DNA of 64,000 nt from Lindgomyces ingoldianus. Its lineage: Eukaryota > Ascomycota > Dothideomycetes > Pleosporales > Lindgomycetaceae. Location of the stretch: NCBI RefSeq assembly GCF_010093535.1, contig NW_022985171.1, positions 898,516 through 962,515 on the forward strand, written 5' to 3'. Under the pieces are notes generated by a model. The model saw only the letters and a program-made list of their open reading frames with translations, did no database searches and was not told the origin of the DNA. A program made the translations under genes and the position numbers. Positions 1-64,000 of this stretch are shown here, piece by piece. The number at the start of each line of letters is the position of its first letter. Position 1 is the stretch's first letter.

Positions 1-166
1 GGGGGGGGGGGGGGGGGGGGGGGGGGGTTGCAGGTAACTAGTGTTGATTCTTCTTGTTCTAAGTCTGTGCGAAGGAAAGGGTATTTATCTGTCTGTGTGT
101 ACAACTATGACATAAGACTATGTTACATAACGCCTAACTGCATATCTAAATACTACTATTTAGACA
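1..166 (-). repeat. N7 left LTR, cut by window start
   Basis: Matches the right LTR (47824-48037) from its G-run to the terminal ACA. The window opens inside the G-run with 27 G, against 11 G at 47887-47897 in the partner. The inner edge (about 100-166) is RIP-mutated where the partner's outer edge is clean. Confidence 0.85.
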
Positions 167-637
167 CTAGCAACTTTTTCTTTTTCCTTTATACAGACTT
201 TACCTAGTTTGCCCTGCTTATACTACTAAAGCCTTTACAGCACAGCGCCCTGTTTATTGTCTTGTATAGGCCTAAGCCTATTAACTAACGCTTTAACTCT
301 AATAGTTAGTTAGTTATGTAAAACTAGTTTCTTAAGAGCAGAGTTTAGCGCCTTCTTTATATAGGCATTTACTAGGTTGTTCTTTTTATTAATCTACTTA
401 ATTTCTATAATCTCTCTTTTCTTATATAATTTTTAAATTAATATAATATTAATTATAAGCCTTTTCTTGTTTATTATACTAAGCTTTATAAGACATTTGT
501 ATAGAGATCTTAAGTCTATACATAGTATAATAAGTATTAGAGGTAGTCTAAGCATACATATAATCTAGTTAATTGTTATGCTTAGTGCAATTGCGCAGTT
601 AAATTCTCTTACTATTCTATATAATTTACTAGCTAGT

Positions 638-1230
638 TGTTACGGTCTACGGTTGGACCAGCGTAACTCCACCAGCAGTGCTCCACAATCTAGCTGGATT
701 AGGACAGAGCTCGCTTACAGACCAATTGGAGGACACGGAGGCAGCACGGCTGCCCGAAATCATGGAAGAATGCGTCATCTAATAAGAAGATAGGCCGCGA
801 GTTTAGAGAGCTAGAGGGAGCTCATAGGAGCCCCTCTTAGCAGGCTCCCCTAAGCTCCTGCCAGCTCCCCTTAGCGCCCTAGCACATGTATATAGTTCCT
901 ACATTAAATAACCTTTAAAAAGTGTGTTTAACATTTAGTTTATTTATTATATAGACTAAGTAGCATTTAGCTTTCTAAAAAGCTGTAATACTATTTATAT
1001 ATCTTACACTATATATACCTCTAACTCTGTCTAAAAGGACTGTTTAACCTAGCCTCCCTACTGCTGCATTAAGGGCAAACTATAATCTAGTTACTCTATA
1101 TCATCCTCTATTAGCCTAATAGCCTGTACGTAGGACTGTACACTCTACTAGATTAGCCCCTTCTATCTGTCCTATTATCCCCTAGGAATATTATTAGACC
1201 TAAGTGCTTTCTAAAGTAAAGATTATAACA
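638..1230 (+). repeat. A 5' LTR (593 bp)
   Basis: Same length as the 3' LTR at 14126-14718. Its first 150 bp (outer edge) keep CpG, TGG and CCA that are mutated in the inner copy. Its last 100 bp (inner edge) are mutated where the 3' LTR is clean. The 71-codon open frame in it (578-793) is an accident of this clean segment. Confidence 0.95.
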
Positions 1231-4200
1231 TTAAACACTACTTTTTTTAAAAAGTATAGTAACTTTATAACACAATTTAAATTCTAACATAGCCTACACT
1301 GCGCTATTAGAATCTATAGAAGTTTCTACCTAAAGTAAAGCTATCTTTACAGAACAGATTAACTTAATCTAGAATAATATTAAGGAACTTTAGTAAATTA
1401 GTAATAAAGTTAGTAATTTACTAAAACTTAAGTAAAAAATAACTAACTTTTACTAAAAAACTATAAATTTATAAAGCCTTCTACTTTTTATTAACCTCTA
1501 GAAAGCTACTAACTAAGCCTACTAGATACATAAGTTATAAGTAAAGCTAGTAAAAATCTAGAACATCTTAATAGAAAAAATAAGTATTATAGCTAAAAAG
1601 ACTTTAAGACTAGCCTTTTTAAAGCTTTTTAAAGAATTATTAAAAGACTTTTAACTATTTTTTATAAGATATTACCTTTATATGTAGTATAATAAAGAAG
1701 TATTTTAAACTAACGCAGAAATAATCTTCTAGATAGAATTACACCTAGAGGGCCCCTCTATAATCTAGTTCTAACTCTACACTAATAATTAGATAGACTT
1801 TAGAGCTAATAGCGCACTACTTAACTTTAAAACTAAAAAAGTATTTAGCAGCATTAAAAATTTTAAGGCAGCCTTATTAGCTATTTATAGGACTCTAGAC
1901 AAAAAAAAAATTATAGCTAACAGACTAGATAATATAAGACAGGGCAGCAGACTAGTCTAAAACTATGCAGCGCGCTTTAGAGAGCAAATAGCTATATGTA
2001 GATAGAACAACTAGAAAGCCCTATGCTGCATGTTTTATAATAGACTAAATAACAAAGTAAAAGACAAGTTTATACATATAGACTAACTAACTACTTTTAA
2101 AGACTATATTAAAAAAGCAACAACTTATAATAATTACTATAAAAAACGTAAAAAAGAAAAGAAATTAAAAAAAACCTTCTAAAAGCTAAAATTTATCCCT
2201 AAAAAAAAAAAAGCTTTTATAATATAATAAAAAGCTAATAGACCTTAGCTATGTAAAGCATACATAAAGCCCCCCTCTAAAAAAAAACTAAGTTCTAAGA
2301 CGCAATAGGCCGCCTCTAATAAAGAAATAACAAAAGTAGTTAGAGAACAAGGCCTGCCTAAACTATAAAAAAGTAGGACATTTCTGCTAAAACTGCCTAG
2401 ACTTTTAGAAAAGGGAGAATAAAAATACTACTATAACAATAAAAGCTATTACTACTAAATATAGCCTTATAAATAAAAAAATATAAGAAAGACTAGATAA
2501 TAAACTTTACTAGTAATATAAAAAAAACTACTTTTTAAACAACTACTCTAAACTATATTAAAAAGTAGTTATTTAAAATTTTAGTAGCTTTAATATAGTG
2601 TTGTAAGACCTTATAATTTTTAAAAGATATAAAAAAAAGACTTAGATCTAAGAATATATTATAAATGTCTAAAAAAAAGAAAAACAGTTCCCCTTTTAAA
2701 ACTAAACCTTTAGTACTTTAGTAAGAGAGCTTTCTTAACAGTTTTAGAAATGCAAGTGCTAGAAGTGCAGGTTATAACATAACTACTTAAGTAATTATAT
2801 AGTCTTGCTTTACTAAATAAATATTAGTAACAACTACTTAATATTTAACATTATACAAAAAATAGCTAAAGTTAAATATAATATTATAAATAAAAAAAAG
2901 TAATAGTAATTTTTTACTAAGATTAAAGATTAAAAGCTAGAATAGCTAGGTAAACCTGCTAGGTTTAAAGTACTATAACTAGCGCCTAAAAAACCTAAGA
3001 CACCACTCCTAAGCCTAGTAATCTCTAGAAAAGCTCTTATAATATAACAGAACTACAGATAATGTGTTCTTTGCAAAAGCAGCACCTATAGCACTAATAG
3101 TTACTAATAGAAAAATCACCCTATACAGCTAGTATAAACAAAGGAATACCTACAGTAGACCTAAGAAAGTCCCCTTAACATATTACACAGACCTAATAAA
3201 TATCTGTACCCCTAGTACTAGTGTACATAATAATACTATGTTAAACACTAGAACAATAAACATTAAGTAGAATAGTAGCCTACATAGGAAAGGAACTACA
3301 ACAGTTGCCTATAGCAGGGAACAGCCTTAGCCTGCAAAACTACAAATTGCTACACTTGTTAGACAGCTCCTCCTTACAAACAAGAAGCATAAATAAAGTG
3401 TAATAAATAAGAAAATTATAAGTTCTACTATTTCTAGTAAAAAGCAGCAAGAAAAGAAGACTATCTAACATTATATTACTAGGTTAAAGATTATAAATGT
3501 AAAGCAGCTAACTGCTATAATTAAAAATATTAAATTTATAAAAAAAAAAAGGACAAGTTTAATAACAACTTATAAGATATTAATTTCTACTTTTTTCTAG
3601 ATAAGAAAGTTAAACACAACATATTAGTAGTAATTATAGTAAGATAAAGGGCAGAACACAGCCTAATAACCACCTTTATGTATAAAAGATAGCCTAGACT
3701 AGCTCTTATAGATAGCAAATGCACCTTTACTACTATAAATAAAAATTAAGTAGATAAGTAAGGTATACTATTTTACATAAAAAAAAACTTATTTAAAGTA
3801 ACTCTTACTAACACATTATTAATTAAGTATAGTAGAGGATAAATTAACCTAGAAACTTATAAAAAAAACTTTAAAACTCTAAACATAAAAAATTAGAGGT
3901 TTATAAACATACTTAAATTAGAAAGTAAATATAATGTAATTTTAGGCTATAACTAGCTTAGAACGCATAACTCTGCAATTAATTAGAGAACTATAACTAT
4001 AAAAACTCTTAACAACCACGCACGCATAACCTAGTTAGCATGCTATAATAACAGATGCCTAGTCTATAAATAAGTAAAGCAAAGTAGCAGTTACTACTCT
4101 AAGAAAAGAAAACTCTAGAAATTCTCTTACTAAAAGCTAAAAGCCTAGGCAATAAGAATAATAAAAAAAAAACTTAAGAAAGTATCTTATAAAAAAATTA

Positions 4201-6012
4201 AAAAAAATAAGGATGTAAAATAAATTAGTGTTATATAAATCTAAGAAAAAAGCTGCATCCTACCTAAGTACAAAGACTATAAGAATATGTTTAAGACACT
4301 AAAGAACCCTAGAGAACTACTACTACACTAGCCTTAGAACTACACTATTAACTTAATAAAAGATTATAACCTAAAGACGCATAAGCTTTGCCCCCTAACT
4401 AGAATACAAAAAAAGGCCTTATAAGAATACATTAATAGAATGTTAGTATAAGGCTACATCTAAGAAAGCTATAGCTTAGTAGCTTTAGCAGTAGTTTTTA
4501 TAAAAAAAAAATAAAAAAAATTAAAGTCTATTAGAACTATAAAACCCTAAATAATAATATAGTCTAAAATTAGTTTCTTTTACTAAATATATAAAACATT
4601 ATAAACTAATTAAAAGAAACCTAGTACTTTATAAAGTTTAACATACAAGACAGATTTAATAAAATAAAGATAAAAAAAGAAGATAAATAGCTTATAGTGT
4701 TTAGAACCTTATAAGGACTTGATAAGCTATTAGTAATGCTGTTTAGCCTAATAAACGCTTTAGTAATGTTCTAACAAATTATTAACATAGCTTTTAACCT
4801 ATACCTTAATGTTTTTACTCTAGTATATTTAGATAACGTTCTTATCTACTTAAAAGATACTCTTAAAGACTATGTATAAAAGGTACAGAAAATTTTAGAA
4901 CAACTTAGGAAATACAGACTTTACTTACAGCTCTCTAAATGCAAATTCTATGTTACTAAAACAGAATACTTAGGATTTATAATTAATAAAGAAGAAATAA
5001 AAATTAACTTAGCTAAAGTATAAAAGATACTTAAATAGCTAGAGCTTATAATAGTTAAGGAAGTAAAAAGATTTCTAGAATTATTAGGCTATATTAGACA
5101 AATAATTAGAAACTACTCTAAAATTACTATACTATTAATAAACACTATAACTAAGGAACAGGCTATAGTAAAGTTTGTCTAGACTCTAGAAATAAATAAA
5201 GCATTTATAGCCTTAAAACAAGCTATAACAGCTAAACTAGTACTAAGAATGTACAACCTACAATTAGATACTAAGATCTACACAGACGCGTCCCTAGAAG
5301 CTAGCAGGGCCGCGTTGTATTAAAAACAGGAAGACAGAAAATAGCACCTAGTTGCGTACTACTCTGCTAAGTTTTTAAGACCTAAAGCAGGTTACAGCAT
5401 ACCTAACAAAAAGTTAAAAGCAATACTAAACGCTGTAAGAGTATAGGCTATAAAGCTACATAAAATAGCAAAGCTGTTTTATATTATAATAAACTATATA
5501 AATCTAGTTACATTTCTAACAGTAAAAAAACTTTTACTAATGCACATAAAATAAGTAATAGAGCTTGCCTAGTTTAACTGCATTATTAAACATGTCCTAG
5601 AAACACAGAATTAACAGGCTAACACCCTTAGTTAAAGACTAAACTACTTTAATAAAAAAGAAAAAAGAACTAAAAAGTTTATGCTCTTTAAAAAAACTAA
5701 TAAAAGATAGGTCTATAATAAACTCTAACCTATAAAAAAGTCCTACATGCTTATAGCTAATAAGTAAAGATAGAAAAACTTAATTTAAAAATATTATAAA
5801 TCTTTAATGTTTAGACACCTTAGAATAGGCACCTTTTAAAAGAAACTAAGAGCTGCTATATTATAATAAATACTAAAAGTAAAGCAACTATGCATAGAGG
5901 TGCTTAGAGAATGCAATACCTGCAACAAAAATAATTTACAAAGGCATAAGGCCTATAGATACCTACAACTAATTAAAGCACTAAGGCTACTATAGACAAT
6001 AATTACAATAGA

Positions 6013-6292
6013 TGTCCGTACGCAGCAGCAGCGTCGCGGCCTGGATACGAACGATCGCGCACGAGCAGGATCACGTATCTATGTCACATAATGCTTGTGC
6101 GCGAACCTCTGTGCGTGAACATCTAGATATCCCCCTTTTCCTCTGTACAGAAGAAAGATAAGAGTAATAGAACTAGAAACATATTACTCTTACCTTACCT
6201 ACCTTGTACACTATGCACACTGTACACTACTCTTACTCTTACTACTTAAGTGCTTATACTATAAGCAGCTAGCTGTTAGAGCCTATTTAACA
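6013..6292 (+). repeat. N1 5' LTR (280 bp)
   Basis: The outer 110 bp retain many CpG sites. The inner 3' LTR copy differs there by about a dozen changes, mostly G to A or C to T in the inner copy. Confidence 0.94.
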
Positions 6293-6339
6293 CTAATTAG
6301 TAGTTAATTTAATTAACTATAAATTAGTAAAAGTAATAA

Positions 6340-6692
6340 TAAAGTACTTACACTTTATAAAGTACTTTATTTTATTACTTATTTTTTAAGAAAAGTAATA
6401 GTAAAGTACTTACACTTTATAAAGTACTTTATTTAGTTACTTATCTCTTAAGATAGCAGATTAATCCTTTACATTATATAGTAAGCTCTACTACTATATA
6501 AAGTAAAGAGAAGATAGTGTAAGACGCACACTAAAGCTACTAAAGCTGCATAACCTAGTAGCTAGATAATAGCACATTAATTCTTTACATTGTACAGCAA
6601 GCTCTGCTACTGTATAAAGTAAGAAGAAAATAGTGTAAGGCGCACACTAAAGCTATTAAAGCTACATAACCTAGCAGCTAGATAATAGCAGT
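6340..6692 (+). repeat. N1 leader repeats: two tandem 52-bp hairpin units and a 2 x 116-bp tandem repeat
   Basis: Perfect 10-bp inverted arms (TAAAGTACTT and AAGTACTTTA, 10-nt loop) occur at 6340-6369 and again at 6392-6421. Downstream, a unit of about 116 bp starting TTAATCCTTTACA (6461) repeats from 6577. The same arrangement is present in N2 (33530-33895) and, inverted, in N3 (about 42900-43260), so it belongs to the family. It lies between LTR and gag, where packaging or dimerisation signals are expected, but that role is inference. Confidence 0.8.
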
Positions 6693-9600
6693 ACCTATAT
6701 AATCTACTAAAAAAGTAATTAACTATACTATTATAATAAAATCTTATTAGTAACTAACAACTCTGTGTAATAATAGAAAAAATAAAGAATAATTTCTATT
6801 ATATAAATAACTTATAAAAAACATAGAGATATTAGAGGCAACACTACAGAATAAGACTAGCCTAAAGTACTAGAATAATAAGATTAACATGTTAAAAGCT
6901 CTAATAAGCCTATAAACTTAATTATACATAAGTTATATAATTACTAATTTATATATAATAACTTAGAAGAGCACTACTTTTTTAAGTGTATATATAAAGG
7001 ATTTTAAAAAATAGACACTATAAAACTTCTTAGCACTTAGCTGCGTGTTTAAAAAAGAGCTTATATAAGTGCTAAAGAATAAAGGAATTACACTATAGCT
7101 AGGCACTAAAGGTACTTAAGCCTAAAAGCTATATAATATAGCATAAAAAAAAGCAATTACACTAAAAAGGCTTTATATATAACCTTTATTACTATATAAA
7201 GCTCTGCACAGAAGCAGACTAAACATAATGCTGCTATTAACACTAAATGTACTAGCATTACCTACTTCTACACTTTAGCTAGCACTACACTAATTACTGT
7301 ATAAACAATACATGCCACCCTACCTAACGCCTGCTCCACACCCTTAATTGTACACACCACTGCCTGCAGTAGTGTATGCACTACTAATACTACCTGCACA
7401 ATCTATACTACATTACAGCCTGTACAAACTTCTACCTTAAAGAGAAACTACTAAAGAAAAACTTTTAGTAAATAAAATTATATAATTTTAAAAAGCATAA
7501 AAAAAAATAATAACTATATAAGTTAACTATATAACATCTTTATAAATAAAATAAGAATTTTTATTAATTTATATTAATAGCTAGATATTTAGAAAACTTA
7601 GTATATAGATATCTTTCTAGATATTCTAAAAAGTTAGGTAAATATGTACTATATGCACAACATAGGCCCTAGACATAACTAAAAGCATTTATACAACACC
7701 TTAAGTAGTTACTTTAACACTAATGTAAACTATAGCTAGTACTAGACAGACTAAATAATAATAACTTTTATATAATACTAATAAAAAAACTTTAATAAAA
7801 GTTTATATAAAGTTTTTAAAATAATAATTAACAAGCTTACACTTATATAAAAAGCACTAAAAATAAAATTCTAAGAGGATGTTTTACTACACACTACTAT
7901 TATATAAGCCTATTAAGGATAACTAGAACTAGAACATGCTATGTTTACTATTAAGCCTTTATATAAAGCCTTATTTAGTAACCTACAGGCATTACTTTAA
8001 GTTACTATAAACTAAAGAGTAAACTAATACCTTTAAAAACTACTTAATGCATACTACATAGACTGCTAATATAACTCTATATAATAAGAGTTTACACAAC
8101 AAGAAGAAAGCTTCTCTTTGCGCAGAAAAGAATAATATAAAAGATTTTTATTTAGGTTTAGGCTATAATCTAGAGATAACTGCACGCAGATAAAGAAGTA
8201 CTTTGTCTGCTATAAAAAGAGATATTAGTTATTAAATTACCTTTATAATAACTATATATAAGTAAAAAACTAGTATGTTGCCTTATATAAAAATTTTTAT
8301 AATAAGACTTTATTATATAAAGCTATTACTTTATACATCTAAAACTTTAAAAGTTACTTTAAGAAAAAGAATAATTTATATAATGTAAAGAAAATAAAAT
8401 AAAAGGGTAAAAATGCTAAGAAAGCTATTAACTACTTTACCTTTACTACCTATCTACACTGTGCAACAGGAGAGGACATTTACAGCATTAAACTTAAGAA
8501 ATATGCTAAGTAGTTTATTCTTAATAACTAATACTATATAGTATACTAAGGCAAACTATAAAATATAGGCGTAGTAAAGATCTCTACTATTAGTAAGTCT
8601 TAACTTAAAGCGTACATATAAGAGAACCTATATATAAAAATTAATTAAACACTTAGCTAAATAAATATTAGCTTTAAAGGCTAGACACTAAAAGAATTAA
8701 TTAGTACTATATAAATCTAGAACTTAATTAGTCTAGTTATATACTACATTCTAGAGACTCTAACACTATTTCTGCTATTACTAGCAGATGCTAATTAACT
8801 TAGGGTATACTTTAATAACATTTTAAATGTTATTATATGTAAAGACAAAACTACTATACTTATTATATAAAAATAAAGACACTTTTTTTTTAATATTAGT
8901 AAGAAAGAATCTATGTCTTTTTTTACTAAATTAGAACTCTACTACTTTTACTGCTAATTTAGACACCCCTGCACAAAGAGACTCTAGAAGATGCTAACTA
9001 GCGCCAGCTATAATATTAATGCTGCAGTGCTAGAAGAGATTAAAAAGTTTTACTACCTCTACTAATTATATAACTAGGCCCTACAAAGATTTAAGTTTAT
9101 AATTAAAGATAACACTTACTTTAACTATAAAGTTATTATTAATGTTATATAAATTAATAATAAGAATGTCTTATATATTATTAATGTAGACATATTATTT
9201 TAGGCTGCTACATTCCTAAAATCTATGTCTGCACAAAATACCTAGAATGCATTATGTAAATGCTAGATTAACACTTATTAAGGACCTCTAGACTACATTG
9301 TGCATAACTCTAGTATAAACTTTGCTTTAAAGGATTTTTAAGCTTATGCAAAGATTATAGAAGCTACATATAGGCAGATGCCTATAAAAGCATATTAAGT
9401 AGTTAAAAAGGTTAAGCGCGCGCACACACCTTTTTAACAAGTGTTTAACATCCTAAAGACTAAGCTAGGTAACTGTACAGATAATAAGGCTATTCTGCAG
9501 ATAGCAGTTAAGGCTCTAAACAACACAGCTAGCCTATATAGTCTAGTACCTACACTGCTAGTCTTTAGAGCATACCTAAGAATTAACCTAGACTTTTTAC

Positions 9601-11790
9601 TATTACTAGACATTATTACATAAGCAAGCGCTGTATAAAAGGTAATAAAGATACTTTAAAAGAACTATATAAAAGTAAACATTAATTATATAATTAACAT
9701 TTATAATAGCTTTATAATATATAAAGTTCTTAACTTCCCCCTTAGCTTAGAGATTATAGCATAGAGAGAGAAGAAAGGCTAGACTAGCCTATACAAGATT
9801 AAGAGCATTAAAGGGAGAGATGTTATTATTAAAAAAAAAATAGCCTACTAAAGCTCTAATATACACAGGTTAAACTATACTATAAAGAAAAAAAAAATAA
9901 CCTACTTGTAATAAATAACCTAGATAAACTAATCTCTGTATAAAAAGATCTTCTAAAGAAGAGAAAAAAAAAACAGCTTTATAAAAATGTTATAAAGGCA
10001 AAACTAAAGCCTACTATAGACTAAGCCTCTTAAGATAGCAATGCTGCACTAGTGTAAAAAAAAGATATAGATACTAGGAGAAGTAAAAAGCAAAGAAAAC
10101 CTGCATAAAGTCTAGACTAAGTATTTTTAACCTAAAAAAAGAAAAATAATTAGGCCTTATCTATTAAGCTTTATATAGATAGTGTAATTACTACACTTAG
10201 AAAACTATTTAAAGAATTAGACTATATAAAAATAGACACTTTAATTACTAATAGCACTTTTAAAGTTATAGTGTACAACTTAATAAAGTATAAAGGTTAG
10301 ATTTTTAACCTTTACCTTATATAAAAAGTAAAAGGCAAAATAACTTAACTATATAAAAAATTCTGCCTAGTGTTTGCTAGCTACTTAGATAAAAAAAAGA
10401 AAAAAATTCTTACTTAGTTACTAACTATTTAGAGGATAAGCTAGAGACTACTTCTAGCTATAAAAGCAAGCCTAAGAGCTATATATAAAATGCATTTTAA
10501 ACTATGTAATATTACATAAGTATACATCTAATTAATAGATAAGCTTATGCGCACACTGTACATAAAGCTACTAAAGAAGATGCACTAAAGCTTTCTACTA
10601 AATATAATACTCTAGGTTGTACAACTCTTGTATAGAGCTGCTAAATTAGGACTGTATTAGTTTAAAACATACTATAACTACTATAAAAAAAAGCTGCGCA
10701 TGTATATCTTTTTATACAACTTCTACTTTTTAATTACTAATAAAGAAGAGTACACTTTTAGTATTACTAGCTTATAAATAGATAACACTTTAAGTATTAT
10801 AATAAAGAATTTTACATAAAAAAAAAAAAAAACTATAAAAAGTAAAGTTTTATATAAAAAGTAAAACTATTCTAGTAGAAAAGCAGCCTATTAAGTTTAA
10901 TAGTAGAAGAATTAAGCTTACGCATAACATAGTAGTTTTTACTTAAAAGAGATAAGTAAGCTACCTTTATATAATTAACCTAAAAGACAAAAATGCTGCA
11001 TAATAATATATTAAGTAATGTGTAAAAAAGGCATACATTACATCTATGTGTTAACTAAAGGCAGTATTTAACTTATTTATTACTGCACAAACTACAGACC
11101 TTTTACATAACAATATTAACACACTTAATGCACAAATCTAATAGTAGATAGATAATAGTAAGCATAGTCTTACTTTTCTACTATTATAGCTTAATTATGC
11201 AAAGCTGTTTATCTTTATAAATAGATTATTTACTAATAATAAAGACTTTAGCTTATAGCTAGAATTCTTAATTATATTAAGTAATAAAAACTATATAAAG
11301 TAAAGTAACTACTTTAAAATACTAAGTAATATTATACACTAAAATTCTACTAAGTGTAAAAAAGTAACTAAAAGTGTTTTTACTAGCAAACTATACAGAA
11401 TAGTTAAAGGGTTTAATAATATAATTACACTTAGTATAACTTTATAGTAAATTATATAAACACTTAAACTGCTACTAATTTTAGTAGTAATCTACATAGA
11501 TTTAAGGTTTCTATATAATTACCTTATTAAGCTAGGCACTACTAGTAAAAAGTAACTTATAATTAACATTATATTACTTTATAAATTATATAAAAAGAGG
11601 GAAATTACTAAAATAAAGTAAATTAATAGTAAAAATAACTTAGTAGATACATGTATAAAAAAAACACTAAACTAGGCTTTTTAATTATTAGTTCTAACTA
11701 ACTACCTCTCTATTTAAATAGAAGCATTTGTAGACTAGCTAGATCTTATGCGCAAAGATGCCTTAGACTAACTAGACTAATAACACTTTT
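6693..11790 (+). pseudogene. N1 copia gag-pol relic
   Basis: A knuckle with the F-V-C core lies near 8195-8230. The C-terminal part of integrase is still open for 60 codons at 9441-9623, with the LVPTLLVF segment typical of fungal copia integrases. The RT runs about 10150-11600: a block resembling ILTQ...TIQRISQRLLL is near 10410-10460, and the catalytic region reads VVIYID near 11490-11505, with RIP-like substitutions. The RNase H tail NNLVD lies near 11635-11650. Stops are almost only TAA or TAG. Domain order IN-RT-RH is diagnostic of Ty1/copia. Not functional. Confidence 0.8.
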
Positions 11791-12115
11791 ATATAAGGCC
11801 TATTTCTTTTTATTTTATTTTTTTTTGTATTATACACACTTATTTTTTTTATTATAAGGATCTGTTACTATTAGCACTATATAAAAAAAAAAAAGAGCTA
11901 GGGGATTATATAGTAAGGCTTAAAAAGTAAAAAATAAAGAAAAGAAAAGCTATTTACATAGTATAACTAGCCTATTCTAACGCACAGCATTACTAAGGCA
12001 AGTCCTAATAAATAAGGTAGAGTAAAGGCAGAACATAATTAGATAGACCTACATAGATAGAAGGGAGGTAACGCGTACAAAAGGCAACTCTTTAGACAAA
12101 AAGAAAAGTTGCTAG

Positions 12116-12395
12116 TGTCTGTACACAGCAGCAGCGTTGCAGCCTAGATACAAACAATTGCGCACAAGCAGGATCACATATCTATGTCACATAATGCTTG
12201 TGCGTAAACCTCTGTGCGCAAACATCTAGATATCCCCCTTTTCCTTTATACAGAGAAAAGATAAGAGTAATAGAACTAGAAACATGTTGCCCTTACTTTA
12301 CCTACCTTGTACGCTGTGCACACTGTACACCACTCTTACTCTTGCTACTTAAGTGCTTATACTATAAGCAGCTAGCTGTTAGAGCCTATTTAACA
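12116..12395 (+). repeat. N1 3' LTR (280 bp)
   Basis: Pairs with 6013-6292. Its inner edge is heavily G-to-A and C-to-T mutated. A 101-codon open frame (12198-12503) runs across the LTR end into the A integrase and is a chimaeric accident, although its last third is genuine A integrase sequence. Confidence 0.94.
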
Positions 12396-13409
12396 ATAGA
12401 CTTTATTACAGAATTACCCCTGTCTAAAAAACTAGGGACAGACAGAATGTGCAATATAATTATAGTAGCTCTAGATAAAACTACTAAATATCTGCACACT
12501 TAGCCCTTAAAAAAATAATAACTGCTAAAAAATTTATTTATAAGTTAAAATAAAATGTAATATTTATATATAAATGCTCTAAGATTATTATTTTTAACTA
12601 AGATAAACTATTTACTAGTAACTTCTAAAAAGCAGTAATGCAGCACTTTAGTATAACGCACAAGCTATTAACAGCCTACTATCTACAGACAGACAGACAG
12701 ACTAAAAGAGTAAACATAGAAGTAGAGAAATACCTAAGAAAGTACATTTTCTATACTTAAAATAACTAGGCAGCATAGCTTCTAATAGCATAGTTAGCTA
12801 TTAACAATGTAAAATTAGCTACAATAAAAAAAACACTATATAAAGCTAATTTTAGGTATAACTTTTACTTTGCGCTACACAGAAATTAACCTACAGACCT
12901 ATAAAAGTTAATAAATTAGCTAACAGACCTATGTTAAATATATAAAAGGTTAGCTGTAAAAGCTAGATCTAGTAAAAAAACAATAAAGAAGTACACAAAT
13001 AAATTATAATAGCTAGGACCTAAAATCTGTCTAGAAAACTATGTGTACCTTAATACAAAGAACTTTAAAATACCTAGACCTTCTAGAAAGCTAGTAGAAA
13101 AAAAATAAAACCTTATAAAGTTCTATAAACTTAGCAAGACAACTACAAGCTTAAGCTTCTTTTATATATAAAAATCTACTTATAGTTCTATATCTCTAAA
13201 TTAAAAAAAGCACTAAAAAAAATTCTCTTATCTACATAAAAATAAAAAAATAAAGAAATAGAATATAAAGTTAAATACATTATAAGTAATTAAAAAAACT
13301 AAAAAAAATTTCTAGTAAAATTAAAAAAGTAGCTTACTAGTAAAAACATATAAAAACTAGCTAAAAATTTAAGAAACATATAGCTGTTAGTATAAAAGTA
13401 CCTTTAAGC

Positions 13410-13925
13410 TTATCTAAAAGAAACTAGCTAAGTAATAAGGCACCTATATTAAAAGGAACAGCTATGTTATTACTAAATAGTAGCAGCCTTTAGAGACAAG
13501 TCTTAGCTAATAAAAGTTAAGAAAAAAAGCAGCCTTTTACTTCTACCTTAAAAGCTTTTATCTTGTCTAAGGAGAAAAGGTCCCTCTTTAGGTACTTTAC
13601 GCAACAGGCCTTTAATAGATCTAATAACTTTTAGATATAATCCTATCTAGAACGCTTCTTATCTATTACCCCTAACATCTCCTCTTATAAACAAAGCTGC
13701 TTCTAGACCTAGGCCTGTTGCTTATCTTACAACGTGTAATTCTAAGCCTATAAAGCCTTAGCCTTTTAAAGAAGTGTTTTTCTCTCTTTCTTTAGACAAT
13801 CCTACACAGTGTTAGAAATAAAAGTGTTACACTTACTATGCTTTTTTACACACTTAACACATTTATCTAAGGATAAAGTTAACACATAAAACAACCCTAA
13901 TAATTAATAAGTGCTATAGGGCCTT
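13410..13925 (-). pseudogene. Antisense ORF relic downstream of A chromodomain (Cys/His knuckle plus coiled coil)
   Basis: On the minus strand one frame runs from about 13925 down to about 13410, broken only by TAA and TAG codons that could derive from CAA and CAG. Near its start (13827-13864) it reads K-C-V-K-C-V-K-K-H-S-K-C-N, a compact C-x2-C-x4-H-x2-C metal-binding pattern. A long Lys, Gln and Leu-rich stretch of coiled-coil character follows, ending near KIKAFK. Element B holds the same frame at 62540-62880. From memory, small antisense ORFs with a Cys cluster plus coiled coil occur in other fungal Ty3/gypsy elements; I have not verified this. Caution: RIP depletes TGA in all frames, and the sense strand here also lacks TGA, so openness alone is weak evidence. 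Confidence 0.42.
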
Positions 13926-14125
13926 ATCTTTGTCTACTAAAGAGAATTAAAACAAAGAGCAATATAAAAATAATAAGATAAACAAAACTAACAAGCTATT
14001 TAGTATAAAAAAATAGATGTTAAGGATGCCTTTTAGTAAGTAAGTGCTTACTTTATAAATAAACTTTTACTAACACAGCTGTGTAAGCAGAGCGGCGAGG
14101 ACGCTGCTAGGGAGAGGGGGCAGCG

Positions 14126-14718
14126 TGTTACAGTCTACAGTTAGACTAGCGTAACTCTACTAGCAGTGCTCTACAATCTAGCTAGATTAGGACAGAGCTT
14201 ACTTACAGACTAATTAGAGGACACAGAGGCAGCACAGCTGCCTAAAATTATAGAAGAATGCGTTATCTAATAAGAAGATAGGCTGCAAGTTTAGGGAGCT
14301 AGAGAGAGCTTATAAGAGCCCCTTTTAGCAGGCTCCCCTAAGCTCCCGCCAGCTCCCCTTAGCGCTCTAGCACATGTATATAGTTCCTATATTAAACAAC
14401 CTTTAGAAGGTGTGTTTAATATTTAGTTTATTTATTACATAGACTAAGTAGCATTTAGCTTTTTAAAGAGCTGTAATACTATTTATATATCTTACACTAT
14501 ATATACCTCTAACCTTATCTAAAAGGACTGTTTAACCTAGCCTCTCTACTGCTGCATTAAGGGCAAACCACAATCTAGTCACTCTATATTATCCTCTATT
14601 AGCCTAATAGCCTGTACGTAGGACTGTACACCCTACCGGATTGGCCCCTTCTATCCGTCCTATCATCCCCTAGGAATATCATCAGACCTGAGTGCTTCCC
14701 GAAGCAAGGATTGTAACA
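14126..14718 (+). repeat. A 3' LTR (593 bp)
   Basis: The last 90 bp (outer edge, CCGGATTGGCC to GTAACA) are clean, while the same bases at 1140-1230 in the 5' LTR are RIP-mutated. Followed by TSD CTAGT. Confidence 0.95.
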
Positions 14719-14793
14719 CTAGTACAGAGTAAGTAACCTATTTACACTTAGAAAAGTTTTAGTGTATAATATTACTTATAATTTTAAAGTTAT

Positions 14794-15045
14794 TGTTGAA
14801 TAGACTCTCTGCTAGCTAGCACTTGGTGTCAGCAAATGCGTACAAGACAGAGAGGTTTGCACGGTGTAAACATCGCACAGGGGTGTTAGGTAACTAGTGT
14901 TAATTACTTCTTGTTATTTCTATTGTACAAAGAAAAGGGGTTAATATAGTCCTAAACTCTGCGCACAGATCTCTGTGCATAGGGATCTAGGCGCATCTAA
15001 GCCATGTAACTATTAACTAGGCGCCTAAATATTACTATTTAAACA
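14794..15045 (-). repeat. N6 left (3') LTR, 252 bp
   Basis: Starts TGTTGAATAG. The outer 100 bp are clean compared with the inner copy at 20426. Its first 130 bp are the U5-side sequence that reappears in N4. Confidence 0.93.
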
Positions 15046-18000
15046 TTAGTAACTTTTTGTTTTTTCTTTATATAAAACTTGCCTTATTTACACATATAGT
15101 AGATAGGTTGCTGTAGGGCCCTTTTTGCCTATCTTATACAAGCTTAAGTCTGTTAACTAACACTTTAACTCTAATAGTTAGTTAGTTATATAAAATTAGT
15201 TCTTTAAAAGCAAAGTTTAGCGCTTTTTTTATATAGGCATTTATAGAGTTATCTCTTTTATTAATCTACTTAATCTTTATAATCTCTTTTTTTATATAAT
15301 TCTTAAATTAATATAATATTAATTATAAGTTTCTTTTTATTTATTATTCTAAGCTTTATAAGACATTTATATAAAGATCTTAAATCTATGCATAGTATAA
15401 TAGGTACAGAAGGTATTCTAAGCATACATGTAATCTAGTTAATAGTTGTACTTAGTGTAATTACGCAGTTAAATCCTCCTACTATTCTGTACAGCTTACT
15501 AGCTAGGACAGAGCAGGTAACGCGTTTACACTTAAAGAAGTTCTAGTGTATAATATTACTTATAATTTTAAAGTTATATAAGTTTCTAGTTTACTACTTA
15601 GTCTTAAAAATAATAAAAAAGCTAAGCTATAAACTTAAGTCTTTATTATTTATAAATAATCTATTAGTAAAGATAAATAACTTTATATAAAAAAAATTAA
15701 GTAGTACATATAATAATTCTTTATTCTAGTTATTAATTTGCTATTAGATTTATACATTTAATGCCTTAATATTATTGTACAACAGCAACACAACTTAAGC
15801 AGCAGTAGACAGGTTAAATGCTACCTTAGGTTAACATACTGATGCAATATAGGCACCTCGCGCGCGCTGTTTGACGTACTTCTGCGCAGCATCCTCTACC
15901 TTAGACTCTATTATGTGTAGATTTCTAGCTTAACCTTTTTATATAAAAATAATATTATTTTATATAAAGTAGATCTTTTCTTTATTAAATTTAATAGCTT
16001 AATTATGTAATAGTATAGTTTTAGGCTTTGCTTAGAAGTTAGCTTTAAGTAATTTTTTTTCCTCTTTTTATGCAAAATTAGCTGTAATAATACTAAGAGT
16101 ATTATCTATTTACAGTCTTATAATACTAAACACTGTTAAGCCTTTATATGTAATTAATAAGCATAGATTATATAATAAGGTTTTTATAAAAAGTTTATTT
16201 TTATAATAGTTATAGTATGTCTTAAACTAATATAAGCCTAACTCTACTGCGCTGTATAGTAGTTATACAACTCTAAATATTATGTGTAGAGGGAAGCTTT
16301 TACAGAGTTCTCTTAGTAGTTGTGTAAAAAGAGTGTAAATAAGCTTATCTATTAATTATATATATACCTAGGTAATATTACATAGTTTACAGTGCATGTT
16401 GTACAAAGCTATTAGTAATAGGCTAATAGCTAAGATTAACCTCTAACTTATTTTCTAAATTATAGAAAACTATATAAAAATCTTTTTTTTCTCCTTATCT
16501 AAATATTCTACAAACATAAGTTGTAACTTTTTATATAGTTTTATTAATTTCCCTTTAACTTTATATATAAGTTAAAGGTTAAAGATCTGTCCTTTATAAA
16601 TTAATAAATTATATAAGAGTACTTTAAACATGCTACTTATAATTAGACTTTTTATTTCTATATAGTCTAATTCTTTAAATAGTCTTTTAGGTGTTGTAAT
16701 TACACTATCTGCACAGAGCTTAATTACTAGTGTGTAGTCTTCCTTTTTCTTTTAGGTTAAAAATGTTGTAGCCTATAGATTTTTATATAGTCTTTTTTAG
16801 CTTTTTTTAGCTAGCTATAGTTCTAGTTTTAGTTTATATAATAAATCTAATGCTACTTAAGGGGCTGTTTTGTGTAGTCTATTAACTAGGGTTAGTTGCT
16901 TGCGTAGGCAACCTCTCTTTTATGCCTGTAGAGGATCCCTTTGTACTAGGGCTAGTTTATCTAGATCTAGTAATTCTTATGTAGGTTTATTCTTGTTTTT
17001 TATATAATAATATAGTATAACTTATGTGCAGTAGAGTTTTACTAAACTATTCTTTATCTTAATAATAATGTCTAGGGCCTTAATTTTTTTTACTATATAT
17101 AGTTTTATTTATCTCTTTTTCTCTTACTATGTCTTTACTTTAGAACTAAGTAGAAGATTTAGTACTTTATATAAAGTTAAGCTATTTTAAGTATTAATTA
17201 TATAATTAATATTAACTTTTACCCTTTTGCTCTAAAGCATCTTTATTACCTTTTATACAGCATTAGCCTACATAGTAATGTTAGAGGATAGTATAGAATC
17301 TATGTTAATTCTTAGGTACATTTTAAATATAAGTAATGTAGGTATAAGACTATTTAGTTTTACTATATTATTTAGGGCTTTAATAGCTATTTATAACACT
17401 AATTTATTGTTTATATAATTATCTAATTCTGCACAGAGGATATTATATGCACGTTGCAGTAGTGTGTGCGCGCGCTTAATCTTCTCTATAGCCTAATAAG
17501 CTTCTACTAGCATTTATTAATATATTACTTTTATAATCTTTATGCAATTTTAGAAATCTTTAAATGCAAAGTTTATACTAGAGTTATATATAATATAATT
17601 AAGTAAGCCTTAGTATGTGTTAATTTAACACTTATAAAGTGTGTTCTAGGTATCTTGTGTAAACATTAATTTTAAGAAGGTTGCTACTTAAAATAATGTA
17701 TTTATATTAATTATATATAGTATGTTTTAGTTACTAATTTATACAACATTAATTACTATCTTATAGTTAAAGTGTAAGTTGTCTTTAATTATAAACTTAA
17801 ATTTTTATAGTGCTAGGTTATATAGCTAACATATGTAGCAAAACTTTTTAATCTTTTTAAGTATAAAAGGATTAATGTTATATCTAGCGTTTTTAAGCAT
17901 TATATAAAGTTATTTTATACAAAAATAGCTAAATCTTCTATACAGTTATTAAAGTTTACATTTAGTAAAAAAAGACATTAATTTTTTTTTTATATATTAA

Positions 18001-20425
18001 AGAAATAATAACTTTATTTTTATATAACTAAGATAGTATTTCTATTACTTTATATAATTACATTCTGCATGTTGTTAAAGTACGCACCTATTTAGTCTAT
18101 GTCTACTAGAGATAGTAGGAACAGTGTTAGAGTGTCTAGAATGTAATATGTTACATTACTAACTAAGTTAGTAATTTGTACAGTACTAATTAATTTTATT
18201 AATCTTTGTTTTTTAAAGCTAATACTTTTTTTCCTTAGTGTTTAGTCTACTTTTATATAAGGGAATTCTTATAGGTATGCTTTAAGTTATAACTTCTCTA
18301 TAGTAGAGATTCTTACTACGCTAGTATTCTATAGTTTACCTTAGTATACTATACAGTATTAATCTTTAAGGATAAACTGTTCTGCGTATCCTTTAGGTTC
18401 TAGGCTGTAGATGTTCTCTACAGTTGCGCAGTAAAGAAATATAGCATTAGTAAAGTAGTTAATAATTTTCTTACTTTTTTTTTATTTAAGTTATTATTAT
18501 TATGTAACTTCTTTTTTTTTAACTCTAGTTTACTTTTAAACTTTTAAATATACACATTTACTTTTTTACATGTTAGTGTCTTGTTATAGAATTTTTTATA
18601 TAAAGAGATATATTAGTGTTTTGTATAAAATTAATCTATGTAAAGATAATTTATTAACTAATATTTTTTCTTATAATAGACAAAGCATTACTTTAATTAT
18701 GTAAAGGACTATAGTTTAAATAATCCTTTATATCCCCTTAGGCTTCTTCTATGTTGTTAATAGCTATATGTACATAGTAAGCTATATTACTTATTAGTGT
18801 AGTACATATTCTAGAATTTATTTATAAATGTATTATTTTATTAATTAATTATAACCTAAAGTGCTAAATAGAGGTTACTATATAGTGCCTTATATGTAGG
18901 CTTAATTAAGAACATTGCTTATTTAAGTTTAAGTTGCCCTTAGCATGCTTATATAATAGCAGTGTAAAGCAGTATCTTACTTTAAAATTATAGACTAAAA
19001 GCTTTTTATGTAAGAGTAAGTTTATTAATTATAGCTTTAAAAGCTTTATATAAAGTTTTTATAAAGTTTTTTTACTTACTTTATATAAAGCTTATTATTA
19101 TCTAATTTATCTAATACTAGTTATAGTTTATGTTAGTATTAAAGTAATTACTAAGCTGCTTATATAGTAACTTCTATAATTATTCTAGACTAATATTATA
19201 AAGGTAGAACATGTGTACGCGCTCTTTAAAAATATTAGGAAAGATGCTTATATATAATGCCTTAAGAATAGCAAGGTGTTAGTAGAGCTTAATAAATACT
19301 ATAGCCTTATTAGCTAAGATATTATATAGTTACTTTATATAGTTATTTTTCTTTCTCTATGCCTTTTAGAATTATACAACCTTTTTAGGTGTAAGGTTCT
19401 CTGCTGTAATATCTTATATAAGTAGAAGTTAGTATAGATTATACAGTAATTAAATTATATATAGTAAGTACAAGCTTTAGAGAATCTTATGTAGAGCTAT
19501 AGCTACAGAAATATGTAGCTGCCTAGTTATGCTCTTGTACAGTAAGCTATTACAAAGTAGTTGTACTAATTATAGAGAAAGTATTAGGTCTGCGCGTGAT
19601 TTATACAGAGACATCCTCTGTTGCATTAAGACTAGTAATAGTAGTAATAGTTTTATATAATATTCTAGTAAAATAGTAAACATGTGTTCTTCTTTTATAA
19701 GTCTATATAGTGTAGTAGCCTTTATTATGTCCTTTTTAAAGCTAATGCCTTTATTCTGTAGAGTAGTAATTAGTTTTTATAGAAATAGTTAGCTAAAATC
19801 TTTAAAGTGTATAAGCTTCTATTTTATAAAGTTGTCTTAAAAGTTCTTAAGCGTACATATGTTTATTACGCTTAATGTGTAGAGTTTTATAATTAAGTTA
19901 GCTGCGTACAAATTAAGCTTCTTCTTAAGTATATTATTTAATAGTTTAATTTTATTTACTTAATCTTTAATATTTATCTGCTCTGCTAGGGTCTTTGCTA
20001 AGATGCCTATAAAAAGTACATATTAGTTATATGTTAATATGTTATGTTAGCTAGTTATAGATAAAGCTAGCGTTACTTGTTGCTCTATAGTAGTTAATTA
20101 TGTGTTGTTGCGCGCTGTTTTACTTCTTGTTGTACGCTGCCTCTAAACAGCCTTGTGCAAAAAGATAAAACAGACCTTCTAGCGTTAAATAAGCACTACT
20201 ATTTATATAATACCTCTAAATAGTATTATATAGACAGGTTTCTTACTCTTACTTAAGTAACTAAATAGAGATTTACAGCTACTTACATGTAAATTAGACT
20301 TTATCTTTACTCTTACTAATTTATAGTTAAAGTAGTAAGGAAAAAAATTCTTTTTATACATAAACTTTTAAATAAAAAAGTATAAAAAAAGCTTTCTTTT
20401 TTATAGTATTTAAACTACTAATTAG

Positions 20426-20677
20426 TGTTAAATAGACTCTTTACTAGCTAGCACTTAGTGTTAGCAAATGTGTACAAGACAGAGAGGTTTGCACAGTGTA
20501 AACATTACACAGGGGTGTTAGGTAACTAGTGTTAATTGCTTCTTGTTGTTTCTATTGTACAAAGGAAAGGGGTTAATATAGTCCTAAACTCTGCGCACAG
20601 ATCTCTGTGCACAGGGATCTGGGCGCATCCGAGCCACGTGACTATCAACCAGGCGCCCGAATATCACTATTCGGACA
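20426..20677 (-). repeat. N6 right (5') LTR, 252 bp
   Basis: The outer edge (20615-20677, GGGCGCATCCGAGCC to TCGGACA) is clean; the inner partner at 14980-15045 is mutated. An inverted repeat CCGAAT / ATTCGG lies next to the element end. The 62-codon frame at 20607-20795 crosses the LTR boundary and is not a gene. Confidence 0.93.
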
Positions 20678-21279
20678 GTTATATAAGTTCCTAGTGCACT
20701 GCTTTGTTTTAAGAATAATAAGAAAGCTAAGCTATAAACTTAGGTCCTTATTATTTATAAATAATTTGTTAGTAAAGATAAATAACTTTATATAAAAAAG
20801 ATTAAGTAGTATGTATAATAATCCTTAATTCTAGTTATTAATTTACTATTAAATTTGTATATTTAATGCCTTAATATTATTGTACAACAGTAACACAACT
20901 TAAGCAGTAGTAGACAGGTTAAATGCTGCCTTAGGTTAACATACAGACGTAATATAGGCACCTTGTGCGCGCTATTTAATGTACTTCTGCGTGGCGTTCT
21001 TTGCGTTTAGGTCTACTATATAGAGGTTTTTAGCTTATTCTTTTTAAGTTAATAAGATTATAGTTTTATTTTATATAAGCTAAATCTTTTTTTTATTAAA
21101 TTTTATAGGCTGTTTATGTAATAATATTATCTTAAGCTTTATATAGAACTTAGCCTTCTATAGTTCTTTTTCTTTACATTGCGTAAAATTAGTTATAATA
21201 ATACTAAAAGTGTTGTCTATTTGCAGCCTTATAACTCTAAACGTTTTTATGCCTTTGTACATAATTAAAAGACATAGAT

Positions 21280-21559
21280 TGTTGAATAGGCTCTGACAGC
21301 TAGCTGCTTGTGGTATAAGCACTTAAGTAGCAAGAGTAAGAGTAGTGTACAGTGTGCACAGCGTACAAGGTAGGTAAAGTAAGGGCAACATGTTTCTAGT
21401 TCTATTACTCTTATCTTTCTTTTATATAAAGAAAGAGGGGGATATCTAGATGTTTACGCACAGAGGTTTACACACAAGCATTATGTAACATAGATATGTG
21501 ATCCTGCTTGTGCGCAATTACTTATATCTAGGCTGCAACACTGCTGCTGCGTATAGACA
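21280..21559 (-). repeat. N3 left (3') LTR, 280 bp
   Basis: Starts TGTTGAATAGG and ends AGACA. The outer edge preserves TGACAGC and TGTGG where other copies read TAATAGC and TATAG. Confidence 0.93.
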
Positions 21560-21729
21560 CTAGCAACTTTTCTTTTTATCTAAAGAGTTACCTTTTATAC
21601 GCGTTACCTCTCTTCTGTCTATATAGGTCTATTTAATTACATTTTGCCTTTACTTTACCTTATTTATTAAGACTTGCCTTAGTAATGCTGTACATTAAGA
21701 TAGGCTAGTTACACTATGTAAATAGCTTT

Positions 21730-22607
21730 ATAAATAGTGTAAAGTGTTTTAGGCTATTATTATTTAGCCTTTATGTGCTTACCTTATAAGTAATTTAGTA
21801 GTGTATAAACTGTTTTATGTAAGGTTTTATGCTAGAATAGTGTAAGATCTTTGCGTAGGCAGGTGTGTAGAGAGGTGTATATAATAAGGTCTCTTTTTTT
21901 TCTTTACTTTCTCTTCTTTATTCTTTACTTTTTAAGCCTTACTGTACTATTCCCTAGCTCTTTTCTCTTTTTATACAGTAATAGATACTCCCGCCTGCAC
22001 ACACACACACACACACAGAGAGAGAGATGTCTCTCTAGCCTTCCTCCTCTACCTCTAGCGCTGTTAGTGCGGGCGTCTTTAACGTCCTTGTGCAGTCTAG
22101 CAGCCTAGGGCGCATTTACATTACCTTTTTAACTAGTTCTGCTGCTAATTAGTAGTTTATTTAGCATCTTAGCATAAACATATAAATCTTTTAGCTCTTT
22201 TACTTTCTTTTTATATAAAATACTAATTATAAATAGGCTAAAAAGCAGCATATAGCAGCTTTACTATTTTATAATATTAATGTTGTTTTGCCTGCTAGCA
22301 CTAATCTGCAGCTGTAGGCAGTAAAGGTTGTGTGTTATAAAAAGTACTTTTATGTAGTTTTAGTCTAGAGTTACAGTTAAGTTTTAGTAACTTTATATAC
22401 TTATTATTATAGTAGCACTACTAGTGCTTTTTTTTTATTAAGTGTTATATATTAGCTAACTTCTAGGCTAATGCCTACACTTTATGTGTATAGCAGAGCT
22501 GTAGTCTGCATTATAACTACTATATGTAAGGGGTAGTAGCTTTTTCTTCTTCTATATACTAGACAAATAAACTATTTTTTTTACATATTTTTTTTTCTAA
22601 TCTTATA
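21730..22607 (-). other. N3-specific inserts near its 3' end (about 160 bp and about 620 bp)
   Basis: N4 at 24130-24230 and N1 at about 11840-11960 (inverted) run straight through this point. N3 instead has extra DNA at about 21730-21890, then 95 bp of shared sequence, then extra DNA at about 21985-22607. On the minus strand the longer insert has one frame, from about 22525 to 22060, interrupted only by TAA and TAG. It is rich in Gln, Lys, Tyr and Leu; I do not recognise it. It lies in the element's own sense orientation, between RNase H and the LTR, where some LTR elements carry an additional ORF. Alternatively the shorter copies may descend from a deletion derivative. No TSD was seen around either insert. 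Confidence 0.5.
21997..22028. repeat. (CA)n followed by (GA)n microsatellite
   Basis: About eleven CA units and then about five GA units, near the left border of the long N3-specific insert. CpA here has escaped RIP, unlike nearly all surrounding DNA. Confidence 0.9.
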
Positions 22608-23697
22608 ATAAGAAAAATAAGTGTGTATAATAAAAAAAATAAAAAAGATAGGCTTTATATAAAAGTGTTGTTAGTCTAGTTAGTTTAGAGCATCTTTATG
22701 TATAAAATCTAGCTAGTCTACAGATGCTTCTATCTAGACAGAGAGGCAGTTAGTTAGGACTAATAATTAAAAAGCCTAGTTTAGTGTTTTTTTTATACAT
22801 ACATTTACTAGGTTATTTTTACTATTAATTTACTTAATTTTAGTAATTTCCCTTTTTTTATATAATTTATAGAGTAATATAATGTTAATTATAAGTTACT
22901 TTTTACTAGTAGTGCCTAGCTTAATAAGGTAATTATATAGAAACTTTAAATTTATGCAGATTACTACTAGAATTAGTAGCAGTTTAAGTGTTTATATAAT
23001 TTACTATAAAGTTATACTAAAAGTAATTACATTATTAAACTCTCTAACTATTTTATATAGTTTACTAGTAAGAACACTTCTAGTTACTTTTTTACACTTA
23101 GTAGAATTTTAGTATATAATGTTACCTAGTATTTTAAAGTAGTTGCTTTACTTTATATAGTTTTTATTACTTAATATAATTAAGAATTCTAGCTATAAGC
23201 TAAGGTTTTTATTATTAGTAAATAATCTATTTATAAAAATAAATAGCTTTACATAATTAAGCTGTAATAGTAGAAAGGTAAGACTGCACTTACTATTATC
23301 TATCTGCTATTAGATTTATGCGTTAAGTGCATTAATATTATTATGCAAAAAGTCTATAGTTTATGCAGTAATAAAAAGGTTAAATGCTGCCTTTAGTTAA
23401 CACATAAATATAATATATACCCTTCTTACATATTACTTAACATATTATTATGCAGCATCTTTATTTTTTAGGTTAATTATATAAAGGTAGCTTACTTATT
23501 CTTTTTAAGTAAAGACTACTATATTATGCGTAAGTTTAATCTTTTTACTATTAAACTTAATAGGCTACTTTTCTGCTAGAATAGTTTTGCCCTTTATATA
23601 AAACTTTGCCTTTTATAGTTTTTCCTTTTCTCTTTGCGTAAAATCCTTTATTATAATGCTTAAAGTGTTATATAAATGCTTTTAGTTATTTCTAGGG

Positions 23698-23963
23698 TGT
23701 TAAATAGACTCTCTGCTAGCTAGCACTTAGTGTCAGCAAATGCGTACAAGACAGAGAGGTTTGCACAGTGTAAACATTGCACAGGGGTGTTAGGTAACTA
23801 GTGTTAATTACTTCTTATTTTTCCTCTGTACAGAGGAAAAGGGGGATATCTAGATGTTTGCGCACAGAGGTTCGCGCACAAGCATTATGTGACATAGATA
23901 CGTGATCCTGCTTGTGCGTGATTGCTTGTATCTAGGCCGCAACGCTGCTGCTGTGTACAGACA
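23698..23963 (-). repeat. N4 left (3') LTR, 266 bp, mosaic
   Basis: Up to about 23820 it is colinear with the N6 LTR (14794-14920). From about 23840 it is colinear with the N1/N2/N3 LTR. The switch falls in the short segment TTCCTCTGTACAGAGG that both parents resemble. Confidence 0.9.
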
Positions 23964-25057
23964 CTAGTAACTTTTTTTTTTGTCTAAAAAGTTACCTTTT
24001 ATATGTGTTACCTTTTTTTTGTCTGTGTAAGTTTATCTAATTATATTCTACCTTTACTTTACTTTATTTATTAGGACTTGCTTTAGTAATGCTGTGCGTT
24101 AGAATAAGCTAGTTGCACTATATAAATAGCTTTTTTTTTCTTTATTCTTTACTTTCTAAGCTTTGCTATATAATCCCCTAGCTTTTTTTTTTTTATATAG
24201 TGCTAACAGTAACAGATTCTTATAATAAAAAAAATAAGTGTGTATAATATAAAAAAAAAAAAATAAAGAAAAATAAGCCTTATATAAAGGTGTTATTAGT
24301 TTAGTTAGTTTAAAGCATTTTTATGTATAAAATCTAGCTAGTCTATAGATGCTTCTATTTAGACAGAGAGGTAGTTAGTTAGAACTAATAATTAAAAAGC
24401 TTAGTTTAGTGTTTTCTTTATATATACATCTACTAAGTTATTTTTACTATTAATTTACTTTATTTTAGTAAGTTCTTTTTTTTATATAATTTACAGAGTA
24501 ATATAATGTTAATTATAAGTTACTTTTTACTAGTAGTGCCTAGCTTAATAAAGTAATTATATAAAGACTTTAAATCTATATAAATTACTACTAGAATTAG
24601 TAGTAGTTTAAGTGTTTATATAATTTACTATAAAGTTGTACTAAAAGTAATTACATTATTAAACTCTTTAACTATTTTATATAGTTTACTAGTAAAGACA
24701 CTTTTAGTTACTCTTTTACACTTAGTAGAATTCTAGTATATAATGTTGCCTAGTATTTTAAAGTAGTTGCTTTGCTTTATATAGTTTTTATTACTTAATA
24801 TAATTAAAAATCTTAGCTGTAAGCTAAGGTTTTTATTATTAGTAAATAATCTATTTATAAAAATAAATAGCTTTGCATAATTAAGCTATAATAGTAAAAA
24901 AGTAAGACTATGCTTACTATTATCTATCTACTATTAGATTTATATATTAAGTGTGTTAATATTATTATATAAAGGGTCTGTAGTTTATGCAGTAATAAAC
25001 AGGTTAAATGCTACCTTTAGTTAACACATAAATATAATATATACCTTTTTTACATAT

Positions 25058-25375
25058 TGTTACAATTGTGCACAAGTAAGGTTATAGAGCTTTACAAAGG
25101 TCTAGTTTAATTACTACGTAAGGTATTATAGTAGGTATAAGACGTTATATAAGGAATAAAAAGGTTTAGAAGAAAATTAGTAATTAAATACTTAGCTTAA
25201 AAGTCTAAGCGCTTTAAGTATAAATTAAGCCTATTTTAAGTTTAGTTAGTGTTAAAGCAGTTTATGCTTAAGTTTATGTCTATGTTATGTTATATTTATG
25301 TTAGACATGCACTAATAATACTCTAGTACATGTCTAATATAGTTATGTCTAGGATCTAGAGAGGATACTGTAACA
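25058..25375 (-). repeat. N5 left (3') LTR (318 bp)
   Basis: Pairs with 30403-30720. CpG in ACGCGTC of the right copy reads ACATGTC here. Confidence 0.93.
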
Positions 25376-25479
25376 GTACCCCCCCTCTTATTAGGAAGGA
25401 AATCCTTTACATTAGTAGTTCTAGCATTAGGTTGTTTTTATTAGGGTATAAGTTTAGTTTAGATAAGTATTAGGTGTAA

Positions 25480-28400
25480 AATTAAGTTACTATAGAGTTT
25501 TTTTATAAAGCTTTTACAGGTTCTTATAACAGTTTATTATATCTAGTTTATTTTATAAAGTATTTATAGATATGTTTTTTTTTATTAAACTAGATCTATT
25601 TAATGTCTTTTACAATATATTCTAGTTTGTTATTTATAATAATAAGTTTAAGTAGCAGGTTTAGCTGTCTAGGTAGATAGTTAGATTTAGAGGCTACTTA
25701 GCGCAGCAATAATACATAGAACATAGAGTGTATTTTTATGCTGTTAGGTAGAATTAATTAGTAAGTGTGTAATAAGACTATATAGGCTACTATAAAGGGG
25801 CTAAGGTTTTTCTAATTAAGTTTCTTTAATTATTAGTTTATTTAGATATTTCTAGCGTCTAGCTAGACCTTCTTGCTAGCTGCATACATAGGAGTAAGAG
25901 TTTAAGATTAGTTTACGTACTCTTATTAAAGAGCTTAAGCCTATGTAAGCTTTTTATAAACATATTTAGATATATTTTAGATTTTATTAATAAGTCTATT
26001 TACATTTATTACTTATATAAATTAATAAGTTAGTTAGAGGGTATTTAAAAGTAGTTTAAATTTTATTTAGAAGTAGTATCTATAGTTTACTAAGAATAAA
26101 GATACTTATATTAATTTAGATGTTATGTTATTAGCTTTAAACTATGCTATAGCTAACTATTTTACTTAGTTATTCTACTAGTAGTTTGTGTACACTTATA
26201 AGACTTATTTTATTACAGTGTTTATGTTCTTAGTCTAGCTATTAGTCTCTAGGTAAAAAGCTGTAAATAAATAGAGAATAATTTAGAGCTATTTATAGAG
26301 TTTATTCTAGAAAGCTAAGACAAACTACATACCTCTATCTAATATAATTATGTTAGGCAGGCTATAGTAAACTTATACGTATTAGTAGAATAACTAGGCT
26401 ATATTAAGGGCAGTTATAGAGGAACATAGTATTAAGTGTTAATACTTAGTTAAGTAATTAACAACTACTATAATATTTATATACCTTTTAAATAAAGGTA
26501 AGTTTATAATAAAATTAATTAATATGTCTTTCTAAGCTTATTTAAAGATTAAAAGTAGTTTAAGCAGGCTATTATACTTTTTTTAAAAGGCCTTTACTTT
26601 ACAGCAAGTATAGCAACATAATACGTATTAGCGTACAGTATAGAACATGCAGGGCTAGTAGTACTCTCTCTATAGTAGGTTAAGAGTCTTTTCTCTGCCT
26701 AGGTGTCTTCTAACAGGCAAGTTGTGTATAATTTAGAGTAGTTTAATTCTTAGTTTATTAAAATTAGAAATTACAAGTTAGTTATAGTAATATAGCTTAC
26801 TATTTTAGTTTTTATAGTTAGCTAGTGTTACCTTCTTTAACTAACTAGCGCTATTTTAGAGTAGGTCTAAGGTTTTTTAAATAAATTTATTATTTAAATA
26901 CTTATTAGTAATAATCTAATTAATTATCTAATTTATTTTATTTAAGTTAAGGTCTAAAAATAGCTTAAGTTAAAGTAAAGTTTAGTGTTAAGCCTTTTAC
27001 ACTTTTTTTTAAGTAAGAATGTTTTAGAATTGCCTAGTAAAGGTATCTAGTTTTCCTTTATTTTAACTAAAATAATAAGTAATTTTAAAATTAAAATAAA
27101 ATAAGTATTTAAACTAATAAGCTTATTAGTAGCTAAGTTATTTTATAGTTATAAAGTACTGCAAGTTCTTATAGTTAAATAGGACCTGTATTAGATGCGC
27201 TGCACCTTCTAGTTTAGGTTGCTATTATTTAAAGCAGCATACTATAGCAAGTAATTTCTTATTATAAATCTTATAATTACCTTTTATAGGGCTTATTCTT
27301 TTTAAGAAGTATGTAATAGGCCTAATAGTCCTATCTAGCTTAGTCTAGAAGAGAACTTCTGCTACTACATAGTCTAAGGCATTAGCTTCTACAAGTATTA
27401 GTAGTTTAAAGTTAAAGTAGTAGAGTATTAAGGCTTTAGTAAAGGCTTTTTTTAGCTAGTTAAAAAACTATTAGTAATTTAAGTTAAAGTTAAATTAAAT
27501 TTTTTTCTTAGTAAGTGTAATTATAAAGCTTACTTAGTATAAAAAGTTGTTAATAAATTATTAGTAAAAGTTAGTAAATCTTATAAAAGCTTAAACATCT
27601 TTTATATTTTTTAAGTATTACTAATCTAGCATAGTTTAAACTTTAATAGAGTTTATTTAAATGCTATTTATAAAGATTATATATTCTAAATATGTAACTT
27701 TTAATTAGTAGAACTTACATTTATTTATGTTAAGTTATAGACCTACTTCTTCTATAGCCTTTAGCACTAGGCGTACATGCTGTTTGTGCTCTAAAAGGCT
27801 ATTACTATAAATTAGAATATTATTAATATATATAGTGTAGAACATGTTTAGGTAGGGTTAAAGTAAGTTATTTATAAAATGTTAAAAAGTACTAAGCGCG
27901 TTAGCTAAGCTAAAGGGCATTACTAAGTACTTAAATAGTTTATATTAAGTCTAAAACACTATTAGCTACTTATTACCCTTTGCTATTCTTAGCTTATTAA
28001 AAGTAGTAATAATATCTAACTTTATAAAATACTTTACTTTACTTAGTTAGCTTAGAGTTTTTTATAAAAAAAAAATTAAGTATTAGTTTTTAATAGTAAT
28101 AGTGTTTAGTTTTTAGTAGTTAACGTAGAATTAAAGCTTACCTTTAAGTTTCTTTATAAATAGTATAAGTAACACTACTAGTAAAAAGCTAGCTTAAATA
28201 AAACCTTTTTTTAAGTTCTTATTAAAGTATTTTTAAAGCACTTTTAATTTATTTAGTAACATCTTATATAGTAGCCTATAACTAGGTTGTTTACTAGGCT
28301 TAAAAGTTATCTAGTAATTATATAGATGTTATATTAAAAGCTTATTAGACTTATTTTAGAAAAAGACATATAATAAGTTATAGTAGTTTTAAAAGACTAT

Positions 28401-30390
28401 TATCTTTAGGTTAGTGCATTTTTAAAGAGCTAAAGCTTAGTTTATATTAGAAATTATAACTACATAGATTTTATAATCTAGTTATTAAGCTAGAGTTATA
28501 AATAGAGTAGGTTCTATATAGCAGATGTCTATCTGCTATTTAAGTCCTAGTTTATGTTTAAATTAGGTAAGTAAAAATTCTTTAAAAGCTTTTTTTTCTT
28601 TAGGTTTAAGTAGTTATTAAATTATTTTATATAGCCTATTTTAGTAAAAGGCCTAGCTTATTAGCCTTACTTAGGTAGTTTTTTTTTAGGTTATTAAAAA
28701 GTAAGTCTAGAGACCTTCTATATTAAGTACTACTTAAGTGTTATTTAGGTGTAAGTGTAAGCATATATCTTAGCATTAAAAAAAGTTAAAGTTTAGAACT
28801 TACTTTTAGTAATTAAAGGCAACCTTGTGCTAATACAGCCATAGTTGTTCTAGGATTAGGTTATAACATCTTATGTTTATTATATAGAGCTTAATCTACT
28901 CCTTATAGTGTTAGTAGGTAATTATAATAGTTATAGTACAGAAGATAGAACCTTTTTTAAGTTATTTTTTATTAAATCTAGTTAGGTAAATTATTTAAGT
29001 AAGTAGTGTTAATTAGAGATTTAGTTTATGCGCTAGTTTTTTATTAATGTAACTTATGCTATTTACTTCTAAGTTAATAAAAGCCTGTATTAGAGCTAAT
29101 ATAGTTTTTTATTATAAATATATAGAAATATTAACTTAGTACTTTTAGTTATTAGTAGGGGACTTAGCCTATAAGTTAGCAAAGATCTAGTGTTAAATTA
29201 GTCCTAGAGGGCAACTTAGCCTTAGGACAAGCCTTTTTGCAGGCTCTTACTGCTATAGCTGCGGCTATGTTAAGAGTAGCAAAGAGGATTAAGGCTTAAA
29301 TACAAGTTAGAGCCCTTATAAAAATAAGATTAAAATAGTAAAGATCTTTAATAAGTGCTAGCAGCGCTACTTGCGTAGACTTAAGAAAGAGAAATAGAGC
29401 AGTTTTAGAAGATATAACTATGCTTACTGTACTTAAAGTATTAACTTTTTTTTTTATAATCTTTACACTTTCTAGAACTAACTAGAGCATAATTTAAATT
29501 AATTTTTATTACATTAAAGTCCTTATTTGCAACTACGCTAGTTTAGAGGTGTATTAGGGCTTATACAGGGAGGAACTTTATGTTATTATTATAGGTAGCA
29601 ATTAGGTTTACATACATGTTAAGGTTGTTTAGGAGGGGTTCTTCTACTATAGCGCGTTATAGTTTAGTTAAGAGGGAGTTATATAAAGCTATAATTAGAC
29701 CTATCTTATTTAGGCCTATATTAAATGCAAGTTAGTAGAACTTAGTAAAGTGTAAAGTAAAGCTTTTTTTTTTATTATAAGGTGTTTAAGTAACTTAGGG
29801 CTATTAACTTTTTATTTAAGTTTTTATAAGTTGCTTACAGAAACACTATAAATTAATCTAAGTTAATAATATTTTTATTTATTAGTAAGTTAATTAAGGC
29901 TGTTATGTTATAGTTAAGTTAAAAGTAAGTGTGTAGTAACTAGAAGTGTTTAGAAAAGAATTAGTCTATATTTTCTTTAAGTTTATATTAGAGCTTATGT
30001 AAAAAAAAAAGTAGGTCTTTTTATTTTCTATTAAATAGCAGGGGATTAGAGAGTTAGTTAGATTTTATTACTAAGTTAAAAAGGTTATAAGTTATAGGCA
30101 GCATTAGGCAAAAAAGAGTTAAGCTATCTCTAGACTTCTAAGTAGGCTTTAAGGCTAGTAAGTTCTTAGTTCCTACTACTATAATAAAAGTTAAGGTAGA
30201 AATAGACTACTTAATAATATAAAGCTATTTTTTAAAGTTTTTTTAAAAAGCTTTAAAGCTTATAATGTAGTAGCTTTTTTATAAAGTAAGCGCTTTTTAA
30301 AAGGCTTTTTAGCTTACTTTAATAGCTTAAAGTTATGTAAGTACTAAGCTTATTAGATTAAATTTAGAGGCTATTCTTAGCTAAAGTTTT
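25480..30390 (-). pseudogene. N5 gag-pol relic with chromodomain
   Basis: On the minus strand the RT block near 27815-27840 reads YINN-ILIY (two Asp to Asn changes). Upstream is a FGLAN/APSTF-like segment, degraded, near 27880-27960. Integrase shows a C-x2-C remnant (CYTCCK) near 26600-26615 and a core FIINLPLFKRY segment near 26480-26520. Near 25500-25650 a chromodomain can be followed: EYIV-DI, then FIK with a mutated Trp, then a WEPV-like segment. Its two halves lie in different frames either side of an eight-base A-run on the coding strand (about 25583-25590). The part nearer 30390 should hold gag, but I could not identify motifs there. Not functional. Confidence 0.72.
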
Positions 30391-30402
30391 AACACAACAT
30401 AA

Positions 30403-30720
30403 TGTTATAATTATGCATAAGTAAGGTTATAAAGCTTTACAGAAGTCTAGTTTAATTACTATGTAAGGTATTATAGTAGGTACAAGACATTATGTAAGAA
30501 ATAAAAAGGTTTAAGAGGAAATTAGTAATTAAATACTTAGCTTAAAAGTTTAAACGCTTTAAGTATAAATTAAGCCTGTTTTAGGTTTAGTTAGTGTTAA
30601 GGTAGTTTATGCTTAAGTTTATGTCTGTGTTGTGTTGTGTTTGTGTTAGATGTGCACTAATAATACTCTAGTACGCGTCTAATACAGTTATGTCTAGGAT
30701 CTAGAGAGGATACCGTGACA
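30403..30720 (-). repeat. N5 right (5') LTR (318 bp)
   Basis: The outer edge (30640-30720) keeps TGTGTTG and ACGCGTC that are RIP-mutated in the left copy's inner edge. Confidence 0.93.
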
Positions 30721-33202
30721 CATATTACTTAATATATTATTATGTAGCATTTTTATTTTTTAAGTTAATTATATAAAAGTAGCTTACTTATCTCTTCTAA
30801 GTAAAAACTACTATGTTATGTGTAAGTTTAATTTTTTTACTATTAAACTTAATAAGCTGCTTTTTTACTAAAATAGTTTTACTTTTTATATAAAACTTTG
30901 CTTTTTATAGTTTTTTTTTTTTTTACATAAAATTCTTTATTATAATACTTAAAGTGTTATTTATTTATAGGCTAGTAATACTAAAAGTGTGCTTTTCTTT
31001 ATTAGTAATTAAAAAGTAAGGGTTATATAAAAAGATGTGCATACATAGCTTTTTTTTATAGTAGTTATAATATGTTTTAAACTAATACAGTCCTAATTTA
31101 GCAGCTCTATATAAGAGTTGTATAACCTAGAGTATTGTATTTAGTAGAAAGCTTTAGCGCATTTTCTTTAGTAGCTTTATGTATAGTGTGCGTATAAGCT
31201 TATCTATTAATTAGATGTATACTTATGTAATATTACATAGTTTAAAATGCATTCTGTACATAGCTTTTAAGCTTACTTTTATAGCTAAAAGTAGTCTTTA
31301 GCTTATTCTTTAAATAGTTAGTAACTAAGTAAGAATTTCTCTCTTTTCTTTATCTAAGTAGCTAGTAAACACTAGGTAGAATTTCTTATATAGTTAAGTT
31401 ATTTTACCTTTTACTTTTTATATAAAGTAAAGGTTAAAAATCTAACTTTTATGCTTTATTAAGTTATATACTATAACTTTAAAAGTGCTATTAGTAATTA
31501 AAGTGTTTATTTTTATATAGTTTAATTTCTTAAATAGTTTTTTAGGTGTAGTAATTACACTATCTATATAGAGCTTAATAAATAAAGCCTAATTATTCTT
31601 TTTCTTTTAGGTTAGAAATACCTAGTCTAGACTTTATGCAAGTTTTCTTTGCCTTTTACTTCTCTTAGTATCTATATCTTCCCTTTGCACTAGTGCAGCA
31701 TTGCTATTCTAAGGGGCTTAGTCTATAGTAGGCTCTAGTTCTACCTTTATAACATTCTTATAAGGCTATTCTCTTTTCCTCTTTTTTAGAGAATTCTTTT
31801 ATATAAGAATTAGTTTATTTAGGTTATTTATTATAAGTAGGTTATCTTTCTTTTTTTCTTTATAGTATAGTTTAACCTGTGTATATTAGAGCTTTAGTAG
31901 GCTATTTTTTTTTAATAATAATGTTTTTTTTAATGCTTTTAATTTTATATAGGCTAGTCTAGCCTTTTTTTTTTTATACTATAATCTTTAAGCTAAGGGG
32001 GAGGTTAAGAACTTTATATGTTGTAAAGCTATTATAAGTGTTAATTATATAATTAATGTTTACTTTTATATAGTTCTTTTAAAGTATTTTTATTACCTTT
32101 TATACAGCACTTACTTATATAATAATGTTTAGTAATAGTAAAAAGTCTAGGTTAATTCTTAAGTATGCTCTAAAGACTAGCAGCGTAGGTACTAGACTGT
32201 GTAGGCTAGCTATGTTATTTAGAGCTTTAACTGCTATCTATAGGATAGCTTTATTATCTGTATAGTTACCTAGCTTAGTCTTTAGAATGTTAAACACTTA
32301 TTAAAAAAGTGTGTGCGCGCGCTTAACTTTTTTAACTGCCTAATGTGCTTCTATAAGCATCTGCTTACATATAGCTTTTATAATCTTTATATAAGCTTAA
32401 AAATTCTTTAAAGTAAAGTTTATATTAGAGTTATATATAATGTAGTCTAGAGGTTCTTAATAAGTGTTAATCTAGCATTTGCATAGTGCATCCTAGGTAT
32501 CTTGTGCAAACATAGATTTTAGGAATGTAGTAGCCTAAAATAATATGTCTGTATTAATAACATATAAAACATTTTTATTATTAATTTATATAACATTAAT
32601 AATAACTTTATAGTTAAAGTAAGTGTTATTTTTAATTATAAACTTAAATCTTTATAGAGGCTTAGTTATATAATTAGTAGAAGTAGTAGAACTTCTTAAT
32701 CTCTTCTAGCACTACAGCATTAATATTGTAGCTAGCGCTAGTTAGCATCTTCTAAAGTCTTTTTATGCAAAGGTGTCTAAATTAGTAGTAGAGGCAGTAG
32801 AGTTTTAATTTAGTAAAGAAAGACATAAATTTTTTTTTACTAATATTAAAAAAAAGTGTTTTTATTTTTATATAATAAGAATAGTAGTTTTGTCTTTATA
32901 TATAATAACATTTAAAACATTATTAAAGTATGCTCTAAGTTAGTTAGCATCTGCTAGTAATAGTAGAAATAGTGTTAGAGTCTCTAAAATGTAATATGTT
33001 ATGTTACTAACTAAGTTAGTAATTTATATAGTACTAATTAATTTTATTAATTCTTATTTTTTAAAGCTAATACTTTTCTTTCTTAGTGTCTAGTCTACTT
33101 TTATATAAGAGAATTTTTATAAGTATGCTTTAAGTTATAACTTCCTTATAGTAAAGATTCTTACTACGCTAGTATCCTATAGTTTACTTTAGTATACTAT
33201 AT

Positions 33203-33482
33203 TGTCCGTACGCAGCAGCAGCGTCGCGGCCTGGATACGAACGATCGCGCACGAGCAGGATCACGTATCTATGTCACATGATGCTTGTGCGCGAACCTCT
33301 GTGCGCAAACATCTAGATATCCCCCTTTTCCTCTATACAGAGGAAAGACAAGAGCAATAAAACTAGAAACATGTTGCCCTTACCTTACCTACCTTGTACA
33401 CTGTGCATACTATACACTACTTTTACTCTTACTACTTAAGTGCTTATACTATAAGCAGCTAGCTATTAGAGCTTATTTAACA
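33203..33482 (+). repeat. N2 5' LTR (280 bp)
   Basis: The outer 120 bp are nearly free of RIP, with the same clean sequence as the N1 outer edge. The 70-codon frame at 33285-33497 is an LTR accident. Confidence 0.94.
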
Positions 33483-33899
33483 CTAATTAGTAGTTAATTT
33501 AATTAACTATAAATTAGTAAAAGTAATAATAAAGTACCTACACTTTATAAAGTACTTTATTTTATTACTTATCTTTTAGGAAAAGTAATAGTAGAGTACT
33601 TACACCTTATAAAGTACTTTATTTAGTTACTTATTTTTTAGAATAGTAGATTAATCCTTTACATTATACAGTAAGCTCTGCTACTGTACAAAGTAAAAAG
33701 GAGATAGTGTAAGACACACACTAAAGCTACTAAAGCTGCACAACCTAGCAGCTAGATAATAGCACATTAATTCTTTATATTGCACAGCAAGCTCTGCTAC
33801 TGTACAAAGTAAGAAGGAGATAGTGTAAGGCGTACACTAAAGCTATTAAAGCTGCACAACCTAGCAGCTAGACAACAGCAGTACCTATGTAATTTACTA

Positions 33900-36800
33900 A
33901 AAAAGTAATTAACTATACTATTATAATAAAATCTTATTAGCAACTAACAACTTTATGTAATAATAAGAAGAATAAAGAATAATTCTTATTATATAAATAA
34001 CTTGCAAAGGACATAGGGATATTAGAGGCAACACTACAGAATAAGACTAGCCTAGAGTACTAGAATAATAAAATTAACATGTTAAAGGCTTTAATAAGCC
34101 TGCAGACTTAATTATACACAGGTTACATAATTACTAATCTACACATAACAACTTAGAAGGGCGCTACTCTTCTAAGTGCGTACATAGAGGATTTTAAAAG
34201 ATAGACACTATAAGACTTTTTAGCACTTAGCTGCGCGTTTAAAAGGGAGCTTATATAAGTGCTAGAGGACAAGGGAATTACACTACAGCTAGGCACTAAA
34301 GGTACCTAAGCCTAGAAGCTGTATAATATAGCATAAGAGAAGGTAATTGCACTAAAAAGGCTTTATACATAACCTTTATTACTATATAAGGCTCTGCACA
34401 GAAGCAGACTAAACATAATGCTGCTATTAACACTAAATGTACTAGCATTACCTGCTTCTACACTTTAGCTAGCACTACACTAATCACTGTACAAATAATA
34501 CATGCCACCCTACCTAACGCCTGCTCCACACCCTTAATTGTACACACTACTGCCTGCAGTAGTGTATGCACTACTAATACTACCTGCACAATCTATACCA
34601 CATTACAGCCTGTATAAACTTCCACTCTAAAGGGAAACTGCTAAAGAAAAACTTCTAGCAGATAAAATTATATAATTTTAAAAAGCATAAAAAAAAATAA
34701 TAACTACATAAGTTAACTATATAACATTTTTATAAATAAAATAAGAATCTTTATTAATCTATGTTAATAGCTAGATATTTAGAAAACTTAGTACATAGAC
34801 ATCTTTCTAGATATTCTAAAAGGTTAGGCAAATATGTACTATATGCACAACATAGGCCCTAGATATAACTAGAAGCATTTATATAACACTTTAAGTAGTT
34901 ACTTTAACACTAATGTAAACTATAGCTAGTACTAGACAAACTAGACAATAATAACTTTTACATAATACTAATAAAAGAACTCTAATAAGAGTTTATATAA
35001 AGTCCTTAAAATAATAATTAATAAGCTTATGCTTATATAAAGAGCACTAGAAATAGAATTTTAAGAAAATGTTCTACTGCACACTGCTATTATATAAGCC
35101 TGTTAAGGACAACTAAAACTAGAACATGCTATGTTTACTATTAAGCCTTTATGCAAAGCCCTATTTAGTGACCTATAGGCATTACTTTAAGTTACTATAG
35201 ACTAAAAGGTAAACTAATACCTCTAGAAACTGCCTAATATATACTACACAGACTACTAATATAACTCTGCATAATAAGAGTCTGCATAACAAGAAGGAAG
35301 CTTCTTTCTGTGTAGAAGAGAACAACATAGAAGACCTCTATCTAGGTTTAGGCTATAATTTAGAGATAACTGCACGCAAATAAAAAAGTGCTTTGTCTGC
35401 TATAAGAAAGAATGTTAGTTATTAAACTACTCTTATAATAACTATATGTAAGCAAAGAACTAGTACATTGCCTTATATAAAGATTTTTATAATAAGACCT
35501 TATTATATAAAGCTATTACCTTATACATCTAAAACTTTAAAGGTTACCCTAAAAAAGAAGATAATTTGCATAATGTAGAAAAAATAAAATAGAAAGGTAA
35601 AAATGCTAAAAAGCTGTTAACTACCTTACCTCTGCTACTTATCTACACTGTGCAACAGGAGAGGACATCTATAGCATTAAACCTAAGAAATATGCTAAGC
35701 AGTTTATCTTTAACAACTAATACTGTACAGTATACTAAGGCAAACTATAAAACATAGGCGCAGTAAAAATCTCTACTGTTAGCAAGTCTTAACTTAAGGC
35801 GTACATATAAGAGAACTTATGTACAGAAATTAATTAGACACCTAGCTAAATAGATATTAGCTTTAAAAGCTAGACACTAAAGGGATTAATTAGTACTGTA
35901 TAAATCTAGAACCTAATTAGTTTAGTTACATACTATATTCTAGAGACTCTAACACTATTTCTGCTATTACTAGCAGATGCTAACTAACTTAGGGCATACT
36001 TTAACAACATTTTAAATATTATTGTACATAAAGATAAAACTACTATACTTATTATATAAAAATAAAGACACTTTTTTTTTAATGTTAGTAAGAAAGAATT
36101 TATGTTTTTCTTTACTAAATTAGAACTTTACTGCCTCTACTACTAATTTAGACACTTCTGCATAAAGAGACTCTAGAAGATGCTAACTAGCGCTAGCCAC
36201 AACATTAATGCTGCAGTGCTAGAAGAGATTAAGAAGTTCTGCTACTTTTGCTAATTATATAACTAGGCCCTATAAAAATTTAAGTTTATAATTAAAGATA
36301 ACACCTACTTTAACTATAAAGTTATTATTAATGTTATATAAATTAATAATAAGGATGTTTTATATGTTATTAATATAAACACATTATTTTAGGCTGCTAC
36401 ATTTCTAAAATCTATGTCTACACAAGATACCTAGGATGCACTATGTAAATACTAGATTAACACTTATTAAGAACCTCTAGACTATATTGTGCATAACTCT
36501 AGTATAAACTTTGCTTTAGAGAATTTTTAAGCTTATGCAAAGATTATAAAAGCTACATGTAGGCAGATGCCTATAGAAGCATATTAGGTAGTTAGAAAGG
36601 TTAAGCGTGTGCACACACCTCTCTAATAAGTGTTTAACATCCTAAAGACTAAGCTAGGTAACTGTATAGATAATAAGGCTATTCTGTAGATAGCAGTTAA
36701 GGCTCTAAATAACATAGCTAGCCTACACAGTCTAGTACCTATGCTGCTAGTCTTTAGGGCATACCTAAGAATTAACCTAGACTTTTTACTATTACTAGAT

Positions 36801-38960
36801 ATTATTACATAAGCAAGCGCTATATAAAAGGTAATAAAGATACTTTAAAAAAACTATATAAAAGTAAACATTAATTATATAATTAACACTTATAATAGCC
36901 CTATAATGTATAAAGTTCTTAACCTCCCCCTTAGCTTAGAGATTATAGCATAGAGAGAGAAAAAAGGCTAGACTAGCCTATATAAGATTAAGAGCATTAA
37001 AAGAAGAGATGTTATTATTAAAAAAGAAAATAGCCTACTAAAGCTCTAATGTACACAGGTTAAACTGTACTATAAAAAAAAAAAAAAGACAACCTACTTA
37101 TAATAAATAACTTAGATAAACTAATCCCTATATAAAGGGATTTTTTAAAGAAAAGGAAGAGAGAACAGCTTTATAAGAATGTTATAAAGGTAGAACTAAA
37201 GCCTACTATAGACTAAGCCCTTTAGGATAGCAATGCCGCACTAGTGCAAAGAGAAGATATAGATACTAGAAGAAGTAAAAGGTAAAAGAAACCTGCACAA
37301 AGTCTAGACTAGGTATTTCTAACCTAGAAGAAAAAGGATAATTAAGCTTTATCTATTAAGCTTTATATAGATAGTGTAATTACTACACCTAAAGAACTAT
37401 TTAAAGAATTAGACTATATAAAAATAGACACTTTAATTACTAACAGCACTTTTAAAGTTATAGTGTATAACTTAATAAGGTATAAAGGTTAGATTTTTAA
37501 CTTCTGCTTTATATAAAAAGTAAAAAGTAAAATAACTTAACTATATAAAAAATCCTACCTAGTGTTTACTAGCTACTTAGATAAAAAGAAGGAAGAAATT
37601 CTTACTTAGTTACTAACTATCTAGAGGATAAGCTAGAGACTACTTCTAGCTATAAAAGTAAGCCTAAAAGCTATATATAGAATGCATTTTAAACTATGTA
37701 ATATTATATAAGTATACATCTAATTAATAGATAAGCTTATGCGCACGCTGTACATAAAGCTACTAAAGAAGATGCGCTAGAGCTTTCTACTAAATATAAT
37801 ACTCTAGGTTGTATAACTTTTGTATAAAGCTACTAAATTAGGACTGTATTAGTTTAAGATATACTATAACTACTATAAAGAAAAGCTGCGCATGCATATC
37901 TTTTTATATAACCTCTACTTTTTAATTACTAATAAAGAAGAGCACACTTTTAGTATTACTAGCTTATAAATAAATAACACTTTAAGCATTATAACAAAAA
38001 ATTTTACATAAAGAGAAAAAAAGAAACTATAAAAAGTAAAGTTTTACATAAAAAGTAAGACTATCTTAGTAAAGAAGCAGCCTATTAAGTTTAACAGTAA
38101 AAGAATTAAGCTTACACATAATATAGTAGTTCTTACTTAGAAGAGATAAGTAAGCTACCTTTATATAATTAACTTAGAGAATAAGGATGCTGCACAACAA
38201 TATGTTAAGTAATGTGCAAGAGGGGCATACATTACATCTATGTGTTAACTAAAGGCAGCATTTAACCTATTTATTACTGCATAAACTACAGACTCTTTGC
38301 ATAACAACATTAACACACTTAACGCATAAATCTAATAGTAGATAGATAATAGTAAGCATAGTCTTACCTTTTTACTATTATAGCTTAATTATGTAAAGCT
38401 GTTTATTTTTATAAATAGATTATTTACTAACAATAAGAACTTTAGCTTATAGCTAGAATTCTTAATTATATTAAGTAATAAAAACTATATAAAGTAAAGT
38501 AACTACTTTAAAATACTAGGCAACATTATACACTAAAATTCTACTAAGTGTAAAAGAGTAACTAAGAGTGTTCTTACTAGTAAACTATATAGAATAGTTA
38601 GAAAGTTTAATAATATAATTACACTTAGTATAACTCTATAGTAAATTATATAAACACTTAAACTACTACTAATTCTAGTAGTAATCTACATAAATTTAAA
38701 GTTTCTGTATAATTACTTTATTAAGCTAGGCACTACTAGTAAAAAGTAACTTATAATTAACATTATGTTACTCTATAAATTATATAAGAAGAGGGAAATT
38801 GCTAAAATAAAGTAGATTAATAGTAAAAACAACTTAGTAAATGCATGTATAAAGAAAACACTAAACTAGGCTTTTTAATTATTAGTCCTAACTAACTGCC
38901 TCTCTGTCTAGATAGAAGCATCTGTAGACTAGCTAGATCCTGTGCGCAAAGATGCCTTAG
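33900..38960 (+). pseudogene. N2 copia gag-pol relic
   Basis: Gag carries a knuckle at 35389-35430 that still reads K-C-F-V-C-Y-K-K-E-C followed by a mutated Trp and N-Y. Integrase C-terminal LVPTLLVF-like sequence lies near 36735-36760. RT and RNase H follow to about 38960, with the NNLV tail near 38829. Compared with N1 several CpA and CpG sites are still intact. Every frame has many TAA and TAG codons, so no protein can be made. Confidence 0.8.
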
Positions 38961-39309
38961 ACTAACTAGACTAACAACGCCTTTATATAAGGCTTATTTT
39001 CCTTTATTTTGTTTTTTTTTATATTATACACACTTATTTTTTTTATTATAAGGATCTGTTACTGTTAGCACTATATAAAAAAAGAAAAGAGCTAGGGGAT
39101 TATATAGTAAAGCTTAAAAAGTAAAGAATAAAGAAAAAAAAAGCTATTTACATAGCATAACTAGCCTATTCTAACGCACAGCATTACTAAGGCAAGTCCT
39201 AATAAATAGAGTAGAGTAAAGGCAGAATGTAATTAGATAGACCTACATAGACAGAAGGGAGGTAACACGTACAGAAGGCAACTTTTTAGACAAAAAGAAA
39301 AGTTGCTAG

Positions 39310-39589
39310 TGTCTGTACGCAGCAGCAGCGTCGCAGCCTAGATACAAACAATTGCGCATAAGCAGGATCACATATCTATGTTACATAATGCTTGTGCGCG
39401 AACCTCTGTACGCGAACATTTAGATATCCCCCTTTTCCTCTGTATAAAGGAAAGATAAGAGCAATAGAACTAGAAATATGTTGCCCTTACCTTACCTACC
39501 TTATACGCTGTGCACACTGTACACTACTCTTACTCTTGCTACTTAAGTGCTTATACTATAAGCAGCTAGCTGTCAGAGCCTATTTAACA
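39310..39589 (+). repeat. N2 3' LTR (280 bp)
   Basis: Pairs with 33203-33482. The 83-codon frame at 39392-39643 runs out of the LTR into N4 and is not a gene. Confidence 0.94.
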
Positions 39590-41656
39590 TATATAGTATT
39601 AATTTTTAAGAATAAACTGTTCTACATATCCTTTAGGTTCTAGGCTGTAGATGTCCTTTACAGTTACATAGTAAAGAAATGTAGTATTAGTAAAGTAGTT
39701 AATAATCTTCTTACTTTTTTTATTATTTAAGTTATTATTATTATGTAACTTTTTTTTTTTACTTTAGTTTACTTTTAAACTTTTAAATGTATATATTTAC
39801 TTTTTTATATGTTAGTGTCTTGTTATAGAATTTTTTATATAAAGAGATATATTAGCGTTTTGCATAAAATTAATTTATGTAAGAATAATTTATTAACTAA
39901 CATTTTTTTTATAATAAATAAAGCATTACTTTAATTATATAAAGGACTATAGTTTAAATAATTCTTTATATCCTCTTAGGCTTCTTCTATATTGTTAATA
40001 GCTATATATACATAGTAAGCTATATTGCTTATTAGTGTAGTACACATTTTAGAATTTATTTATAAATGTATTATTTTATTAATTAATTATAACCTAAAGT
40101 GCTAAATAAAGGTTACTGTATAGTGCTTTATATATAAGCTTAATTAAAAACATTACTTATTTAAGTTTAAGTTGCCCTTAGCATACTTATATAATAGTAG
40201 TATAAAGCAGTATCTTGCTTTAAAATTATAGACTAAAAGCTTTTTATATAAGAGTAAGTTTATTAATTATAGCTTTAAAAGCTTTATATAAAGTTTTTAT
40301 AAAGTTTTTTTACTTACTTTATATAAAGCTTATTATTATTTAATTTATCTAATACTAGTTATAGTTTATATTAGTATTAAAGTAATTACTAAGCTGCTTA
40401 TATAGTAACTTTTATAATTATTTTAGACTAATATTATAAAGGTAGAACATATGTGCGCGCTTTTTAAAAATATTAGGAAAAATGCTTATATATAATGCTT
40501 TAGAAATAGTAAGGCATTAGTAAAGCTTAATAAATACTATAGCCTTATTAGCTAGAATATTATATAGTTGCCTTATATAGTTATTTTTTTTTATACTTTT
40601 TAGAATTATATAACCTTCTTAGGTGTAAGGTTCTCTACTGTAATATCTTATATAAGTAGAAGTTAGTATAGATTGTATAGTAATTAAATTATATGCAGTA
40701 GGTACAAGCTTTAAGAAATCTTATGTAGAGCTGTAGCTATAGGAACATGTAGCTGCCTAGTTATACTTTTATATAGTAAGCTATTATAAAGTAGTTATAC
40801 TAATTATAAAGAAAGTATTAGGTCTATAAGTAATTTATATAAAGATATTCTTTATTATGTTAAGACTAGTAATAGTAGTAATAGTTTTATATAATGCTTT
40901 AGTAAGATAGTAAACATGTGTTTTTTTATAAGTCTATATAGTGTAGTAGCCTTTATTATGTTCTTTTTAAAGCTAATGCTCTTATTTTATAAAGTAGTAA
41001 TTAGTTTTTATAGAAATAGTTAGCTAAGATCTCTAAAGTATATAAGCTTTTACTTTATAAAGTTATTTTAAAAGTTTTTAAGTGTACATATATCTATTAC
41101 ACTTAATGTATAAAGTTTTATAATTAAGTTAGCTATATATAAATTAAGCTTCTTTTTAAGTGTGTTATTTAATAATTTAATTTTATTTACTTAATTTTTA
41201 ATATTTATCTGCTTTACTAAAGTCTTTACTAAAATGCCTATAAAAAGTATATATTAGTTATACATTAATATGTTATGTTAGCTAGTTATAGATAGAGCTA
41301 GCGTTGCTTATTACTTTATAGTAGTTAATTATGTGTTATTGCGCACTGTCTTACTTTTTATTGTACGCTGCCTCTAAACAGCCTTGTGTAAAAAGATAAA
41401 ACAAACCTTCTAGTGTTAAACAAGCACTACTATTTATATAATACCTTTAAATAGTATTGTATAGACAAGTTTCTTACTTTTACTTAAGTAACTAAATAAA
41501 GATTTATAGCTACTTATATATAAATTAGACTCTATCTTTACTTTTACTAATTTATAGTTAAAGTAGTAAAGAAAAGGATTCTTTTTATACATAAACTTTT
41601 AAATAAAAAGGTATAAAAAAAGCTTTCTTTTTTATAGTATTTAAACTACTAATTAG

Positions 41657-41922
41657 TGTTAAATAGACTTTCTACTAGCTAGCACTTAGTGTTAGCAAAT
41701 GCGTACAAGATAGAGAGGTTTGCATAGTGTAAACATTGCATAGAGGTGTTAGGTAACTAGTGTTAATTGCTTCTTGTTTTTCCTCTGTACAGAGGAAAAG
41801 GGGGATATCTAGATGTTCGCGCACAGAGGTTCGCGCACAAGCATCATGTGACATAGATACGTGATCCTGCTCGTGCGTGATTGCTCGTATCCAGGCCGCG
41901 ACGCTGCTGCTGCGTACGGACA
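41657..41922 (-). repeat. N4 right (5') LTR, 266 bp, mosaic
   Basis: Same mosaic as the left copy, with the switch at about 41777-41799. The outer edge (41810-41922) is almost RIP-free. The 82-codon minus-strand frame at 41675-41923 is an accident of that clean stretch. Confidence 0.92.
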
Positions 41923-43299
41923 AGGGCCTATGTTATGTATATAGTGCATATTTACCTAACCTTCTAAGATATCTAGAAAGATGTCTATATACTAAGTTTC
42001 CTAAATATTTAGCTGTTAATATAGATTAATAAAGATTTTTATTTTATCTATAAAAATGTTATATAGTTAACTTATATAGTTATTATTTTTTTTATGCTTT
42101 TTAAAATTATATAATCTTATCTACTAAAAGTTTTTTTTTAGCAGTTTCCCTTTAGAGTAGAAGTTTGTATAGGTTGTAATGTAGTATAGATTATGCAGGT
42201 AGTATTAGTAGTGCATACACTACTGCAGGCAGTAGTGTGTACAATTAAGGGTGTGGAGCAAGCGTTAGGTAGGGTAGCATGTATTGTTTATACAGTAATT
42301 AGTGTAGTGCTAGCTAAAGTGTAAAAGTAGGTAATGCTAGTATATTTAGTGTTAATAGTAGTATTATGTTTAGTCTGCTTCTATGCAGAGCTTTATATAG
42401 TAATAAAGGTTATGTATAAAGCTTTTCTAGTGCAATTACTTTTCTTTATACTATATTATATAGCTTCTAGGCCTTAGTACCTTTAGTGCCTAGCTATAGT
42501 GTAATTCTTTTATTCTTTAGCACTTATATAAGCTCTCTTTTAAATATATAGCTAAGTGCTAAAAAGTCTTATAGTGTTTATTTTTTAAAATTTTTTATAT
42601 ATGCACTTAGAAAAGTAGCGCTTTTTTAAGTTATTATGCATAAATTAGTAATTATATAACTTATGTATAATTAAGTTTATAAGCTTATTAAAGCCTTTAA
42701 CATGTTAATCTTATTATTTTAGTACTTTAGGCTAGTTTTATTCTGTAGTGTTACTTTTAATATCTTTATGTCTTTTATAAGTTATTTATATAATAAGAAT
42801 TATTTCTTATTTTTTCTATTATTACATAAAGTTGTTAGTTGCTAATAAAATTTTATTATAATAGTATAGTTAATTACTTTTCTAGTAAATTACATAGGTA
42901 CTACTATTATCTAGCTGCTAGGTTGTACAGCTTTAATAGCTTTAGTATGCGCCTTACACTATCTCCTTTTTACTTTATATAGTAGCAGAGCTTACTGTAT
43001 AATGTAAAGGATTAATGTGCTATTATTTAGCTACTAGGTTATGCAGCTTTAGTAGCTTTAGTGTGCATTTTATACTATTTTCTCTTTACTTTATATAGTA
43101 GCAGAGCTTGCTGTATAATGTAAAAGATTAATCTACTATTCTAAAAAATAAGTAACTAAATAAAGTACTTTATAAAGTGTAAGTACTTTGCTATTACTTT
43201 TTTTAAAAAATAAGTAATAAAATAAAGTACTTTATAAAGTATAAGTATTTTATTATTACTTTTACTAATTTATAGTTAATTAAATTAACTACTAATTAG

Positions 43300-43579
43300 T
43301 GTTAAATAAGCTCTAATAGCTAGCTGCTTATAGTATAAGCACTTAAGTAGCAAGAGTAAGAGTAGTGTATAGTGTGCATAGTGTATAAAGTAAGTAAAGT
43401 AAGAGTAACATGTTTTTAGTTCTATTACTCTTGTCTTTTTTTTATATAGAGGAAGAGGGGGATATCTAGATGTTTGCGCACAGAGGTTCGCGCACAAGCA
43501 TTATGTGACATAGATACGTGATCCTGCTCGTGCGCGATCGCTCGTATCCAGGCCGCGACGCTGCTGCTGCGTACAGACA
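43300..43579 (-). repeat. N3 right (5') LTR (280 bp)
   Basis: The outer edge (43480-43579) keeps GCGCGATCGCTCG and GGCCGCGACG, mutated in the inner copy at 21500-21559. The 70-codon minus frame here is an LTR accident. Confidence 0.93.
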
Positions 43580-46500
43580 TAGATTATATAAAGAAGTTTT
43601 TATATAAAGTTTATTTTTATAGTAGTTGTAGTATGTTTTAAACTAATACAAGCTAGATTCTACTGCGCTATATAGTAGTTATACAACTCTAAATATTATG
43701 CGTAGAGGAAAGCTCTTTTAGAGTTCTTTTAGTAGTTGTGTAAACAACGTTTGTATAAGTTTATTTATTAACTATACATACACTTAAGTAATATTACATA
43801 GCTTATAGTGCATACTGTATAAAGCTATTAGTAATAGGCTAATAGCTTGAATTAACCTCTAACTTATTTTCTAAATTATAGAAGACTGTGTAAGGATCTT
43901 CTTCTTTTTCTTATTAAAATATTTTGTAAATACTAGTCTTAATTTTTTATATAGCTATGTTAATTTCTTTTTAACTTTATATATAAGATAAAAGTTAAAG
44001 ATCTGTCCCTTATAAACTAATAAATTATATAAAAGTACTTTAAACATGCTGCTTATAATTAGGCTTTTTATTTCTATATAGTCTAATTCTTTAAATAGTT
44101 TTTTAGGTGTTATAATTATACTGTCTATATAAAGCTTAATTACTAAAGCGTAGTTATTTTTTTTTTCTAGGTTAGAAATATTATGTCTTATATAAGATTC
44201 TTACATAGTTTTCTATAGCCTCTCTTAGCTAGTTGTAGTTCTAGTTTGTACAATAAATCTAATACTACTTAAGAGGCTGTTTTATGTAGTTTATTAATTA
44301 GAGTTAGTTGCTTATATAGACAACCTTTTTTTTATGCTTATAAAAGATCCCTTTGTACTAGAGCTAGTTTGTCTAGATCTAGCAGTTCTTATGCAGGTTT
44401 ATCTTTATCTTTTATACAATAATATAGTATAACTTGTGTGCAGTAGAGTCTTACTAGACTATTCTCTATCTTAATAATAATGTCTAGGGCCTTAATTCCC
44501 TTTACTATGTGCAGTTTTATCTATCCCTTTTTCTTTTACTATGTTTTTACCTTAAAACTAAGTAAGAGATTTAGGACTTTATATAATATTAAGCTATTTT
44601 AGGTGTTAATTATATTATTAATATTAACTTTTACCCTTTTACTTTAAAGCATCTTTATTGCCTTTTATACAGCGTTAGCCTGCATAGCAATGTTAGAGGA
44701 TAGTGCAGAATCTATGTTAATTCTTAGGTATGTTCTAAATATAAGTAATGTAGGTATAAAACTATTTAGTTTTACTATATTATTTAGGGCTTTAACAGCT
44801 ATCTATAACACTAATTTATTATTTGTATAATTATCTAATTCTGCATAGAGGATGTTATATGCATGTTGCAGTAGTGCGTGCGCGCGCTTAATCTTCCCTA
44901 TAGCCTAATAGGCTTTTACTAGCATTTGTTAACATGTTGCTCCTATAATCTTTACATAATTCTAGAAATCTTTAGATGCAAAGTTTATACTAGAGTTATG
45001 TATAATATAATTAAGTAGGCCTTAATATGTGTTAATCTAACACTTGCAGAGCGCGTTCTAGGTATCTTGTGCAGACATTAATTTTAAGAAGGTTGCTGCT
45101 TAGAATAATATATCTATGTTAATTACATATAGTACATCTTAGTTACTAATTTATATAATGTTAATTACTATTTTATAATTAAAGTATAAATTATCTTTAA
45201 TTATAAACTTAAATTTTTATAGTGCTAAGTTATGTAGCTAACATATATAGTAAAACTTCTTAATTTTTTTAAGTATAAAAGAATTAGCGTTGTGTCTAGT
45301 GTTTTTAAGCATTATGTAAAGCTGTTTTATATAGGGATAGCTAAACCTTTTATGTAGTTATTAGAGTTTATGTTTTATAAAAAAAGACATTAATTTCTTC
45401 TTTTATATATTAAAAAATAAGTAACTTTATTTATGTATAACTAAAACTTTAATTTTATTACTTTATATAATTACATTTTATATGTTGTTAAAGTACGCAT
45501 TTATCTAGTCTATGTTAGCAAGAGATAGTACGAAGAGTGTTAGTGTATCTAGTATGTAATATATAACACTACTAACTAAATTAGTAATTTTATAGTACTA
45601 ATTAATTCTATTAATTCTTGTTTTTTAAAGCTAATACTCTTTTTATTTAGTGTCTAGTCTACTTTTATATAAAAAAATTTTTATAGGTATACTTTAAGTT
45701 ATAACTTTCTTATAGTAGAAATTCTTATAGCGCTAGTATCCTATAGTTTACCTTAGTATACTATATAATATTAATCTTTAAGAATAAACTGTTCTGCGTA
45801 TCCTTTAGGTTCTAGGCTGTATATGTCCTCTGCTGTCGCACAGTAGAGAAATGCAGTAGAGGTAAGGTAGTTAATAATCTTTTTACTTTTTTTTTTATCT
45901 AAGTTGTTGTTATATAACTTCTTTTCCTTTTACTTTAGTTTACCTTTAAATTTCTAAATATACATGCTTACCTCTTTACATGTTAGTGTCTTATTATAGA
46001 ATTCTTTATATAAGAAGATGTACTAGTGTTTTATATAAAACTAATTTATAAAAAGATAATTTATTAACTAATATTTTTTCTTATAGTAAATAAAGTATTG
46101 CTTTAATTATATAAAGAAGTGTAATTTAAATCCCTTTAGACTTTTTCTACATTATTAAAAACTACATATATAAGATAAGTTATATCTTTTATTAGTGTAG
46201 TACATGTTTTTTAATTTATTTAGGAACGTGTTATTCTACTAATTAATTATAACCTAAAGTGCTAAACAGAGGTTACTATATAGTGCCTTATATATAAGCT
46301 TAATTAAAAACATAGCTTATTTAAGCTTAAGTTATCTTTAGCATATTTATATAATAGTAGTGTAAAGCAGTATCTTACCTTAGAATTATAGACTAAGAGC
46401 TTTTTATATAAAAGTAAGTTTATTAATTATAGCTTTAAAAGCTTTATATAAAGTTTTTATAAAGTTTTTTTACTTAATTTATATAAAGCTTATTATTATT

Positions 46501-47823
46501 TAATCTATTTAATACTAGTTATAATTTATGTTAGTATTAAAGTAATTACTAAGCTGTTTATATAAGACCCTCTACATCTTCCTAAGGCTAATATTATAAA
46601 GGTAGAACATGTGTGCATAGCCTTTAAGAATATTAGGGAAGATGCTTGTGTATAAGGCCTTATAAATAGTAAGGTGTTAGTAGAGCTTAATAAATACTAT
46701 AGCCTTATTAGCTAAAATATTATATAGTTGCCTTATATAGTTATTCTTCTTTCTTTATGCTTTCTAGAATTATATAACCTTCTTAGGCGTAAGGTTCTTT
46801 GCTATAATATCTTATGTAAGTAAAAGTTAGTATAGATTGTATAGTAATTAAATTATATGTAGTAGGTACAAGCTTTAGGGAATCTTATGCAGAGCTGTAG
46901 CTACAGGAATATGTAGCTGCCTAGTTGTGCTCTTGTACAGTAAGCTATTACAAGGTAGTTATACTAATTATAAAGAAAGTATTAGGTCTGCAGGTAATTT
47001 ATATAGAGATATCCTCTATAGCGTTAGAACTAGCGCTAGTAGTAATAGTTTAGTACAGTAGTCTAATAAAATAGTAAAAGCATGTTCTTTCTTTATAAGT
47101 CTATATAGTGTAATAGCTTTTATTTTGTCCTTTTTAAAGCTAATGCCTTTATTCTATAAAGTAGTAATAAGTTTTTATAAAAATAATTAGCTAAAATTTT
47201 TAAAGTGTATAAGCTTTTACTTTATAAAGTTATTTTAGAAGTTTTTAAAAGTTTATACATCTATTATGCTTAACACGCAGAGTTCTATAATTAAGTTAGC
47301 TGTGTATAAATTAAGCTTATTCTTAGGTGTGTTATTTAATAGTTTAATTTTATCTACTTAATTTTTAATATTTATCTACTTTGCTAGAGTCTTTGCTAAG
47401 ATGCCTACAAAAAGTATATATTAGTTATACGTTAATACATTATGCTAGCTAGTTATAGATAGAGCTGGCGTTGCTTATTGCTCTATAGTAGTTAGTTATG
47501 CGTTGTCGCGCGCTGTCTTACTTCTTGTTATACGCTGCCTCTAAACAGCCTTGTGCAAAAAGATAAAACAGACCTCCTAGCGTTAAACAAGCACTACTAT
47601 TTATACAGTACCTTTAAATAGTATTATATAGACAGGTTTTCTGCTCTTAGTTAAGTAACTAAATAAAGATTTATAGCTACTTATATATAAATTAGACTCT
47701 ATCTTTACTCTTACTAATTTATAGTTAAATTAGTAAGGAAAAGAATTTCTTTTATATATAATCTTTTAAATAGAAAGGTATAAGAAGAGCTTTCTATCTT
47801 ATAGTATTTAAACTACTAATTAG

Positions 47824-48037
47824 TGTTAAATAGACTCTATGCTAGCTATGCAAGGCAAAGAGGTTTGCACAGTGGACACATCGCGCGGGGGGGGGGGTTT
47901 GCAGGTAACTGGTGTTGATTCTTCTTGTTCTAAGTCTGTGCGAAGGAAAGGGTATTTATCTGTCTGTGCGTACAACTGTGACACAAGACTATGTCACGTG
48001 ACGCCTAACCGCGTATCCAAATACTGCCATTTGGACA
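47824..48037 (-). repeat. N7 right (5') LTR, 214 bp
   Basis: Starts TGTTAAATAG and ends TTTGGACA. It contains an 11-G run (47887-47897). The outer edge (47930-48037) is clean compared with 60-166. The 68-codon frame 47839-48045 is an accident of this clean DNA. Confidence 0.92.
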
Positions 48038-48877
48038 AAAAGTAAAATTAACATATAAATAAGTAAGTAACTTTATAAAAGTAAAAAGTTGCTAGTGTTT
48101 ATACATAAGTATAGCTATGTCTGTACACATGTATAGCTAAATTAGGTTACCTAAAACATTAGCTATCTAGCCTATGTGTTAAGGGCTATGTGTACTTAAG
48201 AACTTTTTTTATTGTATAAAAAGAAAGAGTAGTAGTTAATAACAAGAAGATCTTTGCCTACTTACCTCTTAGTACGCCTCTTAGGCGTACGTTTGTTTAA
48301 TTGAACCTAGGTTAACTAACACTTTATCTCTTTTTAAAGTGTAACTTTATGCCTAAATTTAAGCTCTTTTTTAAAGTTTAAAAGTTATGTAATTTTATAT
48401 TACTTTAAATTTAATCTAAAAAGTTAAATAAATTTTACTAAGCTAAATTTTTTATTACACTTACACTTTACTTTATGCTTTTAGTATGTATTCTAAAGAA
48501 ATTTTTAATAGAAACTTTTAGGCTTTTCTAGAGGTTTCTAGAGTGTTCTAGGGCTCCTTTAGGCTAGAGGACTCTATACTACCCTCTATCTGTTCTAGAG
48601 AGTCTTTATTTTAACTACTTTTAAACTTTTCTTTAGCTAGCTACTTTTACTAGCTATTTTTTATTTAATTTTTAAGCTTTTTTATTTTTTATTATTTTAA
48701 TCTAGGCTTTTTTAAGCCTCTTAAGCTTTATTTTATACTTTTTACTACTAATAATATATTTCTTAGCTAGTAAGTAGTTAGATAGAATTACTTTAGCTAT
48801 AAATAAAGCTTTAGTTATTATTAATCTTTGCCTAACTTACCTTAATAAGATTATAAGCAGGATTATAGTGTATAAGC
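48038..48877. other. RIP-degraded AT-rich DNA, unclassified
   Basis: TpA-saturated DNA with no long frame. On the minus strand about 48480-48870 can be read as a Gln/Lys-rich sequence if TAA and TAG are taken as Gln, suggesting an old element. I could not assign a family. It contains a near-perfect palindrome at 48272-48290 (GTACGCCT, 3-nt loop, AGGCGTAC). It is continuous with 49173-49560 once the solo LTR is removed. Confidence 0.5.
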
Positions 48878-49167
48878 TGTAACAATTCTCACAAATTGTT
48901 CTATCTCAGGTCGCTCAGATCCTATCTGAAGGGTCCCTGTATCGGCCCCAACTATAACTCAACCCTGTCCCCTGCAGTTACCCCTATTTACCTAAGTATT
49001 TAGTCGCACCTTTTCTCTTAGCTAGCTTAGTAGTTTTCTAATATTCTTTTGTACAAGGCCTATAGGTGTTAATAGCATTCCCAGGTTCCGAGTCCCCACG
49101 CACTCCCATATGCCTCTGAGTGGATTCCCACCGCATTCAGACCTATTGTCTTGCCTGTGCTGTTACA
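48878..49167. mobile_element. Solo LTR, 290 bp
   Basis: Starts TGTAACA and ends TGTTACA (7-bp terminal inverted repeat), flanked by TSD TAAGC at 48873-48877 and 49168-49172. It has no partner LTR or internal region in this window, so it is a solo LTR left by LTR-LTR recombination or a fragment captured from elsewhere. It is much less RIP-mutated than its surroundings, apart from its middle (about 48990-49050). Family unknown, and orientation not determinable. Confidence 0.85.
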
Positions 49168-49172
49168 TAAGC

Positions 49173-49560
49173 TAAGTATAATTTTACTATACAATTTTTT
49201 TATTAAAAAGAATTATAACATCTAGATTTATAATACCTACATTTATTAAAGCTTATTAAAGCTTAAGTGCACTAATAACCTTTTAAAGTGTAATAGCTGC
49301 TATAAAGGTAGTAAAGACTACTATTAAGTAAGTTATTTTAAAGCTATTTATAGCTATTTAGGGGGTTTTTAAAGTGCTTCTTAGTTCTTTTTACTAATTT
49401 TTAGGTTATAGTGCTTAGAGGACTATTACTTAGTAATTATAACTATTATAAGCACTATCTTTAGCAGTTTTTTTTTAGCTTAAGACCTAAATTAACTTTA
49501 GTAAACAATCTAACAGCAAGCCTGCATTAGGAAAGGGAGGCACTCTATTTAGGCAATCTA
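49173..49560. other. RIP-degraded AT-rich DNA up to gene-island border
   Basis: Continuation of 48038-48877. Composition changes sharply at about 49500-49560, where CpG-containing, balanced sequence starts. No gene seen. Confidence 0.6.
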
Positions 49561-49618
49561 GGCCTTGCTTACAGTTTTCGCGCTAACGTCTGAACCAGCA
49601 ATTAACCTTGACGTCCAC

Positions 49619-49720
49619 TATAAAAAGCTCTCTTTGCTGTTATTTTCCCTCTCTCCCCTCATCCTTTTCTCTCTACTCTCACCCCTCCGTCCGCACTCTC
49701 CTCGCCTACTCCAACTGCTC
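49619..49720 (+). promoter_or_regulatory. Promoter-like TATA box and CT-rich tract
   Basis: TATAAA at 49619-49624 is followed by about 85 bp of CT-rich sequence, a common arrangement around fungal transcription starts, and an inverted CCAAT (ATTGG) near 49722. I could not identify an intact gene downstream. The 148-codon frame across it (49565-50011) is low-complexity and probably a by-product of the CT-rich composition. Confidence 0.3.
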
Positions 49721-50887
49721 TCATTGGGTCTCGGCGCATCCTTTATGAGGCATTTTTCAAATCTACCGCCGCCGCCCATCACCGCTCTGCCTCCCCTCGA
49801 CCCTGTTATTTCCCCCTATCCTGGCTGCGCCGTCCAGCTTCTCGTGCCCCGGCGATTGCAGCTGCTAGAGCTGATTCTGAGCTTGCATTCGCACGCGTTT
49901 GGCGGCCCACCCACTTTCCATTCTCGTGCTGTCGCGCACTCTCGCCTCTCGCCTTTCTCCATCGCAAGCTCTCCCTCTTCTCTCGCAGGATGTTCGCTCA
50001 CCTCACGTTAGTAGCAGCTGCGGTTGAAGGGCGGACCTCGCTACCTGTGGCATAGCCATACCGGCATGTGCGGTCCTGTAACCCCCTCTCTCCCGGACTC
50101 GCTGATGGCATTTACTGCGCCCTTTCCTATTCCTGTTTCGAGCGGACGAATACGTAGCTCTCACGCCATTATCTCAGCTCTGATACGCCTATATTGCGCC
50201 CCGCTCCTCTGGTTGAATACGCTGGACCAATCCTTCAGGCGGCGATGTAGTCATTCACCTGCATGACACATTAATTTGGGCCGTCCTGGCGTCTACGTTA
50301 ACGCTATGGTTCCAGCAGGATGCTCCGCCTCGCATGAGGCATACGACGTTGCTGTAACATGGCAATGCAACCGGCAGGGGTCTGATATCTGGAAGCTGGC
50401 AGCTGACAGCTCGGAGATGGCCTCGGGTGTGCTACGGGAGGCGAACGAAGCCCTGAAGTCCAATAACAAGACGGCACAGGGGCCCTCCGGCGAGAATTAC
50501 GCATTCATGCGTTATCCAGCGCGGACCCGCCCTACGTAAGGAGGGTAGTTGACGATTGAAGAAGAAGCTGGTGATCGGTGGCTTCATTCGAGGTGACATG
50601 GATCCTTGGACAGCTAAAAGGCGCGCATGACCAGGTTGTAACGACCATTTACTAGCCAATCGTCAGATGAGCTAGGCCGACTCTTAATACGATGGGGCCA
50701 CCTACGCCGCTTGGGAGGGCGATACGCGGCCGTTTCGGAGACGCTGATGCTGATCGGCTTCGAGTTTATGCGTCCCCTTTGTAGACAGCGCCCTTGCACC
50801 GCCTGCTGCTCCCCTTTCTTCAATGGATGCGGCATTTATGCAGGCCCTTCACGATCCTCATTCTCGGCGGCGGTATTGACTACGACA
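49721..50887. other. Balanced-composition DNA with short ORFs, no gene assigned
   Basis: Several overlapping frames of 60-95 codons occur on both strands and none stands out. The best candidate is plus-strand 50276-50539, with a central region (S-D-I-W-K-L-A-A-D-S onward) of ordinary coding character and a possible 5' splice site (GTAAGG, about 50535). It may be a decayed gene or upstream exons of the pseudogene that follows. Confidence 0.3.
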
Positions 50888-50893
50888 TATAAA
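50888..50893 (+). promoter_or_regulatory. Putative TATA box upstream of the SANT pseudogene
   Basis: TATAAA 75 bp before the first in-frame ATG (50968). The only support is position and consensus. Confidence 0.35.
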
Positions 50894-51402
50894 GTCGCAC
50901 TTAGTCTAGAGAGGGAGCTACTTCTTTTAAACTCCTCACAGCCAGAGAAGCAGATTGCCACACTGAAATGGCCTCCTCTTGCAGCACCTCTTTACTAGCC
51001 CCTTCGTTTCCTCTGAAAATTGTTCCATACGTTTCTCTGGTGCCTAAGCCTAAGCCAAAATCTAAGGCTAAATTAATGGCTACACTTAAGACAGCAGAGC
51101 ACAGCTGTTTAGGAGTCACCTCTAAAGATGGGGGAGACTAGCTCCATATTGACGATTTCCCAATGCCGGATTTGAATGCATTGGGCTCTCTTAACCTGAG
51201 AGTATCTGCTCTGTTTAGAGCAGCAGACGCTTCTGGTTCGCTAGATTATAGTAATACCCACCCATTGATAGCTACAGGCTAATAGAACCTAACACAAGGG
51301 TGTAGACGTAGTAAGTGGCCTCGGTGCCGCCTCCGAACTACGATTCAAGTGTTGCGAAGACAAACTCGGCTCTGAACGGGTTGTTTGATAGAAGCAGTCT
51401 AG

Positions 51403-51449
51403 GTAAGCGTATAAGTAGATTGCAGTGCTAACTTACTAATTCTCAATAG
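51403..51449 (+). other. Predicted intron 2 of the SANT pseudogene
   Basis: GTAAGC donor, GCTAAC branch site at about 51426-51431, CAATAG acceptor, 47 nt. Splicing joins two open segments in frame (Leu-Glu across the junction). This fits ascomycete intron size and consensus and argues for plus-strand coding. Confidence 0.6.
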
Positions 51450-51656
51450 AATTTCCTTTAATTTTGGAGAGCGATGCAGCCGAAGAGCACCACAGCACAA
51501 CGCAAGTCAAGCCTAGCAATAAAGTATTAGACTATTAAGAGAACGGCTACTACGCAGCTGTTAGGACTAAAGGATTCTATGCTAGGCAGCATAACAATCT
51601 TAACAAAGCTGGCATGCGTGCCCTCTCTGTAGAGGGTATAGATAGTATTTGCCATA

Positions 51657-51708
51657 GTAAGTATTGTTCCAGCACTAGTTAAGGAGCCTATTCTAACGTC
51701 TTTAAAAG
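51657..51708 (+). other. Predicted intron 3 of the SANT pseudogene
   Basis: GTAAGT donor, TTCTAACG branch site at 51691-51698, AAAAG acceptor, 52 nt. It converts frame 2 of exon 3 into frame 0 of exon 4, the frame of the long Ser/Arg-rich and SANT segments. Confidence 0.65.
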
Positions 51709-53299
51709 AACTATCGCCAGCAGAAGACAAACTACTCTTTAATGTCGAGGTAATAAGCAGATTGCCATCAACACGCAAACAAACGCGCCGTTCATCTGGT
51801 GACACGATGATCTCCTTAACAGAAGTGCCAGACATTACGTCAGAACCAGAGCTGGAAGACCCTTGTTTACTAAAGCAGAGAAGGCCGTCTGTACGACAAG
51901 CAGAGAGCCTCATACTTGATCATGTGCCTACACCCAAGCCAACCCCTCTGCCGACCCCTAGCAGCCTAGATTCCCGTTCTAGAGCCGGCAGTGAGCCTAG
52001 TCCTGACCCTCTTGACAGTGACAGCAAAAGTAGTAGAGCTAGAAGTCCAGTCCCGCCCCTAAACAACCTTGGTGAAGAGAATGGCGACGATGGCGCACAT
52101 TCTCGGGGAAGAGTCGAGGAGCTGCTCCATTCCCCGAGACAATCCATCTCTCCTCGCGAAGGCATAGAAGCCGAACAAAATATGGATCCAGATTCAGAAA
52201 GGTATAAGAAGAGAAGGGAAGGCAGTGATGGTAAAGTTGGGGAGAGCCGCGAGGACGGAGTCGGTCAGGTCGATGAGGCGTCCCGCAGCCCTTCAGAGAA
52301 GAGCCCTCGACGACGTAAACGCAGCGATCGTCCGGCCCGGGAGAGGAGGCGCGGTCCATCACGAACTGCTCCTAGGTCACGGGGCTCGAGCACAATGCCA
52401 ACGAGGGCATCGCGACAAGTCATGTCATCCGAGCCACGCCAACTGTCTCGGCCCAAGATGGATAGCGCGACTGGGTCTTGCTCCCCGCGAACATCCTCTT
52501 CGAAAACGAAGGCTGGAGATTGAACCAACATCAATTATGGACCCAGCGCCAGCATGTCTTATCAGATAACCGATCTCACGCTCTGCCCTGTGCCAAAGGG
52601 CTCGTCGATTGTGACAGCAATTGTCCATTGCAACGAGTCGATATTGTTTCTCAACCCGACAGCCCTGGATCACAAGCTCTTCGGTGAAGACGGCAAAGTC
52701 ATCCGCATGGCCCAGCTATCGCCGGATTCGTGGATACTAGTGGGTCACTGATATGACGGTGGTGCGCTAGGCCCGTGTGTTTGTGGAAGCTTGACACTGC
52801 CTAACCCAGACCGGACGAGCAGTCCCTACAGTGACACTGATTACCCAGAAGACGATGTGGACGAAGGGGACGAGAATGAAGAGGAAGATACCGGCGAATG
52901 CAAACCTCATGCTGCTGGCAGTAATCAGGGATTCCGTACAAACGGTATGCGCTCCCGTTAACGAACACATAAGCCGTGGAAAGCGTCGGACGAAGAACGC
53001 TTACTCTCGTATAAGGATAAGATGTCTATGGACTGGGATCAGGTAGTTTCTCGCTTCCCAGACCGGTCGGAAGGTGCTGTAAAACTGCGCTACTACGCAT
53101 TGCGCAAGAAGAATTCGTAGAGTTGTTGAGTCAGCCTCAGGCGGGTCAGCCTTGTTACCTTGCGAACTCTCGGAAAGAGTCCCACATTGATGTGACTTTG
53201 CCTAGTTTAGCTTCCGTGGGTCCCATTCTGGCTCCCGCTGTGAAGCCCGTTTCCCGTGCCAGCTTCGGCTCTCGCTCCTCTTCCGAGACCCCGTTTTGA

Positions 53300-53433
53300 C
53301 CCCGCCCGAGTTGTCGTTCAGGGAGTAACGTTATACCCAAAAAATCCACCATGCCAGCTATTTAGAAAACAGAAGTGGTCCTTCTAAAATGTAAAGATTT
53401 AAGAAGAACGTTTCAAGGTCAGTGTCACGACTA
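53300..53433. other. Spacer between SANT pseudogene and MITE
   Basis: Nothing recognisable beyond the end of the open extension at 53299. Confidence 0.4.
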
Positions 53434-53605
53434 CAGTCAGCTCTCGTTATAACAATGTGGCGTTTCCAGGATTTTATATCGTTATATCGGATTATCGTTA
53501 TAACGAGAGATATTTTGGTGAGAAAACAAGAATCGGTGCACAGGAAACCCCATCGCAGAGACCGCTTTGTGGCGTTCTTGGCATCGTTATAACGAGAGTT
53601 GACTG
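53434..53605. mobile_element. 172-bp MITE with 24-bp terminal inverted repeats
   Basis: The ends at 53434-53457 and 53582-53605 are inverted copies (core CTCTCGTTATAAC, outermost CAGTC) with two mismatches in 24. A further internal copy of the motif lies at about 53493-53509. It has no coding capacity. CAGT-type ends preceded by TA on the left resemble pogo/Tc1-mariner elements; on the right the flank is AT rather than TA, so the TSD is not confirmed. It is not RIP-mutated. Confidence 0.75.
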
Positions 53606-54173
53606 ATAGTGGGTGATTCTGAGCGTTAGCGTGGGAAGGATGTTGTTGCCTACGCCAAGACTTCCGGAGCAGCTCAACCACCAACCAAGGGATGGAGCGC
53701 GCTGTATGAATCTAGGAAGAACGTGTGGAGGGCCAACAGCTATTGGGTGCCTTGAGGAACAAAAGTTCTTTGTGCCTCATCAAACTTTTTTAGATTCTGA
53801 CCAATCAATATCCTCACTCTTTCTTTGTTTCACGTGATTTTTTGGTCATTGTTATCCTCTTTAAAGACCACGCGCTAACCTTCTTTCTACTAAGGGTTTT
53901 AGATAGAACACCCTCTCTTCCTCTTTTATCTCTTCTAGTTTAGTAAAAGCCTTTCTCTAAGGTCTCTGTAGCAGATCCTTTTGTTCTTGCCTTATGTCCA
54001 TTCTTTACCTTTTAGTCAGCAGCACTAACACTAAGGTTCCCCTTTTTCTAAGCTCTAACAATCTTGACTTGTTGAATCTGCTAATATCCTAATTGGTGAT
54101 ATTTGCCACTCCTTAAACCCTATCTACATCCAGATGGAGCTCTCTAACTAACATTACTAATGGTTGCCTTACT
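53606..54173. other. Intergenic; possible old coding relic on minus strand
   Basis: From about 54150 down to about 53850 the minus strand reads as a Lys/Glu/Arg-rich helical sequence with a few TAG/TAA, which may be the degraded C-terminus of a transposase. It is too weak to assign. An E-box-like CACGTG lies near 53832. No intact gene. Confidence 0.3.
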
Positions 54174-54875
54174 CTACTCCTTCAAAACTAACCAGTGCGA
54201 TGGCTTCGGATCTCCATACTTGTACCACGCATACCTCCTCTTCATATCTTCATCATCTACCTCTTCCAACCAATCTTCATTCGCACTCGCAACTTCATCG
54301 CACATCTTTGGCGTCAAGCATCCAACAACAAAATGCGTCAAGTTCTCGTGATCAAACCCCATACGCCTTAACATCGTCCTCACATCCCCCCTCGCAACAA
54401 CTCCATCGCGCATCCAATTAGGTGGGCCATCCGGGAACAAGACAAAGCGCCGGATCCTGGATATGTACATCTCTGACGTGCTAGCAGGGAGATCATACGT
54501 ACCCCGCCGGCCGCGAGCAGCGTCTCCCCACGACGGAAAAACCAACAGCGGAGCGACGCTGAACCACGTGTTTTCACCATACAACACGGCAGCGGCTTCG
54601 TCGTGGATCTGGCGGTTACTTTGCAGGATGGCGGGGTAGGCTCGCGTAGAATTTTCAAACCAGAAGGCGCTGCGGAAAAACATGATGAGGGGGTATGTGC
54701 AGAGGAGGAGCTCGCGGTAGATCATGTTGCGGATCTCGCTGGGGAGACGGAGGAAGGGAAACGTGTCGGTGGGTTGGGTGAGGTTGGGGCTATTGGCATC
54801 GGGCCTGGATGGTCGCGATTTGGATAACCAGCGGCGCACTTTGAAAACAATCTTTAAAGCGGAAGTGGCATCCAT
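54174..54875 (-). CDS. F-box-like fungal protein, 233 aa, uncharacterised
   Basis: An intact, intronless frame. I chose the ATG at 54875 (A at -3). The frame extends upstream to 55001, but only through a GTG, which is not a eukaryotic start. Residues 41-57 (FLRLPSEIRNMIYRELL) are the F-box-like helix common to large ascomycete families of LPxEIRNxIY proteins, and residues 80-105 hold the companion motif (YPAILQSNRQIHDEAAAVLYGENTWF). The N-terminus is basic (residues 8-26); the C-terminus contains an acidic stretch (EDWLEEVDDED). No signal peptide or membrane segment is evident. In this family the helix resembles an SCF adaptor, but most members have no known substrate, so I assign no function. 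It lies convergent to the SANT pseudogene, between a MITE and a retrotransposon-rich flank. Confidence 0.85.
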   Translation of the reverse strand: MDATSALKIVFKVRRWLSKSRPSRPDANSPNLTQPTDTFPFLRLPSEIRNMIYRELLLCTYPLIMFFRSAFWFENSTRAYPAILQSNRQIHDEAAAVLYGENTWFSVAPLLVFPSWGDAARGRRGTYDLPASTSEMYISRIRRFVLFPDGPPNWMRDGVVARGDVRTMLRRMGFDHENLTHFVVGCLTPKMCDEVASANEDWLEEVDDEDMKRRYAWYKYGDPKPSHWLVLKE

Positions 54876-55501
54876 CGTGTAAATCGTAGTGAGAGCGTTT
54901 GAATGCCTGTGGATTGGAAGTGGAAAGATTGTCTTTGTGACTGCTTGGTGGCGCGATGTTTTTGGCGCTGAGGACGCTAGGCGCTCCGGCCGGTGATGCA
55001 CGAGAAGGTCAGCAAGAGCTGGTGTTCGTTATTGAAGATGTGAACGGCTTTTCAGTGTCGGTTCGTGTATTGGAGCTCTGTTGCAGGTGCTAGGTACGAG
55101 GTATATGCTACGGTTAGCTTACCTTGGCACCCCGCAAACCACCCAATCTGGCTAGCGTAGGATTCACATTCATCCCCTAATCGCACGCGCGACTTGTACG
55201 ATGCTTAGATACATCACCGTAGCATCACGAAATTCACCTTCTAAACGCATAACGATGTTGTTCCAATGTTTGGCGCATCCTAGGCCGTTTCTCTCAATTT
55301 TCCAACAAATCCCGCAAAAGCATAAGGTTTCTTCATAGTTTGCCAGAGGCCAGTCTACCGATGCGTCGACGGTAGGTATATAATACCTATAAGCCCCCGG
55401 CCAAGGGCATCATTAATATTGAATCCGGTCGGGTATCTAATGTTGGCTATCTTTGGTTGGATTACTCTTTGCTTAAAATTGTGTGGTGGATGGATAAGGG
55501 C
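54876..55501. other. Intergenic / upstream region of the F-box-like gene
   Basis: Balanced composition, presumed promoter and 5' leader of the minus-strand gene. A TATATAA-like sequence (about 55377-55384) is visible. No ORF of note. Confidence 0.4.
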
Positions 55502-55753
55502 TCAGTGCTGATGGTAGCTTTTGAGCGCGGTAGTGAGGTTTGCAAGCTTAGATGGGTCCCTTCTAAGGGTTTTAAACAATGGCAAGAGCTTGATGGCGGC
55601 GCCGTCGTGAAGGGAGTCTGTTTCACGATCAAAGGAGGCTCTCTGTAGATCAGGCGCGGAGACAACGATGCGATGGTAATTTTCAGGTGCGAAGGTGCCT
55701 ACATATTCAATATTGCCTAGGGCACGCAACCCAGGCAGAATTAATGCATGCAT
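55502..55753 (-). CDS. Small hypothetical ORF, 83 aa, possibly a gene fragment
   Basis: Starts with a true ATG (55753) and ends TGA. It has ordinary composition with a Leu-rich C-terminal third (LLPLFKTLRR...LANLTTALKSYH). I do not recognise it. It ends well before the F-box-like gene and begins where composition turns AT-rich, so it may be the surviving part of a gene truncated at the repeat border, possibly related to neighbouring F-box/Leu-rich proteins. The overlapping 63-67-codon frames on either strand are shadows. Confidence 0.3.
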   Translation of the reverse strand: MHALILPGLRALGNIEYVGTFAPENYHRIVVSAPDLQRASFDRETDSLHDGAAIKLLPLFKTLRRDPSKLANLTTALKSYHQH

Positions 55754-56028
55754 CGTGGCGCGCGTAGAGTTTTACACTATATATTTACTCTAATTACTAT
55801 CTTTCTAAGATTGTTTCCCCTGCTCTCTTATATATATACAGCAGAAAGAGGTAAACTACAATAGTTTTTGTCTAAGTAGAGTTTTATCTACTAGATTATT
55901 TCTTTGTCTGTTCTAAAAGATCTCTTATTATAGTTTATATACAGGTAACATTAGGTAAAAAAGAGTTTAAAGTCTTTTACTATTTTATTAAAGAACTTAA
56001 AAGAGGCTATTGTAAGGACAGGGCTCCG
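55754..56028. other. AT-rich border between gene island and element B
   Basis: RIP-like composition with a TATATATATA run near 55832. No gene or repeat recognised. TSD CTCCG of element B is at 56024-56028. Confidence 0.4.
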
Positions 56029-56621
56029 TGTTACGATCTACGGTTGGACCAGCGTAACTCCACCCAGGATGCTCCACAATATGGTACGGTTGGAGCAGGA
56101 CTCGCTTACAGACCAAGCGGAGGACGCGGAGGTAGCGCGGCTACCCGAGATCATAGAAGAATGCGTTGTCTAATAAGAGGACAGGACGTAAATCCTACAA
56201 GTCTAGAGGAGCTTAGCAAGCCCTGCTTAGTAAGCTTATATAAGCTTATCTAGCTTACCTTAGTGTCCCTTACACATGTATATAGTTTTTATAGTAAACA
56301 ACTTTTAAAAGGTGTGTTTAATGTTTAGTTTATTCTTTACATAAACTAAGTAGCATTTAGCTTTTTAAAAAGCTATAATACTATTTATATATTTTACACT
56401 ATATATACCTCTAACTTTGTCTAATAGAACTATTTAACCCTAGCCTCTTTACTGCTGCACATAAGGCAAACTATAATCTAGTCACTCTCCCTCTCTTTAT
56501 TAGCCTAATAGCCTGTACATAGGACTGTACACTTTACTAGATTAGCCTTTTATTATCTATTCTACTTTTTACCTAGGAATATTATTAGACTTAAGTGCTT
56601 TATAAAGTAAAAATTATAATA
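56029..56621 (+). repeat. B 5' LTR (593 bp)
   Basis: The outer 140 bp are clean and the inner 150 bp mutated. A block near 56060-56100 (CCCAGGATGCTCCACAATATGG) differs from A at its equally clean edge, so A and B are separate subfamilies. The 69-codon frame 56044-56253 is not a gene. Confidence 0.95.
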
Positions 56622-57239
56622 TTAAATACTACTTTTTTAAAAAGTATAGTAACTTTATAACATAACTTAGATTCTAACATAGCTTATGCTGCGCTATTAA
56701 GATCTATAAAAGCTCCTACCTAAAGTAAAGCTGTTCTAGCAGAATAAATTAACTCTATCTAGGACAATATTAAAAAACTCTAGTAAATTAGTAATAAAGT
56801 TAGTAACTTATTAAAACTTAAGTAAAAGATAGCTAACTTTTACTAAAAAACTATAAGCTTATAAAACTTTTAGCTTTTAGTTAACTTTTATAAAGTAACT
56901 ACTTAAGCTTATTAAATATATAAACTATAAGTAAAACTAGCTAAAGTTTAGAATATTTTAACTAATAAAGTAAGTATTATAGCTAAAAAGGCTTTAAGAC
57001 TAGCTTTTTTAAAGCTTTTTAGAAGTTTGCTAAAAGACCTTTAACTATTCTTTACTAAATGCTACCTTTATATATAATATAATAAAGAAGCATTTTAGAC
57101 TAACATAGAAATAATCTTTTAGATAGGATTACACTTAAAAGGCTTCTTTATAATCTAGTTTTAACTCTATACTAATAACTAGATAGACTTTAAAGCTAAT
57201 AGCGCCCTACTTAATTCTAAAATAAAGAAAGTATTTAGT

Positions 57240-60200
57240 AGTATTAAAAATTTTAAAGCAGCTTTATTAGCTATTTATAGGACCTTAGACAAAAAAAAAA
57301 TTATAGCTAACTAACTAAATAATATAAGGCAGGGCAGTAGACTAGTCTAGAACTATGCAGCACGTTTTAGGGAACAAATAGCTATCTGCAGATAGAACAA
57401 CTAGAAAGCTCTATGCTGCATGTTTTATAACAGACTAAATAAGAAAGTAAAAGATAAGTTTATATACATAAACTAACTAACTACTCTTAAAAACTACATT
57501 AAGAAAGTAATAACTTATAACAACTATTATAAAAAATGTAAAAAAGAAAAAAAATTAAAGAGAACCTTTTAAAAACTAGAATTTATCCCTAAAAAAAAAA
57601 AGCTTTTATAATATAATAAAAAACTAATAAACCTTAGTTATATAAAGCATATATAAAGCCCCCCCTTTAAAAAGAGCTAAGTTCTAGGACGCAATAGGCC
57701 ACCTTTAATAAAGAAATAATAAAAATAGCTAGAGAATAAGGCCTACTTAAACTATAAAAAAGTAGAACACTTTTACTAAAACTGCCTAAACTTCTAAAAG
57801 AGGGAGAATAAAAATACTACTATAATAATAAAAGCTATTACTACTAAATATAGCCTTATAGATAAGAAAATATAAGAAAGACTAAAGGACAGACTTTACT
57901 AGTAATATAAAAAAAACTACTTTTTAAACAACTGCCTTAAAGCATATTAGAAGGTAGTTATTTAAAACTTTAGTAGCCTTAATATAGTGTTGTAGGACTT
58001 TATAATCTTTAAAAGATATAAAAAAAAAACTTAGATCTAAGAATATATTATAAATGTTTAGAAAGAAGAAAAATGTTTTCCTTTTTAAGACTAGACCTTT
58101 AGTACTTTAGTAAAAGAGCTTTCTTAATAGTTTTAGAGATGTAAGTGCTAGAAGTGTAGGTTACTATATAACTACCTAAGTAATTATATAGTCTTGCTTT
58201 ACTAAATAAACATTAGCAATAACTACTTAATGTTTAACATTATATAAAAGATAGCTAAAGTTAAATATAATATTATAAATAAAAAAAAGTAATAGTAATT
58301 TTTTACTAAAATTAAGAATTAAAAGCTAGAATAGTTAGGTAAACCTGCTAAGTTTAAAGTACTATAACTAGCGCCTAAGAAACCTAAGACACTGCTCCTA
58401 AGCCTAGTAATCTCTAGAAAAGTTCTTATAGTATAATAAAATTATAGACAATGTGTCCTCTGCAGAAGCAGCAACTATAGCATAAGTAGGTGCTAATAGA
58501 AAGAGCACCTTGTACAGCTAGTATAAACAAAAGTATATTCTTAGTAGACCTAGAAAAGTCCCCTTAACATATTACATAGACCTAATAATTATCTATACCC
58601 CTAGTACTAGTGTACATAACAATACTGCGTTAAACACTAGGATAACAAACATTAAGCAGGATAGTAGCCTACATAGGAAAAGAACTACAACAGTTGCCTA
58701 TAGCAAGAAACAGCCTTAGCCTATAAAACTATAAATTACTACACTTATTAAACAGCTTCCTCTTATAAGTAAAAACTATAGATAAAATATAATAAATAAA
58801 AAAATTATAAGTTCTACTACTTTTAGTAAAAAGTAGTAAGAAAAGAAGACTACCTAACTTTACATTATCTAGTTAAAGATTATAAATGTAAAGTAGCTAA
58901 CTACTATAACTAAAAATATTAAATTTATAAAAAAAAGAAAAATAAATTTAATAATAACTTATAAGACATTAACTTTTATCCCTTTTTTAATAAAGAAGTT
59001 AAACATAACATATCTGCAGTAATTACAGTAGGGTAAGGGGCAGGACACAGCCTAACAACCACCTTTATGTATAAAGAATAGCCTAGATTAGCCCTTATAA
59101 ATAGCAGATGCACTTTTACTACTATAAATAAAAATTAGGTAGATAAGTAAAGTATACTATTCTACATAAAAAAAAACTTATTTAAGGTAACTCTTACTAA
59201 CATATTATTAATTAAGTATAGTAAAGGATAAATTAACCTAGAAACTTATAAAAAGAACTTTAAAACTTTTAATATAAAAGATTAAAAATCTATAAACATA
59301 CTTAAACTAAAAAGTAAATATAATGTAATTTTAGGCTATAACTAGCTTAGAACTTATAATTCTGCAATTAATTAAAGAACTATAACTATAAAAACCCCTA
59401 ACAACCACGCACGCATAACCTAGTTAGCATGCTATAATAACAGATGCCTAGTCTATAAACAAGCTAAGCAGGGTAGCAGTTATTACCTTAAAAAAAAGAA
59501 GCTTTAAAAATTCCTTTACTAAGAACTAAAAGCTTAAGTAATAAAAATAATAAAAAAAAAACTTAAAAAAGTCTCTTATAAAAAAATTAAAGCAGATAAA
59601 GACATAGAATAAATTAGTGTTATATAAGTCTAAGAAGAAAGTTAAATTCTGCCTAAATATAAAGACTATAAGGACATGTTTAAAACACTAAAAGACTCTA
59701 GAGAACTACTACTACACTAGCCTTAAGACTATGCTATTAACTTAATAAAAAATTACAACTTAAAGACACATAAGCTCTACCTTTTAACTAGGGCACAAAA
59801 GAAGGCCCTATAAGAGTACATTAATAGGATGTTAGCATAAGGCTACATCTAGAAAAGCTATAGCCCTATAGCATTAGCAGTAGTCTTTGTAAAGAAGAAA
59901 GAAGGAAAAATATAAGTCTATTAAGACTACAGGACCCTAAATAACAACACAATCTAAGATTAGTTTCCTCTACTAATTATATAAAACATTATAAACTAAC
60001 TAAAAGGAACCTAGTACTTTATAAAGTTTAATATACAAGACAGATTTAATAAGATAAGAATATAAAAAAGAGATAAGTAGCTTATAGTGTTTAAGACCTT
60101 ATAGAGACTTTATAAGCTACTAGTAATGCTATTTAGCTTAATAAATGCCCTAGTAACTTTCTAGTAAATTATTAATACTGCCCTTAACCCTTATCTAGAT

Positions 60201-62390
60201 GTCTTTACTTTAGTATATTTAGATAACGTCCTTATCTATTTAAAAGATACCCTAGAAGACTACATACAGAAGGTATAAAAAGTTTTAGAACAGCTTAGAA
60301 AGTACAGACTTTACTTACAGCTCTTTAAATGCAAGTTCTATGTTACTAAAATAAAATACTTAGGATTTATAATTAATAAAGAAGAAATAAAAATTAACCT
60401 AGCTAAAGTATAAAAGGTACTAGAGTAGCTAGAACTTATAATAGTTAAAAAAGTAAAAAGATTTCTTAGACTATTAGGCTATATTAGACAAATAATTAAA
60501 GATTATTTAAAAATTACTATACTATTAATAAACACTATAACTAAGAAGTAGGTAATAGCAAAGTTTGTCTAAACCCTAGAAATAAATAAAGCATTTATAA
60601 TGCTAAAATAAGCTATAATAGATAAACTAGTATTAAGAATATATAACTTATAATTAAAAATAAAGATCTACACAGACACATCTTTTAAAGCCAGCAGAGC
60701 TGCGTTATACTAAAGGCAGGAAGACAGAAAATGGCACCTAGTTGCGTACCACTCTGCTAAGTTCTTAGGTCTAGAAGCAGGCTACAGCATACCTAATAAA
60801 GAGCTAAAAGCAATATTAAATGCTATAAAAGTATAGACTACAGAGCTACATAAAATAGTAAGGCTATTTAATATTATAACTAACTACATAAACTTAGTTA
60901 TGTTCTTATTAGTAAAAAAACTATTACTAATGCATGTAAAATAAGCAATAGAACTTGCATAGTTTAACTATATTATTAAGCACGTGCCTAAAGCATAAAA
61001 CTAGTAGGCTAACACTCTTAGCTAAAGACTAGACTACTTTAATAAAGAAAAGGAAAGAACTAAAAAGTTTACACTTTTTAAAAAAACTAATAAAAAATAG
61101 GTCTATAATAGACTTTAACTTATAAAAGAATTCTACATGCTTATAGCTAGTAAGTAAAGATAGAAAAACTTAATCTAAAAATATTATAAATCTTTAATGT
61201 TTAGACACCTAGAAATAGGCACCCTTTAAAAAAAGCTAAAAGCTGCTATATTATAATAAATACTAAAAGTAAAGCAACTATGCATAAAGGTGCTTAGAGA
61301 ATGCAATACCTGCAACAAAAATAACCTAAAAAGGCATAAGGCCTATAGATATCTCTAACTAATTAAAGCACTAAAGCTACTATAGATAATAATTATAATA
61401 GACTTTATTATAGAATTACCCCTATCTAAAGAACTAGGGACAGACAGAATGTGTAATATAATTATAGTAGCACTAGATAAAACTACTAAGTATCTACACA
61501 CCTAGCCCTTAGAAAAAATAATAATAGCTAAGGAATTTATTTATAAATTAAAGTAAAACATAATATTAGTATATAAATGCCTTAAGATTATTATTTCTAA
61601 TTAAGATAAGCTATTTACTAGCAGCTTTTAGAAAGCAGTAATGTAACACCTTAGCATAGCACATAAGCTATTAATAGCCTACTACTTATAAATAGATAGA
61701 CAAACTAAAAGAGTAAATGCAAAAATAGAAAAATATTTAAAGAAGTACATTTTTTACACTTAAAATAACTAGCTAGAATAGCTTCTAATAGCGTAGTTAA
61801 TAATTAATAATGTAGAATTAGCTATAATAAAAGAAACACTATATAAAGCTAACTTTAAATATAACCTGTACTTTATGCTACATAGAAGTTAACTTATAGA
61901 CTTATAAAAATTAATAAATTAGCTAATAAACTTATATTAGATATATAAAAGATTAGCTATTAAAGCAAGGTCTAGCAGAGCAATAATAGAAAAGTATGTA
62001 AATAAATTATAATAACTAGAACTAAAAATCTACCTAAGAGACTATATGTATTTTAACACTAAAAACTTTAAGATACCTAGACCTTCTAGAAAGCTAGTAG
62101 AAAAAAAAATAAGACTATATAAAGTCCTTTAGACCTAACAAGACAACTGCAAACTTAAGCTTCCCCTATATATAAAGATACACCTATAGTTCTATGTCTC
62201 TAGATTAAAAAAAGCACTTAAAGAAGTTCCTCTATCTACTTAAAAATAAAAAAATAAAGAAGTAGAATATAAAGTTAAACACATTATTAGTAATTAAAAA
62301 AACTAAAAAAAATTTTTAGTAAAATAAAAAAAGTAGCTTACTAGTAAAAACATATAAAAACTAGCTAAAAATTTAAAGAACATGTAGTTA
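57240..62390 (+). pseudogene. B gag-pol relic (Gag, RT, RNase H, integrase, chromodomain)
   Basis: Gag capsid-like sequence lies at about 57310-57560 (NYAARFREQIAI can still be read near 57352-57388), with a degraded knuckle at about 57745-57775. The RT catalytic block at 60213-60248 has the second Asp changed to Asn. RNase H runs from about 60670 (YTD motif) through the AGYSIPNKELKA segment near 60778-60815. The integrase CNTC lies near 61299-61310, followed by a core starting about 61390 (DFIIELPLSKELGTDR). The chromodomain is at about 62259-62387. Many TAA/TAG interrupt each part, so it is not functional. Confidence 0.85.
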
Positions 62391-62539
62391 TTAGTATAAA
62401 AGTACTTTTAGGCCTATTTAAAAGAAACTAGCTAGGCAATAAGGCACCTATATTAAAAGGAATAGCTATGTTATTACTAGATAGCAGCAGCCTTTAGAGA
62501 TAAGTCTTAGCTAATAATAGTTAAAAAAAAAATAGCTTT

Positions 62540-62930
62540 TTACTTTAGCCTTAAAAGCTTTTATCTTATCTAAGAAAAATAAATCCCCTTTTAAGTACTT
62601 TATATAATAAGCCTTTAGTAAATCTAATAACTTTTAGATATAGTCTTATTTAAAACACTTCTTAGCTTTTACCTTTAAAGTCTTCTAAACCTAATGTAAC
62701 ATTTTATTATTAAAGTTCTACTTTTAAGCCTTTATAGTAACTGCTTTTTAAAGAAGTGTTTCTCTCTTTTTCTCTAAATAATTCTATATAGTATTAGAAA
62801 TAAAAGTGTTATATTTACTATTTTTTTTTACACACTTAACGCACTTGTTTAAGGATAAAGTTAACACATAAGACAACTTTAAAAATTAGTAAGCGCTATA
62901 AGGCTTTATTTTTATCTAATAAAGAGGATT
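62540..62930 (-). pseudogene. Antisense ORF relic downstream of B chromodomain
   Basis: Counterpart of 13410-13925. On the minus strand the same frame begins near 62880 with K-C-V-K-C-V-K-K and continues through a Lys-rich stretch to D-Y-I, then KLLDLLKA and KIKAFK. Some metal-ligand positions are mutated (His to Asn, Cys to Tyr). The middle part differs from A by more than RIP changes, but the frame is kept at both ends. Confidence 0.4.
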
Positions 62931-63108
62931 AAAATAATAAGTAATATAAAGATAGTAAAATAAACAAAACTAGTAAGCTATTTAGCATAAAAAAGATAAA
63001 TGTTAGAAGTGCCTTTTAGTAGAAGAGCACTAACATTATAAATAAGCTTTTACTAATGTAGTTATGTAAGCAAAGCAGCAAAGACGCTGCTAGGAAGGAG
63101 GGGCAGCG

Positions 63109-63701
63109 TGTTATAATCTATAGTTAGACTAGCGTAACTCCACCTAGGATGCTCTATAATATAGTACAGTTAGAGCAGGACTTGCTTACAGACTAAGCAG
63201 AGGACGTGGAGGTAGCGCGGCTACCTAAGATTATAGAAGAATGCGTTGTCTAATAGGAGGACAGAATGTGAATTCTACAAGTCTAGGGGAGCTTAGTAAG
63301 CCCTGCTTAGTAGGCTTATATAAGCTTATCTAGCTTACCTTAGCGTCCTCTGCACATGTATATAGTTCCTATAGTAAACAACTTTTAGAAGGTGTGTTTA
63401 ATGTTTAGTTTATTCTTTATATAGACTAAGTAGCATTTAGCTTTTTAAAAAGCTGTAATACTATTTATATATCTTACACTATATATACCTCTAACTCTGT
63501 CTAACAGGACTGTTTAACCCTAGCCTTTTTACTGCTGTACATAGGGCAAACTACAATCTAGTCACTCTCCCTCCCTTTATTAGCCTAATAGCCTGTACGT
63601 AGGACTGTACACCCTACCGGATTGGCCCCTTATTATCTGTCCTACTCCCCACCTAGGAATATCATCAGACCTAAGTGCTTCACGAAGCAAGGATTGTAAC
63701 A
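63109..63701 (+). repeat. B 3' LTR (593 bp)
   Basis: The outer edge (63595-63701, CCGGATTGGCC to GTAACA) is clean; the corresponding 5' LTR inner edge is mutated. Confidence 0.95.
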
Positions 63702-63706
63702 CTCCG

Positions 63707-64000
63707 CACCACTCCGCCAATACAACCAAAAGGTACGAATAATCAACCAACGTTGATTTTCAGGTGCAGAATAGTATATATACCTGTCGCACGTAAGCGC
63801 CATCTTGGCCTTACAGCTATTTTAAAAGTTTTTTTTATAACTATGTTTTTTATTTTATTAAAATGTGCTCTAGCTTAGCTACTTAAAGCTAGAGGCTACT
63901 AATCTAGTTAGCTAATTTAGCCTTGTTCTGTAATACAAGGAGCGTACTTCTAGACAGTGTTGCTTCTGCTATAGTGTTGTTAAATGCAGGTTGTAGATTT
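63707..64000. other. Flank beyond element B
   Basis: The first 90 bp have balanced composition and include a small inverted repeat (AATCAAC, 4-nt loop, GTTGATT, near 63737). From about 63820 it becomes AT-rich again. The 67-codon frame 63675-63878 starts in the LTR and is not supported as a gene. Confidence 0.4.

Follow-up and report, generated by a model that had tools for sequence, protein, structure and literature searches.

A copia family of Lindgomyces ingoldianus descended from a recombinant of two GalEa-like lineages

The window analysed here, that is, the whole stretch of 64,000 nt of Lindgomyces ingoldianus DNA (contig NW_022985171.1, 898,516-962,515, forward strand), contains a set of copia elements, several of them nested. 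N1 (6013..12395, plus strand; 6.4 kb) and N6 (14794..20677, minus strand; about 5.9 kb; target duplication ATAAC) are the parent-type elements, with LTRs of 280 and 252 bp, respectively. N4 (23698..41922, minus strand) is a member of a recombinant family. It lies inside the N1-type element N3 (21280..43579, minus strand; duplication ATCTA) and is itself interrupted by N2 (33203..39589, plus strand; N1-type, duplication TATAT) and by another LTR element at about 25058-30720, and was therefore compared piece by piece. The pieces, all on the minus strand, are the hybrid 5′ LTR (41657..41922) and 3′ LTR (23698..23963), each of 266 bp; two N6-derived internal parts, at 39590..41656 on the 5′ side of N2 and at 33004..33202 between N2 and the internal switch; and two N1-derived parts, at 30721..32981 and 23964..25057, on the 5′ and 3′ sides of the other nested element. 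The target duplication of N4 is only 4 bp, CCCT. N3 has lost 3.1 kb beside N4; that this loss was part of the N4 insertion was ruled out, since two copies of AACACYTTAAG flank the deletion that caused it.

Read in element sense, N4 is N6-like in U5, the leader and the 5′ half, and N1-like over the remainder up to U3. Since RIP (C-to-T hypermutation) makes no transversions, only transversions were counted, and 800 RIP-proof purine/pyrimidine (RY) columns served as diagnostic sites (5′ half, columns 330-2800; 3′ half, columns 3450-6700). In the five N4-type copies tabulated, the 5′ half shows 2-4 transversions in ~2270 positions against N6 and 370-372 in ~2174 against N1, while the 3′ half shows 4-8 in ~3295 against N1 and 399-402 in ~3003 against N6. 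The parental lineages, only about 69% identical, are about equally distant from each other in both halves (370-374 in ~2174 and 399-403 in ~3004), with 5-28% transversions per 200-column window. At the diagnostic sites, the N4 pieces of the window read N6 at 331 + 15 and N1 at none in the 5′ half, and N1 at 220 + 119 and N6 at none in the 3′ half; stray sites number 0-1 per half in 18 uninterrupted N4-type copies. Sliding windows along one of the uninterrupted family members, L016, give an identity of 0.86-0.97 to N6 in the 5′ half and of 0.87-0.94 to N1 in the 3′ half, with transversions to the respective parent at or below 0.7%. In AU tests on RY-coded halves, each half rejects the tree of the other, the 5′ half with p = 1.7e-90 and the 3′ half with p = 8.7e-43. 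A first-pass annotation made from the letters of the window had read N4 as a recombinant of two copia lineages, proposing identity plots as a check and agreement between the phylogenies of the two halves as grounds for rejection; the plots follow the two parents, the phylogenies conflict, and descent of N4 from a recombinant of the N6 and N1 lineages, with sharp switches, is confirmed.

The switch within the LTR occupies the same interval in all those read across the family (24 of 24 5′ LTRs and 32 of 32 3′ LTRs). The two diagnostic columns that bound it are about 15 nt apart; inspection by eye narrows it to 8 bp in each LTR. In the window copy these are 41771..41778 in the 5′ LTR (minus strand; element positions 145-152, N1-type upstream and N6-type downstream) and 23812..23819 in the 3′ LTR (minus strand). 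As the first-pass annotation had claimed, U3 and U5 come from different parents, U3 being N1-type and U5 N6-type in both LTRs. The hybrid LTRs do change parent near 23,818-23,840 and 41,777-41,799, where the change had been placed, but that stretch is a perfect 22-bp palindrome, TTTTCCTCTGTACAGAGGAAAA (41778..41799 in the 5′ LTR and 23819..23840 in the 3′ LTR, minus strand), and the switch interval lies just 3′ of it in element sense. The longest RY-identical run between the parental LTRs, of 18 nt, covers the stretch with the switch. It is a fair prediction from these sequences that R contains or abuts LTR positions of about 145-152.

The internal switch, in pol, is less uniform: the 50 family copies read across it fall into four haplotypes within about 90 bp. 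The window copy, of haplotype A, is N6-like at 33003 and beyond and N1-like from 32982 on (32982..33003, minus strand). Haplotypes B, B′ and C switch at a place matching 32916..32934 (minus strand), where the window copy is N1-like. The earlier estimate of 32,960-33,000 therefore holds for the window copy, refined to 33003-32982, but not as one point for the family; the expectation of sharp switches rather than a gradual chain of intermediates was borne out, the four haplotypes notwithstanding. Within its N1-like part, the window copy is N6-like at 32880, the sole such site between the two scored column blocks. This marker is common to haplotypes A, B and C and absent from six of six N1-type copies, and so haplotype A is likelier to be a later patch than an independent second founder, although the latter is possible. 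Probably, then, the founder's internal switch was at 32934-32916 and the junction of haplotype A is secondary. Each internal switch point falls within or next to an RY-identical run, of 17-23 nt. Although the parents share 83 such runs of 14 nt or more, the internal exchanges lie close together, in a span of about 90 bp. Short patches are seen in haplotype A and at locus L087. In addition, N6-type 3′ halves with 91-92% identity occur at C43:92318, C7:1143438, C17:828944 and C3:2454553, none of which has a match across the switch among the 40 listed; they could be interrupted copies, or else recombinants of the patch or reciprocal kind.

N4 is not a single hybrid element, a view ruled out by the many further copies that share the hybrid structure. 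The genome search proposed in the first-pass annotation shows that the recombinant did amplify, to at least 50 copies, each read across the pol switch; this and the other N4-type copy numbers are lower bounds. Uninterrupted copies are 6033-6203 bp long, and 17 of 18 each have their own exact target duplication of 5 bp. N4-type copies are heavily RIPped, with a GC content of 0.22-0.31, and their reading frames are badly broken. The reciprocal LTR hybrid was not found in the window or in the ten loci scanned. In a search with the N1 leader, the 40 long matches listed all start at query base 1-5, giving no sign of the reciprocal product, which is weak evidence.

The N1, N6 and N4 types fit the fungal GalEa copia group, judging by LTRs, target duplication and hairpin site. 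In part of the account by Donnart et al. 2017 (PMC5445492), fungal GalEa elements of 5.4-7.0 kb are described with TGT...CA LTRs of 138-311 bp in most families and a 5-bp duplication. According to the same part, they have no PBS; CHSeq1 directly follows the LTR, CHSeq2 is complementary to it bar one A/A mismatch, the spacing is 12-41, and the motifs QTDD and CQPEA mark RT and RNase H (PMC5445492). The present elements resemble these in total length, 5-bp duplication and LTR size and ends (TGT...CA; 266 bp in N4-type, 280 in N1 and 252 in N6). They also have CTAATTAGT as the first bases after the 5′ LTR (CHSeq1; 41648..41656 in N4, minus strand) and its pairing strand, ATAAATTAG (CHSeq2; 41547..41555, minus strand), with the one A/A mismatch, as found in eight of eight leaders examined (three N1-type, two N6-type and three N4-type). 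The CHS spacing is 17 nt in N1-type leaders, whereas the 92 nt of N6- and N4-type exceeds the published range. QTDD and CQPEA are matched in a RIP-tolerant search, with a distance between them of 276 nt in L032, L016 and N6 and of 274 nt in N1, though the tolerant search gives other hits too. The same kind of search found no match to KSRLVI in L032 or N1, Pfam returned no domain in three RIPped pieces, and tblastn with an open copia polyprotein of the same genome gave no match to these elements among those listed.

How did the founder arise? The family was founded by recombination between co-existing GalEa-type N6 and N1 lineages, and we consider RNA template switching the probable mechanism. 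N6 and N1 RNAs would have been packaged together, and reverse transcriptase would have made strong-stop DNA (R-U5) on N6 RNA. After this DNA had moved to the 3′-terminal R of N1 RNA, the enzyme would have copied the N1 U3 and 3′ half and then changed template to N6 RNA within a short stretch common to both, at about 32934-32916, which we read as the protease/integrase boundary. The hybrid product amplified to dozens of copies, and subsequent exchange with relatives of both the N1 and N6 types may have shifted or patched the internal junction nearby (haplotype A; L087). That both LTRs are hybrid, with U3 from the 3′ parent and U5 from the 5′ parent, is as reverse transcription predicts. The short patches in haplotype A and at L087, and the hairpin site common to both parents, also speak for this account. 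The first-pass annotation had derived the hybrid LTRs from a single switch within pol; this falls short, as the first strand transfer must also go between the two RNAs. Template switching alone leaves unexplained the clustering of the internal exchanges within about 90 bp.

A DNA-level ectopic crossover or gene conversion between integrated N6-type and N1-type elements, followed by one ordinary retrotransposition cycle, has an appreciable but clearly smaller chance of being correct. A chromosomal crossover in pol would give an element with an N6 5′ LTR and an N1 3′ LTR, and one ordinary cycle would then yield the same end structure, including identical hybrid LTRs with a switch in R. Contrary to the claim in the first-pass annotation, cross-packaging is accordingly not implied by these LTRs; they place R approximately and do not prove co-packaging. 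The copies are, moreover, many and nested. Against this, no element with unlike parental LTRs occurs among those fetched, though few were able to show one. In our judgement, RY-identical runs of 17-23 nt offer little for homologous recombination. Since the switches fall in or beside RY-identical runs of just that length, between parents only about 69% identical, template switching is favoured over DNA crossing-over. Ectopic recombination of retroelements is reported to occur in a fungus (PMC5004834), which speaks for the DNA route.

It is very unlikely that the N4 type is ancestral and that N1 and N6 each swapped one half with another, unknown lineage. Near-zero transversion distances by themselves give no direction, but two exchanges would have to coincide in position, both internally and in the LTR, and the N1-N6 distance is about equal in both halves. 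Furthermore, N7, an older element that is N6-type in both halves, lies outside N6 + N4 in the 5′ half, so that the N6 organisation predates N4; for N1, the direction comes from parsimony alone. That convergent RIP, uneven rates or misassembly mimic a mosaic in these heavily RIPped and nested copies is scarcely credible, given a signal in transversions that recurs at loci on many contigs and the exact duplications noted above.

A family with closely mapped switches is a natural record of GalEa reverse transcription, one that assigns each LTR part its RNA end and predicts R to within a few bases. The N1 and N6 leaders are otherwise unlike but have the palindromic hairpin site in common, and the two lineages exchanged sequence repeatedly near one place. 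This would fit a reading, less likely than not to be right, in which the hairpin both links RNA dimers and starts reverse transcription. On that reading the hybrid LTR would show that elements without a PBS still take U5 from the 5′ end of the RNA and U3 from its 3′ end, and would put R at LTR positions of about 145-152. The part of the GalEa account used here leaves open how reverse transcription starts without a PBS, and treats recombination only as background and in reference titles, not as exchange between GalEa lineages (PMC5445492). More generally, a hybrid of two lineages was able to amplify, and sharp recombination points can be recovered from RIP-ruined copies by purine/pyrimidine coding.

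Natural retroelement hybrids are known elsewhere; the N4 family gives a precise record of replication in the GalEa group, which is poorly understood. Ty1 belongs to a different clade and uses a tRNA primer, and RIP is not known to act on it in Saccharomyces; Ty hybrids were reportedly described by Jordan and McDonald in 1998. In the portion of the Ty1/Ty1′ study considered, exchange in gag and pol is described, with no LTR joins discussed; N4 is likewise a mosaic copia between subfamilies of one genome, as are those elements, whose gag and pol histories differ (PMC7055915). There is a likeness, too, to the Onsen copia of Arabidopsis, where, in the part of the report drawn on, hybrid LTRs are mostly assigned to a first template switch in R and junctions occur in the coding part too (PMC5668417). 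As expected of a recombinant of the Onsen type, both LTRs of N4 are the same hybrid, U3 matching the parent that supplied the 3′ part and U5 the one that supplied the 5′ part. The Onsen recombinants, however, are new insertions that combine closely related members of a single family (PMC5668417), whereas N4 joins lineages about 69% identical, is old, and has amplified.

The hybrid copia element N4 lies on the minus strand, with LTRs of 266 bp each at 23698-23963 and 41657-41922. It sits inside N3, which itself lies in N7, and N2 is nested within it; since N2 and N3 are both N1-type elements (280-bp LTRs), N1-type insertions occurred both before and after this N4 copy. A second LTR element within N4 (about 25058-30720) has LTRs of about 318 bp, ends TGTT...ACA and a duplication of CATAT. 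Compared with N1, N3 is missing about 3.1 kb, and the joint falls at a shared AACACYTTAAG about 36 bp away from where N4 inserted (23697-23650, 41923 onward). Elsewhere in the window, two related elements with end repeats of about 600 bp occupy 638-14721, where N1 is nested, and about 56000-63703. An open frame at 54174-55028 on the minus strand has a weak, below-cut-off 2EXR match and 14 relatives, including Kalmusia, Didymosphaeria and Paraconiothyrium records. Three of the relatives carry names of fungal species, one being Didymosphaeria variabile of the Pleosporales, so the host probably belongs to that order.

In the genome searched (68.4 Mb, 99 contigs), where the window is C10:898516-962515, repeat copies differ mainly by transitions, as left by RIP. 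Because RIP makes transitions, elements were compared by purine/pyrimidine (RY) state. The 5′ and 3′ LTRs of the 18 uninterrupted N4-type copies differ within an element by 8-29 transitions and 0-1 transversions, and transversions are the proper measure of LTR ages in this genome. RIP is weaker toward the outer edges of N4-type elements: in 18 of 18 of these copies GC is higher in the 5′ (outer) than the 3′ (inner) LTR over the first 75 nt, and higher in the 3′ (outer) LTR over the last 75 nt.

That N4 is a recombinant of two lineages, as the first-pass annotation proposed, is borne out by trees from its RY-coded 5′ and 3′ halves, which reject one another (AU p 1.7e-90 and 8.7e-43). The sliding-window comparison it called for agrees: in 200-column windows, L016, an uninterrupted N4-type copy, tracks N6 (252-bp LTRs) through the 5′ half and N1 through the 3′ half, never exceeding 0.7% transversions to the parent in question, whereas N1 and N6 differ by 5-28% in the same windows. 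Scoring used 800 RY diagnostic columns. Each of the 18 uninterrupted copies departs from the pattern at no more than one of 346 sites in its 5′ half and no more than one of 341 in its 3′ half (L024 and L038 being without a few of the columns), and the window N4's own pieces have zero within the scored ranges. For five tabulated copies, 5′-half transversions number 2-4 of ~2270 to N6 and 370-372 of ~2174 to N1, and 3′-half transversions 4-8 of ~3295 to N1 and 399-402 of ~3003 to N6. The annotation also asked whether the recombinant had amplified, and it has: 50 copies were read across the internal switch. An LTR search gave at least 40 matches that cover almost the entire query with 95-100% identity (41 listed; best 40 of 1291 candidates), some being both LTRs of a single element, and a pol-junction search at least 40 that cover 498-503 of the 503 bases with 91-100% identity (44 listed; best 40 of 544 candidates). 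With the N6 leader as query, 6 of the 41 listed matches end at base 419-423, the LTR switch, which is what N4-type copies should show.

Both LTRs are hybrid at one place, as had been claimed. About 15 nt separate the final N1-type diagnostic column from the first N6-type one, and every LTR that covers both columns shows this same interval (24 of 24 at the 5′ end, 32 of 32 at the 3′ end). By eye, from letters and gaps in eight N4-type copies plus the window copy, it narrows to the 8 bp AACAAGAA at LTR positions 145-152, adjoining a perfect 22-bp palindrome. Just before these 8 bp comes the longest RY-identical run that the parental LTRs share (18 columns). If the stretch spanning the LTR end and hairpin site (27/30) is set aside, the most similar 30 columns of the LTR are also those at the switch (25/29).

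The internal switch is likewise sharp, and its position in the window copy, formerly about 32,960-33,000, becomes 33003 to 32982. In another copy, L032, it would fall between a protease-like DTGA at base 2365 and an integrase-like CxxC at 2854, both read from a broken frame and neither confirmed by a profile. Four haplotypes occur among the 50 copies, the window's (an A) included: A in 34, B in 8, B′ in 3 and C in 5. The sampling tilts toward A, since 25 copies (L053-L077) were picked by likeness to the window copy; the remaining 25 comprise 15 A, 6 B, 1 B′ and 3 C. Haplotype A is N1-like from 32982 on; B, B′ and C change parent at 32934-32916, C with one extra N1-like site. At 32880, B′ has the N1 state, as do six of six N1-type copies (N1, N2, L022, L041, L048, L049), and A, B and C have the other. 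No RY difference recurs in two or more N4-type copies outside the A patch, a homopolymer zone and indels, and this points to one founder for the family. The simplest order would be B′ (founder), B, C, A, with A arising through a short N1-like patch. Alternatively, A may possibly represent a second founding event with an identical LTR switch.

Exchange seems to have continued. Of 15 N6-type pieces at the internal switch, 11 are N6-like across the patch, 2 are unaligned, 1 is all N and 1, L087 (C3:1966541-1966791), carries the A patch plus the derived state at 32880 and looks to return to N6 sequence within a few bases of its end. N6-type LTR matches flank its element (C3:1963350-1969242), whose 3′ half is N6-like over all 2691 query bases, so it is probably a back-recombinant of N4-A by N6. 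Four loci with strong N6-type 3′ halves (C43:92318, C7:1143438, C17:828944, C3:2454553) have no match across the internal switch among those listed, and may be recombinants or interrupted copies. Precisely at the switch region, L050, also N6-type, has about 350 additional bases and dissimilar sequence. Both halves of N7 are N6-type, and N7 falls outside N6 plus N4 in the 5′ half; N1 as parent of N4, not derivative, rests on parsimony.

How did the hybrid arise? In conventional reverse transcription, the 5′ end of the RNA supplies U5 and its 3′ end supplies U3. Therefore, an N6 5′ half with an N1 3′ half yields LTRs of the form U3(N1)-U5(N6), with the joint in or at R. On the RNA route, a first transfer between co-packaged RNAs would be combined with one internal template switch. 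One ordinary cycle after a DNA crossover yields the same LTRs, so the hybrid LTR would place R under either route, as the first-pass annotation held, and proves neither; the cross-packaging that it took to be implied does not follow. We favour template switching between RNAs over DNA crossover on three grounds: a parental identity of about 69%, exchanges that sit in RY-identical runs of 17-23 nt, and recurrent short patches. Why the internal exchanges cluster within about 90 bp is not accounted for by homology, since the internal region of the parents offers 83 RY-identical runs of 14 nt or more. RNA structure may be the cause, or a need for the stretch from integrase to RNase H to stay as one block.

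Retroelement recombinants whose LTR joint lies in R are already known; in the account given for Onsen, most LTR recombination products are ascribed to the first template switch in R (PMC5668417). Ty1 RNA is described as dimerising via kissing loops, with palindromes proposed to help (PMC5454406). Among the titles and abstract openings listed in a literature search, none concerned recombination between GalEa lineages, which is not proof of absence. Outside the N-type elements, L052 (C7:2046000-2050861, at a contig end) carries a copia polyprotein frame that stays open for 1588 aa and matches RVT_2 and SH3_retrovirus; this polyprotein has no tblastn match to N-type elements.

The leader starts with CTAATTAGT immediately 3′ of the LTR, which pairs with ATAAATTAG with one A/A mismatch, and this hairpin site is present in eight of eight leaders examined. 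The N1 leader (about 6453-6690) has a tandem self-repeat about 116 bp further on (secondary matches, query 304-425). Fungal GalEa elements are described as being without a PBS and having this conserved hairpin site after the LTR, for which Donnart et al. raise dimer initiation sites while pointing out differences (PMC5445492). LTR size, LTR ends and target duplications fit GalEa as well. The hairpin strands are 17 nt apart in three N1-type leaders and 92 nt apart in five N6-/N4-type leaders (e.g., 41547-41656), where the additional spacer sequence forms its own stem; the latter spacing exceeds the 12-41 published for GalEa (PMC5445492).
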